The notes under the pieces: model-generated | Database searches by the model: none | Seen by the model: only the letters and a program-made list of their open reading frames with translations | Told to the model about the DNA's origin: nothing | Assembly: GCA_018268355.1 (NCBI GenBank) | Contig: JAFDWR010000001.1 | Coordinates: 1,079,858-1,143,857 of the forward strand | DNA: 64,000 nt | From: Armatimonadota bacterium | GTDB lineage: Bacteria; Armatimonadota; Fimbriimonadia; Fimbriimonadales; Fimbriimonadaceae | Direction: 5' to 3' | Translations under genes and position numbers: made by a program | Shown: piece after piece, positions 1 to 64,000 of the stretch | Layout: every line of letters starts with the position of its first letter | Position numbering within the stretch: position 1 is the first letter of the stretch

Positions 1-510
1 CCGCCACAGCCACTTACATGTTCAAAGGAGTGGAATGAGTACGTGTTTGGACTTTGTTGGTACGCGAGTAAACATACTGGTGCTCAGGGTCTATGCAACT
101 ATTACGCGTCTGCATATTACCAAATTTGCCGAAAGCCGTCCCGTGGTTGTGATACGCCACAGAACTGGGTTCCAATGGGCAAGGCCGGCATCGCACCAGA
201 ACCTTTCGATGAAGCCCTTGCTCGAGAGCAGGAAAAGAAATACTGGGAGAGTCAGGCGAGGTATGACAAGGCTCCTCCACGTTACAAAACCATCTCTGGC
301 CGACCTTGTTTCAAGATCCTGCAGCCTGAAGGCGCGACCGTCGTAGTGTTTCCTATTCCGCTTGGAGCTTGCTATGCTTGTTGTCAACGAACCTTTACTG
401 TAAGCAAGCTCATATCAGACTGCGAGTTTGACTGCTGGACCGCATTCCTAATTCTAACTCAAAATGGCATAAACCAGTTTGAGCCACCGCAGCGGATTTT
501 GGTAAAATGA
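1..510 (+). CDS. Cysteine-rich protein, C-terminal part only (probable Rhs tip)
   Basis: The reading frame is open from the first base, so the start lies outside the window; 169 residues are visible. The fragment has about 11 cysteines, including a CYACC cluster and a DCEFDC motif, which resembles the cysteine-rich tips of the Rhs cassettes that follow. No RHS core and no HExxH motif are visible in this part. Its TGA is overlapped by an ATG at 507 that runs only two codons before TAA. A lipoprotein gene starts 16 bases after the stop. I infer another polymorphic-toxin tip; an unrelated secreted cysteine-rich protein is possible. Confidence 0.6.
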   Translation, partial: PPQPLTCSKEWNEYVFGLCWYASKHTGAQGLCNYYASAYYQICRKPSRGCDTPQNWVPMGKAGIAPEPFDEALAREQEKKYWESQARYDKAPPRYKTISGRPCFKILQPEGATVVVFPIPLGACYACCQRTFTVSKLISDCEFDCWTAFLILTQNGINQFEPPQRILVK

Positions 511-525
511 AATAAGGATGAGTCT

Positions 526-945
526 ATGAAAATGATCCAGATTAAGTGCCTCTTCCCCATCGCGTTTTCTGTTCTGATCGGCTGCGGAGGTCAAGCTATA
601 GCTCCGGGAGAGTACAAAGTTGACGCAAAGGCAAGTACTGTACTAGCGCCCGGTCTGGGTGAATCAGCCCTCGTATATGTCTTCGAAAGTGGTGGTAGAT
701 GGTCGTACGCAAAGGGCTTTGCAACGGGTTCATGGAGCCCGTCAGAAAATGGTATGATTCAGGTGAAGCTTGCCGAAGACGAAAGGAGCAGCTTTTATCG
801 CAAGGTCGTGAATCTGAATCGCGGAGAGCCCGCAGATTCTGATAAGCCAATCTTGTTCAAAATACAGAGCTCTAACACAATTCTATTTGACATGAAACAG
901 CGTTATGATTCCAATTCGAAGTACCTAGTGTTGCGAAGGTCTTAA
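526..945 (+). CDS. Small lipoprotein, candidate immunity partner of the upstream tip
   Basis: The protein has 139 residues. The N-terminus is a lipoprotein signal: short basic start, hydrophobic stretch, then LIGCGG with the lipidated Cys near residue 20. The rest is soluble and beta-rich in appearance with no recognised domain. The start at 526 has a purine-rich AAGGATGAG about 7 bases upstream. It lies directly behind the cysteine-rich fragment, in the place an immunity gene would take. A membrane-anchored partner would fit a toxin that folds and acts outside the cytoplasm, but that is inference; it could also be a stand-alone lipoprotein. Confidence 0.7.
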   Translation: MKMIQIKCLFPIAFSVLIGCGGQAIAPGEYKVDAKASTVLAPGLGESALVYVFESGGRWSYAKGFATGSWSPSENGMIQVKLAEDERSSFYRKVVNLNRGEPADSDKPILFKIQSSNTILFDMKQRYDSNSKYLVLRRS

Positions 946-1103
946 TTTAGACAAGACTGGCTTCCAATCTTGAACATAATGACTAAGTTGGTAATTTAGT
1001 TATCCTACTAGTTCCAGATTTTCCAGCGCAGTCGTTACAGTTTTCCTCTATCAATCTCGTCATTGCTAGGGAGGATTTTGATAGAATGTCAGATACTCCA
1101 TAA

Positions 1104-1913
1104 ATGCTCTCCCAGTTCGACGTCTTTGCAACTGCTGGCGCTCAATACAAAGGCGTGATCCGCGAGACGGATGCGACTGCAGACGGAGCTGGAAAGATCA
1201 CGCTGGCGTTTACATCGGTGACTGACCTTGCGGCGGTTAATGGTGTCGAGATCATCCCTTACGCTGTTTACGATCAGGAGAACAGACTCACCGGAGTGGC
1301 CAACCCCGGCATCACGGCGGGTTCTCCCTCGAGGATCAACGTCGGCGGACCCAAGGTCTCAACCTACGCCGAAGATCCGGGTGCTAACGTGATCTGGGGC
1401 GAGATGGTGTGTGACAACACCGTTTCTGCGATCGACAAGTCGGGGGCAACGAATCCCGCTCCTGATGACGTCTATCGAAGTCTGCGGTGGGGTCCATGCC
1501 AGATGACGGTGGCCGAGCTCGTCCCCAGTCGCCAGTACAAGGTGAGGTTCCACTTCATCGAACCGACCTGTACGGCGGCGGGGCAGCGGGTGATGAGCCT
1601 GCTCATCAACGGTACGACGGTCAACGCTTCTTATGACATTTACGCCTCGGCGGGCGCGAGGTTCAAGGTGAACATCCAGGAGTTCCTTGCCAATGCAGAC
1701 GCTAACGGCAAGATCGTGGCCGAGACCGGTGTGATCACAAACGCACCGATCTGGTACGGGCTCGAGGTGATTGACAATACGGCGAGCACGCCAAGCGTTT
1801 CCTTGGCGACGACCTACACGTATTCCGGGGATGGTCTGAAGCGCTCTGAGGTCGCGGACGGAGTCACGACGACGCTGGTCTGGGATGGAACGGACTATCT
1901 GGGCGAGGTTTAA
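1104..1913 (+). pseudogene. Truncated Rhs protein fragment with malectin-like domains
   Basis: The frame opens right after a TAA, in the middle of a domain. Residues 1-60 look like the tail of one malectin-type carbohydrate-binding domain (FDVFATAGA). Residues ~75-225 form a second one, beginning RINVGG and containing YDIYASAGA. The last ~35 residues are an RHS/YD-type repeat (TYTYSGDGLKRSE ... WDGTDYLGEV). The TAA at 1911-1913 is in frame with the next gene, whose ATG comes six bases later, so this fragment and the RHS core at 1920 were probably one reading frame. The 5' truncation and in-frame stop suggest decay. Readthrough or a deliberate split cannot be excluded. Confidence 0.65.
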
Positions 1914-2205
1914 CTTGCAATGGCCCTAAAGACAAAGTACTACACGGCAAATGGTCAGATGCGGATGCAGCGCTCACCAGGCGATGTCCGCTCGACGCTT
2001 CTGATGCCCGACGCCCTTGGAAGTGTGACGGCCATCCGCCCTACTGACTCGACGACGGTGAAGTCCCTCACCTACACCCCATACGGCGTGGGCTCAAGCT
2101 CAGTACCTCGCTATGGCTGGGTCGGGACGTGGGGTTACCGTGCAAATCCGTACGGACGAACACCGAGCCACTACGTTCGGGCGAGGCACTACGATAGACG
2201 AAATG
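1763..2205 (+). repeat. Long direct repeat, copy A (RHS core with upstream segment)
   Basis: This segment matches 4679-5121 without indels at a constant offset of 2916 bases. It covers the end of the malectin/YD-repeat fragment, the in-frame TAA, the ATG and the RHS core. The other two cassettes (3431, 7863) share only the part that begins at the ATG. Long direct repeats of this kind allow recombination that swaps or deletes tips. Confidence 0.85.
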
Positions 2206-2822
2206 GGATATGGACAACGCGGGACCGCTACTGGCCCGGAGAGATGGCAATCACTTATGTTGATGCCATGGTAGTAACCATGACTGACCCCGCCGGAACA
2301 TATCGGTCGGTAAAGGAATGCACTTATGAATCATGCAAATATTCGAGGTGTGTTCAACGATCAACGCGTATCGAAGAGTCCCTCGGAGAACTGAGATTGA
2401 AGCTGCATAACTGTTATTTGAGTCCAGGCCGGTTGGCTCGAATCAATAGGTGTATCGCGAAGCTTGGTACCTCGACAGTGTCCAATTTGAGCAGTTGCAT
2501 TTACCATGAAACAATCAAATCTTCTTCCTCCAATTATGTCGTGACTTGTGAAACAAAGTGTAAGCTCACTAAAGACGGCAGCCGCGCGTGTGCCTGGACC
2601 GTTCCAAAGAAGGGTCAAGTCCAGATCTGTTACGATACCTATCGTGAACATTGTCACTGCAGCCATGGGCAATGCCGAAATATGCGAGTTCGTTGCTCTG
2701 ATCTACAAGATACCTTCATTCATGAGTTTGCCCATGTCTGTGGTATAGGCTCAGACGGCAAACAACCCAATGCTGCAAGTGTTGCAGCTTGCATTGATAG
2801 GGAATGTGGAATCCTAATATGA
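1920..2822 (+). CDS. Orphan Rhs-type protein with cysteine-rich HExxH tip (cassette 1)
   Basis: The protein has 300 residues. Residues 1-93 are the RHS repeat-associated core, shared almost unchanged with three later cassettes (AIRPTDSTTVKSLTYTPYG, PRYGWVGTWGYRANPYGR). A variable linker ends in TDPAG near residue 125, which corresponds to the conserved DPxG that closes RHS shells. The remaining ~175 residues are unique, with about 17 cysteines. HEFAH at residues 268-272 is a zinc-metallopeptidase signature, followed by CIDREC. The stop is overlapped (ATGA) by the next gene. A peptidase toxin tip is my inference; the cysteines suggest disulfides and an extracytoplasmic site. Confidence 0.75.
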   Translation: MALKTKYYTANGQMRMQRSPGDVRSTLLMPDALGSVTAIRPTDSTTVKSLTYTPYGVGSSSVPRYGWVGTWGYRANPYGRTPSHYVRARHYDRRNGIWTTRDRYWPGEMAITYVDAMVVTMTDPAGTYRSVKECTYESCKYSRCVQRSTRIEESLGELRLKLHNCYLSPGRLARINRCIAKLGTSTVSNLSSCIYHETIKSSSSNYVVTCETKCKLTKDGSRACAWTVPKKGQVQICYDTYREHCHCSHGQCRNMRVRCSDLQDTFIHEFAHVCGIGSDGKQPNAASVAACIDRECGILI

Positions 2823-3370
2823 GTGCCTCATTAGTCCTTGGTTGCACAGCGCTGATCGTTAGATCAAAGATTGCGCCAATCGATGTGAAAGAGTTGATCA
2901 ATATCAGCGATGCTGTGGTATTTGTCGAACGTGGAAAAACGGAGTTTGCGCCGAAACTTAGGTCCGTAATATTCTCGAAAGTAAATCCTGCGCCTCGAGA
3001 GAGTACTTTCGAGATTCAGCCAGCTCCGCAAGTTTTCGCTGGTCAACCATCTGAGATGTCCTTCTGTGGGGTCGACTCATCTGGTTTCTTGTTCTTGAAG
3101 CGCCTCAAGAATCGAAAAGGCTATTGGGCGCTTTCAAGCTATTCTCATGGGTGGATTCCCCTTATCAACGAGCAAGTCGGCTTTCGAGAATGGAAGGAAT
3201 TCAACTTAGACCAGCAGGTTCTCCAGGATAAGCTGTGGATTGGGTCTGGCGTGCTGTTTTCGACCAGGTTAAGACCACCGAAGGGAAAATTAATTAGCCG
3301 CGCCGCGATCAAACAGGAATTACTGCGAGTATATCGGCACTACGCCCGCCCAACCACCAGTAAGAAATAG
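2819..3370 (+). CDS. Candidate immunity protein of cassette 1
   Basis: The protein has 183 residues and no domain I recognise. The ATG at 2819 forms an ATGA overlap with the tip stop, so translation is probably coupled; an in-frame upstream start at 2804 is less likely. Residues start MSASLVLG, a weakly hydrophobic N-terminus. The C-terminus is basic (RHYARPTTSKK). Position and coupling are the only evidence for an immunity role. The gene has no sequence similarity that I can see to the partner genes of the other cassettes, which is expected if each partner matches a different tip. Confidence 0.65.
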   Translation: MSASLVLGCTALIVRSKIAPIDVKELINISDAVVFVERGKTEFAPKLRSVIFSKVNPAPRESTFEIQPAPQVFAGQPSEMSFCGVDSSGFLFLKRLKNRKGYWALSSYSHGWIPLINEQVGFREWKEFNLDQQVLQDKLWIGSGVLFSTRLRPPKGKLISRAAIKQELLRVYRHYARPTTSKK

Positions 3371-3430
3371 CAGAAGTTAATATCGGACTAGAGTGGACAA
3401 AAAGATGTCCAGGACAAGGGCCAGAAGCGG

Positions 3431-4345
3431 ATGACATTTAAGACGAAGTACTATACGGCAAACGGGCAGCTACGGATGCAGCGCTCACCGGGCGATGTCC
3501 GATCAACTCTTCTGATGCCCGACGCTCTTGGTAGCGTAACGGCGATCCGGCCGGCTGACTCGACGACGGTGAAGACCCTGACTTACACACCGTATGGCCT
3601 TGGCTCAAGCACAGGACCTCGCTATGGCTGGGTAGGGACCTGGGGTTACCGCGCCAATCCGTACGGACGAACACCGAGCCACTACGTAAGGGCGAGACAC
3701 TTCGATAACAGAAGTGGGCTCTGGACAACGGCAGATCCGCTTTGGCCGAGTGAATTTGCTTTTGCCTATTGCGAAGCCGGACCGGTCGCAAGTATTGATC
3801 CGACGGGCAATCGGATTCAAAATGCTGAAAAGGAGGACGACGAATGCTACAAGAAATTTCTGCTTCTCGGCAGCTGCAATAACTTTTTCCTGAAGCTGCA
3901 GTTAGAGACAGCTTGTTTTCGCTCGGGGAGTGTTCCTTGCATTCTTGCAAGAGCATCCGAAGATATTGACATCAGAACGGGTGAGTGTAAAGGCTGTTGT
4001 ACTGTTTGCTATCCCACCTGTGATGAGGCACTTAGCAAGGGTGGCGTGATGTGCGATGGCAGCAAGACGAGCGATATCCTAAGGTGCGCCAAGAAATCGT
4101 TGAAGAAGTTAGCTCCAGATAAGTTGACGGGCAAACCGCCTGAGGTAACGGAGGCTCAAAGGTGTATCAAGACTGGACTTGGCGGCAACTGTATTCCTAT
4201 CGGCAAACGATTGCACCTCACTTACAATTGCCAACCTCGAAAAGGTGCTATAAAAAAGACGGTCATTTCAGCCCTTTGTTGCCCGTGCTATAAGGACGGT
4301 ATCGTCAAAATCGTTTGCTTCAATCCTCAGGGATGCCATTCGTGA
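3431..4345 (+). CDS. Orphan Rhs-type protein with cysteine-rich tip (cassette 2)
   Basis: The protein has 304 residues. Residues 1-93 repeat the RHS core of cassette 1. The linker reads GLWTTADPLWPSEF and ends in IDPTG near residue 126. The tip of ~178 residues has about 19 cysteines, including CKGCCTVC, ALCCPC and a terminal GCHS, and is rich in lysine. Unlike the other three tips it has no HExxH, so it may act differently or be inactive. The ATG at 3431 opens exactly where homology to the other cassettes begins. The next gene overlaps its stop as GTGA. No catalytic motif is recognised. Confidence 0.7.
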   Translation: MTFKTKYYTANGQLRMQRSPGDVRSTLLMPDALGSVTAIRPADSTTVKTLTYTPYGLGSSTGPRYGWVGTWGYRANPYGRTPSHYVRARHFDNRSGLWTTADPLWPSEFAFAYCEAGPVASIDPTGNRIQNAEKEDDECYKKFLLLGSCNNFFLKLQLETACFRSGSVPCILARASEDIDIRTGECKGCCTVCYPTCDEALSKGGVMCDGSKTSDILRCAKKSLKKLAPDKLTGKPPEVTEAQRCIKTGLGGNCIPIGKRLHLTYNCQPRKGAIKKTVISALCCPCYKDGIVKIVCFNPQGCHS

Positions 4346-4665
4346 GCGCAGTTCTGATGGAGCCTCCAATCTTGATTTCGGAAGATCAAAACCTAATAGC
4401 AAGATTGCCGCTTGCTACCGCTTGCAGTTGTGATGAATTCTATCTAATGCTGGGTCGCAGAGCAGGCTTTTTTCCGGGGTTGGTGATCATTGATGGCCCA
4501 CAAGATGTGTTTGCAGGTGCTTTTTCAGGAATGATCTCTATTCTGCTTACCGATACGCCCTTACCTTGGAGTATTTGTACTTCCCAAGGAATTACGCTCC
4601 AGGCCAACCGCAATAGTCTTGAACAGATTGTTGAACTCTGCGAATTCTTCACCACCAGATGGTAA
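4342..4665 (+). CDS. Candidate immunity protein of cassette 2
   Basis: The protein has 107 residues if it starts at the GTG in the GTGA overlap (4342). An upstream ATG at 4333 is also possible. It begins VSAVLMEPP, is mostly hydrophobic and acidic, and carries the stretch FPGLVIIDGPQDVFAGAF. There is no signal peptide and no known domain. The 4-base overlap with the tip matches the arrangement in cassettes 1 and 4, and that arrangement is the basis of the call. It is followed directly by a leftover piece of RHS sequence, so the gene sits exactly between a tip and the next repeat. Confidence 0.6.
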   Translation: MSAVLMEPPILISEDQNLIARLPLATACSCDEFYLMLGRRAGFFPGLVIIDGPQDVFAGAFSGMISILLTDTPLPWSICTSQGITLQANRNSLEQIVELCEFFTTRW

Positions 4666-4678
4666 ATCCAACCGGCCC

Positions 4679-4829
4679 CGAGGTGATTGACAATACGGTA
4701 AGCACGCCAAGCGTTTCCTTGGCGTCGACCTACACGTACTCCGGGGATGGCCTGAAGCGTTCTGAGGTCGCGGACGGAGTTAGGACGACTCTGGTCTGGG
4801 ATGGAACGGACTATCTGGGCGAGGTTTAA
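4679..4829 (+). pseudogene. Rhs YD-repeat remnant ending in TAA
   Basis: This stretch encodes EVIDNTVSTPSVSLASTY and continues through TYSGDGLKRSE to WDGTDYLGEV and a TAA at 4827-4829. It is a near-copy of 1763-1913. It has no start of its own and begins abruptly after unrelated sequence, so it is a duplicated fragment. The stop is in frame with the RHS core that starts at 4836, exactly as in the first copy. Confidence 0.75.
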
Positions 4830-5121
4830 CTTGCAATGGCACTGAAGACGAAGTACTACACGGCAAATGGCCAGATGCGGATGCAGCGCTCACCGGGCGA
4901 TGTCCGCTCGACGCTACTGATGCCCGATGCACTGGGAAGCGTGACGGCCATCCGTCCGGCTGACTCGACGACGGTGAAGACCCTGAATTACACCCCGTAC
5001 GGCCTGGGCTCAAGCACAGGACCTCGCTATGGCTGGGTCGGGACGTGGGGTTACCGTGCAAATCCCTATGGGCGCACGCCGAGCCACTACGTTCGGGCAA
5101 GGCACCTCGACGGTCGAACTG
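4679..5121 (+). repeat. Long direct repeat, copy B (RHS core with upstream segment)
   Basis: This is the partner of 1763-2205, collinear and gap-free at an offset of 2916 bases, with scattered substitutions. Homology starts abruptly at about 4679 and fades after the core at about 5121. Confidence 0.85.
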
Positions 5122-5777
5122 GGATATGGATAGTTACAGACCCTTCGTGGCCCGCAGAGCTTCCATACGTCTATGGAGACTCAAATCCAGCAACAAGGAA
5201 TGATCATAGTGGACTCGGCTGTAAGCCGGATCCATGCAAAAAATGTAGAGGGATGGATGACGAAACCCTTTGCAAATGGACTAGGGCGAGCATTCCGTTA
5301 CTGCAAACAGCGGGTATCACGGGCTTTGTTGCATGCTGCTACGGCAAGAAGGTTAGTTGCTATTTTCGAAACTATGGCGTAATCGAGAAAAAGTTCGGAC
5401 GGGTGCCACCGGCGATTGATAAAGTTGTTAGGGAGTGTACAATTCGCCATGAAGATTTTCATCGGAAGCGTCCTTCGGGGTTTTGCTCGGATGGCAAAGG
5501 GAATCCAACCAATTGTGGAGCTTTCGCGTCCCCACTAGCCATACATTATAATGAAGAGTGCATTGCACATCAAATAAGTTTGGATTGCCTGCGATCAAAG
5601 TTTGAGAAGAAGTGCGCCGCATCAAAAAGTCCCCGCGACTGGAGCTGCGTAATGCTAATGAGTGAGTGTTTCTCCCTGTCTAACTACTGCGGTAACAGCG
5701 GCACCTTGACGCAGGAGAAGAAACGATATTGTTTGGAATTGCACGCTCGCATGAAGAAAGAGGGAGTTATCGTTTGA
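4836..5777 (+). CDS. Orphan Rhs-type protein with cysteine-rich HExxH tip (cassette 3)
   Basis: The protein has 313 residues. The RHS core fills residues 1-93 and the boundary motif is NDHSG near residue 127, a variant of DPxG. The tip has about 17 cysteines. HEDFH at residues 205-209 is an HExxH zinc-binding signature, followed about 35 residues later by NEECIAHQISLDC, which could supply a third ligand. The C-terminal third is lysine-rich. The stop is overlapped by TTGA, but the frame opened there runs only 16 codons, so this cassette may have lost its coupled partner. A metallopeptidase effector is inferred. Confidence 0.75.
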   Translation: MALKTKYYTANGQMRMQRSPGDVRSTLLMPDALGSVTAIRPADSTTVKTLNYTPYGLGSSTGPRYGWVGTWGYRANPYGRTPSHYVRARHLDGRTGIWIVTDPSWPAELPYVYGDSNPATRNDHSGLGCKPDPCKKCRGMDDETLCKWTRASIPLLQTAGITGFVACCYGKKVSCYFRNYGVIEKKFGRVPPAIDKVVRECTIRHEDFHRKRPSGFCSDGKGNPTNCGAFASPLAIHYNEECIAHQISLDCLRSKFEKKCAASKSPRDWSCVMLMSECFSLSNYCGNSGTLTQEKKRYCLELHARMKKEGVIV

Positions 5778-5908
5778 GTAGAAGGTTCGTCTATAAAGTG
5801 AACCAATGCGAATTCGATAAGTAGCGAAAAGTTTATCATGAGAAGCAGCAGTTCCAGCAGCAAAGAAAATTGTGATGTAGTAATTCTCGTTGGACAAGGG
5901 TAATCTTA

Positions 5909-6295
5909 ATGGCTTTGCTTTTTGGTTTCTTAGTAGCTGGTATTCGAGTTCAATCGCTCAAGCCTATTTCAGGTTCAAAGCTCGCTGTCGTTTCAATCCG
6001 AGCAGGTAAGGTGGTATCGATAAGGAGGTTCTCGGTGCCGATTGAGATGTCCTTGTCCGATCGAAGGAGATTAATTGAGTTTGTTTCCCGCCATGCGGCA
6101 AGAAAGTCTTCAGACGTGCCACGGTGCGATGTACAGGCCCTCGTGAAAGGCGCTTGGCCAAGACCGGTCTTGGCCCTAACCTACACTGCGATTGTCAGAA
6201 GGTACGCGTTCTCTATGGGTACTGAGTTCCTTCGCTTTGAGCGGTCGAAGTTCATCCCGATTTCAAATATTGAGTTCATATTGGCCAGGGAATAA
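5909..6295 (+). CDS. Hypothetical protein downstream of cassette 3
   Basis: The protein has 128 residues. It starts with a hydrophobic stretch (MALLFGFLVAGIRV) that could be a signal anchor or the core of a fold; the remainder is basic. No known domain is seen. It lies 131 bases after the tip of cassette 3, without the 4-base overlap that marks the other cassettes. It could be that cassette's immunity gene displaced by a deletion, or an unrelated gene. Composition matches the island and not the GC-rich backbone. Confidence 0.5.
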   Translation: MALLFGFLVAGIRVQSLKPISGSKLAVVSIRAGKVVSIRRFSVPIEMSLSDRRRLIEFVSRHAARKSSDVPRCDVQALVKGAWPRPVLALTYTAIVRRYAFSMGTEFLRFERSKFIPISNIEFILARE

Positions 6296-6684
6296 AAGCA
6301 GACTTATAAAGGAAGAAACCCGGAAAGGCCCCTTTCATTCACGTGCAGGAATAAAATCCTCATGGTAAGCTGGGTCACTTAACGCTTCCGCAGGTGTATG
6401 AGCTAGAAGAAGTGGTCTTTCTTCAGGGTTACACTGTTTGGCGCCTGGATAGGTCGTGACGGGTATAAATATCTGTTCAGTTTAACCCGAAGTTAATTAG
6501 GGAATTTCTTAATTTCAGTCAGTTCGTTGATTTTTTTAGCAACATTTAGTGGATGGATCAACACATCGTCCACATGAGTTATTGATAGCAGCTCTTGATA
6601 TGTTCAAAGAAGCTGATGGAAGTCTCGAGCAGGGTTGCCCAGCCTAAAGGTGTTATACTCCGGGCAATCGACCCTGCGACGATT
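6296..6684. other. Intergenic stretch without recognised features
   Basis: This 389-base AT-richer stretch separates the cassette 3 region from the antisense glycosyltransferase. I see no convincing gene, RNA, RHS remnant or strong terminator in it. Confidence 0.5.
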
Positions 6685-7524
6685 TCAGCAAAACTCGACT
6701 CCCCAGAGGTCCAGACTCGACGGAACCACCCCGTTGAACCATCGTTCAAGCTTGCGGTTTAGGGCCTCACCACTCTCTCCGAGCCATTGGGATATCTGGC
6801 TCAAAGGAACGGAATCAAAGCTGACGTGATGGTGATGTTGGACGAACACGTCTTTCGCGACATGAAGCTGTAGTCCATGGGTCCTCAGTCGCCAAGAGAG
6901 TTCGAGATCATCATTGCCAAGAAAGAGGTTCTCGTCTTGGAGCCCAATTCGGTTCATCACGTCCCTCCTGAGGGCCAGGCATAAGCCAATGAGTAGCTTG
7001 GACTCAATAGTCTGGCCCGAGAATCTCTCCGTAAGGACATCTTGGATCTCATTGAGGTGGAGATGCGGTTCCACAAAGTTGCCCACATACTGGATGCCTG
7101 CCACTCGATCACTAAGGGGCGCGACTGCTCCTACTGCTGAGCTGAAGGCGCGAACGAGCTTCTGAGTCCATCGCGGCCAAACGATTGTGTCTGGATTGAG
7201 TAGGATAAGAATCCCTCCTCTGGATGCTCTCATGCCGACATTGGTTGCCCTTGCGTAGCCCATGTTGGTTTCAAGCCTAATGATCTTCACCTCGACCGGG
7301 CCTGGATCAAGAGTAGCAACCAGATTGAGAGTGGCATCCTCAGATGCATTGTCGACGACGATCACCTCGTCACACGATCGCAGGGTGTCGAAGACGCTTC
7401 GAAGGCACTCCTGGATCGTTGGAGCACTGTTGTAGGTGACGATGATGATGGAGCAGCCAAGGATAGAGGGGGCTCCCAACTGACCCACGGTCGCACTTTC
7501 AACATATCCGGGGAGTCGTGACAT
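6685..7524 (-). CDS. Family 2 glycosyltransferase
   Basis: The protein has 279 residues from the ATG at 7524; an ATG at 7542 and an open frame further upstream exist, but the fold begins at CSIIIVTYN, so the shorter start is preferred. The GT-A signatures are visible: SIIIVTYNSAPTI at the N-terminus, DEVIVVDNASEDAT, an NPDT in place of the usual DxD region, and FLGNDDLELSWRLR, typical of rhamnosyltransferase-like GT2 enzymes of surface polysaccharide synthesis. It lies antisense between cassettes 3 and 4. It may glycosylate a surface product or be passenger cargo. Confidence 0.8.
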   Translation of the reverse strand: MSRLPGYVESATVGQLGAPSILGCSIIIVTYNSAPTIQECLRSVFDTLRSCDEVIVVDNASEDATLNLVATLDPGPVEVKIIRLETNMGYARATNVGMRASRGGILILLNPDTIVWPRWTQKLVRAFSSAVGAVAPLSDRVAGIQYVGNFVEPHLHLNEIQDVLTERFSGQTIESKLLIGLCLALRRDVMNRIGLQDENLFLGNDDLELSWRLRTHGLQLHVAKDVFVQHHHHVSFDSVPLSQISQWLGESGEALNRKLERWFNGVVPSSLDLWGVEFC

Positions 7525-7862
7525 ACCTAAAGAAGTTACCATCAAAGCAAACGTGAGGCGCGGCAAAGGGTGGGATTTCTGACTGACCGACATGAGATAG
7601 GGCCTGCCTCTTCTCGACCCCGTTGTCGGTCTTAGGCGGCGCTCGAGACAAGAGTCCAGCAGCGGATAGACAGAGCCGTCCATTTGCAGCGACAGCGCAG
7701 TTGCGTCGACAAATACCAGCACTTGCATGTTGCGCACACCAGGTCACGGTGCTGCAGGACAAACTTTCCCGGTGCGCATCCAATATTTCTCGGAAAACTG
7801 CAATCATTGGGTCGCAGGACGAAACCAGTGATACAATGAAGTGCTGGAAGGACGAACCGGCC

Positions 7863-8828
7863 ATGGCACTAAAAACGAGGTACTACACGGCAAATCGCAA
7901 GATGCGAATGCAGCGCTCACCGGGCGATGTCCGCTCGACCCTTCTGATGCCCGATGCTCTTGGCAGCGTAACGGCCATCCGTCCGGCTGACTCGACGACG
8001 GTGAAGACCCTCACCTACACCCCATATGGCCTCGGTTCGAGCTTAGGGTCTCGCTACGGCTGGGTCGGGACGTGGGGTTACCGCGCAAATCCATATGGGC
8101 GCACGCCGAGCCACTACGTTCGCGCAAGGCACTTTGAAGTTAACAATGGACTGTGGACAACAAAAGATGCTTACTGGCCCGACGAAAGTGCCATCGGATA
8201 CGCAAGTGGCTCGCCCCTAAAATACATAGATGCTAGCGGAAATGCGAAGTGTCAATCGTCCACAGCGATATGCTGTTCAAAAGCTAGTGTAGAGAGTCAG
8301 CTATTTGCCCTCAGAAACTACTGTGATCCGAATAACCAGATAAACGGCGGATGGTCAAAATGCTCAGCGCAAGAGTTTAAATCTAGTTGCTTTGCGAGCT
8401 TGAAGACCGGTGAGTTCAGTTGCGAGATAGTAAAATTGCGTTTGCAGCAGGTGATTAACGATTGCTCGTTCTTTGGGCGAGGGCAGGGGTACGCGACTGA
8501 TGAAAAGCTTGCGGGTACCCAGATTTGCTGCGAAGAAAGGGGAATATACCACGATTGTGGTATATTTTGTTGTCGACGTAACTTGAAGTTCGATCCGTGC
8601 GTCAATTACTGCATTGCCAAGCACGAGGAGCATCACAGTAGCGATTGTAGGAAAACAAGTCAATGGCAGTATGCCCGGCGTCCAGAGCCGTGTGCATATT
8701 TCGCTCAAGCTGAGTGTTTCTTCAATCTAAATGCTAAGCGTTGCGGCTTGAGCTGGGGTATGTTCACCGGTTACCAAAAATGCAAAGAAAAGGCTATGGG
8801 AGACTGCCCGCTAAGGACGAAAAAGTGA
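7863..8828 (+). CDS. Orphan Rhs-type protein with cysteine-rich HExxH tip (cassette 4)
   Basis: The protein has 321 residues from the ATG at 7863, where homology to the other cassettes begins. The frame stays open upstream to 7623, but that part has no RHS similarity and overlaps the glycosyltransferase region. Residues 1-93 are the RHS core and the boundary motif is IDASG near residue 127. The tip has about 21 cysteines (ICCS, ICCEE, CGIFCCRR). HEEHH at residues 254-258 is an HExxH motif, followed by PCAYFAQAECFF, which echoes the motif after the HExxH in cassette 3. The stop overlaps the next gene as GTGA. Confidence 0.75.
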   Translation: MALKTRYYTANRKMRMQRSPGDVRSTLLMPDALGSVTAIRPADSTTVKTLTYTPYGLGSSLGSRYGWVGTWGYRANPYGRTPSHYVRARHFEVNNGLWTTKDAYWPDESAIGYASGSPLKYIDASGNAKCQSSTAICCSKASVESQLFALRNYCDPNNQINGGWSKCSAQEFKSSCFASLKTGEFSCEIVKLRLQQVINDCSFFGRGQGYATDEKLAGTQICCEERGIYHDCGIFCCRRNLKFDPCVNYCIAKHEEHHSSDCRKTSQWQYARRPEPCAYFAQAECFFNLNAKRCGLSWGMFTGYQKCKEKAMGDCPLRTKK

Positions 8829-9724
8829 TTCTCTCCGCTCTATTGTTCCTCCAGAAGAACGCTGGCCAAGTGATAGTGTATGGCTCGGTGAATGCTAAGC
8901 ATGAACTCGTTATGACGCGAGTCGAGGTCCGGAGCGGTGTTGCCGAAAAGTGCCCAGCGGACTTGCACTTCCAGCTCAGGAACAAAGCAAAACTAGTCGA
9001 GGTCAAAGTCTCGCCAGAGGGAACGCATGCTGAAATAATCACGGACTACACGATTCCGCCGAGCAGCGAGTACTCAAGTGAATTCCAATCGCCTGAGCAC
9101 AAGCGTTTTCGTGATCTCTGGATCATGGACATACGGACGATGAAAATTACGGGTCATCTCCATCTTAGTTCAAGTTCATTTGATCTTAAGTGGACAGGCA
9201 ACAAGGCGCTTCTTGTGCCGATAAGAGGAGGAAGAGCCGTTCAATTGCTCGTCAGTCAGCATGGTAGAGTTGCAAGAGCTGGATATGTCCGCAATGATCC
9301 GTATCCGATGGCCGCTCATGCCAGAGAGGCATCAGATTTCCTGAACGGTCAAGGGTATACCTTTGCAATGACGAGTCGTGCGGGCGATTCGATAGATGCT
9401 ACTCGTGCAGACAACGTGAGCGGAGAATTGGTGGTTTCACCGGAAGGTGATCTCATTCTTGTTACTGTATTCGACAAAGATTCGCCGGGTTATGCTAAAA
9501 GCCTTTGCCTGAGGAAAGAAATGGGTACTTGGAGAAGCGAGAACGTAGCGGCTGAAAGGGTTGTTCGGTACACACTGTTTCGAGATTCATTCGTGGCCCA
9601 GGTGTATCGTTCAAGGGAGTGCTTGCTTTTTGACCGCCGAACACTTCGGGTAATATGCTCCTTTTTCTGCGATAAATTTGATATGGGCCCTCTTGCCACT
9701 CAGTCAGCATTGGCCAATCCCTAA
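8825..9724 (+). CDS. Candidate immunity protein of cassette 4, beta-propeller-like
   Basis: The protein has 299 residues from the GTG in the GTGA overlap at 8825. The N-terminus (VILSALLFLQK) is hydrophobic. The rest reads like repeated four-strand blades: VVSPEGDLILVTVFDKD, LWIMDIRTMKITGHLHL and FDLKWTGNKALLVPIRGG are typical of WD40-like or TolB-like propellers, although I cannot count blades reliably. Translational coupling to the tip suggests an immunity role. It is far larger than the partners of cassettes 1 and 2. An ordinary propeller protein that happens to follow the cassette is the alternative. Confidence 0.6.
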   Translation: MILSALLFLQKNAGQVIVYGSVNAKHELVMTRVEVRSGVAEKCPADLHFQLRNKAKLVEVKVSPEGTHAEIITDYTIPPSSEYSSEFQSPEHKRFRDLWIMDIRTMKITGHLHLSSSSFDLKWTGNKALLVPIRGGRAVQLLVSQHGRVARAGYVRNDPYPMAAHAREASDFLNGQGYTFAMTSRAGDSIDATRADNVSGELVVSPEGDLILVTVFDKDSPGYAKSLCLRKEMGTWRSENVAAERVVRYTLFRDSFVAQVYRSRECLLFDRRTLRVICSFFCDKFDMGPLATQSALANP

Positions 9725-10433
9725 CGGTCGGGAGAAGTTGTTTATGTCTAGGCCAATTAGCGCGCATCTTAGATTGTAAGTGAGCAGGCTTTCTCAGAGA
9801 ATTAACTTTGGGAGGTCTCCGACTGGGATCTCGGCAATAACTGATTCAGTATCAACGATATCTTAACTATTCTCGCATGACGAGGGTCCTTGGCTGGACG
9901 TCACGTCGCACTCTTGGTCGAAGACGAGTGCCATTCGGTCTATTCATCTTTGGACTGAGATGTTGATTTGTGTGATTTAAGCGTTTTTCGCTAAGTTCTC
10001 ACGAAACTTGCACCTTAGCTTGTACTCCAGGGGCATTAACAGAATGAGCAAGGGTTCGGTTTCGATAAAGTAGCCATTTTGAACTTTTGGCAGATCGAAC
10101 GAGTTAGCCTCTTCAGGGTTCGAGAATATGTATAGGATGGGATCGGATGGGATATCGGTAAATCATAAGTTCGGGCTAGCCTTGAGGCCCGAAGGGTGAG
10201 GCATTTGTTACGACACTAGGTATGTCGGCGGGCAGGCTTTCACAATGGTCGCATGTATGGCAGGAGTCTCATCAGGTTGAGTTCGGCAGTCAAAGGACTC
10301 GTTTCTCGTTTTCCACAGCGTCGCACAGCGCGGGATCTGGTCTTTCAAGTGTCTCTCAATTGGAGGATAAATGGAGGTCGACTAAGAGACGACAGTAGCC
10401 TCAGTTGGATGGCGGCGACGATACAGAATCCCC
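9725..10433. other. Long stretch without genes at the right end of the Rhs island
   Basis: About 700 bases hold no convincing gene on either strand. A weak hairpin is visible at 10170-10193 (7-bp stem, 10-base loop). The stretch ends at a tRNA-Val 3' fragment. It may be eroded junction sequence of an integrated element. Confidence 0.5.
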
Positions 10434-10478
10434 TTGACACTGTAGGGGTCACAGGTTCAAGTCCTGTACCGCCCACCA
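10434..10478 (+). other. 3' part of tRNA-Val(GAC), candidate attachment-site scar
   Basis: The sequence reads as a tRNA from the anticodon loop onward: loop TTGACAC (anticodon GAC at 10436-10438), 3' anticodon stem TGTAG, variable region GGGTC, T-arm ACAGG-TTCAAGT-CCTGT, acceptor strand ACCGCCC and ACCA. No matching GGGCGGT 5' acceptor strand or correctly spaced 5' anticodon stem exists upstream, so the gene is incomplete. Integrases often target this part of a tRNA, leaving the intact tRNA at the far end of the element and a 3' copy here. A terminator follows within 25 bases. Confidence 0.7.
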
Positions 10479-10499
10479 TCTTTTGGAACCTAAACGAGA

Positions 10500-10520
10500 C
10501 CGCTTATGGCGGCTTTTTTT
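10500..10520 (+). terminator. Intrinsic terminator behind the tRNA-Val fragment
   Basis: A short stem CCGC/GCGG with loop TTATG is followed by a run of seven T (10514-10520). It is placed as the terminator of the original tRNA gene would be. Confidence 0.65.
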
Positions 10521-10539
10521 GTTGTTGGGGCGTCCCGTC

Positions 10540-10603
10540 GCGCCTCTTCGAGGCCACGTCCTTCCTCGCTTCGCTCGGACTTCGCCTCGGCGCGCCGACG
10601 GGC
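10540..10603. repeat. GC-rich intergenic repeat, divergent copy
   Basis: This stretch (CGCGCCTCTTCGAGGCC ... CTCGCTTCGCTCGGACTTCG ... CTCGGCGCG) is a divergent relative of the two near-identical elements at 46497-46595 and 47125-47223, sharing the order 'gaggcc, ccttcctcgct, gctcgg, cgcctcggcgcg'. It is noncoding. Confidence 0.6.
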
Positions 10604-10670
10604 TCATTCGATGCCGGCCAATAGAAGGTCTTGCACTTTGTCATCCACATCCAGAGCGTCCGTGGCCAGA

Positions 10671-10910
10671 TTATCGGACCAATAAAGTCCGCACGAGCCA
10701 GATGACCACGTTCAGGACGAACGAAGCCGCGATGATCGCGAGAACCACATTGGGCAACCTCTTCTGAGTCACTTTCGATCTGACCTGATAGACCTGGCCA
10801 AACAGCATGAAGTGACCCGGGAAGCCAGCAATCCAGGCTATCTGGATAGCATCTGCCTTTGGGAAGTGGTCTGGCCTGAGTGTGAAATTGAGTCTGACGG
10901 AGTGATTCAA
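10671..10910 (-). CDS. Small membrane protein, hypothetical
   Basis: The reading frame gives 79 residues, with one clear C-terminal transmembrane segment (VVLAIIAASFVLNVVIWLV) flanked by basic residues and a soluble N-terminal half. No family is recognised. The 5' end is uncertain. It stands alone between the tRNA-Val scar and the regulator at 11270. It could be a chance frame; the well-formed membrane segment is the main support. Confidence 0.4.
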   Translation of the reverse strand: MNHSVRLNFTLRPDHFPKADAIQIAWIAGFPGHFMLFGQVYQVRSKVTQKRLPNVVLAIIAASFVLNVVIWLVRTLLVR

Positions 10911-11269
10911 TTCTGAAGGACGGTTCTCGACAAATAATGATGGCTAGTTTGCATCGGAGCAATGTATTAGATTCTGGTCACCGGCATCTGAGCCAAGCGG
11001 GCAAGATTGAGCGTGAACGAAACGGTCGGCGTGGGTTCTGATCTTGGTCGCCGGGAGCTTTGGGCTGCAAGTGGCCGTCAATGCCCTGATTGAACATAAC
11101 TCCGGGTGCGACGAAACGGGCCCTAACGGGGAGGGACGTGCGTGTTGCGAATTGCGTCCAGGAATCTCCACCAACTTCAACCGATGTACCTCGTCTACAT
11201 CCGTCGCTCACTACATTTGGACCGCAGTCCGGGCGGCTGAGACGTTTCGATCGGGTATGCCTATTAGCC

Positions 11270-12997
11270 GTGAAGGGGCCGGACTCTATCCAAATCTCGC
11301 TCCTCGGGGCCAAGGCTCTGCGCCGCGGTAAGCGAGTTGTAGTGCCAGGCAACCTATTGCTATGCCTGGCCGCGTCACACCCGAATCCTGTTCAGCGCGA
11401 AGATCTGGTTGACGCACTTTATGGCGAAGACGCCAACGCCGACGCGCGCAATCGTTTTCGCGTATCGATGTCCCGCCTGAGACGCTTGGTTCCACTCGTT
11501 GAAACGGAGGACTCCGTTTCGTTGGACGCAAGTCAAGTCGAGGTCGACATTGCCCTTATTAAGAAGCGCCTTGCAGAAATCGAGCTTGAACCGGCGGTCG
11601 AAACGGAAGTTGCCATGCTCAAAGAGCTGCTTTTCACCTTGCGCATGGTGCTGTTTCCGAAGGCTACTTCTGAGTGGGAGATGAAAGCCCAGGCTGCTTG
11701 GAGCCAAACCGCTTGTCGGACTCTTGAGCGGCTTGGCATTTTGGCCGAGGAGATGTTGGACTACTCCACGGCCGCAGACGCCGCCGAAGCGGCACTCGAG
11801 CATTATCCATTTGACACTGGAAGTTGGGAGCGGTTTCTTCGAGCGGCAACCCGGCTGGGGCGGGGCGCAGAGGCGGGTCGGCGCCTTGCAGCAGCCCAGC
11901 GTCGCGCCAAGGCAGAAAGCTGGCCCAGCGCTGACAGCTTAAAGTCGCTGGTCGTGGAACGCGAAGACCAAGATTCTCTTGGGCCCGTACTTTCACCTGG
12001 TGAAAGCACTGCCCTGGAGAGGTTTTTTCGGCGAACGCTGTTGCAGGAACCGAGCCTGGCCGTGGAGATTTTGGGAAGCACGAGTTTCCGACCGGAGGTC
12101 ATTCGTTCACCCCGAGCAGTGCTTCCCCTTCTTCGAGAAGCCTTATCCCTCTCGGGCGGAAGTGCTGAAGCGCGTGAACGAATCCACGTTCGGGTCATCA
12201 CGGCCTTGAGTCTTTTGGAAGCGGACGCCGAAGTACTCGCTGCTACAAAGCTCTTTCTCTCGCAATCGGTCGCTCCGGCTCGACGCCGGATCGCTCTTTT
12301 AAACGCTTCATTTGCTCACGCCACCCAGGGGGACCTGGCTAAAGCGATCGAATGCGTCGAGGAAGCCATGAGTTTGGCGTCGGGGCCCCACGCCGAGTAC
12401 GATCGCCAGGAATGTCGAGCGCAAAGGGCAACCTTCTTTTTGATGCGTGGCGACCTTGACGCGGCGGAATTGGATTTCCGAGAATCGATTGATTTCTTGA
12501 TCAATGCCCACCGTGAAGGGGCCGAAAAAGATCTTCTCTCAGTAAGCGGGAATCTCGGTCTTTGCCTGTTGATGCAGGGCCGAATTGAGGATGCCATCAA
12601 CGCGCTTCGACCGGTTGTTCAGAAAGCCCGTTGGTTGGATGCGAGGGACATCCTCGCCATCCACGCCCCAGTACTTGGCCTTGCCCTGGCGCGATCTGGA
12701 CAGCACGCCGGGCCGTTGATGACACAGGGGCTTCGGCTTGCCTACCGGTTGAGCACGCGGAGAGTATTAGTGGCGGCAGCACTGGTCGGGCAATCGCTTA
12801 ATGCCCTTGAGGCAGATCCCAAATTTGAGGTCCTTCTGGAAGCTTGGGGCCACCGCCGCCAGACGGCGACGGCCCTCAGCGCCATTGACCAATTCCTTTA
12901 CGCGCCTGTACTCCACCTGCAACCGACCGTTAACCGGCCGCTGGTAGATTTTGTGCGTGAGACCTTGTACATCACTTCGCGCGTCGGCGGCGAATAA
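11270..12997 (+). CDS. SARP/BTAD-family regulator with TPR-like repeats
   Basis: The protein has 575 residues from the GTG at 11270. The frame is open further upstream to a TTG at 11090, but that part has no domain-like sequence. Residues ~1-90 look like an OmpR-type winged helix of SARP proteins (ISLLGAKALRRG ... LLLCLAASHPNPVQREDLVDALYG ... FRVSMSRLRR). A BTAD-like helical region follows (YSTAADAAEAALEHYPFDTGSWERFLRAATRLG is split over ~180-215), then helical TPR-like repeats. Such proteins are usually transcription activators that sense partners through the repeats. The target is unknown. About 360 bases upstream (10911-11269) hold no other gene that I can support. Confidence 0.7.
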   Translation: MKGPDSIQISLLGAKALRRGKRVVVPGNLLLCLAASHPNPVQREDLVDALYGEDANADARNRFRVSMSRLRRLVPLVETEDSVSLDASQVEVDIALIKKRLAEIELEPAVETEVAMLKELLFTLRMVLFPKATSEWEMKAQAAWSQTACRTLERLGILAEEMLDYSTAADAAEAALEHYPFDTGSWERFLRAATRLGRGAEAGRRLAAAQRRAKAESWPSADSLKSLVVEREDQDSLGPVLSPGESTALERFFRRTLLQEPSLAVEILGSTSFRPEVIRSPRAVLPLLREALSLSGGSAEARERIHVRVITALSLLEADAEVLAATKLFLSQSVAPARRRIALLNASFAHATQGDLAKAIECVEEAMSLASGPHAEYDRQECRAQRATFFLMRGDLDAAELDFRESIDFLINAHREGAEKDLLSVSGNLGLCLLMQGRIEDAINALRPVVQKARWLDARDILAIHAPVLGLALARSGQHAGPLMTQGLRLAYRLSTRRVLVAAALVGQSLNALEADPKFEVLLEAWGHRRQTATALSAIDQFLYAPVLHLQPTVNRPLVDFVRETLYITSRVGGE

Positions 12998-13619
12998 ATG
13001 CCAGCGTCCCTGCACCAAGCACGGCAAGGGTCGTTGGCTCTGGCACAACGGTCGGAGCCTGGAACGTACTGGCTTCGGTGATGGCAACATCATCAAAGTA
13101 GTTGCGGGCGAACGGAATCGTTGGTCCGTTTCGAACGAGCCGCACCATCATCGACGTGTTGTCAGCCGTGAACGTGGTGAAGGCAAAGTGCCACCGATCG
13201 GTCGTGTCGGGCGTTAAAGCTAGCCCAATGCCGGCGGTTTGGTACCACGCTTGCCCGCCGTAGTTGCCGACGTCGATGGCGATCGAACCACCAGTTTCCG
13301 GTCCGCCCATAAAGGTGCTCAACACGTATTGGCGACCGACAATCAGTCCCGACACCTGGTTAAGCATGGCGTACCCGCCAGTATACGGACTAGACATTTC
13401 GCCGACCCGAGTACCCACCATTACAGGTTGAGTTACGCTTGCAATTCCGGCTGCGTTGTTGAGTGGGAACCATGACGACAATGGGTCGGTGGGCTCAAAG
13501 GTACCGCCCGGTATGGTGGTGTAGTTGCCGACGCCGAAGGGTCCAGAGTAGACCCCGCTTTGTGCGGCTGCCGATGAGGTCACAAAGAGAAAGGAAAGAA
13601 GGATGATGGATTGCTTCAC
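12972..13619 (-). CDS. PEP-CTERM-anchored extracellular protein
   Basis: The protein has 215 residues from the GTG at 13619, which has GGAG seven bases upstream and a signal peptide directly behind it (VKQSIILLSFLFVTSSAAAQ). The middle is beta-rich, jelly-roll-like secreted material. The C-terminus is a classic PEP-CTERM sorting signal: VVPEPTTL, a short hydrophobic helix and an RRRR tail. In known systems exosortase cleaves this signal and the protein is exported to the surface or biofilm matrix. Its 3' end overlaps the convergent regulator gene by 26 bases. Ligand and role are not visible. Confidence 0.85.
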   Translation of the reverse strand: MKQSIILLSFLFVTSSAAAQSGVYSGPFGVGNYTTIPGGTFEPTDPLSSWFPLNNAAGIASVTQPVMVGTRVGEMSSPYTGGYAMLNQVSGLIVGRQYVLSTFMGGPETGGSIAIDVGNYGGQAWYQTAGIGLALTPDTTDRWHFAFTTFTADNTSMMVRLVRNGPTIPFARNYFDDVAITEASTFQAPTVVPEPTTLAVLGAGTLAFIRRRRAK

Positions 13620-13953
13620 AGAGGATCTCCTTTTCAAGGCGAAGTCGCCTCGGGCTTTAGTGTCCATCGCGTGGCATTACCGCACCATTACACTCTTGGT
13701 ATCTACTAAATCCACCGACAACGACTCATTTGAGATCACGCGGCAGACGTCGTGAGATCGAATCTCATCACCTCAACCCAAATTCAAATGACGGGGGCGG
13801 ACATAATAGCCTCCATTTCCAGATTCGCATTCGAGAGTCTCTAACCATCCACTAAGTTGACCTGCAGTAGGCCGTTTCTATAGTCTCGATTTCTTCGTAG
13901 GATGGGCTTAGGCGACCAGGCGGCATTCACCGCCCGGTCGGCGCGAGGCTCCC
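13620..13953. other. Intergenic stretch upstream of the PEP-CTERM gene
   Basis: Some 334 bases separate the PEP-CTERM gene start from the end of the cstB-like gene. Apart from the ribosome-binding site of the PEP-CTERM gene I see no supported feature. Confidence 0.5.
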
Positions 13954-15297
13954 TCACTTCGCCAGAGCCGCGATGCCAGAGGGGATCTCGACGACCTTCT
14001 CAAACCCCGCTTGCTTCAGCAGCGAAACCGCGATGGGTGAGCGTCCGCCCGAGGCACAATGGACGGCGATCTTTCGATCGCGGGGCAGCTCGGCAAGGCG
14101 ATCGCGAAGGTAGCCGAGCGGGATGTGCTTCGAGCCCTCTTGGTGGAAGCTGCGCCACTCATTGATGCCGCGCACGTCGAGCACGATCTCCGAGCCATCG
14201 AGCTCCTGGAAGGTGGTTTGCTCGAACGACGTGAATCCCGAGGGGTCGAGGTTTGTGGGCTTGATCCAACCCGACACCACGTCCAGACCGATCGTCGCCA
14301 TGTCGCGCGCAGCCTGATTGGCCTCTTCCTGCGAATCAGCAATCAGGGTGATCGGCTCGTCGTACTTCAGCAGCCAGCCCGCCCAGTTGGTGATTCCCAT
14401 GCCGCCCGGAATGACCAGCGATCCGCGGAAGTAGTTGCCGCGCACCGTCTTGCCCGCCCGAACGTCGACCAGGATCGCTCCCGGACTTGTCGTCTCGAGG
14501 ACGAGGGGCAGGTGGCCGAGCACGGCGGGGCCAACCTTGTTGAGCCGCTTCATCTCCTTGAAGTAGAAAGGTGGCTCCGGCTGTCCGCTGAGAACTGCTT
14601 CGACAAACTGGTCCTGGTCCGCAATCTGGAAGGCCCAGTTCGTCTTTCGCTCGTAGCCGAGGCTTGAGACCGGACTGCCGCCGAGCGACTTGCCGCACGC
14701 CGAACCCGCACCATGGGCTGGCCAAATCAGCAGTGAGTCGGGGAGGTCTGCCATCTTCCGGAGGGATTCGAAGAGCGTCTTCGCGCCCAAGACCATGGTC
14801 CCCTCGAAATTAGCCGCTCGCTCAAGAAGGTCGGGCCGACCAACGTCACCGACAAAGATGAAGTCGCCGGTAAAGAGCGAATGAGGAATCTCACCGGCTG
14901 GGTGATCCGTGAGCAAGAACGACATATGCTCGGGGGTATGGCCCGGCGTATGGATCGCCTTCAGCGAGAGATTCCCCACCTGGATGACAAAGCCATCTTT
15001 CATGAGGACGGCCTTGGGATCGTCGGCAAAGGCGTACTTCCATAGGTCGTCGCCTTCATCGCTGAGATACATCGTGGCCCCGGTCGCGGCCGAGAGTTCG
15101 CGGCTACCGGAAAGGAAGTCGGCATGGATGTGCGTTTCCGTGACGGCCGTGATGCGCAGGTTCTGGGCAGCCGCCATGGCAAGGTAGGGTTCGATGTCGC
15201 GAAGAGGGTCAACCACGATCGCCTCACCGGTTGCGCCGCAACCAACAAGGTAGCTGGCCTGAGCAAGTTTTTCGTCGTAAAAGTTGCGAATGATCAT
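13954..15297 (-). CDS. cstB: CstB-like persulfide dioxygenase-rhodanese fusion
   Basis: The protein has 447 residues, the usual length of CstB-type fusions. An N-terminal metallo-beta-lactamase fold carries THIHADF (H56, H58, D60), HTPGHTPEH, FTGDFIF and a WPAHGAGSACG ligand. A degenerate rhodanese domain follows (VDVRAGKTVRGNYFRGSLVIPGG), then a second rhodanese domain with the catalytic Cys in VHCASGGRS. In characterised enzymes this oxidises persulfides to thiosulfate or sulfite with a mononuclear iron. Its start overlaps the end of the rhodanese gene by four bases, in a sulfide-handling operon with the TauE-type exporter. The symbol is by family resemblance. Confidence 0.85.
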   Translation of the reverse strand: MIIRNFYDEKLAQASYLVGCGATGEAIVVDPLRDIEPYLAMAAAQNLRITAVTETHIHADFLSGSRELSAATGATMYLSDEGDDLWKYAFADDPKAVLMKDGFVIQVGNLSLKAIHTPGHTPEHMSFLLTDHPAGEIPHSLFTGDFIFVGDVGRPDLLERAANFEGTMVLGAKTLFESLRKMADLPDSLLIWPAHGAGSACGKSLGGSPVSSLGYERKTNWAFQIADQDQFVEAVLSGQPEPPFYFKEMKRLNKVGPAVLGHLPLVLETTSPGAILVDVRAGKTVRGNYFRGSLVIPGGMGITNWAGWLLKYDEPITLIADSQEEANQAARDMATIGLDVVSGWIKPTNLDPSGFTSFEQTTFQELDGSEIVLDVRGINEWRSFHQEGSKHIPLGYLRDRLAELPRDRKIAVHCASGGRSPIAVSLLKQAGFEKVVEIPSGIAALAK

Positions 15298-15851
15298 GAC
15301 TTAGAGATCTCCTGTTTCAGTGAGGTTTGGCTACGCGAAGGTCGATTCCAGGGAAGCTTGGCGAGCACCATCGCCATGCCACAAATGTTTGTGAGTCCAG
15401 CAAAGGTCAGCCCCGCCCCAACGAACATGGCAAGGTAAATCCATGCCGGGCTCGCGAGCAGTGCCAACACGGTCCCAATGAGGACGAGCAGTCCTGCACC
15501 TAGCCGGACCTGGCGTTCGAGGGACCAACGGGTTGAGTTCGAGGCAACGGTTGGATAGCCCTTGTCCATCCAAGCCTTCGTGCCGCCTTCCACCACAACG
15601 AGGTTCTGGTGATGGTCCTGCAGAACGTCGCAGGCCAGCCCCGCTCGACGCCCACTCTGGCAGAGCAGGGCGACCTTGCCCGAAGTGAAGTCGCCGAGGC
15701 GAGCTTCTACCTGTTCAAGCGGAATGTTGATCGCCTGGGGCACGTGGCCCGCCGAAAACTCGCCCGGTGATCGTACGTCGATCAGCTGCAACGGCTCCTG
15801 GCTTTGAATCATGGCCCGGAGTTCCTGGACGTCGATGGTCTTGTTCATCAT
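15294..15851 (-). CDS. Membrane-anchored rhodanese sulfurtransferase
   Basis: The protein has 185 residues from the ATG at 15851; a second ATG follows at once at 15848. An upstream TTG frame exists but adds no domain sequence. The rhodanese domain spans residues ~1-100, with the active-site loop LLCQSGRRAG (catalytic Cys). The C-terminal ~85 residues contain two hydrophobic segments (LGAGLLVLIGTVLALLA and WIYLAMFVGAGLTFAGL) of the DUF2892 type. It probably carries sulfane sulfur at the inner membrane between the exporter and the CstB-like enzyme. A 19-bp repeat lies 20 bases before the start, as it does before the exporter gene. Confidence 0.85.
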   Translation of the reverse strand: MMNKTIDVQELRAMIQSQEPLQLIDVRSPGEFSAGHVPQAINIPLEQVEARLGDFTSGKVALLCQSGRRAGLACDVLQDHHQNLVVVEGGTKAWMDKGYPTVASNSTRWSLERQVRLGAGLLVLIGTVLALLASPAWIYLAMFVGAGLTFAGLTNICGMAMVLAKLPWNRPSRSQTSLKQEISKS

Positions 15852-15871
15852 TGCCAGGAAAGAGCCGACCT

Positions 15872-15890
15872 GCGATGCAAAGTGATTCAG
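15872..15890 (-). promoter_or_regulatory. 19-bp exact repeat upstream of the rhodanese gene
   Basis: On the minus strand this reads CTGAATCACTTTGCATCGC. The same 19 bases occur at 16656-16674, at nearly the same distance (20 versus 19 bases) before the next upstream gene's ATG. An operator or leader element for both sulfur genes is possible. The copy lies inside the end of the exporter gene. Confidence 0.5.
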
Positions 15891-16636
15891 AGAATTTTCG
15901 CGAACATCCAACTTGCAATGGAGAAGACCAAAAGGGCGAAAGCGATCTGAAGTGCCTTGCGCGGCGCACGTTCGCGAAGCGGTAGCCCTATTCCCAGTCC
16001 GACGAGGGCTACTCCGGCGATCTGTAGTAGCGTCTTCCAGTCGATCGGCTTCCCGATTTCGCCGATAAACCCACCGAGCGACTGGATGGAAATCACAAGC
16101 AGGGAGGTCGGGATGGCGCGCTCCATCTCGACACCGAGCAACAAGGTGAGCACCGGCAAGATCAGGAATCCTCCGCCTGCCCCTAGCGTCCCGCTGAGCA
16201 CGCCAATCGCAAGGCCATAAGCAAGAACGACCCAGGGGTGCGGCTTGGGCCTTGCGCCCACGTTTGGCTTCGAGGTGAGCATTCGGAGGCCCACCAAGAC
16301 CATCAGCGTGGCAAAGGCTCCGAGAAGAACTTGATCCTTTGCCAAGCCGAAGATACGGCTTGGCAAGGCCGGCACAAGGAACAGCCGAGCCATGAGGGCG
16401 CCAAGCATCGACGGGATGACGAGAAGCACTGCAGGACCCGCCTCACATTGCTTCTTGACGATTCCCTGAACGGCACCGACGGCGCTGGTAAGTCCGACAA
16501 TTAGCAGCGAAGCACCCGTGGCCGACGTCGCCGAAAGCCCGAAGAAGCCGACCAGAATCGGCACCGTCAAGATGCCTCCACCTCCACCAAGAAGGCCAAG
16601 GGTGAATCCCATAAAGAGCGTTGCCAGCCATCCCAT
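15887..16636 (-). CDS. TauE/SafE family sulfite/thiosulfate exporter
   Basis: The protein has 249 residues from the ATG at 16636; the frame is open upstream to 16723, but the extra residues are not membrane-like. It has eight or so hydrophobic segments arranged as two halves, each starting with a glycine-rich turn: FMGFTLGLLGGGGGILTVP at the N-terminus and GVLSGTLGAGGGFLILP in the middle, the hallmark of this family. Members export sulfite, thiosulfate or organosulfonates. Co-directional rhodanese and persulfide dioxygenase genes fit removal of the products of sulfide oxidation. Confidence 0.9.
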   Translation of the reverse strand: MGWLATLFMGFTLGLLGGGGGILTVPILVGFFGLSATSATGASLLIVGLTSAVGAVQGIVKKQCEAGPAVLLVIPSMLGALMARLFLVPALPSRIFGLAKDQVLLGAFATLMVLVGLRMLTSKPNVGARPKPHPWVVLAYGLAIGVLSGTLGAGGGFLILPVLTLLLGVEMERAIPTSLLVISIQSLGGFIGEIGKPIDWKTLLQIAGVALVGLGIGLPLRERAPRKALQIAFALLVFSIASWMFAKIL

Positions 16637-16655
16637 CTCAGGTGAAGAGACGCGA

Positions 16656-16674
16656 GCGATGCAAAGTGATTCAG
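16656..16674 (-). promoter_or_regulatory. 19-bp exact repeat upstream of the TauE/SafE gene
   Basis: This is identical to 15872-15890 and ends 19 bases before the ATG at 16636. It overlaps the last codon of the sigma factor gene. The placement before two genes of one pathway suggests a binding site or a leader duplicated with it. Confidence 0.5.
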
Positions 16675-17171
16675 GTGCTACAAACGGACCGATCGAGCTG
16701 CTGGCGCACCTTTTCCCGGGCACGGAGCAATCGTGACTTCGCGGCGTTGTGGGTGATGCCGAGCTCCTTTGCCGCCTCGACCACCGACTTTTCGTTCAGC
16801 TCGCAGGCGACGTAAATGTCCCGATAGACCGGGGGCAGGGCCACCACCGCATCGTTCACGCAGCCCTTCAGGACGGCCAAATCGAACTCCGAGGTGTCGG
16901 GATTGATCAGGTCGTGCTCTTCGGCGTACTGAAACGCAGTTTGGATCGGCGCGCTGCTTCGCATTCGGGCACAAACCCTCTTGCCGATGGTGCCGAGCCA
17001 AGTTCGAAAGGCCTCGTCCGACTCCAGGCGGTCATAGGCCTTGAAAGCATGGATCAGCGCGGTCGCGAGGGCGTCTTCGGCGTCCTCCCGGTGGTTGCAG
17101 ACGCGGACCATCTGCCGGTAAACGGCGTCCTTGTGACGGTTCACCATCTTTTCAAACGAGGACCGAGCCAC
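16671..17171 (-). CDS. ECF-type RNA polymerase sigma factor
   Basis: The protein has 166 residues from a GTG at 17171; an ATG at 17147 is the alternative. Region 2 is visible as MVNRHKDAVYRQMVRVCNHREDAEDALATALIHAF, quoted here in part (NHREDAEDALA). Region 4 follows with LPPVYRDIYVACELNEKS and the recognition helix around ITHNAAKSRLLRAREKV. No anti-sigma gene lies next to it. It is first in a row of four minus-strand genes, ahead of the exporter, rhodanese and CstB-like genes, so it may control or share their transcription; that link is inference. Confidence 0.85.
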   Translation of the reverse strand: MARSSFEKMVNRHKDAVYRQMVRVCNHREDAEDALATALIHAFKAYDRLESDEAFRTWLGTIGKRVCARMRSSAPIQTAFQYAEEHDLINPDTSEFDLAVLKGCVNDAVVALPPVYRDIYVACELNEKSVVEAAKELGITHNAAKSRLLRAREKVRQQLDRSVCST

Positions 17172-17251
17172 AAGGGAAATTTACCCTGCGTCCGGTGCCC
17201 TTTCCCCCGAAATTGAAGCGCGGACCCCGCCGCAAAAAGTAACCTAGCACC

Positions 17252-17650
17252 ATGCTGATCGCAGCCGACAACGAGCAAGCCAGGCGGCGCGAGGTGCTCT
17301 CGCGCATCCTCGACGACGTGCGGGAGAACCGGACGATCAAGCTCCCCGATTTCGACCCCGACCTCTCCCAATCCGGGGGGCTCACCGCCTTTCAGTCGGT
17401 CGGGATCGAGCCGAACCCCTATGGCGGGACGGTGGGCGACTTCCGCTATCAGTTCGAGGGCGAAGAAGACCTTCTCCACCTCATCATCACCCAGGTGCGG
17501 GGCGAGGCGCTCACGCCGGAAGAAGGCCAAGAGGTCGTTTCCTACCTCCTGCGGGGTGTGCCGCCCGCGCTGATCTGGATCAAGCCGGGCCAGTTCACCC
17601 AGCACTTCTACTTTGGGCACGATGAGCTGCTCACCCACCTACAGCTTTAG
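17252..17650 (+). CDS. Conserved-looking hypothetical protein
   Basis: The protein has 132 residues and no domain I recognise. It is acidic, has no signal peptide or membrane segment, and contains PPALIWIKPGQFTQHFYFGH near the C-terminus; the pattern suggests a small alpha/beta domain. It starts 80 bases from the divergent sigma factor gene. Its TAG shares four bases with the stop of the convergent recR gene. Good codon structure and tight packing argue that it is real. Confidence 0.75.
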   Translation: MLIAADNEQARRREVLSRILDDVRENRTIKLPDFDPDLSQSGGLTAFQSVGIEPNPYGGTVGDFRYQFEGEEDLLHLIITQVRGEALTPEEGQEVVSYLLRGVPPALIWIKPGQFTQHFYFGHDELLTHLQL

Positions 17651-18243
17651 AGCTCGCGGCGGAATTCGAGCGCGCTGAGCAAGGTTGCCGAATCGGCATA
17701 GTCAAGCTCGCCGCCCACCGCCATGCCTTGGGCGAGGCGGGTCACCCGGATGCCCGATGGCTTGATCAGCTTGCTGAGATAGAGCGCGGTTGCGTCACCC
17801 TCAATCGTGGGGTTGGTGGCGAGGATGACCTCTTCCACCGGCTCGGACTGGAGCCGGACAAGGAGCTCGCGAATGCGGAGCTGGTCGGGACCGACGCCGT
17901 CCATCGGGCTGAGAAGGCCATGGAGCACGTGATACAGGCCGCGAAACTCCTGGATGCGCTCAAGGGCGACCAGATCGCGAGGTTCAGCGACGACGCAAAG
18001 GAGGCTGGGGTCGCGCCGCGGGTCGCGGCAGACTTCGCACGATTCCCCCTCGCTCACGTTCTGACACCGGGCACAAAACCGGAGCTTGGCCTTGGCGTCG
18101 CGAATGGCATCGGCGAGGCGCTCGGCCTCGGCGGCGGAAACGCGCAAAAGGTGGTAGGCCAGCCGTTGAGCTGACTTCGGACCGACCCCGGGCAATCGCT
18201 CGAGTTCGGCAATGAGGTCGGCCAACGGCCGGGCAAAGAGCAT
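17647..18243 (-). CDS. recR: Recombination mediator protein RecR
   Basis: The protein has 198 residues, the normal length. Order of parts: N-terminal helix-hairpin-helix (LERLPGVGPKSAQRLAYHLL), C4 zinc motif (FCARCQ ... CEVCRDPRRD), Toprim domain (LLCVVAEPRDLVALE ... LATNPTIEGDATALYL) and the C-terminal VTRLAQGMAVGGELDYAD signature. RecR acts with RecO/RecF in loading RecA at gaps. The recR-ybaB-dnaX order is a widespread arrangement and supports all three calls. Confidence 0.97.
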   Translation of the reverse strand: MLFARPLADLIAELERLPGVGPKSAQRLAYHLLRVSAAEAERLADAIRDAKAKLRFCARCQNVSEGESCEVCRDPRRDPSLLCVVAEPRDLVALERIQEFRGLYHVLHGLLSPMDGVGPDQLRIRELLVRLQSEPVEEVILATNPTIEGDATALYLSKLIKPSGIRVTRLAQGMAVGGELDYADSATLLSALEFRREL

Positions 18244-18252
18244 ACGCCGAGC

Positions 18253-18591
18253 TTAGAAGTTCGGGAGGCCGAGGCCTTGCGGCATGCCACCCATGATCGC
18301 GTCCACGCGCGCTTGTCGCTCGCTGGTCGCCTTATCAAAGCCTTCGCGCAGGGCGATGACGAGCATGTCCTCAAGGGTCTCGACATCGTCCTTGTCGACC
18401 AAGGCGGCGTCGATCTTCACGGCATGGATCTGGCCGGTGCCGTCGAAGGTGACCTTGACGCCGTTCTTGTCAATGTCGAATCGCTCAAGGGCGAGTTCTT
18501 GCTCCAGCGTTTGCGCTCGAGCCATTGCGTCCTGGGCCTTCTTCATCATGTCGCCCATTCCGCCTTGTCCAAATTGCTTGGGAAGTTTCAT
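18253..18591 (-). CDS. ybaB: YbaB/EbfC family nucleoid-associated protein
   Basis: The protein has 112 residues. A long N-terminal helix (QDAMARAQTLEQELALERF) is followed by the small DNA-binding domain with VKVTFDGTGQIHAVKID and a C-terminal helix ending in GGMPQGLGLPNF. The family forms dimers that bind DNA and condense it. It sits between dnaX and recR with spacings of 24 and 9 bases and is probably cotranscribed with them. Confidence 0.93.
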   Translation of the reverse strand: MKLPKQFGQGGMGDMMKKAQDAMARAQTLEQELALERFDIDKNGVKVTFDGTGQIHAVKIDAALVDKDDVETLEDMLVIALREGFDKATSERQARVDAIMGGMPQGLGLPNF

Positions 18592-18615
18592 CGTTTCTCT
18601 CGCTTGGGACTTGAA

Positions 18616-20214
18616 TTAATCAAGCTGGAAGACCTTCTTCACTTCGACTTCCAGCGGCTTGCCCTGAAGTGGCAATTCTACCGAATTTGACTCGTCGGGG
18701 GCGGTTTTCGACTCATCCCGCCGAAACGAAACGATGACCTCCAGCCCCGGCCCATAGGCTTCGTTGACCTTTTCTTGCAGAAAGGCCATCTTCTTCGGGT
18801 TGTCATAGAACCAGTCGTGGTCGATCTGGCGGGTGACGTGGATGCGGAGCTTGCCCTCGTCGCTGAGGTCCTCGGTCGCGTCCATGAGGCGGCTGGCGGC
18901 GGCCTTGGAGCTTGTGGCGACGAGGTTCTTCAGCGTGCCGAACTTGCCCGCTGCCGGGGCTGGCTTGGGTTCGGGCTTGGCTTGTTGTGGTTCGGGTTTG
19001 GCCTGTTGGGGTTCGGGTTTGGCCTGTTGGGGTTCGGGGGCGGGCTTGGGCGCCTGGTGCGAATCCTTCACCACCGCGCGGGTCTCTTGCGGGGCGGCGA
19101 TGCGCGGGCCCGGGGCGGCCTTGGGAGCCTCGTTCATCATCAGGCTGAGCTTGACGAGCTCGGCTTCGAGCCAAACACGTGGGATCGTGACGTCGCGGAT
19201 CGCCTGGTGGATGCGGACGAGCTCGGCGCGGAGCTGGGAAAGCTGGTCGCGGCCGACCCGGGTGAGGACCTCGTGGGTGCTTGCCTCGAGCGAGGGGTCG
19301 GTGCTCAGCTCGATGCCATAGGCGGTGTGGGTCAGCTCCGAGAGCCGATAGAGCATCGATTCGACGAGCGCGCGCGGGTCGCGCCCACGCCGGATGACGG
19401 CATCGACCGCCTTCACGACGGCAGGGATGTCCTCCGCCCGCATCGAGGTGAGGAGTTCGTCAACCGCGTCCGAGGAAACAAGGCCCAGCTGGTCATAGAC
19501 CTGTGCGAGGGTGATTTTGGCGTCGTCGGCGGTCAGAATCGCCTGCTCCAGCAGCGAAAGCGCGTCACGGAATCCGCCATCGGCCATGCGGGAGATCGCG
19601 GCGAGCGCAGAAGGCTCGATGTCGATCCCCTCTTGTTCGGCAACCTTGGTGAGGCAGGCGGTGAGGTCTTGCATCGACCCACGGTGGAACTCGTACCGTT
19701 GGCACCGCGAGCGGATCGTCGGCGGCACCTTGTGGATTTCGGTCGTGGCGAGGATGAAGATGACGTGGGCCGGCGGCTCTTCGATCGTCTTAAGCAGGGC
19801 GTCGAAGGCCTTGGTGCTCAGATCGTGGACCTCGTCGATGATGAAGACCTTATAGCGGCACATCATCGGCAGGTATTGGGTTTGCTCGACGATGATCTCG
19901 CGGATCTCGTTCACGCCGCTTTCGCTCGCGGCGTCGAACTCAAGGACGTCTGGGCAGCCGCCCTTGGCGATCAGCTGGCAAATCTCAGACTCGGGATCGG
20001 GGTTCGCGCTTGGGCCATCTTCGCATTGCAGGGCCTTGGCAAGCAGGCGCGCGGTGGAGGTTTTTCCGGTGCCCCTCGGGCCAGTGAAGAGGTAGGCGTG
20101 GGCGATCTTGCCCTTCTCAATCGCGGATCGAAGGGTCTTGATGACGTGATCTTGACCAATCAGCTGATCAAAAGATTGACTTCGATATTTGCGGTAGAGC
20201 GAAACGTAAGCCAA
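18616..20214 (-). CDS. dnaX: DNA polymerase III subunit gamma/tau
   Basis: The protein has 532 residues from a TTG start (20212-20214). The N-terminus is standard (LYRKYRSQSFDQLIGQD), with Walker A GPRGTGKTS near residue 45, Walker B IDEVHDLS and the SRC sensor region (PTIRSRCQRYEF). The zinc module looks reduced: ALQC and EICQ remain, while two of the usual four cysteines are replaced. A Pro/Gln/Lys-rich linker made of AKPEPQQ-type repeats joins the ATPase and C-terminal domains. It loads the beta clamp in the replisome. I see no evident slippery site for a frameshifted gamma form. Confidence 0.95.
   Translation of the reverse strand: MAYVSLYRKYRSQSFDQLIGQDHVIKTLRSAIEKGKIAHAYLFTGPRGTGKTSTARLLAKALQCEDGPSANPDPESEICQLIAKGGCPDVLEFDAASESGVNEIREIIVEQTQYLPMMCRYKVFIIDEVHDLSTKAFDALLKTIEEPPAHVIFILATTEIHKVPPTIRSRCQRYEFHRGSMQDLTACLTKVAEQEGIDIEPSALAAISRMADGGFRDALSLLEQAILTADDAKITLAQVYDQLGLVSSDAVDELLTSMRAEDIPAVVKAVDAVIRRGRDPRALVESMLYRLSELTHTAYGIELSTDPSLEASTHEVLTRVGRDQLSQLRAELVRIHQAIRDVTIPRVWLEAELVKLSLMMNEAPKAAPGPRIAAPQETRAVVKDSHQAPKPAPEPQQAKPEPQQAKPEPQQAKPEPKPAPAAGKFGTLKNLVATSSKAAASRLMDATEDLSDEGKLRIHVTRQIDHDWFYDNPKKMAFLQEKVNEAYGPGLEVIVSFRRDESKTAPDESNSVELPLQGKPLEVEVKKVFQLD
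18968..19030 (-). repeat. 21-bp tandem repeat inside dnaX
   Basis: Three units of 21 bases (18968-18988, 18989-19009, 19010-19030), the last two identical, encode the AKPEPQQ-type linker repeat. A partial fourth unit follows. Repeat number could vary between strains without changing frame. Confidence 0.8.
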
Positions 20215-20228
20215 GTTGAAAATCCAAA

Positions 20229-20364
20229 GAAGCGCCGGGAGGTCCGCATCGCCCGGAGAACTACCTTACCGCTGCTACCTCTCGGTCCTGACGGGGTTCG
20301 ACAGACTGCCGCCGCGCGGTTCCCGGCGAGAGACCTCTTGGGTCTCCCGCCGAGCCAGCGCTTC
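20229..20364 (-). ncRNA. ffs: Signal recognition particle RNA
   Basis: Read on the minus strand, the core contains GTCAGGACCGAGAGGTAGCA followed by GCGGTAAG, the conserved SRP RNA apical loop region (compare GTCAGGTCCGGAAGGAAGCA). The ends GAAGCGC (20364-20358) and GCGCTTC (20235-20229) pair, closing an RNA of about 136 bases. It lies directly upstream of dnaX, a common neighbour of this gene. The boundaries are taken from the terminal helix and may be off by a few bases. Confidence 0.85.
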
Positions 20365-20375
20365 TTTCGATTAGT

Positions 20376-21776
20376 TTACTTGGACCGGAGCGGGGCGATG
20401 TTGATATCAATCACTTCGCCATCCGGGTCCTTGGTGATGCCGGTCTCTCGATAGTTTGGCGTCTTGAGAACCGGGGTCTTTCCGCCCTGCATCGAGAATT
20501 CGCCGCGGCGTCGAATCATGTCCTTCGAGATGTCCATCTTGCAGTACATGACCCGTTGACCGGGGCGGATCGCCGTGTTGAGGAACAGCGAGTCGGTCAT
20601 GCCTTCTCCGTTCCAACCAAACTTGTCCTGGATGTGAGCCGGGGCAAGTCGGGGCGTGTAGTAGAACTCAAGCACGTACTTGTCCTTGGCGAACGAGTAC
20701 ATGGTTGGGTCTCGGCTGAGGTCGAGCTTCTTGTTGAACCGCCTGTTCTTGACGTAAAGCTCGTCCTGCATGTAGGTGATTCCCTTCGGCGGCTCGAACT
20801 GAACCGTCGTGTTGGGTCCGCCTTCCCAATCCATTCCCGCCGGACGACCGTTGGGATAGTCGGCATCCTTCAGGATGACGCGGATGCGGGTTCCAACCGG
20901 GAGAACGTCCCAGGTTCCTTCGCAGCGGAACACGTTCGGTTCAACAACGGTGACCTTGATGCTGAAGTTCGTGTCGAACGCCGGCTTCGTGTCGTAGGCG
21001 TACTTCGAGAACCAGTTCTCGGACTTGCCTTGATCCGTGTTCTGGGCAAACCAGCCACGCTGGGCCATGCGAACCAGGGTGTTGTCCAGGTTCTTCTGAA
21101 CGGTGTCTCGGTTCTGCGAGTTCGGGAACGTTGGTTCGCGGATGTAGAGGTCTTCGGCCTTGGCCTCAAGGTCAAGGTATTCGTTGACCGCCTTCATCGG
21201 GTCGCCGTTGCGGAAGTAAGCCTGCGACAGAACGTTCTTTCGAGCGTTCAGCATGTCGGGCCGCTTTCGGGCTTCCTCAAGGTAGTAGACCGCCTTGGGG
21301 AAGTCGTCCTGGATCTTGTGGAACCAGGTCCAACCGGTTTCGAAGAAGAGCTCGTAGGTGTAGTCGTTGTTCTTACACCCTTCCCGGCCGAGCGCGAGCG
21401 CCACGGGAATGTAGCGTCGGTCGGATCGGTTGTCTTCGTCGGTGAAGTTGTAGGCGATGTGCCACATACCGGTGGTGTAGATGTCGACCTGCTTGGGGTC
21501 GAGCAGCGTACACAGCCGGATGATCGGCAGAACCGCGTCGTAGTTTCCGTCCTCGAAGAAGCCGTCTGCCTTGACCCAGAGGATGCCCGCGAGGAACTCG
21601 CGGAATCCAAAGAGCGACAAGAAGATCTGGTCGGGCGCAAGCGATCCCACCACGTTCCCCGTCTTGGGCGCATAGTTCTGCTCCCATTGCGGATAAATCG
21701 CGTTGTGATGCAGCAGGCCCTGACCGACCGCAAGTGCGGCGACAACTCCCAGGAGCGACTTATTAGTGGTCTTCAT
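20376..21776 (-). CDS. Exported or membrane-anchored TPR-like protein of an ABC operon
   Basis: The protein has 466 residues. An N-terminal hydrophobic segment (SLLGVVAALAVGQGLLHHNA) could be a signal anchor. Residues ~60-220 are helical and resemble TPR-type repeats (YYLEEARKRPDMLNARKNVL). The C-terminal half appears beta-rich, with a segment VGTRIRVILKDADYPNGRPAG. No family name is recognised. It starts 6 bases after the ABC permease stop and is the third gene of that operon, so it probably works with the transporter at the envelope. Confidence 0.8.
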   Translation of the reverse strand: MKTTNKSLLGVVAALAVGQGLLHHNAIYPQWEQNYAPKTGNVVGSLAPDQIFLSLFGFREFLAGILWVKADGFFEDGNYDAVLPIIRLCTLLDPKQVDIYTTGMWHIAYNFTDEDNRSDRRYIPVALALGREGCKNNDYTYELFFETGWTWFHKIQDDFPKAVYYLEEARKRPDMLNARKNVLSQAYFRNGDPMKAVNEYLDLEAKAEDLYIREPTFPNSQNRDTVQKNLDNTLVRMAQRGWFAQNTDQGKSENWFSKYAYDTKPAFDTNFSIKVTVVEPNVFRCEGTWDVLPVGTRIRVILKDADYPNGRPAGMDWEGGPNTTVQFEPPKGITYMQDELYVKNRRFNKKLDLSRDPTMYSFAKDKYVLEFYYTPRLAPAHIQDKFGWNGEGMTDSLFLNTAIRPGQRVMYCKMDISKDMIRRRGEFSMQGGKTPVLKTPNYRETGITKDPDGEVIDINIAPLRSK

Positions 21777-21782
21777 CGTGGT

Positions 21783-22571
21783 TTACACCTCGCGACGGTC
21801 GAAGATGAGGATGCCCAGGATCAGCAAGATGCCGATGTAGAGGAATCCATATCCCGTGATCTTCAAGTAGTAGATCGTCTCGTTCTGGATCGCCTGACCC
21901 GGATTGATGATCGGGTTCTTCGTGTCGTAGTTCGCGAAGTTGGGCAGAAGCGAGAAAACAAACGAGAAGATGCTCTTCAGGACCGGAGCCATCTCATTGT
22001 TCTTCGAAATCGATTCGTACAGCGGGTTGAGGAGGGTTCCTACAAGCCAGAGACCAATCGAGATGAAGAAGTTCACCAGCGGCGAGACGAACGTGCTGAA
22101 GAACATCGCGACCGCGGTGAGCAGGCTCATTTCAACGAAGTAGAGCAGTGCCTGGCGAGCGAGTTCAAACATCTTCGAAGCCTCGGGGTGCTGGAAGAGA
22201 TAGAACATCGTGATCATCAGGAACGACATCATCCCGATCATCAGACCGAGAGCGAAGATCGCCCCGAGATACTTTCCAAGCAGGAATTGCCATCGCTGGA
22301 CCGGCTTCGAAAGGATCGTGTAGATCGTTCGGCGCTCAATCTCGTTCGGAAGCATGTAGACCGTGAGAACGATGGCGATGAGCGCGCTCGTGTAGCGCAG
22401 GACAAAGAACATCGCGGAGATCATCGTGGTGAGCTCCGACTTTGCGCTGAGAACCGAGAACGCCGGGATGACCGAGAGGAAGAGGATGCCGATCAACATG
22501 ATGATCAGCAGGACCTTTCGTCGGATCGCTTCGCCAAGCGTGGTTCGGGCAATTGCTGAGATCGCACCCAT
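21783..22571 (-). CDS. ABC-2 type transporter permease
   Basis: The protein has 262 residues with about six hydrophobic segments (KVLLIIMLIGILFLSVIP, ALIAIVLTVYMLP, LGLMIGMMSFLMITMFYLF, YGFLYIGILLILGILIFD). The motif NEIERRTIYTILSKPVQRWQ is typical of ABC-2 permeases of the NosY/GldF type. Its ATG overlaps the stop of the ATPase gene by one base (TAATG). The substrate cannot be deduced. Confidence 0.9.
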   Translation of the reverse strand: MGAISAIARTTLGEAIRRKVLLIIMLIGILFLSVIPAFSVLSAKSELTTMISAMFFVLRYTSALIAIVLTVYMLPNEIERRTIYTILSKPVQRWQFLLGKYLGAIFALGLMIGMMSFLMITMFYLFQHPEASKMFELARQALLYFVEMSLLTAVAMFFSTFVSPLVNFFISIGLWLVGTLLNPLYESISKNNEMAPVLKSIFSFVFSLLPNFANYDTKNPIINPGQAIQNETIYYLKITGYGFLYIGILLILGILIFDRREV

Positions 22572-23500
22572 TACTTACTCTCCTCCTTTGGCTTGTTGAC
22601 CGTCTCGATGAACAGGTCTTCGAGTCGGCGGCGGCGCGGGGTGACGCTCACGAGCGATCCCTTGGCACTTCGAACCGAGTCGATGATCGTGTTGACGTTG
22701 TTGTCCTCCGGCGCGTCGACGATGAGTCGACCAGCGTTGAAGGAGACGATGCTGTCCTTGAGATCAGCCTGAACCTGGTCGGCGAACTCACGAGTGAGTC
22801 CGTCGGCAACGATCTCGTTTCGACCACCGCGAAGGAGGTCGTCCAGCTTGCCCTGTCGCTCAATCTTTCCAAAGTTAATGATGGCGACGCGGTCGCAGAT
22901 GCGCTCTACCTCGCTCAGCTCGTGCGAAGAAATGAAGACCGTGCGGCCCTCGTCGCGGAACTGGAGGATCAAGTCGCGAATCTCGATGTGGGCGATGGGG
23001 TCGAGACCACCCGTCGGCTCGTCGAGGAACAACAGCTTCGGGTCGTTGAGCAGGCTTTGGGCGAGGCCAATGCGCTGCTGCATACCCTTCGAGAACTGGT
23101 TGATCGTCTTCGACTTGTCGGCGGCAAGGTTCACCTTGTCGAGGAGCGCGTGGAACTTCGACTCATCCTTGATGCCAAAGAGCGAACCGTAAAATCGCAG
23201 GATCTCCAGACCCGTCATGTGCTCGTAGTAGTACGGGCGCTCGGGTAGGTAGGAGATGATCTTGTGCACATCCATGTCCCCGATCTCTTTGCCGAGGACA
23301 TAGCCCTCGCCGCCGGTCGGATAGATGATGCCAAGCAGCATCTTGATCGTCGTCGTCTTCCCGGCGCCATTGGGGCCGAGAAAGCCGAAGATCTCGCCTT
23401 CTTCAACCTCAAGGTTGAGGTTGTCGACGACGTTCACGTTGCCTCGAAGTTTGGACTTATAAGTCTTCGTAAGATTTCTGGTTTCTATGGCGGCGGCCAA
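22571..23500 (-). CDS. ABC transporter ATP-binding protein
   Basis: The protein has 309 residues. Walker A GPNGAGKTTT, signature FSKGMQQRIGLAQ, Walker B LLFLDEPTGGLDP and the H-loop ISSHELSEVERI are intact, as expected for a CcmA/NatA-like ATPase of an ABC-2 exporter. A ~70-residue C-terminal extension follows the nucleotide-binding domain. It is the first gene of a three-gene operon with permease and TPR-like protein. Confidence 0.93.
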   Translation of the reverse strand: MAAAIETRNLTKTYKSKLRGNVNVVDNLNLEVEEGEIFGFLGPNGAGKTTTIKMLLGIIYPTGGEGYVLGKEIGDMDVHKIISYLPERPYYYEHMTGLEILRFYGSLFGIKDESKFHALLDKVNLAADKSKTINQFSKGMQQRIGLAQSLLNDPKLLFLDEPTGGLDPIAHIEIRDLILQFRDEGRTVFISSHELSEVERICDRVAIINFGKIERQGKLDDLLRGGRNEIVADGLTREFADQVQADLKDSIVSFNAGRLIVDAPEDNNVNTIIDSVRSAKGSLVSVTPRRRRLEDLFIETVNKPKEESK

Positions 23501-23805
23501 AGGCAGCGCACCTCCCTGTTAGAGTCGCGCGAATTATACCGACCAATCGGGTCGCGCTTACCGAATGGTCAACGCCTTGGACGCAAAATTCATTCCCATC
23601 GGCCAAGGACTTGGGGTGTCTTTCTTGCGGCAAACTTCGCAGGAACCTGAGCCCAACCTCTTTGCGAGTTCAAGCAAACTGTGATTGTTCTGGTTGCATG
23701 AAGGATTGAGGTCCCCTACCAAGAAGTCCAAGGCCGCCCGAACTTCCATCGTGAGGAGGACCTTTTCTCTCCTTTCATCCTCCTCACGTTTTTTCTTTCC
23801 CCGAG
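23501..23805. other. Intergenic region between the ABC operon and eno
   Basis: The 305 bases contain the upstream region of the ABC operon, a strong hairpin (23750-23794) and, on the minus strand at 23558-23749, a 63-codon open frame with one SCEVC motif. That frame starts immediately after the hairpin without a clear ribosome-binding site, so I do not call it a gene. Confidence 0.5.
23750..23794 (+). terminator. Strong hairpin with T-run downstream of eno
   Basis: An 11-bp perfect stem (23750-23760 with 23778-23788, arms CGTGAGGAGGA/TCCTCCTCACG) encloses a 17-base loop. Six T follow on the plus strand; on the minus strand, the direction of eno, the run becomes A residues before the hairpin. 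It probably ends eno transcription, but its T-run favours plus-strand termination. Confidence 0.6.
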
Positions 23806-25152
<1,347 letters not shown>

Positions 25153-25154
25153 CT

Positions 25155-25868
25155 ATGGCTGCCTCGCTGACGAAAGAGAACTTTTTCTGGCATAAGGTCC
25201 ACAGCCTCACCGGCATCGTTCCGGTGGGCTTTTACATGCTCCAGCACCTTTCGCTGAACTCGTTCAGCATTGCTGGGCCGGAGAAGTTCAATGGGGTCAT
25301 CGATTTCTTCGAATCGTTGCCCAAGCACATCCTGCTCGCCCTCGAAGTGGGCGCGATCTGGCTGCCGTTGCTCTTCCACGCGGTGTACGGCCTGTTCATC
25401 GTGAACCGAGGCAAGCCCAACTACTTCGGCACTCGGTTCGGCTGGTCGCAGAACCGGATGTACCTTCTGCAGCGCATCTCGGGCATGTTCCTGTTCGTGT
25501 TCCTCGCCTATCACGTCTACACCACGACGATCACGAAGTACCTTGGCGCGGGCGCGGAGTCGATCAAGTTCGACGCCTGGCACACCAAGCTCACGAGCTT
25601 TGGCTACATCTTCACCATCGTTTACATGCTCGGCATCCTCGCCGCCAGCTACCACCTCGCCTATGGCATCTGGAATTTCTGCATTCGATGGGGTATCACG
25701 ATTTCCGACCGTGCGCAGGAGCGCGTTCAGAAGTTCTCGCTCGGCCTCTTCGTCGCGGTGACCCTTCTTGGTTGGGGTGCTCTCGCTGGATTCATCATCC
25801 GCAAGCCGATGGGCACCACCGCCGCCGCGCAGACGCCGGTGCTCACCCAGGCTTCGGTCAGGTCGTAA
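25155..25868 (+). CDS. sdhC: Succinate dehydrogenase cytochrome b subunit-like protein
   Basis: The protein has 237 residues from the ATG at 25155; a GTG at 25131 is in frame but less likely. Five hydrophobic segments and histidines at WHKVHSLTGIVPVG, FHAVYGLF, LAYHVYTTT and ASYHLAYGIWNF match the cytochrome b558 family of succinate:quinone oxidoreductases (SdhC, Bacillus type), which bind two hemes. The flavoprotein and iron-sulfur subunits are not adjacent; the next gene is a small unrelated membrane protein. The symbol is by family. Confidence 0.85.
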   Translation: MAASLTKENFFWHKVHSLTGIVPVGFYMLQHLSLNSFSIAGPEKFNGVIDFFESLPKHILLALEVGAIWLPLLFHAVYGLFIVNRGKPNYFGTRFGWSQNRMYLLQRISGMFLFVFLAYHVYTTTITKYLGAGAESIKFDAWHTKLTSFGYIFTIVYMLGILAASYHLAYGIWNFCIRWGITISDRAQERVQKFSLGLFVAVTLLGWGALAGFIIRKPMGTTAAAQTPVLTQASVRS

Positions 25869-25880
25869 CTTCAGGACAGG

Positions 25881-26171
25881 ATGCTCTTCTACGCCATTAG
25901 CGCAATCATGGTGATCTCGGGCATCCTGTGCCTTCGGGACCAATCCCGGAGCACCCTGGGTCGCCAGGTGCTTGGTCTGGGCCGGATCATCCTCGCTCTC
26001 TTCGCCGTGGCGCTGGCTTTGCTCTGGAAGCCCCAGCCGGGCCAGTTCTACAGCTACATGGTGGTCTTGAGCGCGATCTTGATTGCGGCGGGTTACTTCC
26101 CTCTCATCGCGGCGAACGCGATTGATGGCCGCGTGGAGCGGTTCGACAAGACCTCACGCCGGCCCGACTAA
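25881..26171 (+). CDS. Small three-helix membrane protein
   Basis: The protein has 96 residues with three hydrophobic stretches (AISAIMVISGILCL, IILALFAVALALLW, MVVLSAILIAAGYFPLI). No family is recognised. It starts 12 bases after the cytochrome b gene and is likely cotranscribed with it. Its 3' end overlaps the convergent CCA-adding enzyme gene by 18 bases. Confidence 0.75.
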   Translation: MLFYAISAIMVISGILCLRDQSRSTLGRQVLGLGRIILALFAVALALLWKPQPGQFYSYMVVLSAILIAAGYFPLIAANAIDGRVERFDKTSRRPD

Positions 26172-27530
26172 GCCCTCTCGCTCCACCAGCGCCCAGGCGG
26201 CATCCTTGTCGCCTGCCTCGATTTCGCCATCGAGCACCGCATCGGTGAGGCGAGCCTTCACCGCCTTGATCCAGGGTCCCGGCTCGCGGTTGAACCGCTC
26301 CATCAGCTCCTTGCCGTCGAGGGGACTGTCCAGCATCTCGACCTTCGTGGTCGAAAGGACCTGGCGCGTGGCCTCGCGATAAGGCTCCAAGTTGAAGTCC
26401 TTCCCTTCGCTCTTCATGCCGCGGGCATCGGCCTCCAGCAAGGCAAAGAACGAATCCAGGCTTTCGCCAAGGTCGCGCAAGAGTCGCCGGGCCACGGTCG
26501 GCGTTGGCCGGACCGTGTTGCCGAGGCGCATGTGGTTGCGAACGAGCAATGCGACTTCGTCGATCTCATCAGCCGAGAACCGGAGGCGATTGAGGATCGC
26601 GCGCGCCATGTCCGCGCCCTTGAGTTCGTGGGTGAAGAACCGAATCCGACCCTCGTCGTCGATCGATCGGGTGATCGGCTTGGCGACATCGTGGAGCAGC
26701 GCGGCCCACGCCTCAACCGGACGCGAGGCCTCCATTGCGGCGACGACCGCCCGGGTGTGATCCCAGACGTCGTACTTGTGATAGCTGCCCTGGGTCACGC
26801 CGATCATCGGTGGCAGCTCGGGGAGCACTTCGGCGAGCAGGCCCAACTCGAGGAGGTCCTGCAATGCCTGGTCGCGGCGCGGCCCCATCAGAATCTGGTT
26901 GAGTTCATCCCGAATTCGCTCTGGGCTGAGGATCTCCACCCGGTGAGCACTGGCTCGGATGGCATCCGCAAGCCCCTCGGCATAGGCATAGCCAAGCCGC
27001 GACCGAAACCGAACGGCCCGGAACATCCGAAGGGGGTCCTCGGAGAACGTGCTTTCGGGATTGAGCGGCGTTCGCAGCACCTTTGCCTCGGCGTCCTTGA
27101 ACCCCATGCCGGTCGGATCCTCAATCTCTTGCGAGCTCAGGTTCCAATAGAGGGCATTGATCGTGAAATCCCGTCGGTGAGCGTCTTCCTGGAGGGTCGC
27201 GGGTTCCACCTCGGGCTTTCGCGACGTCTCCGAATAGCTCTCCTTACGCGTGATCGCGACCTCGATCTTTTCACCCGCGACATGGACCATCGCGGTGCCG
27301 AACCGACCGTAGTGGGTAGGCGAGTGATCGGCGAGGCCCCGGTTCCAGAGCAGATCGACGAGCTCAGAGGCATCAAGGGTCGTGCAGAGGTCGATATCCT
27401 TGATCTCTGAACCGAAAAGCACGGTGTCGCGGACCGCGCCGCCGACCATCCAAACCTTGCCGTCGAAGGGGGTTTCGCGCAGAGCATCGGCAATGAGGCG
27501 CAGGGCGGGCTGGGTGATCTCAAGGTTCAT
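26154..27530 (-). CDS. cca: CCA tRNA nucleotidyltransferase with HD domain
   Basis: The protein has 458 residues from the ATG at 27530, which has GGGAGAA five bases upstream; the frame extends to 27593 without added homology. The N-terminal nucleotidyltransferase shows VWMVGGAVRDTVLF and the metal-binding DIDLCT. RDFTINALYWN and EDPLRMFRAVRF follow, the class II CCA/poly(A) polymerase head and neck. The C-terminal part has an HD-type motif (ALLHDVAKPITR). It adds or repairs the 3' CCA of tRNAs. Confidence 0.93.
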   Translation of the reverse strand: MNLEITQPALRLIADALRETPFDGKVWMVGGAVRDTVLFGSEIKDIDLCTTLDASELVDLLWNRGLADHSPTHYGRFGTAMVHVAGEKIEVAITRKESYSETSRKPEVEPATLQEDAHRRDFTINALYWNLSSQEIEDPTGMGFKDAEAKVLRTPLNPESTFSEDPLRMFRAVRFRSRLGYAYAEGLADAIRASAHRVEILSPERIRDELNQILMGPRRDQALQDLLELGLLAEVLPELPPMIGVTQGSYHKYDVWDHTRAVVAAMEASRPVEAWAALLHDVAKPITRSIDDEGRIRFFTHELKGADMARAILNRLRFSADEIDEVALLVRNHMRLGNTVRPTPTVARRLLRDLGESLDSFFALLEADARGMKSEGKDFNLEPYREATRQVLSTTKVEMLDSPLDGKELMERFNREPGPWIKAVKARLTDAVLDGEIEAGDKDAAWALVEREGLVGPA

Positions 27531-27546
27531 CGTCGTTCTCCCTGAG

Positions 27547-28137
27547 CTAAAGGGCTTGCCGAACAGCGGCGATAAAGTCCCGCATCTTGGCATGGTCCTT
27601 TTGACCAGGAGCGGATTCTACTCCGCTCGAAACGTCCACCGCAGCCGGTCGCACAAACCGGATCGCCTGGGCGACGTTTTCGGGCGTGAGTCCGCCCGCG
27701 AGGATCACCGGAATCGGCGACTGGGCGACGACCGCCTCGGCGACCTCCCAATCCACCCGCTGTCCGGTGCCGCCGTAGTGCTCCTTGTGGAAGGCATCGA
27801 GCACGACGCGGTCGTAGCCGGCGAACATCCCGAGCAGGTCCTCCACCGTGTCCTCGGGCCGAACCCTCAGCGACAGAATCGAAGGTCGCGACGGACGGTT
27901 TTTGAACTCGGTGGCCTGGACCATGTCCACTTCGGTCGGCTCTTCGCCCCCGAACGGGCCGTAAACCGCAACGCGGGGTCGCTGGTCGAGGTGATCGATG
28001 AACTCGCGCGATTCTAGCGGGACAAACCTTGGGCTCGTCGGCTCAAAAACGAACCCGAGGAAGTCGGCCCCAAACTCGAGGGCGGCTTCCGCGTCGCGTG
28101 CGTTCGTCAGTCCACAAATTTTGACTAGCGGTCCCAA
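27547..28137 (-). CDS. trpF: Phosphoribosylanthranilate isomerase
   Basis: The protein has 196 residues from a TTG at 28137. This start lies inside the end of trpC (13-base overlap) and is preceded by GGAGGTGAT at ideal spacing, so it is favoured over longer frames. The catalytic Cys is in VKICGLTN, followed by GADFLGFVFEPTSPRFV, VVLDAFH and the phosphate loop ILAGGLTPENV and VDVSSGVES. It catalyses the Amadori rearrangement of tryptophan synthesis. Confidence 0.93.
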   Translation of the reverse strand: MGPLVKICGLTNARDAEAALEFGADFLGFVFEPTSPRFVPLESREFIDHLDQRPRVAVYGPFGGEEPTEVDMVQATEFKNRPSRPSILSLRVRPEDTVEDLLGMFAGYDRVVLDAFHKEHYGGTGQRVDWEVAEAVVAQSPIPVILAGGLTPENVAQAIRFVRPAAVDVSSGVESAPGQKDHAKMRDFIAAVRQAL

Positions 28138-28916
28138 CCCATCACCTCCCGAACCTTTCCACCGACGTCTGAGCTTCGCATAAAACTGGTTCCGATGAGC
28201 ACCGCGCGTGCGCCGCAAGCCTGGAGCCGCTGGACGTCCGCGTGGGTGTGGATCGCGCTCTCAGCGACCGCCACGCGGCCCTCGCGGTATTGCGGAATGA
28301 GACGCTCGCTCGTGCCGAGGTCAACCGTGAAGTCGCTCAGGTCGCGGTTGTTCACTCCGATGAGGTCCAACCCGTTGATGTTGAGAACGCGATCCAGCTC
28401 TTCTTGGTTGTGCACCTCAACGAGGACGTCGAGGTTGAGCTCGGCCGCCGTCTCGGAAAGGCTTTTCAGTTGGTCGTCATTGAGCATCGCGGCGATGAGC
28501 AACAGCGCGTCCGCGCCGAGCACGCGGGCCTCGACCACCTGGTACGGGTTGTAGATGAAGTCCTTCCGGAGCAGCGGGAGATCGCAGTTCTCGCGACATA
28601 TGGCCAGGTTTTTGGCCGATCCTTGAAAATATCGCTCATCGGTGAGGACGCTGAGGCAGGTCGCTCCTGCTTCCTCATAGGCCCGGGCGATTCCAGCGGG
28701 ATCGAAGTCGGCACGGATGACGCCTTCGCTCGGTGAGGCCTTCTTCACCTCGGCGATGAGGGCGATGGGCCGCGGGTCGTTTGCCAGCGCGCGCTTGAAT
28801 CCCCTCGTCGGCTCAAGACCACTGACTTGGGCCTCGAGTTCCGCCATCGGCACCTCGGCGAGCCTTGCCTCGACCTCGGTCTGCTTGTGGGCAAAAATTT
28901 CGTTCAGCACGTTCAC
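28125..28916 (-). CDS. trpC: Indole-3-glycerol phosphate synthase
   Basis: The protein has 263 residues. Family signatures are intact: IALIAEVKKASPSEGVI (catalytic Lys), FDPAGIARAYEEAGATCLSVLTDERYF, LPLLRKDFIYNPYQV, LVEVHNQEELDR, IGVNNRDL and AVAESAIHT. It closes the indole ring in tryptophan synthesis. Its start overlaps trpD by four bases and its end overlaps trpF, so the three genes form one compact operon. Other trp genes are not in the window. Confidence 0.97.
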   Translation of the reverse strand: MNVLNEIFAHKQTEVEARLAEVPMAELEAQVSGLEPTRGFKRALANDPRPIALIAEVKKASPSEGVIRADFDPAGIARAYEEAGATCLSVLTDERYFQGSAKNLAICRENCDLPLLRKDFIYNPYQVVEARVLGADALLLIAAMLNDDQLKSLSETAAELNLDVLVEVHNQEELDRVLNINGLDLIGVNNRDLSDFTVDLGTSERLIPQYREGRVAVAESAIHTHADVQRLQACGARAVLIGTSFMRSSDVGGKVREVMGWDR

Positions 28917-29914
28917 CGCAGGGCCTCCCGTACGAGCGAATCGAGCTTTGCAACGGCGGCCCCGCTCTCGACGACTTCGGTGACCCGCTGTCCGGCGGAA
29001 ACGGGGTCACAGCCGGTGGCGACGACAAGGGTCAACGCGGCACTCGGAGCGACGGCGGCAAAGGCTTCACTCTTTGGGTCGCTGATCGCGAGCCGGAGTC
29101 GCTCCGCGCCCTCACGAGCATCGGCACCTGGTGCGAGCGAAGAAACGTCCACCCGTCGAAGCCCGAAGGTCTCGGGGCTGACGGTAGATTCCGAAACCTG
29201 CCCATCGCGAACGGTGAGAACGAGGGTTTCGCCGACCGGCGACACCTCATCAAGACCGACCATCCCGTGGACAACGCGAACCTCCTCAGCATCCAGGAGC
29301 GCGAGCGCACCCGCAATCGAGCGCGCCACACCGGGACTCCAAGCCCCGATCACCTGGCGTTTGGCACCCGCAGGATTGAGCATCGGGCCGAGCAAGTTGA
29401 AGACCGTGCGAAAACCAAGTTCGCGCCGGACCGGTCCGATCCGCGCAAGACCGGGATGGAACGAAGGGGCGAAGAAGAAACTGACGCCGATCTCATCGAG
29501 CAGCAGCCGGGCATTCGGAACGGGAATCGGCAGTCCCAGCGCCTCGAGGACATCCGCCGAACCGACCTTGCTCGTCACCGCTCGGTTGCCGTGCTTCGCG
29601 ACCTGCACGCCCGCCCCCGCGACGATGAACGCCGCCGCCGTGCTGATGTTGAGGCTGGGGATGCCACCGCCCGTGCCGCAGGTGTCCACACAATCCAGCG
29701 CTGGCTCGCCGATCATCCGCTCTCGAAGCAGCTTCACAAATCCCGCAAGCGCTGTTGGCGATGCAGATTCAACCCCGACCATACCGAGGAAGGCGCCCAT
29801 CATGGCGGGACTGGAATCCTCGGACAGGACGATCCCCAAAAGCTGACTCGCCTCCTCAAGCGGGAGGCCGCCCTCGGCTCGGTATCGCTCGCAAAGCTGT
29901 GCAAATGAGTTCAT
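28913..29914 (-). CDS. trpD: Anthranilate phosphoribosyltransferase
   Basis: The protein has 333 residues. The phosphoribosyl diphosphate loop CGTGGGIPSLNIST, KHGNRAVTSKVGSADVLEALG and FAPSFHPGL ... VRRELGFRTVFNLLGPMLNP are characteristic. It joins anthranilate to PRPP in tryptophan synthesis. First gene of the trpDCF operon; it is divergent from nuoA with 48 bases between the starts. Confidence 0.97.
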   Translation of the reverse strand: MNSFAQLCERYRAEGGLPLEEASQLLGIVLSEDSSPAMMGAFLGMVGVESASPTALAGFVKLLRERMIGEPALDCVDTCGTGGGIPSLNISTAAAFIVAGAGVQVAKHGNRAVTSKVGSADVLEALGLPIPVPNARLLLDEIGVSFFFAPSFHPGLARIGPVRRELGFRTVFNLLGPMLNPAGAKRQVIGAWSPGVARSIAGALALLDAEEVRVVHGMVGLDEVSPVGETLVLTVRDGQVSESTVSPETFGLRRVDVSSLAPGADAREGAERLRLAISDPKSEAFAAVAPSAALTLVVATGCDPVSAGQRVTEVVESGAAVAKLDSLVREALR

Positions 29915-29950
29915 GCGAATTGAGTGGCGAGTTTATCTCGTGATGATCGG

Positions 29951-29956
29951 TAGAAT
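29951..29956 (+). promoter_or_regulatory. Possible -10 box of nuoA
   Basis: TAGAAT ends only six bases before the nuoA ATG at 29963. If used, transcription would begin at or next to the start codon, giving a leaderless or nearly leaderless message. The nuoF gene has the same hexamer at a similar short distance. Confidence 0.35.
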
Positions 29957-29962
29957 AGAGTC

Positions 29963-30379
29963 ATGCAGGCGTATTTGGGCATCCTCGCCTTGGTTGGGCT
30001 CGCGGCGGTGATCTGTGCAGTCATGGTCACGCTGAGCTGGGTTCTTGGCCCCAAGAAGGTCACCCCGTACAAGTCGTCGACTTATGAGTGCGGCGTGGCT
30101 CCGGTGGGTGATTCGCGCGAGAGGTTTCCGATCAAGTTCTATCTGGTCGCGATTCTCTTCATCCTGTTTGACATCGAAGTCGTCTTCCTTTGGTCTTGGA
30201 TGACGGTGTTCAAGCATTCGTCGATGGAGTTCATGCGGACGAGCTTTATCTCGTTCCTCATCTATATGTCGACCTTCATCCTCGGCTACCTCTATGTCAT
30301 CCGGGTCAACGCCTTTGACTGGGATGAGACGACCTCCCTTGAGCCTGCAAAGCTGGGAGAGGCGGTGCAGGAGTCGTGA
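29963..30379 (+). CDS. nuoA: NADH-quinone oxidoreductase subunit A
   Basis: The protein has 138 residues and three transmembrane segments. The conserved loop STYECGVAPVGDSRERFPI, with the functionally important Cys, and FYLVAILFILFDIEVVFLW identify NuoA, a membrane subunit near the quinone site of Complex I. Its TGA overlaps the nuoC GTG (GTGA). In most operons nuoB lies between nuoA and nuoC; here it is absent. Confidence 0.95.
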   Translation: MQAYLGILALVGLAAVICAVMVTLSWVLGPKKVTPYKSSTYECGVAPVGDSRERFPIKFYLVAILFILFDIEVVFLWSWMTVFKHSSMEFMRTSFISFLIYMSTFILGYLYVIRVNAFDWDETTSLEPAKLGEAVQES

Positions 30380-30984
30380 GCAATCCCATGGTTGGCAGTG
30401 AGCGCGCCGAAGTCGTGGCTCTGCGCGACAGGCTTGGCGCAGGATTTCTGAAGTCCAAGTCGGATCGCGGCGAGACGTTTATCTGTGTTCGACCCGATGC
30501 CCTCATTGCGGCGATCACCGAGCTGAAGGAAAATCCTGACCTCGCCTACGACTATTTCAGCGAGTGCGTGGGCGTGGACTACAGCACCTATAAGAATGTG
30601 CGCGATTTTGATGAGCGATTTGAAGTGGTTTACAACCTCATGTCGACCAAGCACTTCTCGCGCATCTTCGTGAAGACGGCGGTCAACGACGGCACCTCGA
30701 TCCCGACGCTGAAGAACATCTTCCTCGGCGCGGAGTACCCGGAGAAGGAGATCCACGACCTGTTCGGTGTCCACTTTGAGGGCAACGAGCTGATGCCCGG
30801 CGAGCGGTTCCTGCTCCCCGATGACTGGATCGGCTACCCGCTCCGCAAGGAAGTCCCCCTCGGCGGCGAGGATGTGAACTTTGCTCAGGGCGATCGCGGC
30901 CCTGCGGTCGAAGACGTCTCCCGACCCCATGCCGGTGAGTCCTTTGAGGGCAAGACGGGCTCGAGCGAGGTCAGCGGAAGGTAA
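30376..30984 (+). CDS. nuoC: NADH-quinone oxidoreductase subunit C
   Basis: The protein has 202 residues from the GTG overlapping nuoA. The family core is visible: FEVVYNLMST, IPTLKNIFLGAEYPEKEIHDLFGVHFEGN and LLPDDWIGYPLRKE. It is a hydrophilic 30-kDa-type subunit of the Complex I peripheral arm and is not fused to NuoD. A strong terminator follows at 31011, ending the first nuo segment before the prepilin block. Confidence 0.95.
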   Translation: MSNPMVGSERAEVVALRDRLGAGFLKSKSDRGETFICVRPDALIAAITELKENPDLAYDYFSECVGVDYSTYKNVRDFDERFEVVYNLMSTKHFSRIFVKTAVNDGTSIPTLKNIFLGAEYPEKEIHDLFGVHFEGNELMPGERFLLPDDWIGYPLRKEVPLGGEDVNFAQGDRGPAVEDVSRPHAGESFEGKTGSSEVSGR

Positions 30985-31010
30985 CGACTCCAACCCTTTG
31001 ATTCAAGAGG

Positions 31011-31053
31011 AAAAACGGTCGGCCCGGCAATTTTGCCGGGCCGACCGTTTTTA
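31011..31053 (+). terminator. Strong terminator after nuoC
   Basis: A perfect 16-bp stem (31015-31030 with 31033-31048, ACGGTCGGCCCGGCAA arm) is flanked by A residues on the left and T residues on the right (31048-31052), so it can act in both directions. It separates nuoAC from the prepilin genes. Confidence 0.92.
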
Positions 31054-31222
31054 TCCTGAGGGTCGGACATGGCTCCGGACAGAACAGACGAAATAGAGTT
31101 CCCGTATTCGCAAATCTTGCGCCAATCACCGCAAGAATCCGCGCATGAAAATCGAGAGTTTTCTTCTAAGCTGTTAGGACTCTCGAGATGGAAACGTCCC
31201 GAGGGCTCATGGAGTAATCATC

Positions 31223-32092
31223 ATGTCTCGAAAGGCATTCACGCTCATCGAACTGCTCGTGGTTATCGCGATCATCGCGATCCTCGCAGCTATCCTCTTC
31301 CCTGTCTTCGCTCAAGCGAAGGAAGCCGCCAAGGCCGCTGCATGTCTCAGCAACATGAAGAACCTCGGTACGGCTACGAACATCTACCTCGCTGACTACG
31401 ACGACACGATGCCCGCTTCGGTCATCTCGGTCGCCGGTGTCAACCAGGCAGCTCAGTTCTTCTCGACTCCGGCCAACTCGCTCGGAAACGGCGGCGCCGT
31501 TCCGACCGCAGCCACGATCAACCTCCGAGCTAGCTTCTGGGGTAACGCGATCCAGCCGTACGTCAAGAACTGGGGCGTTTATCGAAACACCTCGCCGGAT
31601 TGGAACCTGTTCGCGCTTGACGCCACTGCTCTTGCTTCGCGCATCACCAGCGGCTACGCTTACAACAGCTACCTCAACTACTACAACGCCACCGGTGTTC
31701 AGTCGCCTTCGCGAACGATCCTGTTCTTCCAGGGCATGGGCAACGGTTCGATCCAGGGTTACACCTACTACTGGCCGCCGTTCATGGTGAGCTCGGGTAC
31801 GCAGACGACGGCCGTGCCGTTCATCTTCGCTCGAACCGCTCAGATCTGTCCGAACGGTCTCTACGTGTTCTCCGGTCAGCGAGACAGCCGCATCTATAAG
31901 GGTGGCTTCAACCTCGTTTACACCGACTCGAGCGCTAAGTTCACCAAGGCTGCTGCTCAGCGATCGCCGTACTCGGTCATCAACGCCGATGGTACGCCGG
32001 CTAACGGTTGGGTTTCCAACATCACCGGTCAGCCGACCGCTTGCGACAACGTCTACTGGTACTGGCACGCTCCGGATCAGGACAAGGGTTAA
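31223..32092 (+). CDS. Prepilin-like protein 1
   Basis: The protein has 289 residues. A short basic leader MSRKA precedes [19 protein letters not shown], the N-methylation and type IV pilin-like helix (E5 present). The large C-terminal domain resembles DUF1559-type pseudopilins and has the late motif [12 protein letters not shown], equivalent to the H-X9-DG region. A prepilin peptidase would cleave before the Phe; Ala replaces the usual Gly at -1. It is coupled by TAATG to a small lipoprotein gene. A surface fibre or secretion role is inferred. Confidence 0.88.
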
Positions 32093-32277
32093 TGAAGAAG
32101 AAGCTTGCATTTCTGCTCTCGATCGCCGTTGCTGTGGCCCTCATCGGTTGCGGCTCGGGTGAAGACAAGGGAGCTTCGGACACCACTCCTCCTAAGGGAG
32201 CGACGTCGGTCGGTGTGAAAGCAATCAACACCGGTGGCGGTGGTGGAGTCCAGAACTCCAAGCCGGAAGCAAACTAA
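32092..32277 (+). CDS. Small lipoprotein paired with prepilin-like protein 1
   Basis: The protein has 61 residues: lipoprotein signal [20 protein letters not shown], then a polar, Gly/Thr/Pro-rich tail of about 40 residues without a predicted fold. The ATG shares one base with the upstream stop (TAATG). The tail looks disordered. Four further genes of this kind follow prepilin-like genes in this region, so the pairing is systematic. Anchoring or assembly of the pilin-like product at the membrane is a guess. Confidence 0.8.
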   Translation: MKKKLAFLLSIAVAVALIGCGSGEDKGASDTTPPKGATSVGVKAINTGGGGGVQNSKPEAN

Positions 32278-32294
32278 GCTTCTTGATCCACGAA

Positions 32295-32332
32295 GTGAAG
32301 GTAGGTCGAAAGACCTGCCTTCACTTTTTTTG
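32295..32332 (+). terminator. Terminator after lipoprotein 1
   Basis: A 14-bp stem with one G-U pair (32295-32308 with 32313-32326) and a GAAA loop is followed by a T-run to 32332. Confidence 0.9.
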
Positions 32333-32434
32333 CGTTTGGACGGAACCACGGCACCCTTTGTGCACGTAGAGACCTATCCGGGGTGTCAGAAATGATTTTC
32401 CGGAATGATTCTATTTGGAGAGCCTTATAAAAAC

Positions 32435-33322
32435 ATGACTCGAAAAGCGTTCACGCTCATCGAGCTGCTCGTGGTGATTGCAATCATCGCCATCCTCGCA
32501 GCTATCCTCTTCCCTGTTTTCGCCTCGGCCAAGGAAGCCGCCAAGAAGACGTCGGACCTTTCCAACCTGAAGCAGATGGGAACTTCGGTTCAGCTTTACC
32601 TGGCTGACTTCGATGACACCTTCCCGCAGACGGCCGTCAACTATCTCGGCACCTGGCAGCCGAACCTTCTGTACGCCACCCCGGCCAACTGGACCCAGCA
32701 GAACGCAGTCATCCAGAACCTGTACAACTGCCACTGGTCGAACTCGCTCCAGCCGTACATCAAGAACCGCGACATGATGGTTTCCCAGGGCGGCACGGAT
32801 CGACTCATCACCGGTGCGCCCTACACCACGTCGCCGATCGCTCGATTCAAGAACAGCTATCAGATGAATGGTCTCCTGAACAGCCTCAACGCCACCGTTG
32901 TTGCTGCTCCGAGCCAGCTTCCGATCGCCGGTCACCTCCGTGGTGGCATGCGAATCGACGGTTTTGCGTCGTCGAACCCGGTTCTGAACTGCCCGCAAGG
33001 CGCAGCGCCGTGCGTTTGGCAGCCGACGACCCCGACCTGCCTTGGATCCGTCAATGGTCAGTGGAGCTCGACCCTCCTCCCCGCGTTCTCGTTCTGGGTT
33101 TTCAACCGAGGCGTGAACGTTACATTTGCTGACAGCTCGGCCAAGTTCCGACGCATGGGTGGCAACATCGCGGGTCGAACGGACTTCCGAACCGACTGGA
33201 TGTCGAACTACAACGCTCAGGGCATTCCGAACCGAGAATGGCAGGACACCAACTTCTGCCACACCCTTCTGTTCCAGCCTGACTTCGACTTCCAGAACTT
33301 CGGTATTCCGATCGAGTTCTAA
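32435..33322 (+). CDS. Prepilin-like protein 2
   Basis: The protein has 295 residues from the ATG at 32435, which gives the short MTRKA leader; an ATG at 32405 would add ten atypical residues. The pilin helix [19 protein letters not shown] is followed by a large domain with [27 protein letters not shown] and [15 protein letters not shown]. It is about 90% identical by eye to protein 3, a recent tandem duplicate. It is the only one of the six without its own lipoprotein gene; a strong terminator follows directly. Confidence 0.88.
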
Positions 33323-33347
33323 GGCGAAGAGTCTTTCGCATGACTCC

Positions 33348-33386
33348 AAGTTGGGGGTGGGCAATTGCCCGCCCCCAACTTTTTTT
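33348..33386 (+). terminator. Terminator after prepilin-like gene 2
   Basis: A ~17-bp stem (33348-33364 with 33365-33381, essentially an inverted repeat without a spacer, one G-U pair) is followed by T residues to 33386. Confidence 0.88.
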
Positions 33387-33510
33387 GCCTAGACCTTGAT
33401 GATTCAGTCATCAAGCCTTCCATTCATGCCGGAATCAGGCTTCCGGCTTGGAATTCGAGACAGCACCGTTGAGAATGGAATCACCGAGCCCTGCTCGGAG
33501 GATTTATCTC

Positions 33511-34395
33511 ATGAAACGTGCATTTACATTGATCGAGCTTCTCGTCGTCATCGCCATCATCGCCATCCTCGCGGCGATCCTCTTCCCGGTCTTCGCGAGC
33601 GCAAAGGAGTCTGCCAAGAAGACGTCTGACCTTTCCAACCTGAAGCAGATGGGTACCTCAGTGCAGCTTTACCTGGCTGACTACGACGACACCTTCCCGC
33701 AGACGGCCGTCAACTACCTCGGAACTTGGCAGCCGAACCTCCTCTACGCCACTCCGGCCAACTGGACCCAGCAGAACGCAGTCATCCAGAACCTGTACAA
33801 CTGCCACTGGTCGAACTCGCTCCAGCCGTACATCAAGAACCGCGACATGATGTCCTCCCAGGGCGGAACGGATCGACTCATCGGAGGAGCGCCCTACACC
33901 ACGTCCCCGATTGCGCGATTCAAGAACAGCTATCAGATGAATGGTCTCCTGAACAGCCTCAACGCTACGGTTGTTGCTGCACCGAGCCAGCTTCCGCTCG
34001 CCGGTCACCTCCGTGGTGGTATGCGAATCGATGGGTACGCGTCGTCGAACCCGGTTCTCACTTGCCTGGTAGGCACCGCGCCGTGCGTTTGGCAACCGAC
34101 GACCCCGACCTGCCTTGGATCCGTCAACGGTCAGTGGTCCGGAACTCTGTTCCCTCAGTTTTCGTATTACGTCTTCAACCGAGGCGTGAACGTGACGTTC
34201 ACAGACAGCTCGGCCAAGTTTCGAAGAATGGGAGCGAATATCAATGGAAGGACGGACTTCCGCACGGACTGGATGACGAATTACAATGCCCAGGGCGTGC
34301 CGAGTTCAGAGTGGCAGGACACCAATTTCTGCCACACCTTGCTCTTCCAGCCGGATTTCGATTTCCAAAACTTCGGAACTCCGGTACAGTGGTAA
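33511..34395 (+). CDS. Prepilin-like protein 3
   Basis: The protein has 294 residues from the ATG at 33511, with CGGAGG upstream; the frame extends back to 33448, but only the short MKRA leader fits prepilin processing. The helix and C-terminal domain nearly duplicate protein 2, with most differences near residues 180-240. Tyr/Trp-rich segments and several Cys ([12 protein letters not shown]) suggest a disulfide-stabilised extracellular domain. A lipoprotein gene follows after four bases. Confidence 0.88.
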
Positions 34396-34399
34396 TCCT

Positions 34400-34579
34400 A
34401 TGAAGAAGATCATCCTTTCCATTGCGGGTCTCAGCCTTCTGGGCCTCGTTCTCGTCGGTTGCAGCAAAGATGAAGCTCCTGTGAACGGAGACAACAAGAA
34501 CGCTGCCGCAAATTCCAAGAGCGCGGCTGATTCGGGCAAGGAAAAGCCGAAGGGCGAAGAGCAGTTGATGCCCAAGTAA
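34400..34579 (+). CDS. Small lipoprotein paired with prepilin-like protein 3
   Basis: The protein has 59 residues: signal MKKIILSIAGLSLLGLVLVGC, then a Lys/Asn/Ala-rich tail with a GDN triplet (VNGDNKNAAANS). The tail is low-complexity and probably disordered. The start lies four bases after the prepilin stop. The GDN triplet recurs in lipoproteins 3 and 5 of the region. Confidence 0.8.
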   Translation: MKKIILSIAGLSLLGLVLVGCSKDEAPVNGDNKNAAANSKSAADSGKEKPKGEEQLMPK

Positions 34580-34591
34580 GGAAGATCATGA

Positions 34592-34618
34592 GGCTGGCCG
34601 GGATACCGGCCAGCCATT
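34592..34618 (+). terminator. Hairpin after lipoprotein 2
   Basis: A perfect 10-bp stem GGCTGGCCGG/CCGGCCAGCC (34592-34601 with 34606-34615) with loop GATA is followed by a short ATTT. The weak T-run makes termination likely but not certain. Confidence 0.7.
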
Positions 34619-34705
34619 TCCTGAAAACGGCGACTACTACGCATTCGATTTCAAAAAAGTTCGCGCGATTTTCACATTTTTTTGCCACTGGCAAAATTTT
34701 CGCCT

Positions 34706-34711
34706 TATAAT
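34706..34711 (+). promoter_or_regulatory. -10 box of prepilin-like gene 4
   Basis: TATAAT lies 35 bases before the ATG at 34747, within GCCTTATAATGCC. Nearly the same context (GCCTTATAATGGC) precedes prepilin-like gene 5. A TTGCCA about 19 bases upstream could be the -35 element. Confidence 0.6.
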
Positions 34712-34746
34712 GCCTTCACTCAGCTTTTGCTGGGGGAGTCATACAT

Positions 34747-35628
34747 ATGCGAAAAGCGTTTACTCTCATTGAACTGCTGGTCGTCATTGCGATCATCGCA
34801 ATCCTGGCAGCCATCCTCTTCCCGGTCTTTGCATCCGCCAAGGAAGCCGCTAAGGCCGCAGCGGACCTTTCCAATGTCAAGCAGATCGGCACCTCAGCGC
34901 AGATCTACGTCACCGACTACGATGACGTGTTCCCGCAGACCGCCGTTAACTATCTCGGCACCTGGCAGCCGAACCTGCTCTATGCCACCCCGGCAAACTG
35001 GACGACGACGAACGCCGTGATCCAGAATCTTTACGCTTGCCACTTCAGCAACTCGCTTCAGGCGTATACCAAGAACCGAGACATTTTCAACTCGCAAGGC
35101 GGCACGGATCGACAGATCGTTGGTGCGCCGTACGCTTCAGCGCTGGCAACGCCAGCTAAGAACAGCTATAACATGAACGGACTGCTCAACAGCCTGAGCA
35201 CCACGGCCGTCGCACGACCGTCGCAGCTCCCGTTCATGGGCCACTTCCGAGGCGGTATGCGAATCAACGGCTATGCCACCGCAAGCCCGGTTCTTACTTG
35301 CTCTACCGGTTCGCAGCCCTGCGTGTTCGTTCCGGCATCGCCGACCTGTAGTGGTGCAAACGGAACCTGGTCGGGTCAGCTCTGGCCGCAGTTCAGCTAC
35401 TGGGTGTTCAAGCGAGGCGTCAACGTCACGTTCGCCGACAGCTCGGCTAAGTTCCGACGCATGGCCGGCAACATCAACGGTCTGACCGATTACAAGACCG
35501 ACTGGATGATCAACTATAACGCCCAGGCTCAGCCCAATGGCGAATGGCAGGACACGTACTTCTGCCACACTCTTCTCTTCCAGCCGGACTTCGACTTCCA
35601 GACCTGGGGCACCCCCTACGCCTGGTAA
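34747..35628 (+). CDS. Prepilin-like protein 4
   Basis: The protein has 293 residues. The leader is MRKA and the helix [19 protein letters not shown]. The C-terminal domain follows the pattern of proteins 2 and 3 ([47 protein letters not shown]) but is clearly diverged from both. GGGGGAG lies about 10 bases before the ATG. The paired lipoprotein gene is 238 bases downstream, further than in the other pairs, with a hairpin between. Confidence 0.88.
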
Positions 35629-35660
35629 GGACAAGTTCCTAACCTAAGACAAGGTAACCG

Positions 35661-35693
35661 CGGCCCGGTTTCTGAGAACCAGAAATCGGGCCG
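35661..35693 (+). terminator. Hairpin between prepilin-like gene 4 and lipoprotein 3
   Basis: A 14-bp stem with one G-U pair (35661-35674 with 35680-35693) and loop AGAAC has no T-run behind it. It may attenuate transcription or protect an mRNA end. Confidence 0.5.
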
Positions 35694-35866
35694 TCTCGCT
35701 CAAAAGACGAGCGACCCAAGCAAGGATCGGTACTTCAAAAAGTAAGGTGCCGACGATTAGGCTCTTCAATTGAATCTTGCCCGTCATGGTCTGACCCTGG
35801 CGGGCTTTTGTCTTGTTTCGTCGCCGGGTCTCTGCCATACTCTCACTTGATCCTCGGAGAAGCACC

Positions 35867-36031
35867 ATGAAAGCATTCTTCCTTTCCCTCGTTGCCCTCG
35901 CCCTTGCCGCCTTTGTCCTTGCCGGTTGCGGTGAAGATGATAGCGTCACCTATGGCGACAACCCCTTCGCCAAGGCGAACTCCAAGAACGCCAAGGACGC
36001 TCCCCACCAAAAGCAGCGCGCCGGTGGCTAA
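35867..36031 (+). CDS. Small lipoprotein 3
   Basis: The protein has 54 residues from the ATG at 35867: signal MKAFFLSLVALALAAFVLAGC, then a polar tail with VTYGDNPFAKANSKNAKD. The GDN and NSKNAKD stretches resemble lipoprotein 2. CGGAGAAGC upstream serves as ribosome-binding site. It lies just before nuoD, with 46 bases between, and may share a transcript with it. Confidence 0.78.
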   Translation: MKAFFLSLVALALAAFVLAGCGEDDSVTYGDNPFAKANSKNAKDAPHQKQRAGG

Positions 36032-36077
36032 CCTGCCGACGATTCCGCTCCACGCAAGGTAGATTAAGTTCAGTTCC

Positions 36078-37292
36078 ATGGCCAATCAATTCATGCCGTC
36101 GACCGACGCCATTTTCGAGAGAAAGGGCGAGAACACCATGGTCGTCAACATGGGTCCCCAGCACCCATCGACCCACGGAGTCCTCCGCATCGTTTGCGAA
36201 CTCGAAGGCGAGGTGATCGTGAACTGCAAGTGCGTCATCGGCTATCTCCACACCGGAATGGAGAAGGAAGCCGAGTATCAGCAGTATCACAAGTGCGTCG
36301 TCATGACCGACCGCATGGACTACCTAAACGCGAACGGCAACAACCTGGCCCACGCCCTCGCGGTTGAGAAGCTCCTCGGATGCGAAGTGCCCAAGCGCGG
36401 CCAATACCTTCGAGTCATCCTCGCCGAACTCAGCCGAATCGCCAGCCACTGCGTCTGGCTCGGCACCCACGGCCTTGACCTCGGGGCGATGACGCCGTTC
36501 TTCTACATCATGCAGCAGCGCGAGAACATCCTTGACATGTTCGAGATGTTCAGCGGCGTGCGAATGATGCCCTCCTGGATCGTCCCTGGCGGACTTCGCG
36601 GCGACATGCCCGAAGGCTTTGCCGAGCGGCTCAACAAGTTCCTTGAAGAGTTCCCCAAGGAGCTCGAAGTTGTCGAGAACCTCCTCGTCGGCAACCCGAT
36701 CTGGAAGGAGCGCACCTACGATGTTGGCGTGCTCACCGCGACCCAGGCGCTCGAGCTAGGTTGCTCGGGACCGATCGCCCGCGCGAGCGGCGTGGCTTGG
36801 GACCTTCGCAAGAGCAACCCGTATTCGTCGTATGACGACTTCGACTTCGAGATCCCGGTCGGGTCGCACGGCGACGTCTATGATCGCTTCCTCGTCCGCG
36901 TCGCCGAGATGAAGGAGAGCTGCAAGATCCTCCGCCAGGCCCTCGACGGTCTTCCCGAAGGACCCTGGAGCACCACCGATCGCAAGATCGCTCCTCCGCC
37001 TCGTGAAGAGCTCGACACCTCGATGGAATCGCTGATCCACCACTTCAAGCTGTACACCGAGGGCTACCACGTCCCTGCGGGTGAGGCCTATGCCGGCATC
37101 GAAGGTTCGAAGGGTGAACTCGGCTTCTACATCGTCTCGGATGGCGGCAACCGACCTTACCGCTGGCATGAGCGCCCCAGTTCGTTCATGAACCTCAAGT
37201 CGCTTGAGGTCCTTTCCATCGGCCGCATGATCGCCGACGTGATCGCGATCATCGGTTCGATCGACATTGTTCTCGGAGAAATCGACCGCTAA
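36078..37292 (+). CDS. nuoD: NADH-quinone oxidoreductase subunit D
   Basis: The protein has 404 residues. Signatures include NMGPQHPSTHGVLR, GYLHTGMEKEAE, RVILAELSRIASHCVWLGTHGLDLGAMTPFFY and GGLRGDMPEGF. NuoD, derived from the [NiFe]-hydrogenase large subunit, forms the quinone cavity with NuoB. The C-terminus ends in the canonical IDIVLGEIDR. Its stop overlaps the nuoE start by one base (TAATG). Confidence 0.97.
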   Translation: MANQFMPSTDAIFERKGENTMVVNMGPQHPSTHGVLRIVCELEGEVIVNCKCVIGYLHTGMEKEAEYQQYHKCVVMTDRMDYLNANGNNLAHALAVEKLLGCEVPKRGQYLRVILAELSRIASHCVWLGTHGLDLGAMTPFFYIMQQRENILDMFEMFSGVRMMPSWIVPGGLRGDMPEGFAERLNKFLEEFPKELEVVENLLVGNPIWKERTYDVGVLTATQALELGCSGPIARASGVAWDLRKSNPYSSYDDFDFEIPVGSHGDVYDRFLVRVAEMKESCKILRQALDGLPEGPWSTTDRKIAPPPREELDTSMESLIHHFKLYTEGYHVPAGEAYAGIEGSKGELGFYIVSDGGNRPYRWHERPSSFMNLKSLEVLSIGRMIADVIAIIGSIDIVLGEIDR

Positions 37293-37912
37293 TGAGTGAA
37301 CTCGTTCAACTTGGTGCCCCCCACGATCGTCCTCGTCCGCCGCGCGCGGATGAGCTGAACCTTCGCTTCTCGGAGCAGGGGATCCACGAACTTGAGGCGC
37401 TCAAGACGCACTACCCGGACCTGAAGTCGTGCATCCTGCCCGGACTTTGGATCGCCCAGCGGGAATATGGCGGCTTTCTTGACGGTGCGGCCATCGCCGA
37501 GGTCGCCCACCGCCTGAACCGCAGCTACGCCGAAGTCGAAGGCGTCGCGACGTTCTACACGATGTACAACACGGCCCACAAGCCGGGCAAGCACAAGCTG
37601 GAGCTTTGCACCTGCCTTAGCTGCCACCTTTGCGGCAGCTACCGACTCCGCGACTACATCAAGTCGAAGCTCGGGATCAGCCACGGCGAAACCACCGAAG
37701 ACGGTCTTTTCACGATGGAAGAGGTCGAGTGCCTCGATGCTTGCGACCGCGCGCCGCTCATGCAGGTGGGCGATCAGTATTACGGCCCCCTCGACGAAGC
37801 CAAGCTCGATGCGCTCATCGATCAGCTTCGGAACACCGAAGGCTCAACCGTGGTGAAGATGGCCGACGAGATCGTTCAAGTTCACCTGCGCGACGTCGAA
37901 CGGCACAAATAA
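37292..37912 (+). CDS. nuoE: NADH-quinone oxidoreductase subunit E
   Basis: The protein has 206 residues. Four cysteines in C-x4-C (C106, C111) and C-x3-C (C147, C151) spacing bind the 2Fe-2S cluster N1a. The thioredoxin-like fold shows VATFYTMYNT and VECLDACDRAPLMQVG. The N-terminal ~25 residues are Pro/Arg-rich. It feeds electrons between NADH and the chain together with NuoF, whose gene is 2.5 kb downstream beyond two prepilin-like genes. Confidence 0.96.
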   Translation: MSELVQLGAPHDRPRPPRADELNLRFSEQGIHELEALKTHYPDLKSCILPGLWIAQREYGGFLDGAAIAEVAHRLNRSYAEVEGVATFYTMYNTAHKPGKHKLELCTCLSCHLCGSYRLRDYIKSKLGISHGETTEDGLFTMEEVECLDACDRAPLMQVGDQYYGPLDEAKLDALIDQLRNTEGSTVVKMADEIVQVHLRDVERHK

Positions 37913-37959
37913 AGTTCGGCGAGGGGGATTTTCACCCCGCACTTTTGCATAAAGTGCCT

Positions 37960-37965
37960 TATAAT
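37960..37965 (+). promoter_or_regulatory. -10 box of prepilin-like gene 5
   Basis: TATAAT in the context GCCTTATAATGGC lies 35 bases before the ATG at 38001, the same distance as for gene 4. The leaders of the two genes also share GGAGTCATxCATATG. Confidence 0.6.
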
Positions 37966-38000
37966 GGCTCCATTCCGTCTGGAATCATGGAGTCATTCAT

Positions 38001-38951
38001 ATGCGTCGAGCTTTTACTCTCATCGAGCTCTTGGTCGTCATCGCGATTATCGCGATCTTGGCCGCTATCCTCTTCCCTGTCTTTGCTTCGGCAAAGGAGG
38101 CTGCGCGAAAAACAGTTGCCATCTCGAACACCAAGCAAGTCGCAACCGGCTTGATGCTTTATGGTGCCGACTACGACGACTGCATGCCGCTCTCGCACCG
38201 CGTCATCTCCGGATTCCTTTATCCGGCGATCATGACGCCAAACCGATGGTGCCCGTCTTTCGCGGTCCGCGAAGATGACAGCCTTTGGGCCAACACCCTG
38301 ATCCCGTACACCAAGAACTATCAGATCTTCACCTACCAAGGTCAAAACGTGTACGACCCATGGGGATGCGGCGTGACGACGGCCGCTCCGCAGAACCAGT
38401 CGCTGAGCTATAACGGCTTGCTGAATGGTTACAACCTGAGCGGCGTTGCCTCACCGTCCAAGCTCACCTTGGTCTGGCCCGGCAACATGAAGGAAGAGAT
38501 CTTTGGTGGCAACTTCACCAACCCGATGCTCCTTTGCCGTGCGGGGACCGGCACGACCGCGCTTCGCGATGACTGCCGATTCAACCCGACGGGCGGTCCT
38601 GACGGAACGCAGACCACGGCAGGCCCCGCCACGCAGGTCGACATCAGCTGGTACACGTACTCTTCGGCCAACGACACCGCTTGGGTCGTCAGCCGAGGCA
38701 TGGTCTTCGTTGCGGTCGACACCTCGGCCCGATGGCGCCCTCTCAACCTGAGCGGCACCGTCACTTCGGGCGCAGACATGGTTCGCGACTACAACGACCC
38801 GACGATGCGCTATGCGGCCAACGCACGCATGTCGGCGTTCCACCGATGCCAAACGACGCCCACCTCGCCGCTCTACCTGAGCTTCTTCCGCCCCGACTCG
38901 GAGTTCAACTACCAGTTCGGCAACACCGCGGGTACGAGGTGCACTCCTTGA
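38001..38951 (+). CDS. Prepilin-like protein 5
   Basis: The protein has 316 residues with leader MRRA and the same pilin helix as proteins 1-4. The C-terminal domain is diverged: it keeps [14 protein letters not shown] and [16 protein letters not shown] (the DG-region equivalent) but has its own insertions ([15 protein letters not shown]). The TGA overlaps the lipoprotein start (TTGA). The promoter and leader resemble those of gene 4. Confidence 0.87.
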
Positions 38952-39130
38952 GAATCGGAGGACTCGTCCTCGTCTCGCTATGCCTCCTGAGCGGCCTCAT
39001 CGGCTGCTCCGGAGGCGAGAAGAAGGTCGACATGATGACCCAGGGTTCCGTCGCCGCCGAAGGCATGGATGGAGCCAAGACCGCCCGGGGAAAGACTGAC
39101 CCCGCAAAAGGGCAATTCATGGGTCGATAA
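38948..39130 (+). CDS. Small lipoprotein paired with prepilin-like protein 5
   Basis: The protein has 60 residues from a TTG at 38948 overlapping the prepilin stop by four bases. The lipoprotein signal is [20 protein letters not shown], followed by a polar tail ending KGQFMGR. The reading frame is open far upstream, but only this start places the signal at the N-terminus. Confidence 0.75.
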
Positions 39131-39151
39131 CCAAGCAAGGGAGAAATTTTC

Positions 39152-40090
39152 ATGAAGCGCGCATTTACACTCATCGAGCTGCTCGTTGTCATTGCCATCA
39201 TCGCGATCCTCGCCGCCATCCTCTTCCCTGTCTTTGCACAGGCAAAGGAATCGGCCAAGGACACCGTGACGATCAGCAACCTCAAGCAGTTGGGCACCGG
39301 CATGTTCCTTTACATGGCGGACCAAGACGACACGCTGCCGAACTCGGGTTGGTACAACACCACCCCAACGACCAATCCGGTTTCGTCGCCGGGAAGCTCC
39401 GAAATCCGGGGCACCCACATCGTCACGACTTGGCAGAACGACATCTACCCTTACGTCAAAAACATTGACCTCTACTGGCACCCGAAGGCCGACCGCGTGA
39501 ACAACCCGGCGAACCGATTCACGTGGAGCCAGCAATACGGCGTTCCCTCCATGGCGGGTTGCTGGCTTCCGAGCCTTGCCAACTGGACGTGGCAACACCC
39601 GACGCTCACCGGCGGTTTCACCGTCCGAGTTGAGGGCAACTTCGGTTGTAACACCACCCCGGGAACGGTCGTCGCGGGTTGGGTCTTCCGAACGAAGTCT
39701 CGCATCCAATCGGCAATCGAGAACATCTCCGACAACGTGATGATCGCGGAATCGGGCTTCTTCGACATGGGTTGGGCCTGGATGGCGTCAACGTCCAGCA
39801 CCTTCAACGTGCCGACGAGCTACTTCGGCAACTACTTCAATACGGCCAACACGATCTATCCGAACGCGCGTGTGCTCCGCGGACCGACCGCCCGAAAGCG
39901 AAACCAGAATAACGTCACCGGTGTGTTTCTGCCGGGTGCGACGAATTTCTCGTATCCAGTCGGTCAAACTTCGTATGTCGCAATGGACGGCTCTGCGAAG
40001 TCGGTGGACTACCGAGGACGAATTCTCGAATCGTTTGTGACGTCGGGAGGCATCCGTGCGATGAAGAGGTTCTGGCCCTATGCACCGTAA
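39152..40090 (+). CDS. Prepilin-like protein 6
   Basis: The protein has 312 residues with leader MKRA, the shared helix and [20 protein letters not shown]. The C-terminal domain is Trp-rich ([14 protein letters not shown]) and ends with [15 protein letters not shown], closest of the six to the classic DG motif. It lies 21 bases after lipoprotein 4 and overlaps lipoprotein 5 by 11 bases, so genes 5 and 6 with their lipoproteins form one operon. Confidence 0.87.
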
Positions 40091-40328
40091 GTTCATCACG
40101 CTCTTTTCCATCGCTGCCTTGATCGTCGGCGGCCTCGCTGGTTGCAAGAAGAAGGATCCCGATGAGGATCTCTCGGTCAACAAGAAGGACGCTCCGATCA
40201 TCGGTGACAACCCCGAAGCGGGCAAGGACACCAAGAAAGAGGTCCCGGGTCCCGTCGGTGCTGCTGGCGGTGCCACGGGTTCGCCCTCGGCAAGCCCGTC
40301 GGCCGAACCCACTCCTGCAGGCAAGTAA
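40080..40328 (+). CDS. Small lipoprotein paired with prepilin-like protein 6
   Basis: The protein has 82 residues: signal [22 protein letters not shown], a charged segment [17 protein letters not shown], a GDN triplet and a Pro/Ser/Ala-rich tail ([16 protein letters not shown]). It is the longest of the five. The start lies inside the end of the prepilin gene. A strong terminator follows. Confidence 0.82.
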
Positions 40329-40342
40329 CTCGTTTCTCCACA

Positions 40343-40374
40343 GGGTCCAAACCGCCGGTTTGGACCCTTTTTTT
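40343..40374 (+). terminator. Terminator after lipoprotein 5
   Basis: A perfect 11-bp stem GGGTCCAAACC/GGTTTGGACCC (40343-40353 with 40357-40367), a 3-base loop and seven T. Confidence 0.93.
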
Positions 40375-40416
40375 GCCTGCGCCTCTCGCTCGCCGACCAT
40401 CCGCGCCCTCGACGAG

Positions 40417-40422
40417 TAGAAT
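40417..40422 (+). promoter_or_regulatory. Possible -10 box of nuoF
   Basis: TAGAAT ends nine bases before the nuoF ATG, implying a leader of only a few bases. Because a strong terminator lies just upstream, nuoF needs its own promoter, and this is the best candidate. Confidence 0.45.
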
Positions 40423-40431
40423 GGAACTGGA

Positions 40432-41739
40432 ATGGCCGAAAGGAAGCTGATTCTCGAACACGCCCACGACCCTGCGTATCGAACGCTGGACGGGTACTTG
40501 GCAAAGGGTGGCTATGAAGCCCTCAAGAAAGCCCTGAAGATGGAACGCCAGGCGATCATCGACGAGGTGAAGACCAGCGGGCTGCGTGGACGCGGTGGTG
40601 CGGGCTTCCCTACCTGGATCAAGTGGAACGGCATCCCCAAGGAGAAGTCGGACAAGCTGCACTACGTCCTCTGCAATGCGGACGAAGGCGAGCCGGGCAC
40701 CTTCAAGGACAAGCAGATCATGGAGCAAACGCCATATCTGCTCATCGAAGGCATGACCATCGCTGGCCTTGCCACCCAGGGCGATCGCGGCTACATCTAC
40801 ATCCGTGGCGAGTTCATCGACGCTGCCCGCTCGCTCCGCAACGCGATTGACCAGGCCTATGCCAAGGGTTACCTCGGAAAGAACATCCTCGGCTCGGGTC
40901 GCGATTTTGATCTCTTTATCCACCTCGGCGCGGGCTCCTATGAGTGCGGCGAGGAAAGCGCACTCATGTCGAGCCTGATGGGCGAGCGAGGCATGCCTCG
41001 CCTCAAGTTCCCCCACGCGCCGCTCCCCACCATCAGCGGCCTCTGGGACAGCCCCACGCTCATCAACAACGTCGAGACCTATGCCTGCGCGCCGTTCATC
41101 ATCAAGAATGGCGGCGAGTGGTATTCCACGCTCGGCGCCTCCACCAAGAATTCGCGCGGAACCAAGATCTTCTCGGTCAGCGGCCACGTCAACAACCCCG
41201 GCAACTTCGAGATCGAGTTCGGCACCTCACTGAAGGAGCTCCTCGAGATGGCGGGCGGCGTGAAGGGCGGCAAGCTCAAGGCCTGCGTCCCGGGCGGCTC
41301 GAGCGTCCCGATCATCAACGCCGAAGCGGTCGACCGCGCGATCATCGGCTATGAAGAGATGGCCGACGTGAAGTCGATGGTCGGATCGGGTGGGTGCATG
41401 TTCCTCAACGAGCACACCTGCATCGTCACCTTCATCTGGCGCACCGCCCTCTTTTATGCCAACGAGAGCTGTGGCAAGTGCACCCCGTGCCGCGAAGGCA
41501 CGCGATGGATGCTCCAAATCCTCGATCGCATCCGCCAGGGCAAGGGCCAGCAGGGCGACATCGAGCTTCTTGAAGAGGTTTGTTCGCAGATCGACGGACG
41601 CTCGTTCTGTGGTCTCGGTGATGCCGCCGCATGGCCGGTTCAGGGCGCGATCCGCGTCTTCCGCGAGGAGTTTGAGTACTTCATCGCCAATGGCCGCAGC
41701 ATCGTCACCAGCGAGCCTTCGCTCGTCATGGCTCCCTAA
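40432..41739 (+). CDS. nuoF: NADH-quinone oxidoreductase subunit F
   Basis: The protein has 435 residues. GLRGRGGAGFPTWIKW forms the NADH/FMN site with CNADEGEPGTFKDK and GAGSYECGEESALMSSLMG. Cysteines in ESCGKCTPCREG (C347, C350, C353) plus a later SFCGLGD ligand bind the N3 4Fe-4S cluster. NuoF is the NADH dehydrogenase module. Its stop shares four bases with the convergent kinase gene. NuoG and the membrane subunits are not in the window. Confidence 0.97.
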   Translation: MAERKLILEHAHDPAYRTLDGYLAKGGYEALKKALKMERQAIIDEVKTSGLRGRGGAGFPTWIKWNGIPKEKSDKLHYVLCNADEGEPGTFKDKQIMEQTPYLLIEGMTIAGLATQGDRGYIYIRGEFIDAARSLRNAIDQAYAKGYLGKNILGSGRDFDLFIHLGAGSYECGEESALMSSLMGERGMPRLKFPHAPLPTISGLWDSPTLINNVETYACAPFIIKNGGEWYSTLGASTKNSRGTKIFSVSGHVNNPGNFEIEFGTSLKELLEMAGGVKGGKLKACVPGGSSVPIINAEAVDRAIIGYEEMADVKSMVGSGGCMFLNEHTCIVTFIWRTALFYANESCGKCTPCREGTRWMLQILDRIRQGKGQQGDIELLEEVCSQIDGRSFCGLGDAAAWPVQGAIRVFREEFEYFIANGRSIVTSEPSLVMAP

Positions 41740-43319
41740 AACGGGGCGTCCGGCGCGTTCGGATTGCCTTGGCTGATATAGGTCGCGATCTCGCCCGCGA
41801 GGTCGCGGTCTCTTTCTCCTAATTGGATGTAGAGATCCATGGCGTCGGACAACGCTGCGCGATCAGGCACCGGCTTATCCCGCTTCAGCCGCGCGAACCG
41901 TGCGCGGATGGCCTCCACCGAGTCGGACGGTGGCTCAGAAGGCACGTAGGGCTCCATCGACGGCGTCGCCGCGGGCTGAGTGCCAGCCGTTCTGTTCTCG
42001 CTCGTGCTTGTGCCGCTCGGGCGGCTCTGCGCGCTCGCATTGACCGGTACCGGACGGCTCTTCCTTCGCGCCGTGATGTCTGACCGGCCGAAGTAGGTGA
42101 TCACAAGGATCGCCGCCGCGACGATTGAGCCGATCAGCAAGAAGATCATGAAGAACTTCGCGATCGCCATCTTGGATTCAGCGCCGAGGAGCGGCTGGCG
42201 CGGAGGCGGCGGATAGTAGACCGGGAACTGGGGCGACGTCGTGTGCGGGGCCTGGGGCTGTCCGCCGGCATAGGGGTTGTAGGGGTAAGTCGGCGGCGCG
42301 GCGGGAGGCGTGAGGATCGGTGGCGGAGCGACCGGGCTGGCGTAAGGGTTGTATTGCGGCGGCAAGAGCACGGGGGGCGGCGCCAAGTTGGGGTTGGGCG
42401 TTCCGTAGGGCGTGTACTGCGCGTAGGGGTCCGGCGGCTGGGGCATCGAAGGCCCGAACGATCCGTAGTTCGGCACCCCGAAGTCGGGAGTAGCGGGTGC
42501 GGGCGCAGCGGCCTTCTCCAGCGCGTCGATCATCGTCTGGGCGTCGGCATAGCGCAGCGCCGGCGTCTTTTGCAGCGAGCTCGCAACCACGTCCTGGAAC
42601 CGCTGTGGGATCTGGGGGAGCATGACCGGCTGGTTGTTCATGATCGCGTGGGTGATCGTGAACACGCTGTCGCCGGTGAACGGCTTGACCCCGGTGAGCA
42701 TCTCGTAGAGCAGGACACCCACGCTGAAAATGTCGCTGCGCTGGTCGAGCTCCTTGCCCACCACCTGCTCGGGCGACATATAGCTCGGCGTGCCGAACAC
42801 CTGGCCATCAATCGTCAGGTTCGGCTGGAAGGTGAGCCGCGCGATGCCAAAGTCGGTGATCTTCACTTCGCCCGAGCTGAGAATCTGGATGTTGTCGGGC
42901 TTGATGTCGCGGTGAATGACGCCCTTCGAGTGGGCATGGGCCAATCCACGCAGGACGGCAGTGAGGATCTCCACCGTCTCATCGGGGGATAGAAAGCCTT
43001 TGGTGTCGATCTCGTTGCGCAGGGTGTGCCCGTCGAGATACTCCATCGCCATGAAGTGGCGATCGCCATCTTGACCGTATTCGTAGACGGTCATGATGTT
43101 CGGGTGGGCAAGAGTGCCAACCGCATGAGCCTCGCGGCGGAACCGATTCACCCTATCCTCAACCTGGGAGGCACTCGCCCCGGTAGGCGCGTTCAGCTCC
43201 TTCAGAGCGACGCGTCGATTCATCATGGGATCGTAGGCCTCGTAGACGATGTCGTTCGAGCGCGCGATCTCCCGGATGATTTGATATTTGCCCAGGGTTG
43301 TGGGTGGGCCTTGGCTCAT
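41736..43319 (-). CDS. Membrane-bound Ser/Thr protein kinase (PknB-like)
   Basis: The protein has 527 residues. The kinase domain (about 1-270) keeps the ATP-binding Lys (VALK, K40), E63, the HRDIKPDN loop (D138) and DFG (D156). The glycine-rich loop reads IREIARSNDIVYEA and lacks GxGxxG. A Pro/Tyr-rich linker (~280-385) precedes one transmembrane helix (FFMIFLLIGSIVAAAILVI), and ~110 residues lie outside. No PASTA repeats are visible. It probably senses an envelope signal; targets are unknown. Confidence 0.92.
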   Translation of the reverse strand: MSQGPPTTLGKYQIIREIARSNDIVYEAYDPMMNRRVALKELNAPTGASASQVEDRVNRFRREAHAVGTLAHPNIMTVYEYGQDGDRHFMAMEYLDGHTLRNEIDTKGFLSPDETVEILTAVLRGLAHAHSKGVIHRDIKPDNIQILSSGEVKITDFGIARLTFQPNLTIDGQVFGTPSYMSPEQVVGKELDQRSDIFSVGVLLYEMLTGVKPFTGDSVFTITHAIMNNQPVMLPQIPQRFQDVVASSLQKTPALRYADAQTMIDALEKAAAPAPATPDFGVPNYGSFGPSMPQPPDPYAQYTPYGTPNPNLAPPPVLLPPQYNPYASPVAPPPILTPPAAPPTYPYNPYAGGQPQAPHTTSPQFPVYYPPPPRQPLLGAESKMAIAKFFMIFLLIGSIVAAAILVITYFGRSDITARRKSRPVPVNASAQSRPSGTSTSENRTAGTQPAATPSMEPYVPSEPPSDSVEAIRARFARLKRDKPVPDRAALSDAMDLYIQLGERDRDLAGEIATYISQGNPNAPDAPF

Positions 43320-43397
43320 TTGTTTCTCTTCATTGTAGGTGACGTCTGGAGATTTGAACAGCGTTCCATTCCGCCAGTGTGCATACTATTTAATGTT

Positions 43398-43775
43398 ATG
43401 GCGGTTGAGCGACCTCGCGGGTTTGAGCTTTGGGCTAAGTCCAACGTTTGGCAGCGCACGATTCGTCTGGCCCTGCGCCCCTGGAAGCTGACCCACGTTC
43501 AATATCTGCTCCTTGTGACCCTTGCCGACCTTGAGAAGCGGCGCGATGAGCCGATTCGCCAGGCCGACCTTGCCGCCGAAGCCAAGCTCGACCTCATGAT
43601 GACCAGCCAGGTCATCCGGTCGCTCGAAGAGCGCGGCCTGCTCCTGCGCTCGCCCCACCCCCACGACATGCGCGCCTTCATGATTGAGCCGACCCCCGAG
43701 GGCGAGAAGGTGCTGAAGGGTGCCCGGCCCGCCTTTGAGGCCGCCGAGACTGCTTTCTGGTCGGAATCCTCGTAG
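43398..43775 (+). CDS. MarR-family transcriptional regulator
   Basis: The protein has 125 residues from the ATG at 43398; the frame extends upstream through the kinase region, but that part is antisense. It has a helical N-terminus and a winged helix with the recognition region LDLMMTSQVIRSLEERGLLLR and a wing with PHDMRAFMIEPTPEGEKVL. It lies nine bases before the photolyase-like gene and probably controls it. Confidence 0.85.
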   Translation: MAVERPRGFELWAKSNVWQRTIRLALRPWKLTHVQYLLLVTLADLEKRRDEPIRQADLAAEAKLDLMMTSQVIRSLEERGLLLRSPHPHDMRAFMIEPTPEGEKVLKGARPAFEAAETAFWSESS

Positions 43776-43784
43776 AAAGCAGTC

Positions 43785-45227
43785 GTGGCGACACGGCATC
43801 TCCTCCTCGGTGACCAACTCTTCGACGGGTTGCCCGGCGTCGCGCCCAAGGCCGAGATCGTCATGATCGAGAGCCTCGACCTCTGCACCCGCGTGCGCCA
43901 TCACCAGCAAAAGGTCGTCCTGTTCCTGTCCGCGATGCGGCACATGCGCGACCGACTCCGGCGCGAGGGCCGGACCGTCCACTACGTGGAGCTGAACCCC
44001 GACGATCCAAGGTCGTTCCTTGACCAGGCGGCAGAGTTCTCGCCCGAGTCGTGCTACGAGCCAGCGGACCCCTTTGCTCGCGAGGCCCTCGGCGGGCTTC
44101 GCCACCTGCCGAACCCCAACTTCCTCACCACCGACGAGGATTGGGCCGCCTACCGTGGGCGGCACAAGCGACTCCGGATGGCCGACTTCTACGTCGAGCA
44201 GCGACGACGGCTCGGCCTCCTCATCGAGCCCGATGGCGAGCCGACCGGCGGCCGATGGAGCTTTGACGAAGACAACCGAAAGAAGCTCCCCAAGTCGGTC
44301 ATCGTGCCTCCGCGCCCGTGGCCGGTGGCGGACCCAACCACGCGAGAGGTCGTCCAAGTTGTCGAGCGAGTCCTTCCCCACCACCCCGGAAAGGCGGCCG
44401 ACTTCTGCTGGCCTGTGACCCACGAGGAAGCGGCCGACTGGCTCAGCGAGTTCCTCGAACACCGGCTGGACCTGTTTGGCGACTATGAGGACGCCCTCAG
44501 CCAGCGCGACGGCACCCTTTTCCACAGCCTGATCACCCCGATGCTCAACATCGGCCTACTCCTGCCCGGCCAAGTCCTCGACCTCGTCTTTGAGCGGCAC
44601 CGCCGTCGGCCCGTCCCACTGAACTCGCTGGAAGGCTTTGTTCGGCAGGTCATCGGATGGCGCGAATTCATCAAGAAGCTCGACCAAACTTATACACAAC
44701 CGACCAAAAACCACTTTGCGCACGACTGTAAGCTGGGTCCAAGCTGGTGGGACGGGACGACGGGGCTGATGCCGCTCGACCTCTCGATTCGGCGGGCGGA
44801 GCGGTTCGGCTGGATCCACCACATTGAGCGGCTGATGGTGGTGGGCGCGGCGATGCTGATGTGCGAGGTCGCGCCCGACGAGGCCTACCGTTGGTTCATG
44901 GAGATGACCCTCGATTCCGCCGATTGGGTCATGGCGCCCAACGTTCTTGGCATGAGCCAGTTTGCCGACGGCGGCCTGTTTGCAACCAAGCCTTATCTCA
45001 GCGGCTCGAACTACCTACGCAAGATGTCGGACTACCCCGCGGGCCCGTGGGAAGACGTTTGGGATGGCCTCTTCTGGCGGTTCATGAAGAAGAACGAGGC
45101 CAAACTCGTCTCGAACCACCGGCTCGGGATGCTGCTATCCGGCTTCGACCGGATTCCGGCGGCGCGAAGGGAGCGGATCCTATCCGCCGCCGAAGAGTTC
45201 ATCGAAACTCACACCGTGCGACCCTAG
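43785..45227 (+). CDS. Cryptochrome/photolyase-related protein (PhrB/FeS-BCP-like) without the iron-sulfur cysteines
   Basis: The protein has 480 residues from a GTG. The N-terminal alpha/beta domain begins RHLLLGDQLFDGLPG, and the helical FAD domain has GWREFIKKL, MAPNVLGMSQFADGG and ATKPYLSGSNYLRKMSDY, diagnostic of the prokaryotic (6-4) photolyase/FeS-BCP family. Characterised PhrB binds a 4Fe-4S cluster with four Cys. Here only C360 remains; after MSDY (residue 414 on) the CxxC and the Cys-bearing loop are replaced by PAGPWEDVW. It probably still binds FAD. It is cotranscribed with the MarR gene. Confidence 0.88.
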   Translation: MATRHLLLGDQLFDGLPGVAPKAEIVMIESLDLCTRVRHHQQKVVLFLSAMRHMRDRLRREGRTVHYVELNPDDPRSFLDQAAEFSPESCYEPADPFAREALGGLRHLPNPNFLTTDEDWAAYRGRHKRLRMADFYVEQRRRLGLLIEPDGEPTGGRWSFDEDNRKKLPKSVIVPPRPWPVADPTTREVVQVVERVLPHHPGKAADFCWPVTHEEAADWLSEFLEHRLDLFGDYEDALSQRDGTLFHSLITPMLNIGLLLPGQVLDLVFERHRRRPVPLNSLEGFVRQVIGWREFIKKLDQTYTQPTKNHFAHDCKLGPSWWDGTTGLMPLDLSIRRAERFGWIHHIERLMVVGAAMLMCEVAPDEAYRWFMEMTLDSADWVMAPNVLGMSQFADGGLFATKPYLSGSNYLRKMSDYPAGPWEDVWDGLFWRFMKKNEAKLVSNHRLGMLLSGFDRIPAARRERILSAAEEFIETHTVRP

Positions 45228-46003
45228 CCGAGGCCGCGCGAGGCCGCGCCATCGACAAGCAGGCTCACCCCGCTGACATAGCTGGCGGGGGCCGACGCGA
45301 GGAAGGTGATTGCGGCGGCAATCTCGTCGGGGGTGCCGAGGCGTCCCATTGGCGAGTCCTTGGCGACCTCTTCGAGCACTTCTTCCGGCGTTCGTGATTC
45401 GCGCTCGGCGCGCACTTCGGCGAGGTGGGTCTGGCGCTCGGTCATCGTGTGGCCGGGGAGGACGCCGTTCACCGTGATGCCGTGGGGTCCGAATTCGTGG
45501 GCTTGGAGCTTGGTGAGGGCCATGATTCCCGCGCGGAGGGTGGCCGAGATCGGCAGGATCGGTACCGGGTCCTTGGCGACGATCGAGGTGATGTGGACGA
45601 TCCGGCCCCACTTGGCTTCGATCATCATCGGGCTGACCAGGCGAACCATCCGGACGATGTTCAGGAGGGTGGAATCGACGCCGGCGCGCCACTGGTCATC
45701 GGTCATCTCGGTGAACCGACCGGCGGGCGGTCCGCCCGTGTTCGTGATGAGGATTTCGGGGGCTCCGACTTCGCGGACGGTGGTGGAGATCCACCATTCG
45801 AGGTCTGCGGGATTGGTGACGTCACAAACGTAGGGATAGGCGTCGCCGCCGATCTCGGCCACCGCTGCCTCAAGATGCTCTTCCGACCGCGAGCAGATGG
45901 AGACCCTGCAGCCCTCTTCGGCGAGCCGCTTTGCCGTTGCGAGGCCGATTCCCTTGCTCCCCGCCATGATCATGGCGACCTTGCCGCCGATGCCCAGTTC
46001 CAT
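45224..46003 (-). CDS. SDR-family oxidoreductase with atypical active site
   Basis: The protein has 259 residues. The dinucleotide-binding motif is MIMAGSKGIGLATAKRLAE and the structural motif NTGGPPAG replaces NNAG. The usual YxxxK is absent: the region reads ITSIVAKDPVPILPISATLRAG, as in a subset of FabG-like proteins. C-terminal VSGVSLLVDGAASRGLG is normal. The reaction cannot be named, and activity may differ from ordinary SDR dehydrogenases. Its stop shares four bases with the photolyase-like gene. Confidence 0.9.
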   Translation of the reverse strand: MELGIGGKVAMIMAGSKGIGLATAKRLAEEGCRVSICSRSEEHLEAAVAEIGGDAYPYVCDVTNPADLEWWISTTVREVGAPEILITNTGGPPAGRFTEMTDDQWRAGVDSTLLNIVRMVRLVSPMMIEAKWGRIVHITSIVAKDPVPILPISATLRAGIMALTKLQAHEFGPHGITVNGVLPGHTMTERQTHLAEVRAERESRTPEEVLEEVAKDSPMGRLGTPDEIAAAITFLASAPASYVSGVSLLVDGAASRGLG

Positions 46004-46033
46004 GGGTGTGAGCGTACCGGTAAACTAGTCGGC

Positions 46034-46119
46034 GGAGCGATGGCAGAGTGGTCGATTGCGGCGGTCTTGAAAACCGTTGACCGAAAGGTCCGGGGGTTCG
46101 AATCCCTCTCGCTCCGCCA
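46034..46119 (+). tRNA. tRNA-Ser(UGA)
   Basis: Acceptor strands GGAGCGA (46034-46040) and TCGCTCC (46109-46115) pair, followed by G and an encoded CCA. The anticodon loop CTTGAAA has TGA at 46068-46070. A long variable arm (GACCGAAAGGTC) marks a class II serine tRNA, and the T-loop is TTCGAAT. Confidence 0.96.
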
Positions 46120-46128
46120 CCGTTGAAG

Positions 46129-46377
46129 TCAGTTGTTGTCTTCTTTTTCCTCTGGCGTTTGCCTTAGTGCAGCGTTCCTTCTGATCGTGTAGCGAGCAAG
46201 GAACCACGCCAGCGCGAAGGGCGCGACGTAGGCGGCGGCGATGAGGACCACGCCGAGACGTGACTGCGCCGCCATGCTGTCGAGTTCCCGGTAGAAGAAC
46301 GCAAAGATGGCAACCCCGAGGAGTAAGCCTACGATCGCCGCGAAGGCGGGAGTATCTTGCCCGATGAACTTTCTCAT
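46129..46377 (-). CDS. Small membrane protein, hypothetical
   Basis: The protein has 82 residues from the ATG at 46377. Two transmembrane segments (FAAIVGLLLGVAIFAFFY and LGVVLIAAAYVAPFALAWFL) are followed by a basic and then acidic tail (RRNAALRQTPEEKEDNN). It starts close to the GC-rich repeat region and ends just after tRNA-Ser. No family is recognised. Confidence 0.65.
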   Translation of the reverse strand: MRKFIGQDTPAFAAIVGLLLGVAIFAFFYRELDSMAAQSRLGVVLIAAAYVAPFALAWFLARYTIRRNAALRQTPEEKEDNN

Positions 46378-46496
46378 GGCCCCGGGGCTAGTATAGGGCA
46401 AGGTGGGTCTTCGCGCCTCCCCGAGGCTGTCCCCGTGATGGTCAATATGCCTAGGCGTGTTTTGGGGCAGGCAAGCTTGCGGTTGCAGCAGCCACT

Positions 46497-46595
46497 CCCT
46501 CCCTCGCTGCGCTCGGGCTGCGCCTCGGCGCGAGAATGGGCTTGGGTCTCCCCGCCGCCCGAGGGCGGAGGAGGCGAAGCCGACGAGGGTGAGGC
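46497..46595. repeat. GC-rich intergenic repeat, copy 1
   Basis: These 99 bases match 47125-47223 with about two mismatches. Internal inverted elements are visible (CCGCCCGAGGGCGG). Related fragments (GCGCCTCCCCGAGG) lie just upstream of both copies. The element flanks the hypothetical gene at 46677 on both sides and is noncoding. Confidence 0.88.
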
Positions 46596-46676
46596 ACGGG
46601 GCCGGGCGGCGGGGGAAAATCCCTTGATCTCAACGTCACCCCCCGCGGACTCGCTCACCATCCAGTAAACGACGAA

Positions 46677-47063
46677 TCATCGTTCCCCAAACAGCTTGGC
46701 CCGCCATCGGGCCATCCAGGATGGGCGATTCTCATGCCGCCGCTCCGCGTTATGGACTCTGATCTTGACAATCTCGAATCGCTCCTTTCTCTCATCCTCG
46801 GTAAGGCCTTCTTTCATCAGGTACAGGTCGATACAGGAAGCAATATCTATCCTCCCGCCCAACCTTCTCCCCTCAGAATCGAAAATGTGGACGTATTCAT
46901 CGTCCATATCGTCAAGGTTCCATTCCTCCACCAGACCGGAGATGTCTTCGAGATCTTCCACGAGCCAGCACCAGGTGTCATCGATCCAACTCACGACATA
47001 GACTGGCGTCTTGATTTCGGGGTCAATCTTTGTATAGAACTTGCCTGATCCTCTGGTCGACAT
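46677..47063 (-). CDS. Hypothetical acidic protein between repeats
   Basis: The protein has 128 residues from the ATG at 47063, with GGAGGAG upstream. It is acidic (DIDDTWCWLVEDLEDIS-like segments, YVHIFDSEGRRLGGRIDIASC) and ends in a basic tail (WMARWRAKLFGER). The GGRIDIASC segment looks like a small beta domain. No signal peptide or known family is seen. It is bracketed by two copies of the 99-bp repeat and has lower GC than its neighbours, which may indicate acquisition. Confidence 0.65.
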   Translation of the reverse strand: MSTRGSGKFYTKIDPEIKTPVYVVSWIDDTWCWLVEDLEDISGLVEEWNLDDMDDEYVHIFDSEGRRLGGRIDIASCIDLYLMKEGLTEDERKERFEIVKIRVHNAERRHENRPSWMARWRAKLFGER

Positions 47064-47124
47064 GGCAGGTGTAACTCCTCCGATCCAATTATAGTTGGAA
47101 GCCTCGCGCCTCCCCGAGGCCACG

Positions 47125-47223
47125 CCCTCCCTCGCTGTGCTCGGGCTGCGCCTCGGCGCGAGAATGGGCTTGGGTCACCCCGCCGCCCGAGGGCGGAGGA
47201 GGCGAAGCCGACGAGGGTGAGGC
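47125..47223. repeat. GC-rich intergenic repeat, copy 2
   Basis: This matches 46497-46595 in the same orientation, 628 bases away. The ~310 bases between the hypothetical gene and the esterase gene contain this element and no other supported feature. A third, divergent relative lies at 10540-10603. Confidence 0.88.
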
Positions 47224-47377
47224 TGACCTAAAAGAGAGTCGTCTGCCCCATAGCACGCTTCTTCGCCGCCAACAGCGCGGGGACAGCCCGGGCCGGGCGG
47301 CGGGCTCTCCCGGCCCAATCAATACGTCCCACCCCAACCAAATCCGAAGCGCGCGACCCCCAAAAAGCGTCTAAGCT

Positions 47378-48277
47378 ATGACCATGATCCGACAAAGCCT
47401 TGCCGCCCTGCTCATCGCCGTCCACGCCGCTGCGTGGGCCGGTGGTGCCGTCGTTCGCACCGTGAACACCGTGAGCGTCGCGGGGACGGAGCGAACCTAC
47501 ATCCTCCGAATCCCAGCCAAGGTCAATGCCGCCAAGCCCGCCCCGCTCGTGATCGTGCTCCACGGATGGACTGCCTCCGGCGAACTCGCCGAGATCTACA
47601 CCAAGATGGCGGAAAAGGCGGACGAGGCTGGGTTCATCGTCGCCTTTCCGAACGGCACCGCGCCGGGCAAGGCGCTTGGCTGGAACACCGGATTCCTTAA
47701 CCTCGGCAAGTCGGGTGTGGATGACTTCGCCTTCATGGAGAGCCTTGTGAAGGACATCAGCGCGAAGGCGAAGGTCGACCCGAAGCAGGTCTACCTCTGT
47801 GGCCACTCAAACGGCGCGATGATGAGCCACGCGGCGGGGTCCAAGCTGTCCCGGCTGTTCGCGGCGATCGGCGTGGTGGCAGGGACGATCGGCCTCGACC
47901 AAGCCAAGCCGCCGATCCTCATGCCCCAACCCCAAGGGCCGGTGAGCGTGATCATCGTCCACGGCCAAAAGGACCCCACCGTTGGCTATGACCACTCGGC
48001 CAAGGCCCTCCTGGTTGGCGTTTCCGCACCGGACAGCGCGAGCTTCTGGGCGAAGTCGAACGGCTGCCAAGGCCCCAAGACCCTCCTCGACGATGCTAAT
48101 GCGAAGATCGAACTCTGGTCCAAGGGCCGCGCAGGAACCGAGGTGAAGCTCGTCACCGTGAAAAACGGCACCCACGATTGGCCGGGCGGCGTCTCGCGCT
48201 CGGGACCGGAAACGACGAGCAAGGTCAATGCCGCCGACTTGCTGTGGGACTTTTTTAGCAAGCATCGAAAGCCCTAA
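47378..48277 (+). CDS. Secreted esterase of the PHB depolymerase/LpqC type
   Basis: The protein has 299 residues. A signal peptide (MIRQSLAALLIAVHAAAWA) precedes an alpha/beta-hydrolase fold: LHGW oxyanion region (61-64), nucleophile elbow CGHSNGAMM (S144), an Asp in HGQKDPTVGY and a His in NGTHDWPGG. Such enzymes cleave short polyesters or feruloyl and acetyl groups of polysaccharides. The substrate is not visible. It stands alone; ftsK follows with its own promoter. Confidence 0.88.
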   Translation: MTMIRQSLAALLIAVHAAAWAGGAVVRTVNTVSVAGTERTYILRIPAKVNAAKPAPLVIVLHGWTASGELAEIYTKMAEKADEAGFIVAFPNGTAPGKALGWNTGFLNLGKSGVDDFAFMESLVKDISAKAKVDPKQVYLCGHSNGAMMSHAAGSKLSRLFAAIGVVAGTIGLDQAKPPILMPQPQGPVSVIIVHGQKDPTVGYDHSAKALLVGVSAPDSASFWAKSNGCQGPKTLLDDANAKIELWSKGRAGTEVKLVTVKNGTHDWPGGVSRSGPETTSKVNAADLLWDFFSKHRKP

Positions 48278-48282
48278 GTCGC

Positions 48283-48288
48283 TATAAT
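48283..48288 (+). promoter_or_regulatory. -10 box of ftsK
   Basis: TATAAT lies 41 bases before the ftsK ATG. The leader contains AAGGAAGG and a second purine tract close to the start. No clear -35 hexamer is seen. Confidence 0.6.
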
Positions 48289-48329
48289 GGCTTTAGGTTC
48301 GACCAAGGAAGGTCGAAAAGGACTTCAGG

Positions 48330-50561
48330 ATGAAGGTCACCGCACGTAGAGTTCCAGCCAGAGGGGCGGTCAAGGGAGTGTCCCAAAACCACAAACGACG
48401 AGAAGATATCGCGGGCATTTTGCTGATCACGATGTCGCTCATCGTCGGCTTCGCACTGGTCTTCCCCAATTCCGGTTTCATCGGCGAATTCCTTGGCTCG
48501 GCGGTTCGGGCCATGTTTGGCCGCGCGGCGATGGTCGCCCCCGCCTGCGGACTGCTGCTTGGCACCGCCTACCTGCTCGGCAAGCGCAGCTGGGGGCTCA
48601 CCCACCTCGCCTGGGGCCTCGGACTCCTCTTCCTCACCATCGTGGGCTTCCTTTCCCGTGAGCGCGAGGGCAACTTCTTTGACTATTCGCTGGTCCCGAA
48701 CGCAGGCGGCTATGTCGGCGCGATTGTCGGCTTCATCTTCGACAAGCTGCTCGCCGACGCGCGAAACATCGGCCTTGGCGCGCTCGGCATGATCGGCGTC
48801 GTCCTTTGCGTCGATACCCCGATTCGCCATTGGGGCGAACAGGTGCGCAACCGGGCCAAAAAGGTCCAATCGAGCCTTACTCGCAAGCCGAAGGGACGCG
48901 AAGTTCCCACCCGCGCGATTGTCGAGACCTCCTCCGACGACGTCCGCCGCATGGAGCCGCTCACCCGCGGCCTCCAAACCCAAGAGGTGGTCCCTGAGCG
49001 CAAGACCCTCTCACGCCGCGCGCCGATCATCACCGAATCGGAGCCCGTCACCAAGTCCACTCCGCCGCTGGTCCAACAAACGACGAAGGAGGGCTACGAA
49101 CTCCCGCCCCTCGCCCTTTTGAATTCGCCGGTGGAAAAGCCGAAGCGATCGCAGGCCGAGATGCAGCGCAACATCGAGACGCTCGAAGGCACCCTCGAGC
49201 AGTTCGGTATCGACGCAAACGTGGTGGAGATCGCCAACGGCCCCACGGTCACGCGCTACGAAATCCAGCTCGGCCCGGGCATCCGGGTCGCCAAGATCGT
49301 CAGCCTCGCCGATAACATTGCGATGGACCTCGCCGCCTCCCAGGTGCGTGTCGAAGCCCCGATCCCCGGCAAGGCAGCCATCGGCGTCGAAGTTCCGAAC
49401 ACGAAGCCGGTTCCCGTGAACCTACGCGAGGTCTGCGATTCCAAGGACTTCATCAACAACCCGAGCAAGCTCACCTTTGCCCTTGGCCAAGACGTCGCGG
49501 GGACGAACCGCTATGCCGACCTCACCCGAATGCCCCACCTGCTGATCGCGGGTGCGACGAACTCGGGCAAGTCCATCGGCCTCGCCTCGCTCATTACGAG
49601 CCTGCTCATGCGCAACTCGCCGAAGGACCTGCGGTTTGTCATGATTGACCCGAAGCGAGTCGAGCTCACCTTGTTCGACGGCATTCCCCACCTGCTTTGC
49701 CCGGTCATCAAGGACGTGAAGGAGGCCCCCGGCGTGCTCCGCGCGGTCTGCCGCGAGATGGATCGCCGCTATGACCTGCTGAGCGACAAGGGCTGCCGCA
49801 ACATCGACGGTTGGAACGAAAAGGCGACCTACCAAGACCGACTTCCCTACATCGTGGTCATCGTCGACGAGCTCGCCGACCTCATGATCGCCGCGCGCGC
49901 CGATGTGGAAACCGCGATTGTTCGCCTGGCCCAGCTCGCACGTGCGGTTGGCATCCACCTTGTCATCGCGACCCAGCGACCGTCTGCTGACGTCATCACC
50001 GGCCTCATCAAGACCAACATCCCATCGCGGGCGGCCTTTGCGGTCTCATCCCAGATCGACTCGCGGATCATCCTCGACGAAAAAGGCGCCGAAGACCTCA
50101 TCGGTCGGGGCGACATGCTCTTCCTCCCCATCGACGCTAGCAAGCCGCTCCGAATCCAGGGCTGCTATGTCTCCGAGAAGGAGATCGATGCAATCTGTAA
50201 GTTCTGGCGCGAGCAGGAGAGCGCGAACTACACGCTCCAGCCGATCAATGCCGAGGAGCCCCACGACGGCGCGAAGGAGCGCGGCGACTTTGCCGGCGAG
50301 AGCGACCCCCTGTTTGAAGAAGTCGTGCGATGGGTGGTCGATCGCGGCCAGGCTTCGACCTCGATGATCCAGCGCAAGTTTTCGATTGGATTCCAGCGCG
50401 CTTCACGCCTGCTCGACAACATGGAAGAGCGCGGCGTGGTGGGCCCGCGCGACGGACCCCGCCCCCGCGAAGTCCTGATCGGCCACGGCGAGATCGACAC
50501 CGTGATGGGCCGGGCGAACCGCTACCGCGAGGAAGAAATGGGCTTCATCGGCGACGACTAG
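48330..50561 (+). CDS. ftsK: DNA translocase FtsK/SpoIIIE
   Basis: The protein has 743 residues. About four N-terminal membrane segments (ILLITMSLIVGFALVFP, MVAPACGLLLGTAYLLG, LAWGLGLLFLTIVGFL, and one near 130) are followed by a short linker, the motor with Walker A GATNSGKS (near residue 410), LRFVMIDPKRVEL and YIVVIVDELADLM, and a C-terminal gamma winged helix (SMIQRKFSIGFQRASRLLDNMEERGVV). It pumps chromosome ends through the division septum. The linker is shorter than in E. coli FtsK. Confidence 0.96.
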   Translation: MKVTARRVPARGAVKGVSQNHKRREDIAGILLITMSLIVGFALVFPNSGFIGEFLGSAVRAMFGRAAMVAPACGLLLGTAYLLGKRSWGLTHLAWGLGLLFLTIVGFLSREREGNFFDYSLVPNAGGYVGAIVGFIFDKLLADARNIGLGALGMIGVVLCVDTPIRHWGEQVRNRAKKVQSSLTRKPKGREVPTRAIVETSSDDVRRMEPLTRGLQTQEVVPERKTLSRRAPIITESEPVTKSTPPLVQQTTKEGYELPPLALLNSPVEKPKRSQAEMQRNIETLEGTLEQFGIDANVVEIANGPTVTRYEIQLGPGIRVAKIVSLADNIAMDLAASQVRVEAPIPGKAAIGVEVPNTKPVPVNLREVCDSKDFINNPSKLTFALGQDVAGTNRYADLTRMPHLLIAGATNSGKSIGLASLITSLLMRNSPKDLRFVMIDPKRVELTLFDGIPHLLCPVIKDVKEAPGVLRAVCREMDRRYDLLSDKGCRNIDGWNEKATYQDRLPYIVVIVDELADLMIAARADVETAIVRLAQLARAVGIHLVIATQRPSADVITGLIKTNIPSRAAFAVSSQIDSRIILDEKGAEDLIGRGDMLFLPIDASKPLRIQGCYVSEKEIDAICKFWREQESANYTLQPINAEEPHDGAKERGDFAGESDPLFEEVVRWVVDRGQASTSMIQRKFSIGFQRASRLLDNMEERGVVGPRDGPRPREVLIGHGEIDTVMGRANRYREEEMGFIGDD

Positions 50562-53149
50562 GGCGCGGGGATCAGCGTCATGTCGTTCCAGTTCGGCCCT
50601 TCTTTCGCGTCTACTTCGACCGGCACGTTGAGCGGAAGCGCCTGCTCCATCGCCTGACGGATCGGCTCGGCATCCTTGCGGTCGTCGGTTGGGAATTCAA
50701 AGACGAGTTCGTCGTGGACGGTGAGCAGCATCCAAACGCCGGTCCCCTCGATGAGCCTACGCACATCGAGCATCGCAATCTTCAGCATGTCGGCGGCGGT
50801 GCCCTGGATCGGGGCATTCATGGCCTGTCGCTCGGCGTACTGCCGGTCTTGGACCCGCGCGGCGTGGATGTCCGGGAAGTAGCGGCGTCGGCCCCGTAGC
50901 GTGGTTGTGAAGCCCTTGGCCTTTGCCTCCGCGACGACCGACTTGGTGAACTCCTTCACGCCCGGGAATCGTTCGTTGTAAAGCTCGATGAGCTGGCGCG
51001 CCTCGACGCGTGAGAACCCACCGCCAAGCTGGTTCGCGAGGCCGAAGTCGGTGACGCCATAGAGCACGGCGTAGTTCAGCATCTTCGCGTACCGGCGCTG
51101 GTCCTTGGTGACCTCGCTCTCGGGGACATTGAACATCAGGCTGGCAGTGGTCGTGTGGACATCCACCCGCTCGCGGAACGCCTTGACGAGCGATGCTTCT
51201 TCGCACATGTGGGCAAGGATCCGTAGCTCGATCTGGGAGTAGTCAAAGCTCACCAGTCGCGTTCCTGGACTGGCAACAAACGCCTTTCGGATGCCACGGC
51301 CAAGCTCGGTGCGAATGGGAATGTTCTGTAGGTTGGGATCGTTGCTGCTCAGGCGTCCGGTGGCGGCGACGGTCTGGTTGTAGGTCGTATGGATGCGACC
51401 GTCCGGCCCGATCAGCCGCTCAAGCCCGTCGGCATAGGTCGACTTGAGCTTGCTCAGCTCTCGCCACGAAAGGACCTCTTGGGCGATCGGATGGGCGACC
51501 AGCTGAAGCACCTCCGCGCCGGTCGCGTAGCCCGTTTTGGTCTTCTGCGCTCCAGGGAGCTGCATCTTGTCAAACAGGACTTCGCCGAGTTGCTTAGGCG
51601 AAGCGATGTTGAACGTTTCGCCCGCCATCTCGAAGATCTTCGCCTGAGTCTCGACAATCGCCTCTGCAAGGCTCGCGCTGAACTCCTTGAGGCCGTCGCG
51701 CTGGACGGCGATGCCGATCCGCTCCATCTCCGCGAGCACGGGGATGAGGGGCGATTCGATCTGATCGTAGATTCCGGTCTGGCCTTCCTTTTCCAGCCGC
51801 TCACGCATCGGCGCTTCGAGCAGGTAGAGCGACGCCGCGAGGTGGCTTGGTTCGGTTGGGAGCGCGGTGTCGAGGTAAGCCTGTCCGAGGTCGGGGAGGC
51901 TGTACTGGGTTCGTCCCGGCATGAGCACGTAGCCCGCGATCATCGTGTCGAACCGTGGGGCAACGGTGGGGACGTTGTCGAGGGTCTTGTAGAGCCGCTT
52001 GGAGTCGTGGAGAATCGCGCGCCCTGGCTCGCGGGCGACGAGGTCGCGCAGCTCGTTGTAGTCCGCACGCATGACCTTGTGGCCCACTGCGACCCATGCC
52101 TCGCCAACAGCCTCGTCAAAGAGCGCGGTCGGCGCGGCCTGGGTGAACACGGCCGAAAATGGTCCCGAACCGGTGAAGGCGGCCAGGGACTGCCCCTCGA
52201 CAATTTCCACCTCAATCGCTTCTGCGACGACGGCCGCCGAGGTGTCCGCCGATTCGTCGTGGCCACCCGCTCGATAGCGGTTGAGGATCGTCTCCGCGCG
52301 CTTGGCGAGCGACTTCATTTCGAACCGTTCGAGGATCGCCTTGGCAGCGGCGATCTCCTGATCGGAGAGGGTCAGCGGTGCGAAGTCGAACTCGATGGGC
52401 ACGTCGCGCTTGATCGTCGCGAGCCACTTGCTCTGGATCATCGACTCCTTCGCGGGTTCGATCTTCTTTTGGTACTTGGGGGCAACCTCGTCGAACCGCT
52501 CAAGGATCGCCTCGATGCTGCCGAAGGTCTGGATCAGCTCCGCCGCACCCTTGTCGCCGATGCCGGGCACGCCGGGGATGTTGTCGCTCGTGTCGCCCTT
52601 GATCGCCTTGAAGTCGGCGACCTGAGCGGGGGTGACGCCCAGCCGCTCAAAGACCTTGCCGAAGTCGTAGGTGGTTGTCGTGGTCATGCCGACCTGCGGC
52701 GTGAGGACCTCAACATAGTCGTCGACGAGCTGGAGCGAGTCGAGGTCGCCGGTGACAATTGTCGTCCGATAACCGTTCTTTTCGGCCAAAAGTGACAACG
52801 TTCCGACGATATCGTCCGCTTCGAAGCCGGTGCATTCGACCTGGGGAATGCCGAGCGCGGCAAGGAGGTCGCGAGCAAGCGGGAATTGCTGTTTCAGCTC
52901 GGGGGCGGTCTCTTTTCGGGTGCCCTTGTACTCGGCGAATTCAGCGTGGCGGAAGGTCTTTCCGGGTGCATCGAGGGCAACCACGATCGCATCGGGCCGA
53001 ATGTTCTCGAAGATGCTCAGCAGCATCTGGGAGAAGCCAAAAAGCGCATTAGTGGGGATGCCGTCGCTCGTCGCAAGGAAGCGAGTGGCGAAGAAGGCTC
53101 GGTAGAGGAGCGAATAGCCATCGACAAGGACAAGGCGGCGATCCGGCAT
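50558..53149 (-). CDS. polA: DNA polymerase I
   Basis: The protein has 863 residues. The N-terminal 5' nuclease is intact (VDGYSLLYRAFFA, DVPGIPGIGDKGAAEL-like helix-hairpin region, TGDLDSLQLV). The middle exonuclease-like domain lacks the DxE of motif I (it reads FSAVFTQAAP) and other ligands, so proofreading is probably lost, as in Taq or Bacillus enzymes. The polymerase has motif A SFDYSQIELRILAHM, motif B RRYAKMLNYAVLYG and motif C LLTVHDELVFE. It removes RNA primers and fills gaps. The stop shares four bases with ftsK. Confidence 0.97.
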   Translation of the reverse strand: MPDRRLVLVDGYSLLYRAFFATRFLATSDGIPTNALFGFSQMLLSIFENIRPDAIVVALDAPGKTFRHAEFAEYKGTRKETAPELKQQFPLARDLLAALGIPQVECTGFEADDIVGTLSLLAEKNGYRTTIVTGDLDSLQLVDDYVEVLTPQVGMTTTTTYDFGKVFERLGVTPAQVADFKAIKGDTSDNIPGVPGIGDKGAAELIQTFGSIEAILERFDEVAPKYQKKIEPAKESMIQSKWLATIKRDVPIEFDFAPLTLSDQEIAAAKAILERFEMKSLAKRAETILNRYRAGGHDESADTSAAVVAEAIEVEIVEGQSLAAFTGSGPFSAVFTQAAPTALFDEAVGEAWVAVGHKVMRADYNELRDLVAREPGRAILHDSKRLYKTLDNVPTVAPRFDTMIAGYVLMPGRTQYSLPDLGQAYLDTALPTEPSHLAASLYLLEAPMRERLEKEGQTGIYDQIESPLIPVLAEMERIGIAVQRDGLKEFSASLAEAIVETQAKIFEMAGETFNIASPKQLGEVLFDKMQLPGAQKTKTGYATGAEVLQLVAHPIAQEVLSWRELSKLKSTYADGLERLIGPDGRIHTTYNQTVAATGRLSSNDPNLQNIPIRTELGRGIRKAFVASPGTRLVSFDYSQIELRILAHMCEEASLVKAFRERVDVHTTTASLMFNVPESEVTKDQRRYAKMLNYAVLYGVTDFGLANQLGGGFSRVEARQLIELYNERFPGVKEFTKSVVAEAKAKGFTTTLRGRRRYFPDIHAARVQDRQYAERQAMNAPIQGTAADMLKIAMLDVRRLIEGTGVWMLLTVHDELVFEFPTDDRKDAEPIRQAMEQALPLNVPVEVDAKEGPNWNDMTLIPAP

Positions 53150-53222
53150 GCACCTAGGTTACCGCTGGGACCAAGGAACTAGCCCAGAAACTTCCGGACC
53201 CGGGCAACTCGTAGGATAGGGC

Positions 53223-53726
53223 ATGAGGGGACGTTGGAAGATTTTGATCGCGGGGGCGGCAGTCACCGCCGGGCTCTACATGCAGCCGTATCGCATCATG
53301 CGATTCAACGGTGAGAGCATGGCGCCGACCTATAAGAATGGCGAGATGCTGCTCTATACCGACAACGTTGACCAAGTGAAGAAGGGTGACGTCGTCCTGG
53401 TGAAGACCGAGAACGGCGTGATCGTCAAGCGCGTGAGCCACGTCCCGGGCGACATCATCCTCCTCACTAAGGTGGGTCCGGTCTGGCGAGAAGCTCCCGC
53501 CTCGACCAAGCCTCTGAGACTTCCGTCTCGCTGGTATCGCATGCCCGAGGGTCAGATTCAGGTCGTAGGCGACAACCTCGGCAAGTCGCTCGACTCAAGG
53601 CAGTTCGGTTCGATTCCTGTTTCGAGCGTGATCGGCAAGGTGCTCGATCAGCGCCGAAACAAGCAGGAGTGGCCGGGCCTGAGCCGATTCACTTGGGCGG
53701 ACAACGAAGTCGATTTCAACGGCTGA
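53223..53726 (+). CDS. lepB: Signal peptidase I
   Basis: The protein has 167 residues, on the short side. One N-terminal hydrophobic segment (ILIAGAAVTAGLYM) leads to the catalytic Ser motif FNGESMAPT (S32), the general-base Lys in VIVKRV (K69) and the box GDNLGKSLDSRQFG. It cleaves signal peptides at the outer face of the inner membrane. It is divergent from polA, with 73 bases between the starts. Confidence 0.9.
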   Translation: MRGRWKILIAGAAVTAGLYMQPYRIMRFNGESMAPTYKNGEMLLYTDNVDQVKKGDVVLVKTENGVIVKRVSHVPGDIILLTKVGPVWREAPASTKPLRLPSRWYRMPEGQIQVVGDNLGKSLDSRQFGSIPVSSVIGKVLDQRRNKQEWPGLSRFTWADNEVDFNG

Positions 53727-53752
53727 ACAATCAGTCTGGTATGATAGGTAAT

Positions 53753-53770
53753 TGACTGCGAAAGCAGTCA
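53753..53770 (+). other. Leader hairpin before the TfoX-like gene
   Basis: A perfect 7-bp stem TGACTGC/GCAGTCA with a GAAA tetraloop follows a TATGAT hexamer (53740-53745) and ends 15 bases before the ATG at 53786. It would lie in the 5' leader. Possible roles are RNA stability or attenuation. Confidence 0.5.
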
Positions 53771-53785
53771 CTCTTACTACCGGGC

Positions 53786-54142
53786 ATGGTTTATCGACCG
53801 CTCCGCTATGAACAGATGATGAGGGCCGCCGAGGCTCACGACGTGCGCGCAAGACGCATGTTCGGTGGCATGGGCGTCTATAGCGGTGAAAAGATGTTTG
53901 CCTTCCTCATGGAAGACGAAATCGGCCTGAAGCTCTCCCCTGACGACTACGCCGAAGCGATGGCCCTTGAAGGTGCGGGACCCATGCACCCCGAACCCAA
54001 CGCCGAGCCGATGCGGGAGTATTGCAAGATGCCCAAGACGCTCACGAACGACTATGAGGCCTTCGTGGTTTGGGTCGAGCGCAGCATCAACTACGTTCGC
54101 AAGCGCACCTCGTCGAGCACCGGCTCTTCCGCCGCGCTTTAA
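53786..54142 (+). CDS. TfoX/Sxy N-terminal domain protein
   Basis: The protein has 118 residues. The family pattern is clear: VRARRMFGGMGVYSGEKMFAFL is present in part (RRMFGGMGVYSG), followed by LKLSPDDYAEAM and a helical C-terminus (YEAFVVWVERSINYV). Members are linked to competence regulation in gamma-proteobacteria, but stand-alone N-terminal-domain proteins like this are of unknown function. The tail (TSSSTGSSAAL) is disordered. Its stop shares four bases with the GT39 gene. Confidence 0.85.
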   Translation: MVYRPLRYEQMMRAAEAHDVRARRMFGGMGVYSGEKMFAFLMEDEIGLKLSPDDYAEAMALEGAGPMHPEPNAEPMREYCKMPKTLTNDYEAFVVWVERSINYVRKRTSSSTGSSAAL

Positions 54143-55491
54143 GGCACTTCGTACAGGACGTAGGCCTCTCGCTTCTCCACAACCCGCCAGGTTGGGCCGG
54201 GCGTGCGGTTCGTCCGCGTGAAGACGAGCCCTTTCGAGACTTGCGCAGCATCCTCCGCCTCTCTCGCGGGTTTGCCGAGTTCCATGATGAGCGACGGCAG
54301 GCTCGTTTCCTGAATCTTCACGCTCCCGGTGCCAAGCTCCTTTTGCCGACGCGAAAGCTGGAAGAGGGTGACTTCCCCGCCGCGGTCGCGCGCGATGCGA
54401 ATCAGCTCGTGGGCCTCGTTCTGCCGGCTTGCGCCGTACCAGGCGATGAACCCGGCGTTCGCGACGATCGTCATGATGCCAACGCCCAAAAGCCCCCACC
54501 GGAGGTCGGCCTTGCGGGCCTCGAACTCGATCGCCACGAGGATCGAGAGGGGAACGAAGCAAGGCAGAACGTAATGAGGCAGCTTCGCGCCCGAAACGGT
54601 GAAGAAGACAAACACCACGCCCGCCCAGGCAGCAAGGAAGACTCGAAGTGGGTCGGCCTGCTTCCTGGGCCAAGCCTTGTAGATCCAACCCGACCACGGC
54701 AACATGCCGAGCAGGATGACCCCGACATAGGTGAGGTAGCTCAGCGGGTTCTTCCAGGTGTGGGCGGCGTCGCCACCGAGGAACCGTTGAAGGTTCTGCT
54801 CGATGAGGAACTTCTGCACGAAGGTCTGACCATTCACCAGGTAGGCGGGGACGTACCACGTCGCCACCACCGCAAGGTGGATCAAAAGGCCAACCAGCCA
54901 TCCGCCGCGAAGCTTGGAGCGCAGCTCCGGTAGTCGCCACGCGACCACGCCGAGCACAGTGAAAAAGAGGATGTCGGCCACCGGCCCCTTGGCAAGCACG
55001 CCTACGCCGAGGGCGGCCGCCGAGACCCATCGCCACCGCACGTCGCCCACCATCGACTCATAAAAGGTCAAGAACGCGGTGACAAGCGCGAGGTTGAGCC
55101 ACGGGTCGGTCATCAGCATCCGGCCCAGCGCGACGTAGAGCAAGCTCGAGCCGAGGATGAGGCCGGTCCAGTTGAAAACGGTGAGGTTCAGCCGGCGGCG
55201 CACAAACCAAAAGAGGACGCCGAGCGTCAGCGCGGTCGCCAAGATCGAGGGCATCCGTGCGCCCCACTGAGTGCCGAAGATCGCGATGAACGGCTTCCCT
55301 GCCCAGTAAGTGAAAATCGGCTTTTCGAACCAGGGCGCGCCGTTGTAGTAGGGCGTGATCCATTCGCCACGGCGGTTAATCTCGCTGATGACCGCGCCAT
55401 AGAAGCCCTCATCGAGGTCGAACAGCCCGGTCAGCCACCACCCCACCAAGGGGAGGAGGCCCAGCCATCCTAGCCAACGCGCCGACTTCAC
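54139..55491 (-). CDS. Family 39 (ArnT-like) membrane glycosyltransferase
   Basis: The protein has 450 residues from a GTG. The first periplasmic loop has the catalytic-type FDLDEGFYGAVISEI motif (DE pair), followed by PYYNGAPWFEKPIFTYW, typical of lipid-linked sugar transferases of the GT83/GT39 group. Around ten hydrophobic segments follow, then a ~110-residue soluble C-terminal domain. It transfers a sugar from a polyprenyl phosphate to an envelope acceptor. Neighbouring GT2, FemAB-like and TIGR03790 genes suggest an envelope-sugar cluster. Confidence 0.88.
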   Translation of the reverse strand: MKSARWLGWLGLLPLVGWWLTGLFDLDEGFYGAVISEINRRGEWITPYYNGAPWFEKPIFTYWAGKPFIAIFGTQWGARMPSILATALTLGVLFWFVRRRLNLTVFNWTGLILGSSLLYVALGRMLMTDPWLNLALVTAFLTFYESMVGDVRWRWVSAAALGVGVLAKGPVADILFFTVLGVVAWRLPELRSKLRGGWLVGLLIHLAVVATWYVPAYLVNGQTFVQKFLIEQNLQRFLGGDAAHTWKNPLSYLTYVGVILLGMLPWSGWIYKAWPRKQADPLRVFLAAWAGVVFVFFTVSGAKLPHYVLPCFVPLSILVAIEFEARKADLRWGLLGVGIMTIVANAGFIAWYGASRQNEAHELIRIARDRGGEVTLFQLSRRQKELGTGSVKIQETSLPSLIMELGKPAREAEDAAQVSKGLVFTRTNRTPGPTWRVVEKREAYVLYEVP

Positions 55492-55501
55492 GCCGGAAAG
55501 A

Positions 55502-56659
55502 CTACCGCTTTGCGTACGGTCGGCAAAGTGGGTCGCCGATGACCATGTCCTTCCACTTGATCACTTGCGAGGCGGCATAGAAGCTCTCGGCGAGGTTTCG
55601 ACCGCTCGTGTACCGCGCAAACAGGATCTCGGGTCGGGCGAGCGCGAAGGTGTACGGCTCACTGACGTAGCCCTTCACGCCGCAAAGGCCCTGGTGGATC
55701 AGGTCACCCACCGCGCTCTGGCCACCGGAGTCGATGACCGCCTTCTCAAACGAACGACCGCTCGTCGAAACGTAGGTCTCGGCAATCGATCCCGGCTTGA
55801 ACTTCAGCTTGTTGTAGGTGCCTCGGTCAAACGCGCCGTCGTTGCTTCCCCAAGAGCAATAGCCCATAAGCGACTCGGCAGGGGCAAGGAAGGGAGCGGT
55901 GTCGTCGTAGTTGGAGTCGAACCCTTTGCCTCGCAAGATGCTGTTCGCCTCCACCATCAGGCCCTGCATCTGGCCATAACCTTCGGTGCGCCGATTGTCG
56001 GCACCGTCAAAGAAGAACGGTCCCTTGTCGGGCTTGGCGGCGAGCGAACGGTCAACGAGACCCTTTGCATCGGCGACGCTGTAACCGGTGAGGCGCGTCA
56101 CGAGGTAGATGCCGAACTTCTGGCGCGAGAACGGCTCATCGGCGTTCAAATAGGGGTTTTGGCAACGACGAATCTCTTCTTCGTTGAGCTCGCCAATCGG
56201 GGCGAGGGTCTTGTCCATCGTGACCAGCTGGCCATCGACGGAATACCCTTGACCGGCAATGCGAATGGGTGTCCCCCGCGTGAGAACGATGTAATCCGTC
56301 GGGGTCTTCTTCTTCTTGATCGCGTCCTTCACTGGACCTTCGATCTTCTCGAGGTAGGTCGAAAAGCCGATCTCCTCGTCCTTCTGGACGTTGATAAAGA
56401 CCACGTTCTCCTTGGGAATGTTGCGCTTGCGGGCGTAGTAGGAGCCGATCTCCATGCTCTCGGGGCTGTTTTGGTTGATCACCACGAGAACGCTCGCCTC
56501 TTCCGAGGGGGCGACTACGGGCAGCGCGGGCTCGGTCAGCGGGTCCTTGCAACCCGCCATCGGCAGGCCAAACAGGCCGAGCCAAACGAGGCTAAGGACG
56601 GGGACGGCGGTCGCGGCTCGTTGGGCCCTTCGCCTTTTTCCAGAGAGGAGTTTTGCCAT
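55502..56659 (-). CDS. TIGR03790-family lipoprotein
   Basis: The protein has 385 residues. The N-terminus has a basic stretch and a hydrophobic segment ending LPMAGCKD, a plausible lipobox. The body starts ASVLVVINQNSPESMEIGSYYARKRNIP when read in two pieces (VVINQNSPESMEIG, YYARKRNIPKENVV), with later DYIVLTRGTPIRI and SAVGDLIHQGLCGVKGYVSEPY, the recognisable pattern of the TIGR03790 family, common in Acidobacteria, Planctomycetes and Armatimonadota. Its function is unknown. Its 5' end overlaps the GT2 gene by 68 bases. Confidence 0.85.
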   Translation of the reverse strand: MAKLLSGKRRRAQRAATAVPVLSLVWLGLFGLPMAGCKDPLTEPALPVVAPSEEASVLVVINQNSPESMEIGSYYARKRNIPKENVVFINVQKDEEIGFSTYLEKIEGPVKDAIKKKKTPTDYIVLTRGTPIRIAGQGYSVDGQLVTMDKTLAPIGELNEEEIRRCQNPYLNADEPFSRQKFGIYLVTRLTGYSVADAKGLVDRSLAAKPDKGPFFFDGADNRRTEGYGQMQGLMVEANSILRGKGFDSNYDDTAPFLAPAESLMGYCSWGSNDGAFDRGTYNKLKFKPGSIAETYVSTSGRSFEKAVIDSGGQSAVGDLIHQGLCGVKGYVSEPYTFALARPEILFARYTSGRNLAESFYAASQVIKWKDMVIGDPLCRPYAKR

Positions 56660-57311
56660 TTTTCTTCGTGGAGCGATAGCGCATCATCGCCTGCGTGATC
56701 TCTTTGTACATCCGATAGCGCGCTGCGGTTCCTTTAACGATGCCCATTTTGCGCTCTTTGTGCGCGTTGCTGACACCACGAAGGATCACTCGCAAAATTC
56801 GTGCCCGAGAGCGTTTGGCGGCGGCGTTCAGCACCACCTCGGCTCCCATCCGGCATTCACTGAAGTACGGCACCGAGAAAACAAGGGAGCGGCGCATGGC
56901 TCGCTGACCGGAAATGAGCGGCGATATCCTCTGCGCGGTGTCGCTCCAGAAGCGTCCGCCCCGGAAGACGCCGATGCACATGTCGGCTTGGTCGAGCAGG
57001 ACCGGTCGGATGATTTGGTCCACATGCTCGGGGGTGAGGCCGTCGAGGTCGGCATCCACAAACGCGATCACATCGGCCTCGGTGCTGCCCACGCCTGCTG
57101 CCATTGCCCCCGCCTTGCCGAGGTTCGAGGTGAGGTCGACCAGCTTGACCCCCGCCACGCCGCGCACGACCTTGGCGGTGTCGTCCGAACTTCCGTCGTT
57201 CACCACGATCACCTCGTCGACCATCTTGGCCTTGAGAATCGATCGGAGGACCGGCAAAATGCGCGCGCTTTCGTTGTAGGCGGGAACAATCACGGCGACT
57301 TTGGACTTCAT
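56592..57311 (-). CDS. Family 2 glycosyltransferase
   Basis: The protein has 239 residues. It starts KVAVIVPAYNESARI, with DEVIVVNDGSSDDTA and the metal-binding FVDADLDGL (DxD). The C-terminal ~60 residues are strongly basic (KERKMGIVKG ... STKKNGKTPLWKKAKG) and no membrane segments follow, so it is probably a soluble or peripheral enzyme. Substrate is not visible. The 68-base overlap with the next gene implies coupled translation or a later start of that gene. Confidence 0.9.
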   Translation of the reverse strand: MKSKVAVIVPAYNESARILPVLRSILKAKMVDEVIVVNDGSSDDTAKVVRGVAGVKLVDLTSNLGKAGAMAAGVGSTEADVIAFVDADLDGLTPEHVDQIIRPVLLDQADMCIGVFRGGRFWSDTAQRISPLISGQRAMRRSLVFSVPYFSECRMGAEVVLNAAAKRSRARILRVILRGVSNAHKERKMGIVKGTAARYRMYKEITQAMMRYRSTKKNGKTPLWKKAKGPTSRDRRPRP

Positions 57312-57359
57312 GGGCTAGTTTGGGTGGGGGTGTTGGCGACGAAGACTTATTATGAACCC

Positions 57360-58349
57360 TTATCCGCGAAGGCCTTTGCCCTCGAAACGCTCACGGAGTC
57401 GGGCCTCGACCTGAAAAGCGAACTTATTCCACGCAAGGCCAACATTCCCGCGGAGCGATTTCCCTCTCATCATAAATCGAAACGTCTCATGAGGGTGCGA
57501 CGGTTTCCAACGCCGTTTGTACGGTTCGTCGCCCCGAAGGAAGTCGTAAGCGCGGTGGCCTTCGCCAATCGCACGTTCAATTGAGGCTGCGACCACGAGC
57601 GTTCCCGGCGAGATCTTCGACCGTTCGGGGTCGAATCCGCACTGATAAAAATAGGTCGTCTGCCCTAGCGCCATCGCGTAGATCGCGCCGATCGGGGTGC
57701 CCGATTCGCGCAACACGCCGAGCCGGAGCCAGCCTTTGGCGAGCGCTTGCTGGGTCCAGTCGCGCTGGAAGGCCATCTGCCTTCCGAGAAAGGCTCCCGG
57801 CAGTCCCCGGCTCTTCCACCTCGATTTGTGAAGGTCGAACAGGATGGCGAGGTCGCTAGTGAGGCTCTCCGATGTTGCCCAATCGAAGGTGAGATTCTCG
57901 TCCCGCGTGAGACGCCGTGCATCGTAGCGCAGGCTCTTGCTGAGAGTGCCGAGAAAGCCATCGAAGGTGTCAGGGAGGTCGGCGACGAGGCAGGTTGCCT
58001 GGACGAGGCCGTCCGTGCGGCCCTGGGCGATAGGCTTGTCCGAGCGAAGCTGGTGGAGGTCGATGAGGTCGGCCCCTTGGAACTCGCTCACTGCCTCAAA
58101 AAGCGTCTGGCTGACCGTCTCCTCGTAGCCGTTGCGGATGAGCGGGTGTAGATAGTCGCTCGGGCCCGCCCCCGCGCTCCGGAGCACCCGCCAAGTGCCT
58201 TGCCGCAGCCACATCGGCCAAAGGCCGACGAGATCGTCGCCTTCATACGCGGCAAACAGTTGAGACTTGCCTGCGGGGGCGAGATGTCGCCGCCACGTTT
58301 GGTGCCACTCCCGGGATTGGAACGGCGACGCCGAGGCAGAATCGGCCAA
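57360..58349 (-). CDS. FemAB/CelD-like GNAT acyltransferase
   Basis: At least 329 residues, using a TTG at 58349. The motif YDFLRGDEPYKRRW and the segment FRLGVLRESGTPIGAIYAM-like fold (LGVLRESGTPIGAIYAM) match the BioF2-like/CelD acetyltransferase domain (Acetyltransf_6). The family N-terminus (W-x2-LLA-x-S-x3-PFQS-x-EW) continues upstream of the TTG in the same frame (GAWDDLL), back to the stop of the GHL10 gene, without ATG, GTG or TTG, so the true start is unclear. It probably modifies a polysaccharide or sugar nucleotide. Confidence 0.82.
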   Translation of the reverse strand: MADSASASPFQSREWHQTWRRHLAPAGKSQLFAAYEGDDLVGLWPMWLRQGTWRVLRSAGAGPSDYLHPLIRNGYEETVSQTLFEAVSEFQGADLIDLHQLRSDKPIAQGRTDGLVQATCLVADLPDTFDGFLGTLSKSLRYDARRLTRDENLTFDWATSESLTSDLAILFDLHKSRWKSRGLPGAFLGRQMAFQRDWTQQALAKGWLRLGVLRESGTPIGAIYAMALGQTTYFYQCGFDPERSKISPGTLVVAASIERAIGEGHRAYDFLRGDEPYKRRWKPSHPHETFRFMMRGKSLRGNVGLAWNKFAFQVEARLRERFEGKGLRG

Positions 58350-58411
58350 AAGGTCGTCCCAAGCTCCTTCGAGCCCCGACCCATCCGACCGAACGACGAG
58401 CTTGGCCAGCG

Positions 58412-60241
58412 TTACATCCCCACGCCCGATCCGCCACCAAAGATGATCGCGGGGGGCTCTTTCACGCCTGCCTTGTCCATCGCAGCGCGTTTCTTGCGCA
58501 CTTCGTTCAGGAGGCCCATTTCTTCATGGGGAGCCTTGCGGGGCTCAAGAAACGCGGCGCGGAAGACCGGCCACATCGGCTCGATGTCGTGGCTGAGGTC
58601 GAACACCATCACGCCCTGGGTTGAACCGCAGGCGGCCTGGAGAACCTTCTGCAGTCCTTCGGGGTTGCCCTTGAACTGGTCGAGCGCGATGCCGGCATAG
58701 ACCCAAGCCTGGTCGTGAACGAGTCGGTTGACGCTCTGACCGGCGGCTTCGACGCTAAAGCCCGGTCCGATGCCGCCCGCCATCGCCTCCGAGATCGTCG
58801 CGGTCGGATAGTAGCAGCCGGTGATCATGACGTCGAGCAGCGAAGCGGTGCCGGTGGCGGCGTACTCGGGGGTGAGGAACCAGTAGCCAGCTTCGAAGTT
58901 CGGCGCGGCCCAGTTATGGCCAAAGCGCGGGTAATCGCCGTAGTTCGAGCCCGCATAGACGCCAAAGCAAGCATCCGGTCGGACCGACTTGACGACCTGG
59001 CGGATACGACCGACGTAGTTTCGCATCGTCATCGCCCGGAACGTCATCCAAGCCTCGTAGTACGGCCCCGGCAGGACGCCCTTGTTCAGCGAGGGGTTCA
59101 TCGTGATCTTGAGCACGTCATCGGGCCAGACGATGCGGCGTCCGATGTATCGCTCAAAGTCGCGCTGGGTGGTGTCGCTGAAGTCGGCGTTGATCCCGCC
59201 ATAGCGCAGGCGGTCGTCATAGAGGAAGCCGTCCACCGGGTACTTGGTAACGAACTCCTTGACAATGTCCGCTGCTCGCTGCTGAACCTCTGGAAGGTGC
59301 GGGTTCATCATGAGCGGAATCTGCTGCTCGGGTCGCTCCTGGATCGGGGCGTACTCGGGAATCGTGTCGAACTTGGCCCGCGAGCCGACCGGGAAGGCGG
59401 CGCGAAGGAAGTTTGCCGCGTCGCCGCTGCCCACCATCACGCACCCGTCCTTTGGGATGTTGATCGTGCGCAGGATCACGCCCGAAGCGGCTTCGAGCAC
59501 CTGACCTCCGCGGCTGAGGCTTACGCAATAGAAGCTGTCCTGAGGCGTTGGGAGGGCGCTCTTGTCGTTGAATGCGCCGAGGGTCAGCCCGTTCGCGGGC
59601 ATCTTGTTGAACGCCGGGTTGACGGTGAACGACGTGTTGAAGGCAGAGACGAGGCTGATCCGGGGGTCGTAGATCACGGTCTGACGGTCCACGGTCGCGT
59701 AGCCGGGACCACGGCGGAAGTCGCGATGCCCTTCCGAGAAAGCGTTCATCGAGACGAAAATTTTGAGCCCTGCCGCTTTGCACTCCTGGACCATCTTCGA
59801 AACCGGGTCGTAATCGGCAGGAAGCTGGCGGCCCTTCCACTCGGTCAGCTTGGGGCAGATCTTGCTCGGGTAGATGACTTCGCCCGAGATCGGCTTGACG
59901 TCGAGCACGACGGTGTTGAAGCCGGAGACCTTGATGTTGCGCACCAGGTTCGCGCAGTTCTCATCGGAGTTGAATCGCTCGAGGTTGGCGGTGCAGTCGA
60001 CCCAGAGAATGCGCGCTTGGAGCTTCTTTTCTGCCGCCATCTGCTGGGCGACACCGAATTGGTTGCCAAGGCGGTCGAGAACGACGGGCGCGAGGGTCGG
60101 CAACGGCGACATGCTCTCGAACCTCGACTTCGGCACCGGGACCGTAATCGGAGCCTCGATGGGAGGGGCAACCAGCGACGTTTTGACGACGTCGGTGTCC
60201 GAGCCAAAGAGCGCGGCGAGAGCGATGAGGGGCAAAGGCAT
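58412..60241 (-). CDS. GHL10-like (YngK-type) glycoside hydrolase-like protein
   Basis: The protein has 609 residues. A short hydrophobic N-terminus (MPLPLIALAALFG) may be a signal peptide. Residues ~75-560 resemble the GHL10 TIM-barrel family: ILWVDCTANLERFNSD, FNTVVLDVKPISGEVIYPS, GLKIFVSMNAFSEGHRD, VDGFLYDDRLRYGG and VKSVRPDACFGVYAGSNYG. Acidic residues in these strands would be the catalytic candidates. Substrate is unknown; family members are linked to cell-wall or exopolysaccharide turnover. Confidence 0.82.
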   Translation of the reverse strand: MPLPLIALAALFGSDTDVVKTSLVAPPIEAPITVPVPKSRFESMSPLPTLAPVVLDRLGNQFGVAQQMAAEKKLQARILWVDCTANLERFNSDENCANLVRNIKVSGFNTVVLDVKPISGEVIYPSKICPKLTEWKGRQLPADYDPVSKMVQECKAAGLKIFVSMNAFSEGHRDFRRGPGYATVDRQTVIYDPRISLVSAFNTSFTVNPAFNKMPANGLTLGAFNDKSALPTPQDSFYCVSLSRGGQVLEAASGVILRTINIPKDGCVMVGSGDAANFLRAAFPVGSRAKFDTIPEYAPIQERPEQQIPLMMNPHLPEVQQRAADIVKEFVTKYPVDGFLYDDRLRYGGINADFSDTTQRDFERYIGRRIVWPDDVLKITMNPSLNKGVLPGPYYEAWMTFRAMTMRNYVGRIRQVVKSVRPDACFGVYAGSNYGDYPRFGHNWAAPNFEAGYWFLTPEYAATGTASLLDVMITGCYYPTATISEAMAGGIGPGFSVEAAGQSVNRLVHDQAWVYAGIALDQFKGNPEGLQKVLQAACGSTQGVMVFDLSHDIEPMWPVFRAAFLEPRKAPHEEMGLLNEVRKKRAAMDKAGVKEPPAIIFGGGSGVGM

Positions 60242-60281
60242 CGAGAAGGTTGTACCCGCTCTGTTGCTTGGTGCCAGTGCG

Positions 60282-60494
60282 ATGATCCGTGGAATTCATT
60301 TCGCGATGATCGGCCATAACGACAGGAATTTCCGTCCCATTGGCGGGCTCGTGACCCTTGCGGGAATCGTTGCCCTGGGGCTGTTTCTGTCCCGCGAGGA
60401 TCCGAAAAAGGTGCAGGCCAACAACTATCAGCCGCCGCTCCATCCGCACCAAACCTCGACCGTCGCCGCTTCGATGAGAACCCCCAGCCGGTAA
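60282..60494 (+). CDS. Small single-pass membrane protein
   Basis: The protein has 70 residues from the ATG at 60282, or 62 from 60306. One hydrophobic segment (PIGGLVTLAGIVALGLFL) is followed by a polar tail (SREDPKKVQANNYQPPLHPH). No family is recognised. It lies nine bases before mtnA and is divergent from the GHL10-like gene, only 40 bases apart. Confidence 0.6.
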   Translation: MIRGIHFAMIGHNDRNFRPIGGLVTLAGIVALGLFLSREDPKKVQANNYQPPLHPHQTSTVAASMRTPSR

Positions 60495-60503
60495 TCTATC
60501 GGC

Positions 60504-61463
60504 GTGATCCGACCGCTCGCCTGGATGGGCGACCACTTGCGCCTTCTCGACCAACGATTTCTTCCCCAAAAGGAAGATTGGCTCTTGCTGCGCACCCACG
60601 AAGAAGTCGCGGCCAGCATCCGCGATATGGCGGTCCGAGGGGCCCCCGCGATCGGGATCGCTGCTTCCTATGGCCTGGCGCTCGCCGCCCAAAACGGCGC
60701 GGATCGCGAATCCGCCGATGCCATCCTCCGTGCCAGTCGTCCCACTGCGGTCAACCTCTTTTGGGCGCTCGACCGACTCGCGGGCATCACTTGGACCCCT
60801 GCGGACATCCTCGAAGAAGCCCTCAAGATCGAAGCCGAAGACCTCGCGATGAATCGGCGCATCGGCGAGAACGGCGCGGCCCTGATTCCCGCAAACGCCA
60901 AGATCCTCACCATCTGCAACACTGGCGCACTCGCGACCGCCGGCCATGGCACCGCGCTTGGCATCATCCGCTCGGTCCATGAGCGCGGTGACGGCCTCCA
61001 CGTCTATTCGTGCGAGACCCGGCCGCGACAACAGGGCCTGCGGCTAACCGCCTATGAGCTGCTCAAGGAAGGCATCCCCTTCAACAGCATCGCCGACAGC
61101 GCGGCGGCGGCCTTGATGAGACAAGAGAAGATCGACGCCGTGATCGTCGGTGCTGACCGGATCGCCGCCAATGGCGACACCGCGAACAAGATTGGAACCT
61201 ACATGCTCGCGCTCGTGGCGAAGGCCCACGGCGTGCCCTTCTATGTCGCTGCGCCGAGTTCAACGCTGGATCCCGCGATGGCGTGCGGGGACGCGATCCC
61301 GATCGAAGAACGCGATCCCAGGGAGCTGACCGAGATCGAAGGCGTAGCCGTCGCTCCCGCCGGCACCCCAGTCTGGAATCCCGCGTTCGACGTCACCCCC
61401 GGCAGCTTGATCTCGGCGATCATCACCGAAGACGGCGTCTTCCGGCCTCCGTTCGCGTTCTGA
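60504..61463 (+). CDS. mtnA: S-methyl-5-thioribose-1-phosphate isomerase
   Basis: The protein has 319 residues from a GTG. Family marks are IRDMAVRGAPAIGIAASYG, the catalytic Cys region ILTICNTGALATAGHGTALG, CETRPRQQGLRLTAYEL and the catalytic Asp in IVGADRIAANGDTANKIGTY. It isomerises methylthioribose-1-phosphate to the ribulose form in the methionine salvage pathway. No other salvage genes are adjacent. The eIF2B-alpha-like fold is shared with other sugar-phosphate isomerases, but the motifs favour MtnA. Confidence 0.93.
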   Translation: MIRPLAWMGDHLRLLDQRFLPQKEDWLLLRTHEEVAASIRDMAVRGAPAIGIAASYGLALAAQNGADRESADAILRASRPTAVNLFWALDRLAGITWTPADILEEALKIEAEDLAMNRRIGENGAALIPANAKILTICNTGALATAGHGTALGIIRSVHERGDGLHVYSCETRPRQQGLRLTAYELLKEGIPFNSIADSAAAALMRQEKIDAVIVGADRIAANGDTANKIGTYMLALVAKAHGVPFYVAAPSSTLDPAMACGDAIPIEERDPRELTEIEGVAVAPAGTPVWNPAFDVTPGSLISAIITEDGVFRPPFAF

Positions 61464-61582
61464 GCCAAAAGCCCGCAATGCTCAGAGTGAGCAAATCTCG
61501 GGATCGACTGAAAATCCTCTTATCGACCTTGGCCGGATTACCGTTGCTGGTCAGGTTTTTTGAGGAGAGGATTTTCACAACC

Positions 61583-62767
61583 ATGCTTCACGTACCGCTC
61601 GCGTTTCTGGCTTCCATCACCTTCGCCCAAACCCAAGGCGACATTCTTATCCCGAGCACGAGCATCGAGCGACCCGCCGACCTCGGCCGCGCCGCTCACA
61701 CCAACCACCTCATCTTAAACCGCGCTTGGCGCCTCCCCACCGAGGGTCCGGAGATTGAGTACACGATGATGGCGCGTCAGGCCGGGCCGAGCGGCTACAC
61801 GCCGAACCATATCCGAGCCGCCTATGGATTCCCCGCGACCGGCGGATCGGGCGCGATTGCGATTGTCATCGCCTACCACTATCCCAATGCCAGGCGGGAC
61901 TTTAACGTCTTCGCCGCCCAGTTCAATCTGCCCCAAGAGACCTCGACAAACCAGACCTTGAGCTCCAATAAGGCGCTCCAGGTTGTCTACCAAGGCACGA
62001 CCGCTCCAACCCAGAACACGGGCTGGAACCAAGAAGCGGCGATGGACATCCAGTGGGCGCACGCGATGGCACCATCGGCCAAGATCTACCTCGTCGAGGC
62101 CAACTCCCCGAGCATCAACGACCTGACGGTTGCGGTCAAAAAGGCAGCGACACTTCCCGGGGTGCGATGCGTCTCGATGAGTTGGGGTGCGACGGAGTTC
62201 AGCGCGGTTTCCCAGTTCGAATCCACGTTTACGAAGTCCGGCGTGGTGTTCTTCGCCTCGTCAGGCGACATCGGCGGTCAAAAGAGCTGGCCCGCCCTTT
62301 CGCCGAACGTGATTTGCGTCGGTGGGACTTCCCTAAAGCTCTCATCGGGAGTTTGGAACGACACGGTTTGGTCGGGCAGCGGCGGCGGCATCAGCAGCTT
62401 CTTTAACCGGCCCAGCTATCAGAACTCGGTCTCCAGCATCGTTGGACCCAAGCGCGGCGGACCTGACATCTCCGCGGTGGCCGACCCCGCCACCGGTGCC
62501 GCCGTCTATGCACCGACCTCCGCCACCAACAGTGCGTGGATGGTGTTCGGCGGGACGAGCCTCTCTGCGCCAATTGTGGCTGGCGCATACAACTTGTCAG
62601 GCCGGACGACGCAATCGTCCGCTCTTGAACTCAGCATCATCTATTCCAGGATCGGAACCGCGGGCGTCCGCGACGTGGTTTCCGGGAAGGCCGGCAACAA
62701 TTCGGCGCGCGCAGGTTACGACCTAGCGAGTGGAGTTGGCTGTCCGAAGGGTATCGGCGCTTTCTAG
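61583..62767 (+). CDS. Sedolisin (S53) family serine-carboxyl peptidase
   Basis: The protein has 394 residues from the ATG at 61583, with AGGAGAGG upstream; this places a signal peptide (MLHVPLAFLASITFAQ) at the N-terminus. The catalytic set is visible: E151 and D155 (NQEAAMDIQWAH), oxyanion D229 (SSGDIGG) and the nucleophile S326 (GGTSLSAP). The C-terminus has a calcium-site pattern (DVVSG ... AGYDLASGVGCPKG). The long N-terminal propeptide typical of secreted sedolisins is missing. Acid-active protein degradation outside the cell is expected from the family. Confidence 0.87.
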   Translation: MLHVPLAFLASITFAQTQGDILIPSTSIERPADLGRAAHTNHLILNRAWRLPTEGPEIEYTMMARQAGPSGYTPNHIRAAYGFPATGGSGAIAIVIAYHYPNARRDFNVFAAQFNLPQETSTNQTLSSNKALQVVYQGTTAPTQNTGWNQEAAMDIQWAHAMAPSAKIYLVEANSPSINDLTVAVKKAATLPGVRCVSMSWGATEFSAVSQFESTFTKSGVVFFASSGDIGGQKSWPALSPNVICVGGTSLKLSSGVWNDTVWSGSGGGISSFFNRPSYQNSVSSIVGPKRGGPDISAVADPATGAAVYAPTSATNSAWMVFGGTSLSAPIVAGAYNLSGRTTQSSALELSIIYSRIGTAGVRDVVSGKAGNNSARAGYDLASGVGCPKGIGAF

Positions 62768-62780
62768 GCACCTCCCACGT

Positions 62781-62816
62781 TGCACCTCTCTGGCCCATTC
62801 GAGCCGGAGAGGTGCA
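62781..62816 (+). terminator. Hairpin after the sedolisin gene
   Basis: A 10-bp perfect stem (62781-62790 with 62807-62816, TGCACCTCTC arm) with an inner GGC/GCC pair block. No T-run follows, so termination is uncertain. Confidence 0.5.
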
Positions 62817-62848
62817 CAGGCCAAACGGCACACAGATACACTGGTGAG

Positions 62849-63928
62849 ATGCCGTTCGACATCAACTCGTCCATCGCGAACGCCTCGACGCTGCCAAGTG
62901 CCTTCTATCAGTCACCGGATTGGTTCGAGCGCTCCAAGGAAGCGATCTTTGCCAAGTCATGGCAGTTCGTCGGCGATGTTGACCTGGTGAAGGTCCCCGG
63001 CGCGGTCCACCCCTTTGTTCATCTCGACGGCTGCCTCGATGAACCGCTCGTCCTCACGCGGGACACGAACGACCAAGTCCACTGCCTCAGCAACGTTTGC
63101 ACCCACCGCGGCATGCTCGTAGCGGAATCCGGCGGCAACGAGCGATTCCTTCGATGTCGCTACCACGGTCGCCGGTTCGGCCTAGATGGCTGCTTCCAGT
63201 CGATGCCCGAGTTTGAAGGCGTCTGCAACTTCCCCACCGCCGCCGACAACCTCGCGAAGGTTCCTTTTGGACAATGGGGGCCGTGGCTCTTTGCCTCCGT
63301 CAACCCGTCGATGAGTCTGGAGGAGATGCTGAAACCGGTGGTCGACCGCCTCGGCTGGATGCCGTTCAACGAGTTCAGGCTCGACGCCAGTCGGTGCCGC
63401 GACTACGTCGTTCGGGCGCACTGGGCCCTTTATGTCGATAACTACCTCGAAGGCTTCCACATCCCATTCATCCATGCCGCGCTCAACCAGGCGATTGACT
63501 ATGACAACTACCTTGTCGAGCTTCTGCCGTCGGGCGTCCTCCAGCTCGCCCATGCGAAGTCGGATGAGGGCATTTTTGACCTTCCCACCTCTTCGCCCGA
63601 CCACGGTCAACGGATCAGCGCCTACTACTACTGGCTGTTCCCCAACCTGATGCTGAACTTCTACCCGTGGGGGCTGTCGATCAACGTGGTTCGCCCCGTC
63701 GGTCACGACCGAACCCGGGTGAGCTTCATCCCTTACGTCTGGCGAGAGGAGCTCCGCGGCGAAGGCGCGGGGGCCGACCTCGACCGCGTCGAGCGTGAGG
63801 ACGAAGTGGTCGTCGAGGCCGTTCACAAGGGGCTGAAGTCGCGGTTCTATGATCGGGGTCGCTACTCGGTGGCACGCGAGGACTCCGTCCACCACTTCCA
63901 CCGCCTCATCCAATCAGCCTTCGAGTAA
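62849..63928 (+). CDS. Rieske aromatic ring-hydroxylating oxygenase, alpha subunit
   Basis: The protein has 359 residues from the ATG at 62849; the frame is open back to a TTG at 62780 through a hairpin. The Rieske 2Fe-2S motif is VCTHRGMLV ... LRCRYHGRRF (CxH and CxxH). The mononuclear iron site is in DNYLEGFHIPFIHAAL. Length and layout resemble SRPBCC-type oxygenases acting on aromatic or choline-like substrates. No reductase or beta subunit is adjacent, so the electron donor is unknown. Confidence 0.9.
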   Translation: MPFDINSSIANASTLPSAFYQSPDWFERSKEAIFAKSWQFVGDVDLVKVPGAVHPFVHLDGCLDEPLVLTRDTNDQVHCLSNVCTHRGMLVAESGGNERFLRCRYHGRRFGLDGCFQSMPEFEGVCNFPTAADNLAKVPFGQWGPWLFASVNPSMSLEEMLKPVVDRLGWMPFNEFRLDASRCRDYVVRAHWALYVDNYLEGFHIPFIHAALNQAIDYDNYLVELLPSGVLQLAHAKSDEGIFDLPTSSPDHGQRISAYYYWLFPNLMLNFYPWGLSINVVRPVGHDRTRVSFIPYVWREELRGEGAGADLDRVEREDEVVVEAVHKGLKSRFYDRGRYSVAREDSVHHFHRLIQSAFE

Positions 63929-64000
63929 GCGGCAGACCGCGTGGCGCAGCTTGGGGCCGTTGGCATAGACGAGGATAACAAGCTCCTCGCCCGGGCCACC
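63914..64000 (-). CDS. C-terminal end of a protein running off the window
   Basis: On the minus strand the frame is open from the window edge to a TGA at 63914-63916. The 28 visible residues include EELVILVYANGPKLRHAV and have backbone-like codon use. It overlaps the convergent Rieske gene by 15 bases. No family can be assigned. Confidence 0.45.
   Translation of the reverse strand, partial: GGPGEELVILVYANGPKLRHAVCRLLEG

Follow-up and report, generated by a model that had tools for sequence, protein, structure and literature searches.

The window analysed here is a stretch of 64,000 nucleotides on contig C1 of its genome (G000). It opens inside an island of 18.4 kb, which runs from C1:1071935 to a fragment of a tRNA-Val(GAC) gene. 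The island comprises genes for a glycosyltransferase-TPR protein (GT-TPR) and a NifU-like protein, a giant RHS gene, cassettes of RHS C-termini interspersed with small ORFs, and a gene for a family 2 glycosyltransferase (GT2). RHS repeats (PF05593, E = 2.8e-104) were identified in the ORF that precedes the first 510 bases of the window, and translations of the RHS cassettes share the N-terminal sequence MALKTKYYTANGQ...DALGSVTAI. The small ORFs between these cassettes may have an immunity role, given their position. The ORF map places the Rhs genes to the left of the tRNA fragment, as the preliminary description of this DNA had stated. Coordinates of the features are listed in Table 1. Elsewhere in the window (31223-40090), adjacent ORFs have a common type IV pilin-like N-terminal signal and appear by eye to form a tandem DUF1559-like family.

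Table 1. Features of the Rhs island and the tRNA-Val(GAC) fragment, in window positions.
Feature	Position	Strand	Basis
C-terminal part of giant RHS locus	1..510	+	ORF map; locus starts outside the window at G000:C1:1075743
Displaced RHS C-terminal cassettes	1104-1913, 1920-2822, 3431-4345, 4836-5777 (1104..5777)	+	Repeated N-terminal sequence
Family 2 glycosyltransferase (cargo typical of these elements)	6685..7737	-	PF00535, E = 4e-24
Last RHS C-terminal cassette and following ORF	7623..9724	+	ORF map
Right-end (attP arm) region of class A tRNA-Val element	10337..10403	+	nhmmer profile
Right (P) arm direct repeats, degenerate copy of GGTCTCTCAA-x-GGTCTCTCAATTGGAGGA (presumed arm-type integrase binding sites)	10339..10367	+	Alignment with ten element ends
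tRNA-Val(GAC) 3' half and TC, attachment-site core	10435..10480	+	46/46 identity to intact gene
Flank TCTTTTGGAACCTAAACGAGACCGCTTATGGCGGCTTTTTTT, left-arm-like motif and terminator hairpin	10479..10520	+	Left-arm comparison; terminator scan and fold

The fragment and the two bases that follow it match G000:C3:95512-95467 on the minus strand at every position in a BLAST search of the same genome (E = 1.7e-17), and the match is therefore not due to chance. This is the 3' end of the genome's only intact tRNA-Val(GAC) gene, identified by ARAGORN (G000:C3:95469-95543, minus strand). The 44 tRNA bases of the fragment (10435-10478, with CCA ending at 10478) and a further TC are identical in the two copies. 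The match begins one base 5' of the anticodon, within the loop (TGACAC), and spans the T arm and the acceptor strand; the first base of the loop is T in the fragment and A in the intact gene. Bases before 10435 are unrelated to a tRNA 5' half, which is missing. The earlier account of a tRNA 3' fragment that extends from the anticodon loop to CCA and lacks its 5' half is thus borne out. Neither ARAGORN nor Rfam (at the gathering threshold) calls a tRNA at the fragment, as is expected for half a gene. A sequence upstream of 10435, CAGTTGGATGGCGG, has a faint resemblance to a D arm and was considered as a decayed 5' half. It was rejected in this role because it aligns with the arms of mobile elements.

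We identified at least 19 tRNA-Val 3' halves without a 5' half in 15 of 85 Fimbriimonadaceae genomes, a count that takes in the window copy and three imperfect copies (61 relatives were searched, then 85 genomes). These recurrent halves break in the anticodon loop at TGACAC. The DNA to the left of most of them sorts into three types of conserved end, and that of the window belongs to the first, which we call class A; class A tRNA-Val(GAC) elements are a group defined in this analysis. In an alignment of ten element ends from other genomes, class A ends consist of two direct repeats of GGTCTCTCAA, a GAGAC motif, a further spacer and the core. The window has such a right arm before its core. Its second arm repeat is an exact match (10351-10367) and the only match in the window when up to 3 mismatches are allowed. 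An nhmmer profile built from nine class A ends, with the window left out, matches the arm region with 28.5 bits (E = 3.1e-7) and has no second match in the DNA fetched from the same genome.

Both the match of the core and that of the arm are well beyond chance, and neither depends on the other. Together with the recurring 3' halves, the arm match upholds the proposal that this is an integration end of a tRNA-targeting element. An ordinary tRNA pseudogene left by segmental duplication, with no tie to mobility, would also be half a gene without a function of its own. This origin is hardly credible, given the same loop break in at least 18 other truncated copies and the nature of the preceding DNA, which is not the upstream region of a tRNA gene but a conserved arm of an element.

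Intact elements of this kind were identified in relatives. Contig JADLGZ010000010 (G085:C10) of the Fimbriimonadaceae MAG SJ46, which belongs to a genus other than that of the window, carries an intact tRNA-Val(GAC) gene followed by tandem elements of about 11.4 and 11.2 kb and the start of a third. The order is tRNA-Val, left arm, tyrosine integrase, NifU-like gene, giant RHS gene, glycosyltransferases, right arm and tRNA-Val 3' half. The NifU-like and giant RHS genes occur in the first two elements, and family 2 glycosyltransferases in the first and third. The integrase, of about 400 amino acids, begins about 350 nucleotides past CCA in each of the three copies. Intact left arms consist of approximately TTTTGAACCTAAA, a terminator and then GGTCTCTC repeats near +57. 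This layout corresponds to that of the islands catalogued by Islander (Hudson et al. 2014, PMC4383910) for which a tRNA gene is the attachment site and the crossover falls in the anticodon loop.

The same integrase family adjoins tRNA-Val(GAC) in G011, G076, G084, G085 and G086, and lies within 5 kb of it in G074; the integrases in G011, G076, G084, G086 and G074 are about 60-90% identical. Named records with this family are mostly Fimbriimonadaceae or Armatimonadota MAGs, and one is labelled Methanoregulaceae. A virus origin of the integrase was considered and set aside, as no relative was found in IMG/VR.

Like the elements on G085:C10, the window has the tRNA-Val(GAC) core, the right arm and cargo of NifU-like, RHS and glycosyltransferase genes, with a NifU_N-like gene immediately before RHS as in G085. 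Unlike the window copy, the G085 copies are in tandem, with an integrase and full left arms. Identity to the cargo of the G085 and G086 elements is 44-45% for GT-TPR, 40-44% for RHS and 41% for GT2; the GT2 of the window is likewise 41% identical to the glycosyltransferases of the G085 elements alone. Cargo is weaker evidence than the core or the arm. G018 has similar RHS and GT-TPR genes within a tRNA-Ala(TGC) island that contains a related serine recombinase, so cargo alone does not assign the island of the window to the tyrosine-integrase element.

The element in the window lacks a left end. The preliminary description had noted that the window has no integrase; this is correct, and a class A integrase remnant is absent from it as well. 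A search of the whole genome with the G085 integrase gave a best match of E = 0.03 and 24% identity, located elsewhere, and no member of the class A family; the genome's two PF00589 genes lie at 604 kb on C1 and 32 kb on C4. There is no integrase inside or to the left of the island, and no core with a left arm (TTTTGAACCTAAA, terminator and GGTCTCTCAA repeats). The same description had placed the other end further left, beside an intact tRNA-Val(GAC) gene and an integrase. A search leftwards revealed neither: the left neighbour of the island is a tRNA-Ala(TGC) gene with serine recombinases, and the 1.09 Mb of contig to the left of the fragment contain no intact tRNA-Val(GAC). The fragment and the intact gene lie on different contigs and do not bound one stretch in the same orientation. 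Even if C1 and C3 abut in the orientation needed, the two are at least 1.19 Mb apart.

A complete island still in place, with its intact tRNA-Val and integrase further left, would fit the orientation of the tRNA half as a far end and the Rhs genes at its left. It is refuted on the present assembly by the lack of that tRNA over 1.09 Mb, its sole copy being on C3, and of a matching integrase in the genome; only gross misassembly could rescue it, and we regard it as extremely improbable. At the intact tRNA-Val(GAC) locus on C3 we found neither a class A arm nor a further tRNA fragment. The fragment is a decayed, orphaned element end that has lost its left end, because the intact tRNA-Val(GAC) is on another contig and the genome lacks a class A integrase. 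Directly downstream of the intact gene (G000:C3:86055-95424, L037) is a type I restriction-modification locus, whose genes were named by eye from sequence and order rather than by domain search.

We conclude that the fragment is very probably the right-end attachment site of an integrative element at tRNA-Val(GAC) that has since decayed. A tyrosine integrase would recombine within the anticodon loop of the tRNA gene. On entry, attP would supply a new 3' half, so that the tRNA gene stays whole and the old 3' half is displaced to the far end of the element. The window fragment would be this far end, with the right arm and the Rhs and glycosyltransferase cargo still before it. The left arm, the integrase and the intact tRNA-Val next to them were presumably lost later through rearrangement or deletion, which left a remnant that is probably immobile and that may have come to lie beside the serine-recombinase island now on its left. 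The degeneracy of the arms in the window and the missing integrase count against this explanation.

The tRNA-Ala(TGC) gene lies 31.8 kb from the fragment. The serine-recombinase island starts inside this gene and encodes two serine recombinases, a helicase-like protein and an MmeI-type restriction enzyme (C1:1058464-1071529). As this part lies to the left of the Rhs part, the island is composite. The entire 31.8 kb could alternatively be one serine-recombinase element, in which the tRNA-Val end is an internal relic acquired with the Rhs cargo. The recombinase reads into tRNA-Ala in both G000 and G018, and both islands contain RHS and GT-TPR genes. We consider this unlikely, as the cargo is immediately adjacent to the tyrosine-type right arm, with the same order and orientation as in G085, and a search on the right of the island for a tRNA-Ala fragment that would mark the serine-recombinase end gave no significant match.

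The recombinase at this locus (G000:C1:1058418-1060017, L034) belongs to a family of large serine recombinases (also loci L263-L288 and L291) whose genes end inside or next to a tRNA 3' half on the opposite strand. Depending on the genome, the tRNA is tRNA-Ala (TGC, GGC or CGC), tRNA-Glu, tRNA-Gln or tRNA-Trp. Recombinases that are 78-92% identical to the G000 copy occur at different tRNA-Ala isoacceptors with the same following sequence. Integration into tRNA genes by serine recombinases has been called rare (PMC3218068). Two family members (L268, G081:C290; L271, G010:C1 at 623 kb) lie beside only a tRNA-Ala(CGC) 3' half, from anticodon stem to CCA, which suggests that the attachment site of these recombinases, too, includes a tRNA 3' half.

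To the right of the fragment, a short terminator-like hairpin (10500-10512) is followed by a run of T that ends at 10520. A scan of 400 bases revealed no other such hairpin (0.4 expected in shuffled sequences; fold z = -1.6), and the terminator proposed at this position is plausible but weak. Beyond it is a GC-rich palindromic stretch (10521-10610; GAGGCCACGTCC..GGACTTCGCCTC) that is possibly a repeat family. The right flank had been described as GC-rich backbone. The rise in GC content is real (about 0.48-0.52 to the left of the fragment versus 0.56-0.65 to the right), but the flank may not be plain backbone, as its first 40 or so nucleotides past CCA are similar to the left arms of class A elements (E = 0.004 in a small test set, in which none of six native flanks matched).

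This resemblance raises the possibility that the site is a junction of right arm, core and left arm (an attP or the joint of tandem elements), and that a second element at the right has been lost except for about 40 nucleotides. The sequence GGAACCTAAA and a terminator lie directly after CCA, as in the left arms of G011, G076 and G085. A strict motif (GAACCT/AGGTTC within 32 bases of CCA) follows 16 of the listed intact tRNA genes. The only fragments that have it are the window copy and two others, and both of the others have another cassette or element at their right; this distribution suggests a junction between two elements. On the other hand, the GGTCTCTC repeats found near +57 in intact left arms and any integrase remnant are missing from the window, the score is weak for so small a set, and some junctions within arrays (G012, G085) lack the strict motif. 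We consider a lost second element quite conceivable, if somewhat short of an even chance.

Alternatively, the right flank could be native DNA from downstream of tRNA-Val(GAC), with a rearrangement inside the element having moved the intact tRNA and its upstream DNA to C3. In support, G018 and G031 have dnaX downstream of tRNA-Val(GAC) and in the same relative orientation, within 24 kb of the fragment and within 42 kb of the tRNA, respectively, and an ortholog of the window's MBL/rhodanese gene lies about 0.1 kb past a terminal tRNA-Val fragment in G083. Both genes are distant from tRNA-Val in most other genomes, and in relatives the tRNA-Val and tRNA-Ala loci show mixed and weak synteny with the right flank. 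The C3 locus shares a gene upstream of tRNA-Val with G003 and G032 and another downstream with G012, as if native on both sides, and the flank is more like a left arm than like native flanks. Such a rearrangement is possible, although we would not expect it.

Islands targeted to tRNA genes are a known kind. As in islands catalogued by Islander, the 3' tRNA fragment in the window is oriented as at a far end and the crossover falls within the anticodon loop, and in relatives there are tandem arrays in which every island has one fragment and one integrase. The window differs in that its site is orphaned, with neither intact tRNA nor integrase at the other end. Tycheposons and the additive flexible islands bounded by tRNA fragments that have been discussed for Methylophilaceae (PMC10872708) are likewise islands of cargo that lie at tRNA genes, have a tyrosine recombinase and contain repeated tRNA ends within an island. 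Their hosts and cargo are different, and the likeness is one of description. We found no description of tRNA-Val elements of Armatimonadota or Fimbriimonadaceae in the literature searched, which is no proof of absence. As far as that literature goes, the new aspects are the occurrence of such elements in Fimbriimonadaceae and of one arm type at different tRNAs.

The class A arm type is common to different tRNA cores. In addition to 3' halves of tRNA-Val(GAC), it precedes tRNA-Val(TAC) 3' halves in G012, which has three in a row, and in G018, as well as tRNA-Pro 3' halves in G018 and G065. Three more 3' halves downstream of the intact tRNA-Val(GAC) in G012 (G012:C9:33529-37361, L071) bound cassettes of about 0.9-1.8 kb. 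These encode toxin-antitoxin-like genes (nucleotidyltransferase/HEPN-like and HicA-like by eye) and no integrase. A rather speculative reading, which we think more probably wrong than right, is that the arm sequence would define a family of tyrosine-integrase elements with constant arm sites and a changing tRNA core. Integrase-free cassettes with such ends, as in G012, could then move in trans, and the window would contain a single worn-out docking site, part of a composite island that had used a serine recombinase at tRNA-Ala as well.

A tRNA fragment beside an island is no proof that a whole element is still present. The element whose end remains in the window is a possible route by which the Rhs island and the glycosyltransferase genes entered this genome. 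Rhs and glycosyltransferase cargo travels across Fimbriimonadaceae on tRNA-targeting elements and, if the reading of constant arms and changing cores is true, tRNA 3' halves would serve the whole family as common docking sites for Rhs, toxin-antitoxin and defence cargo.
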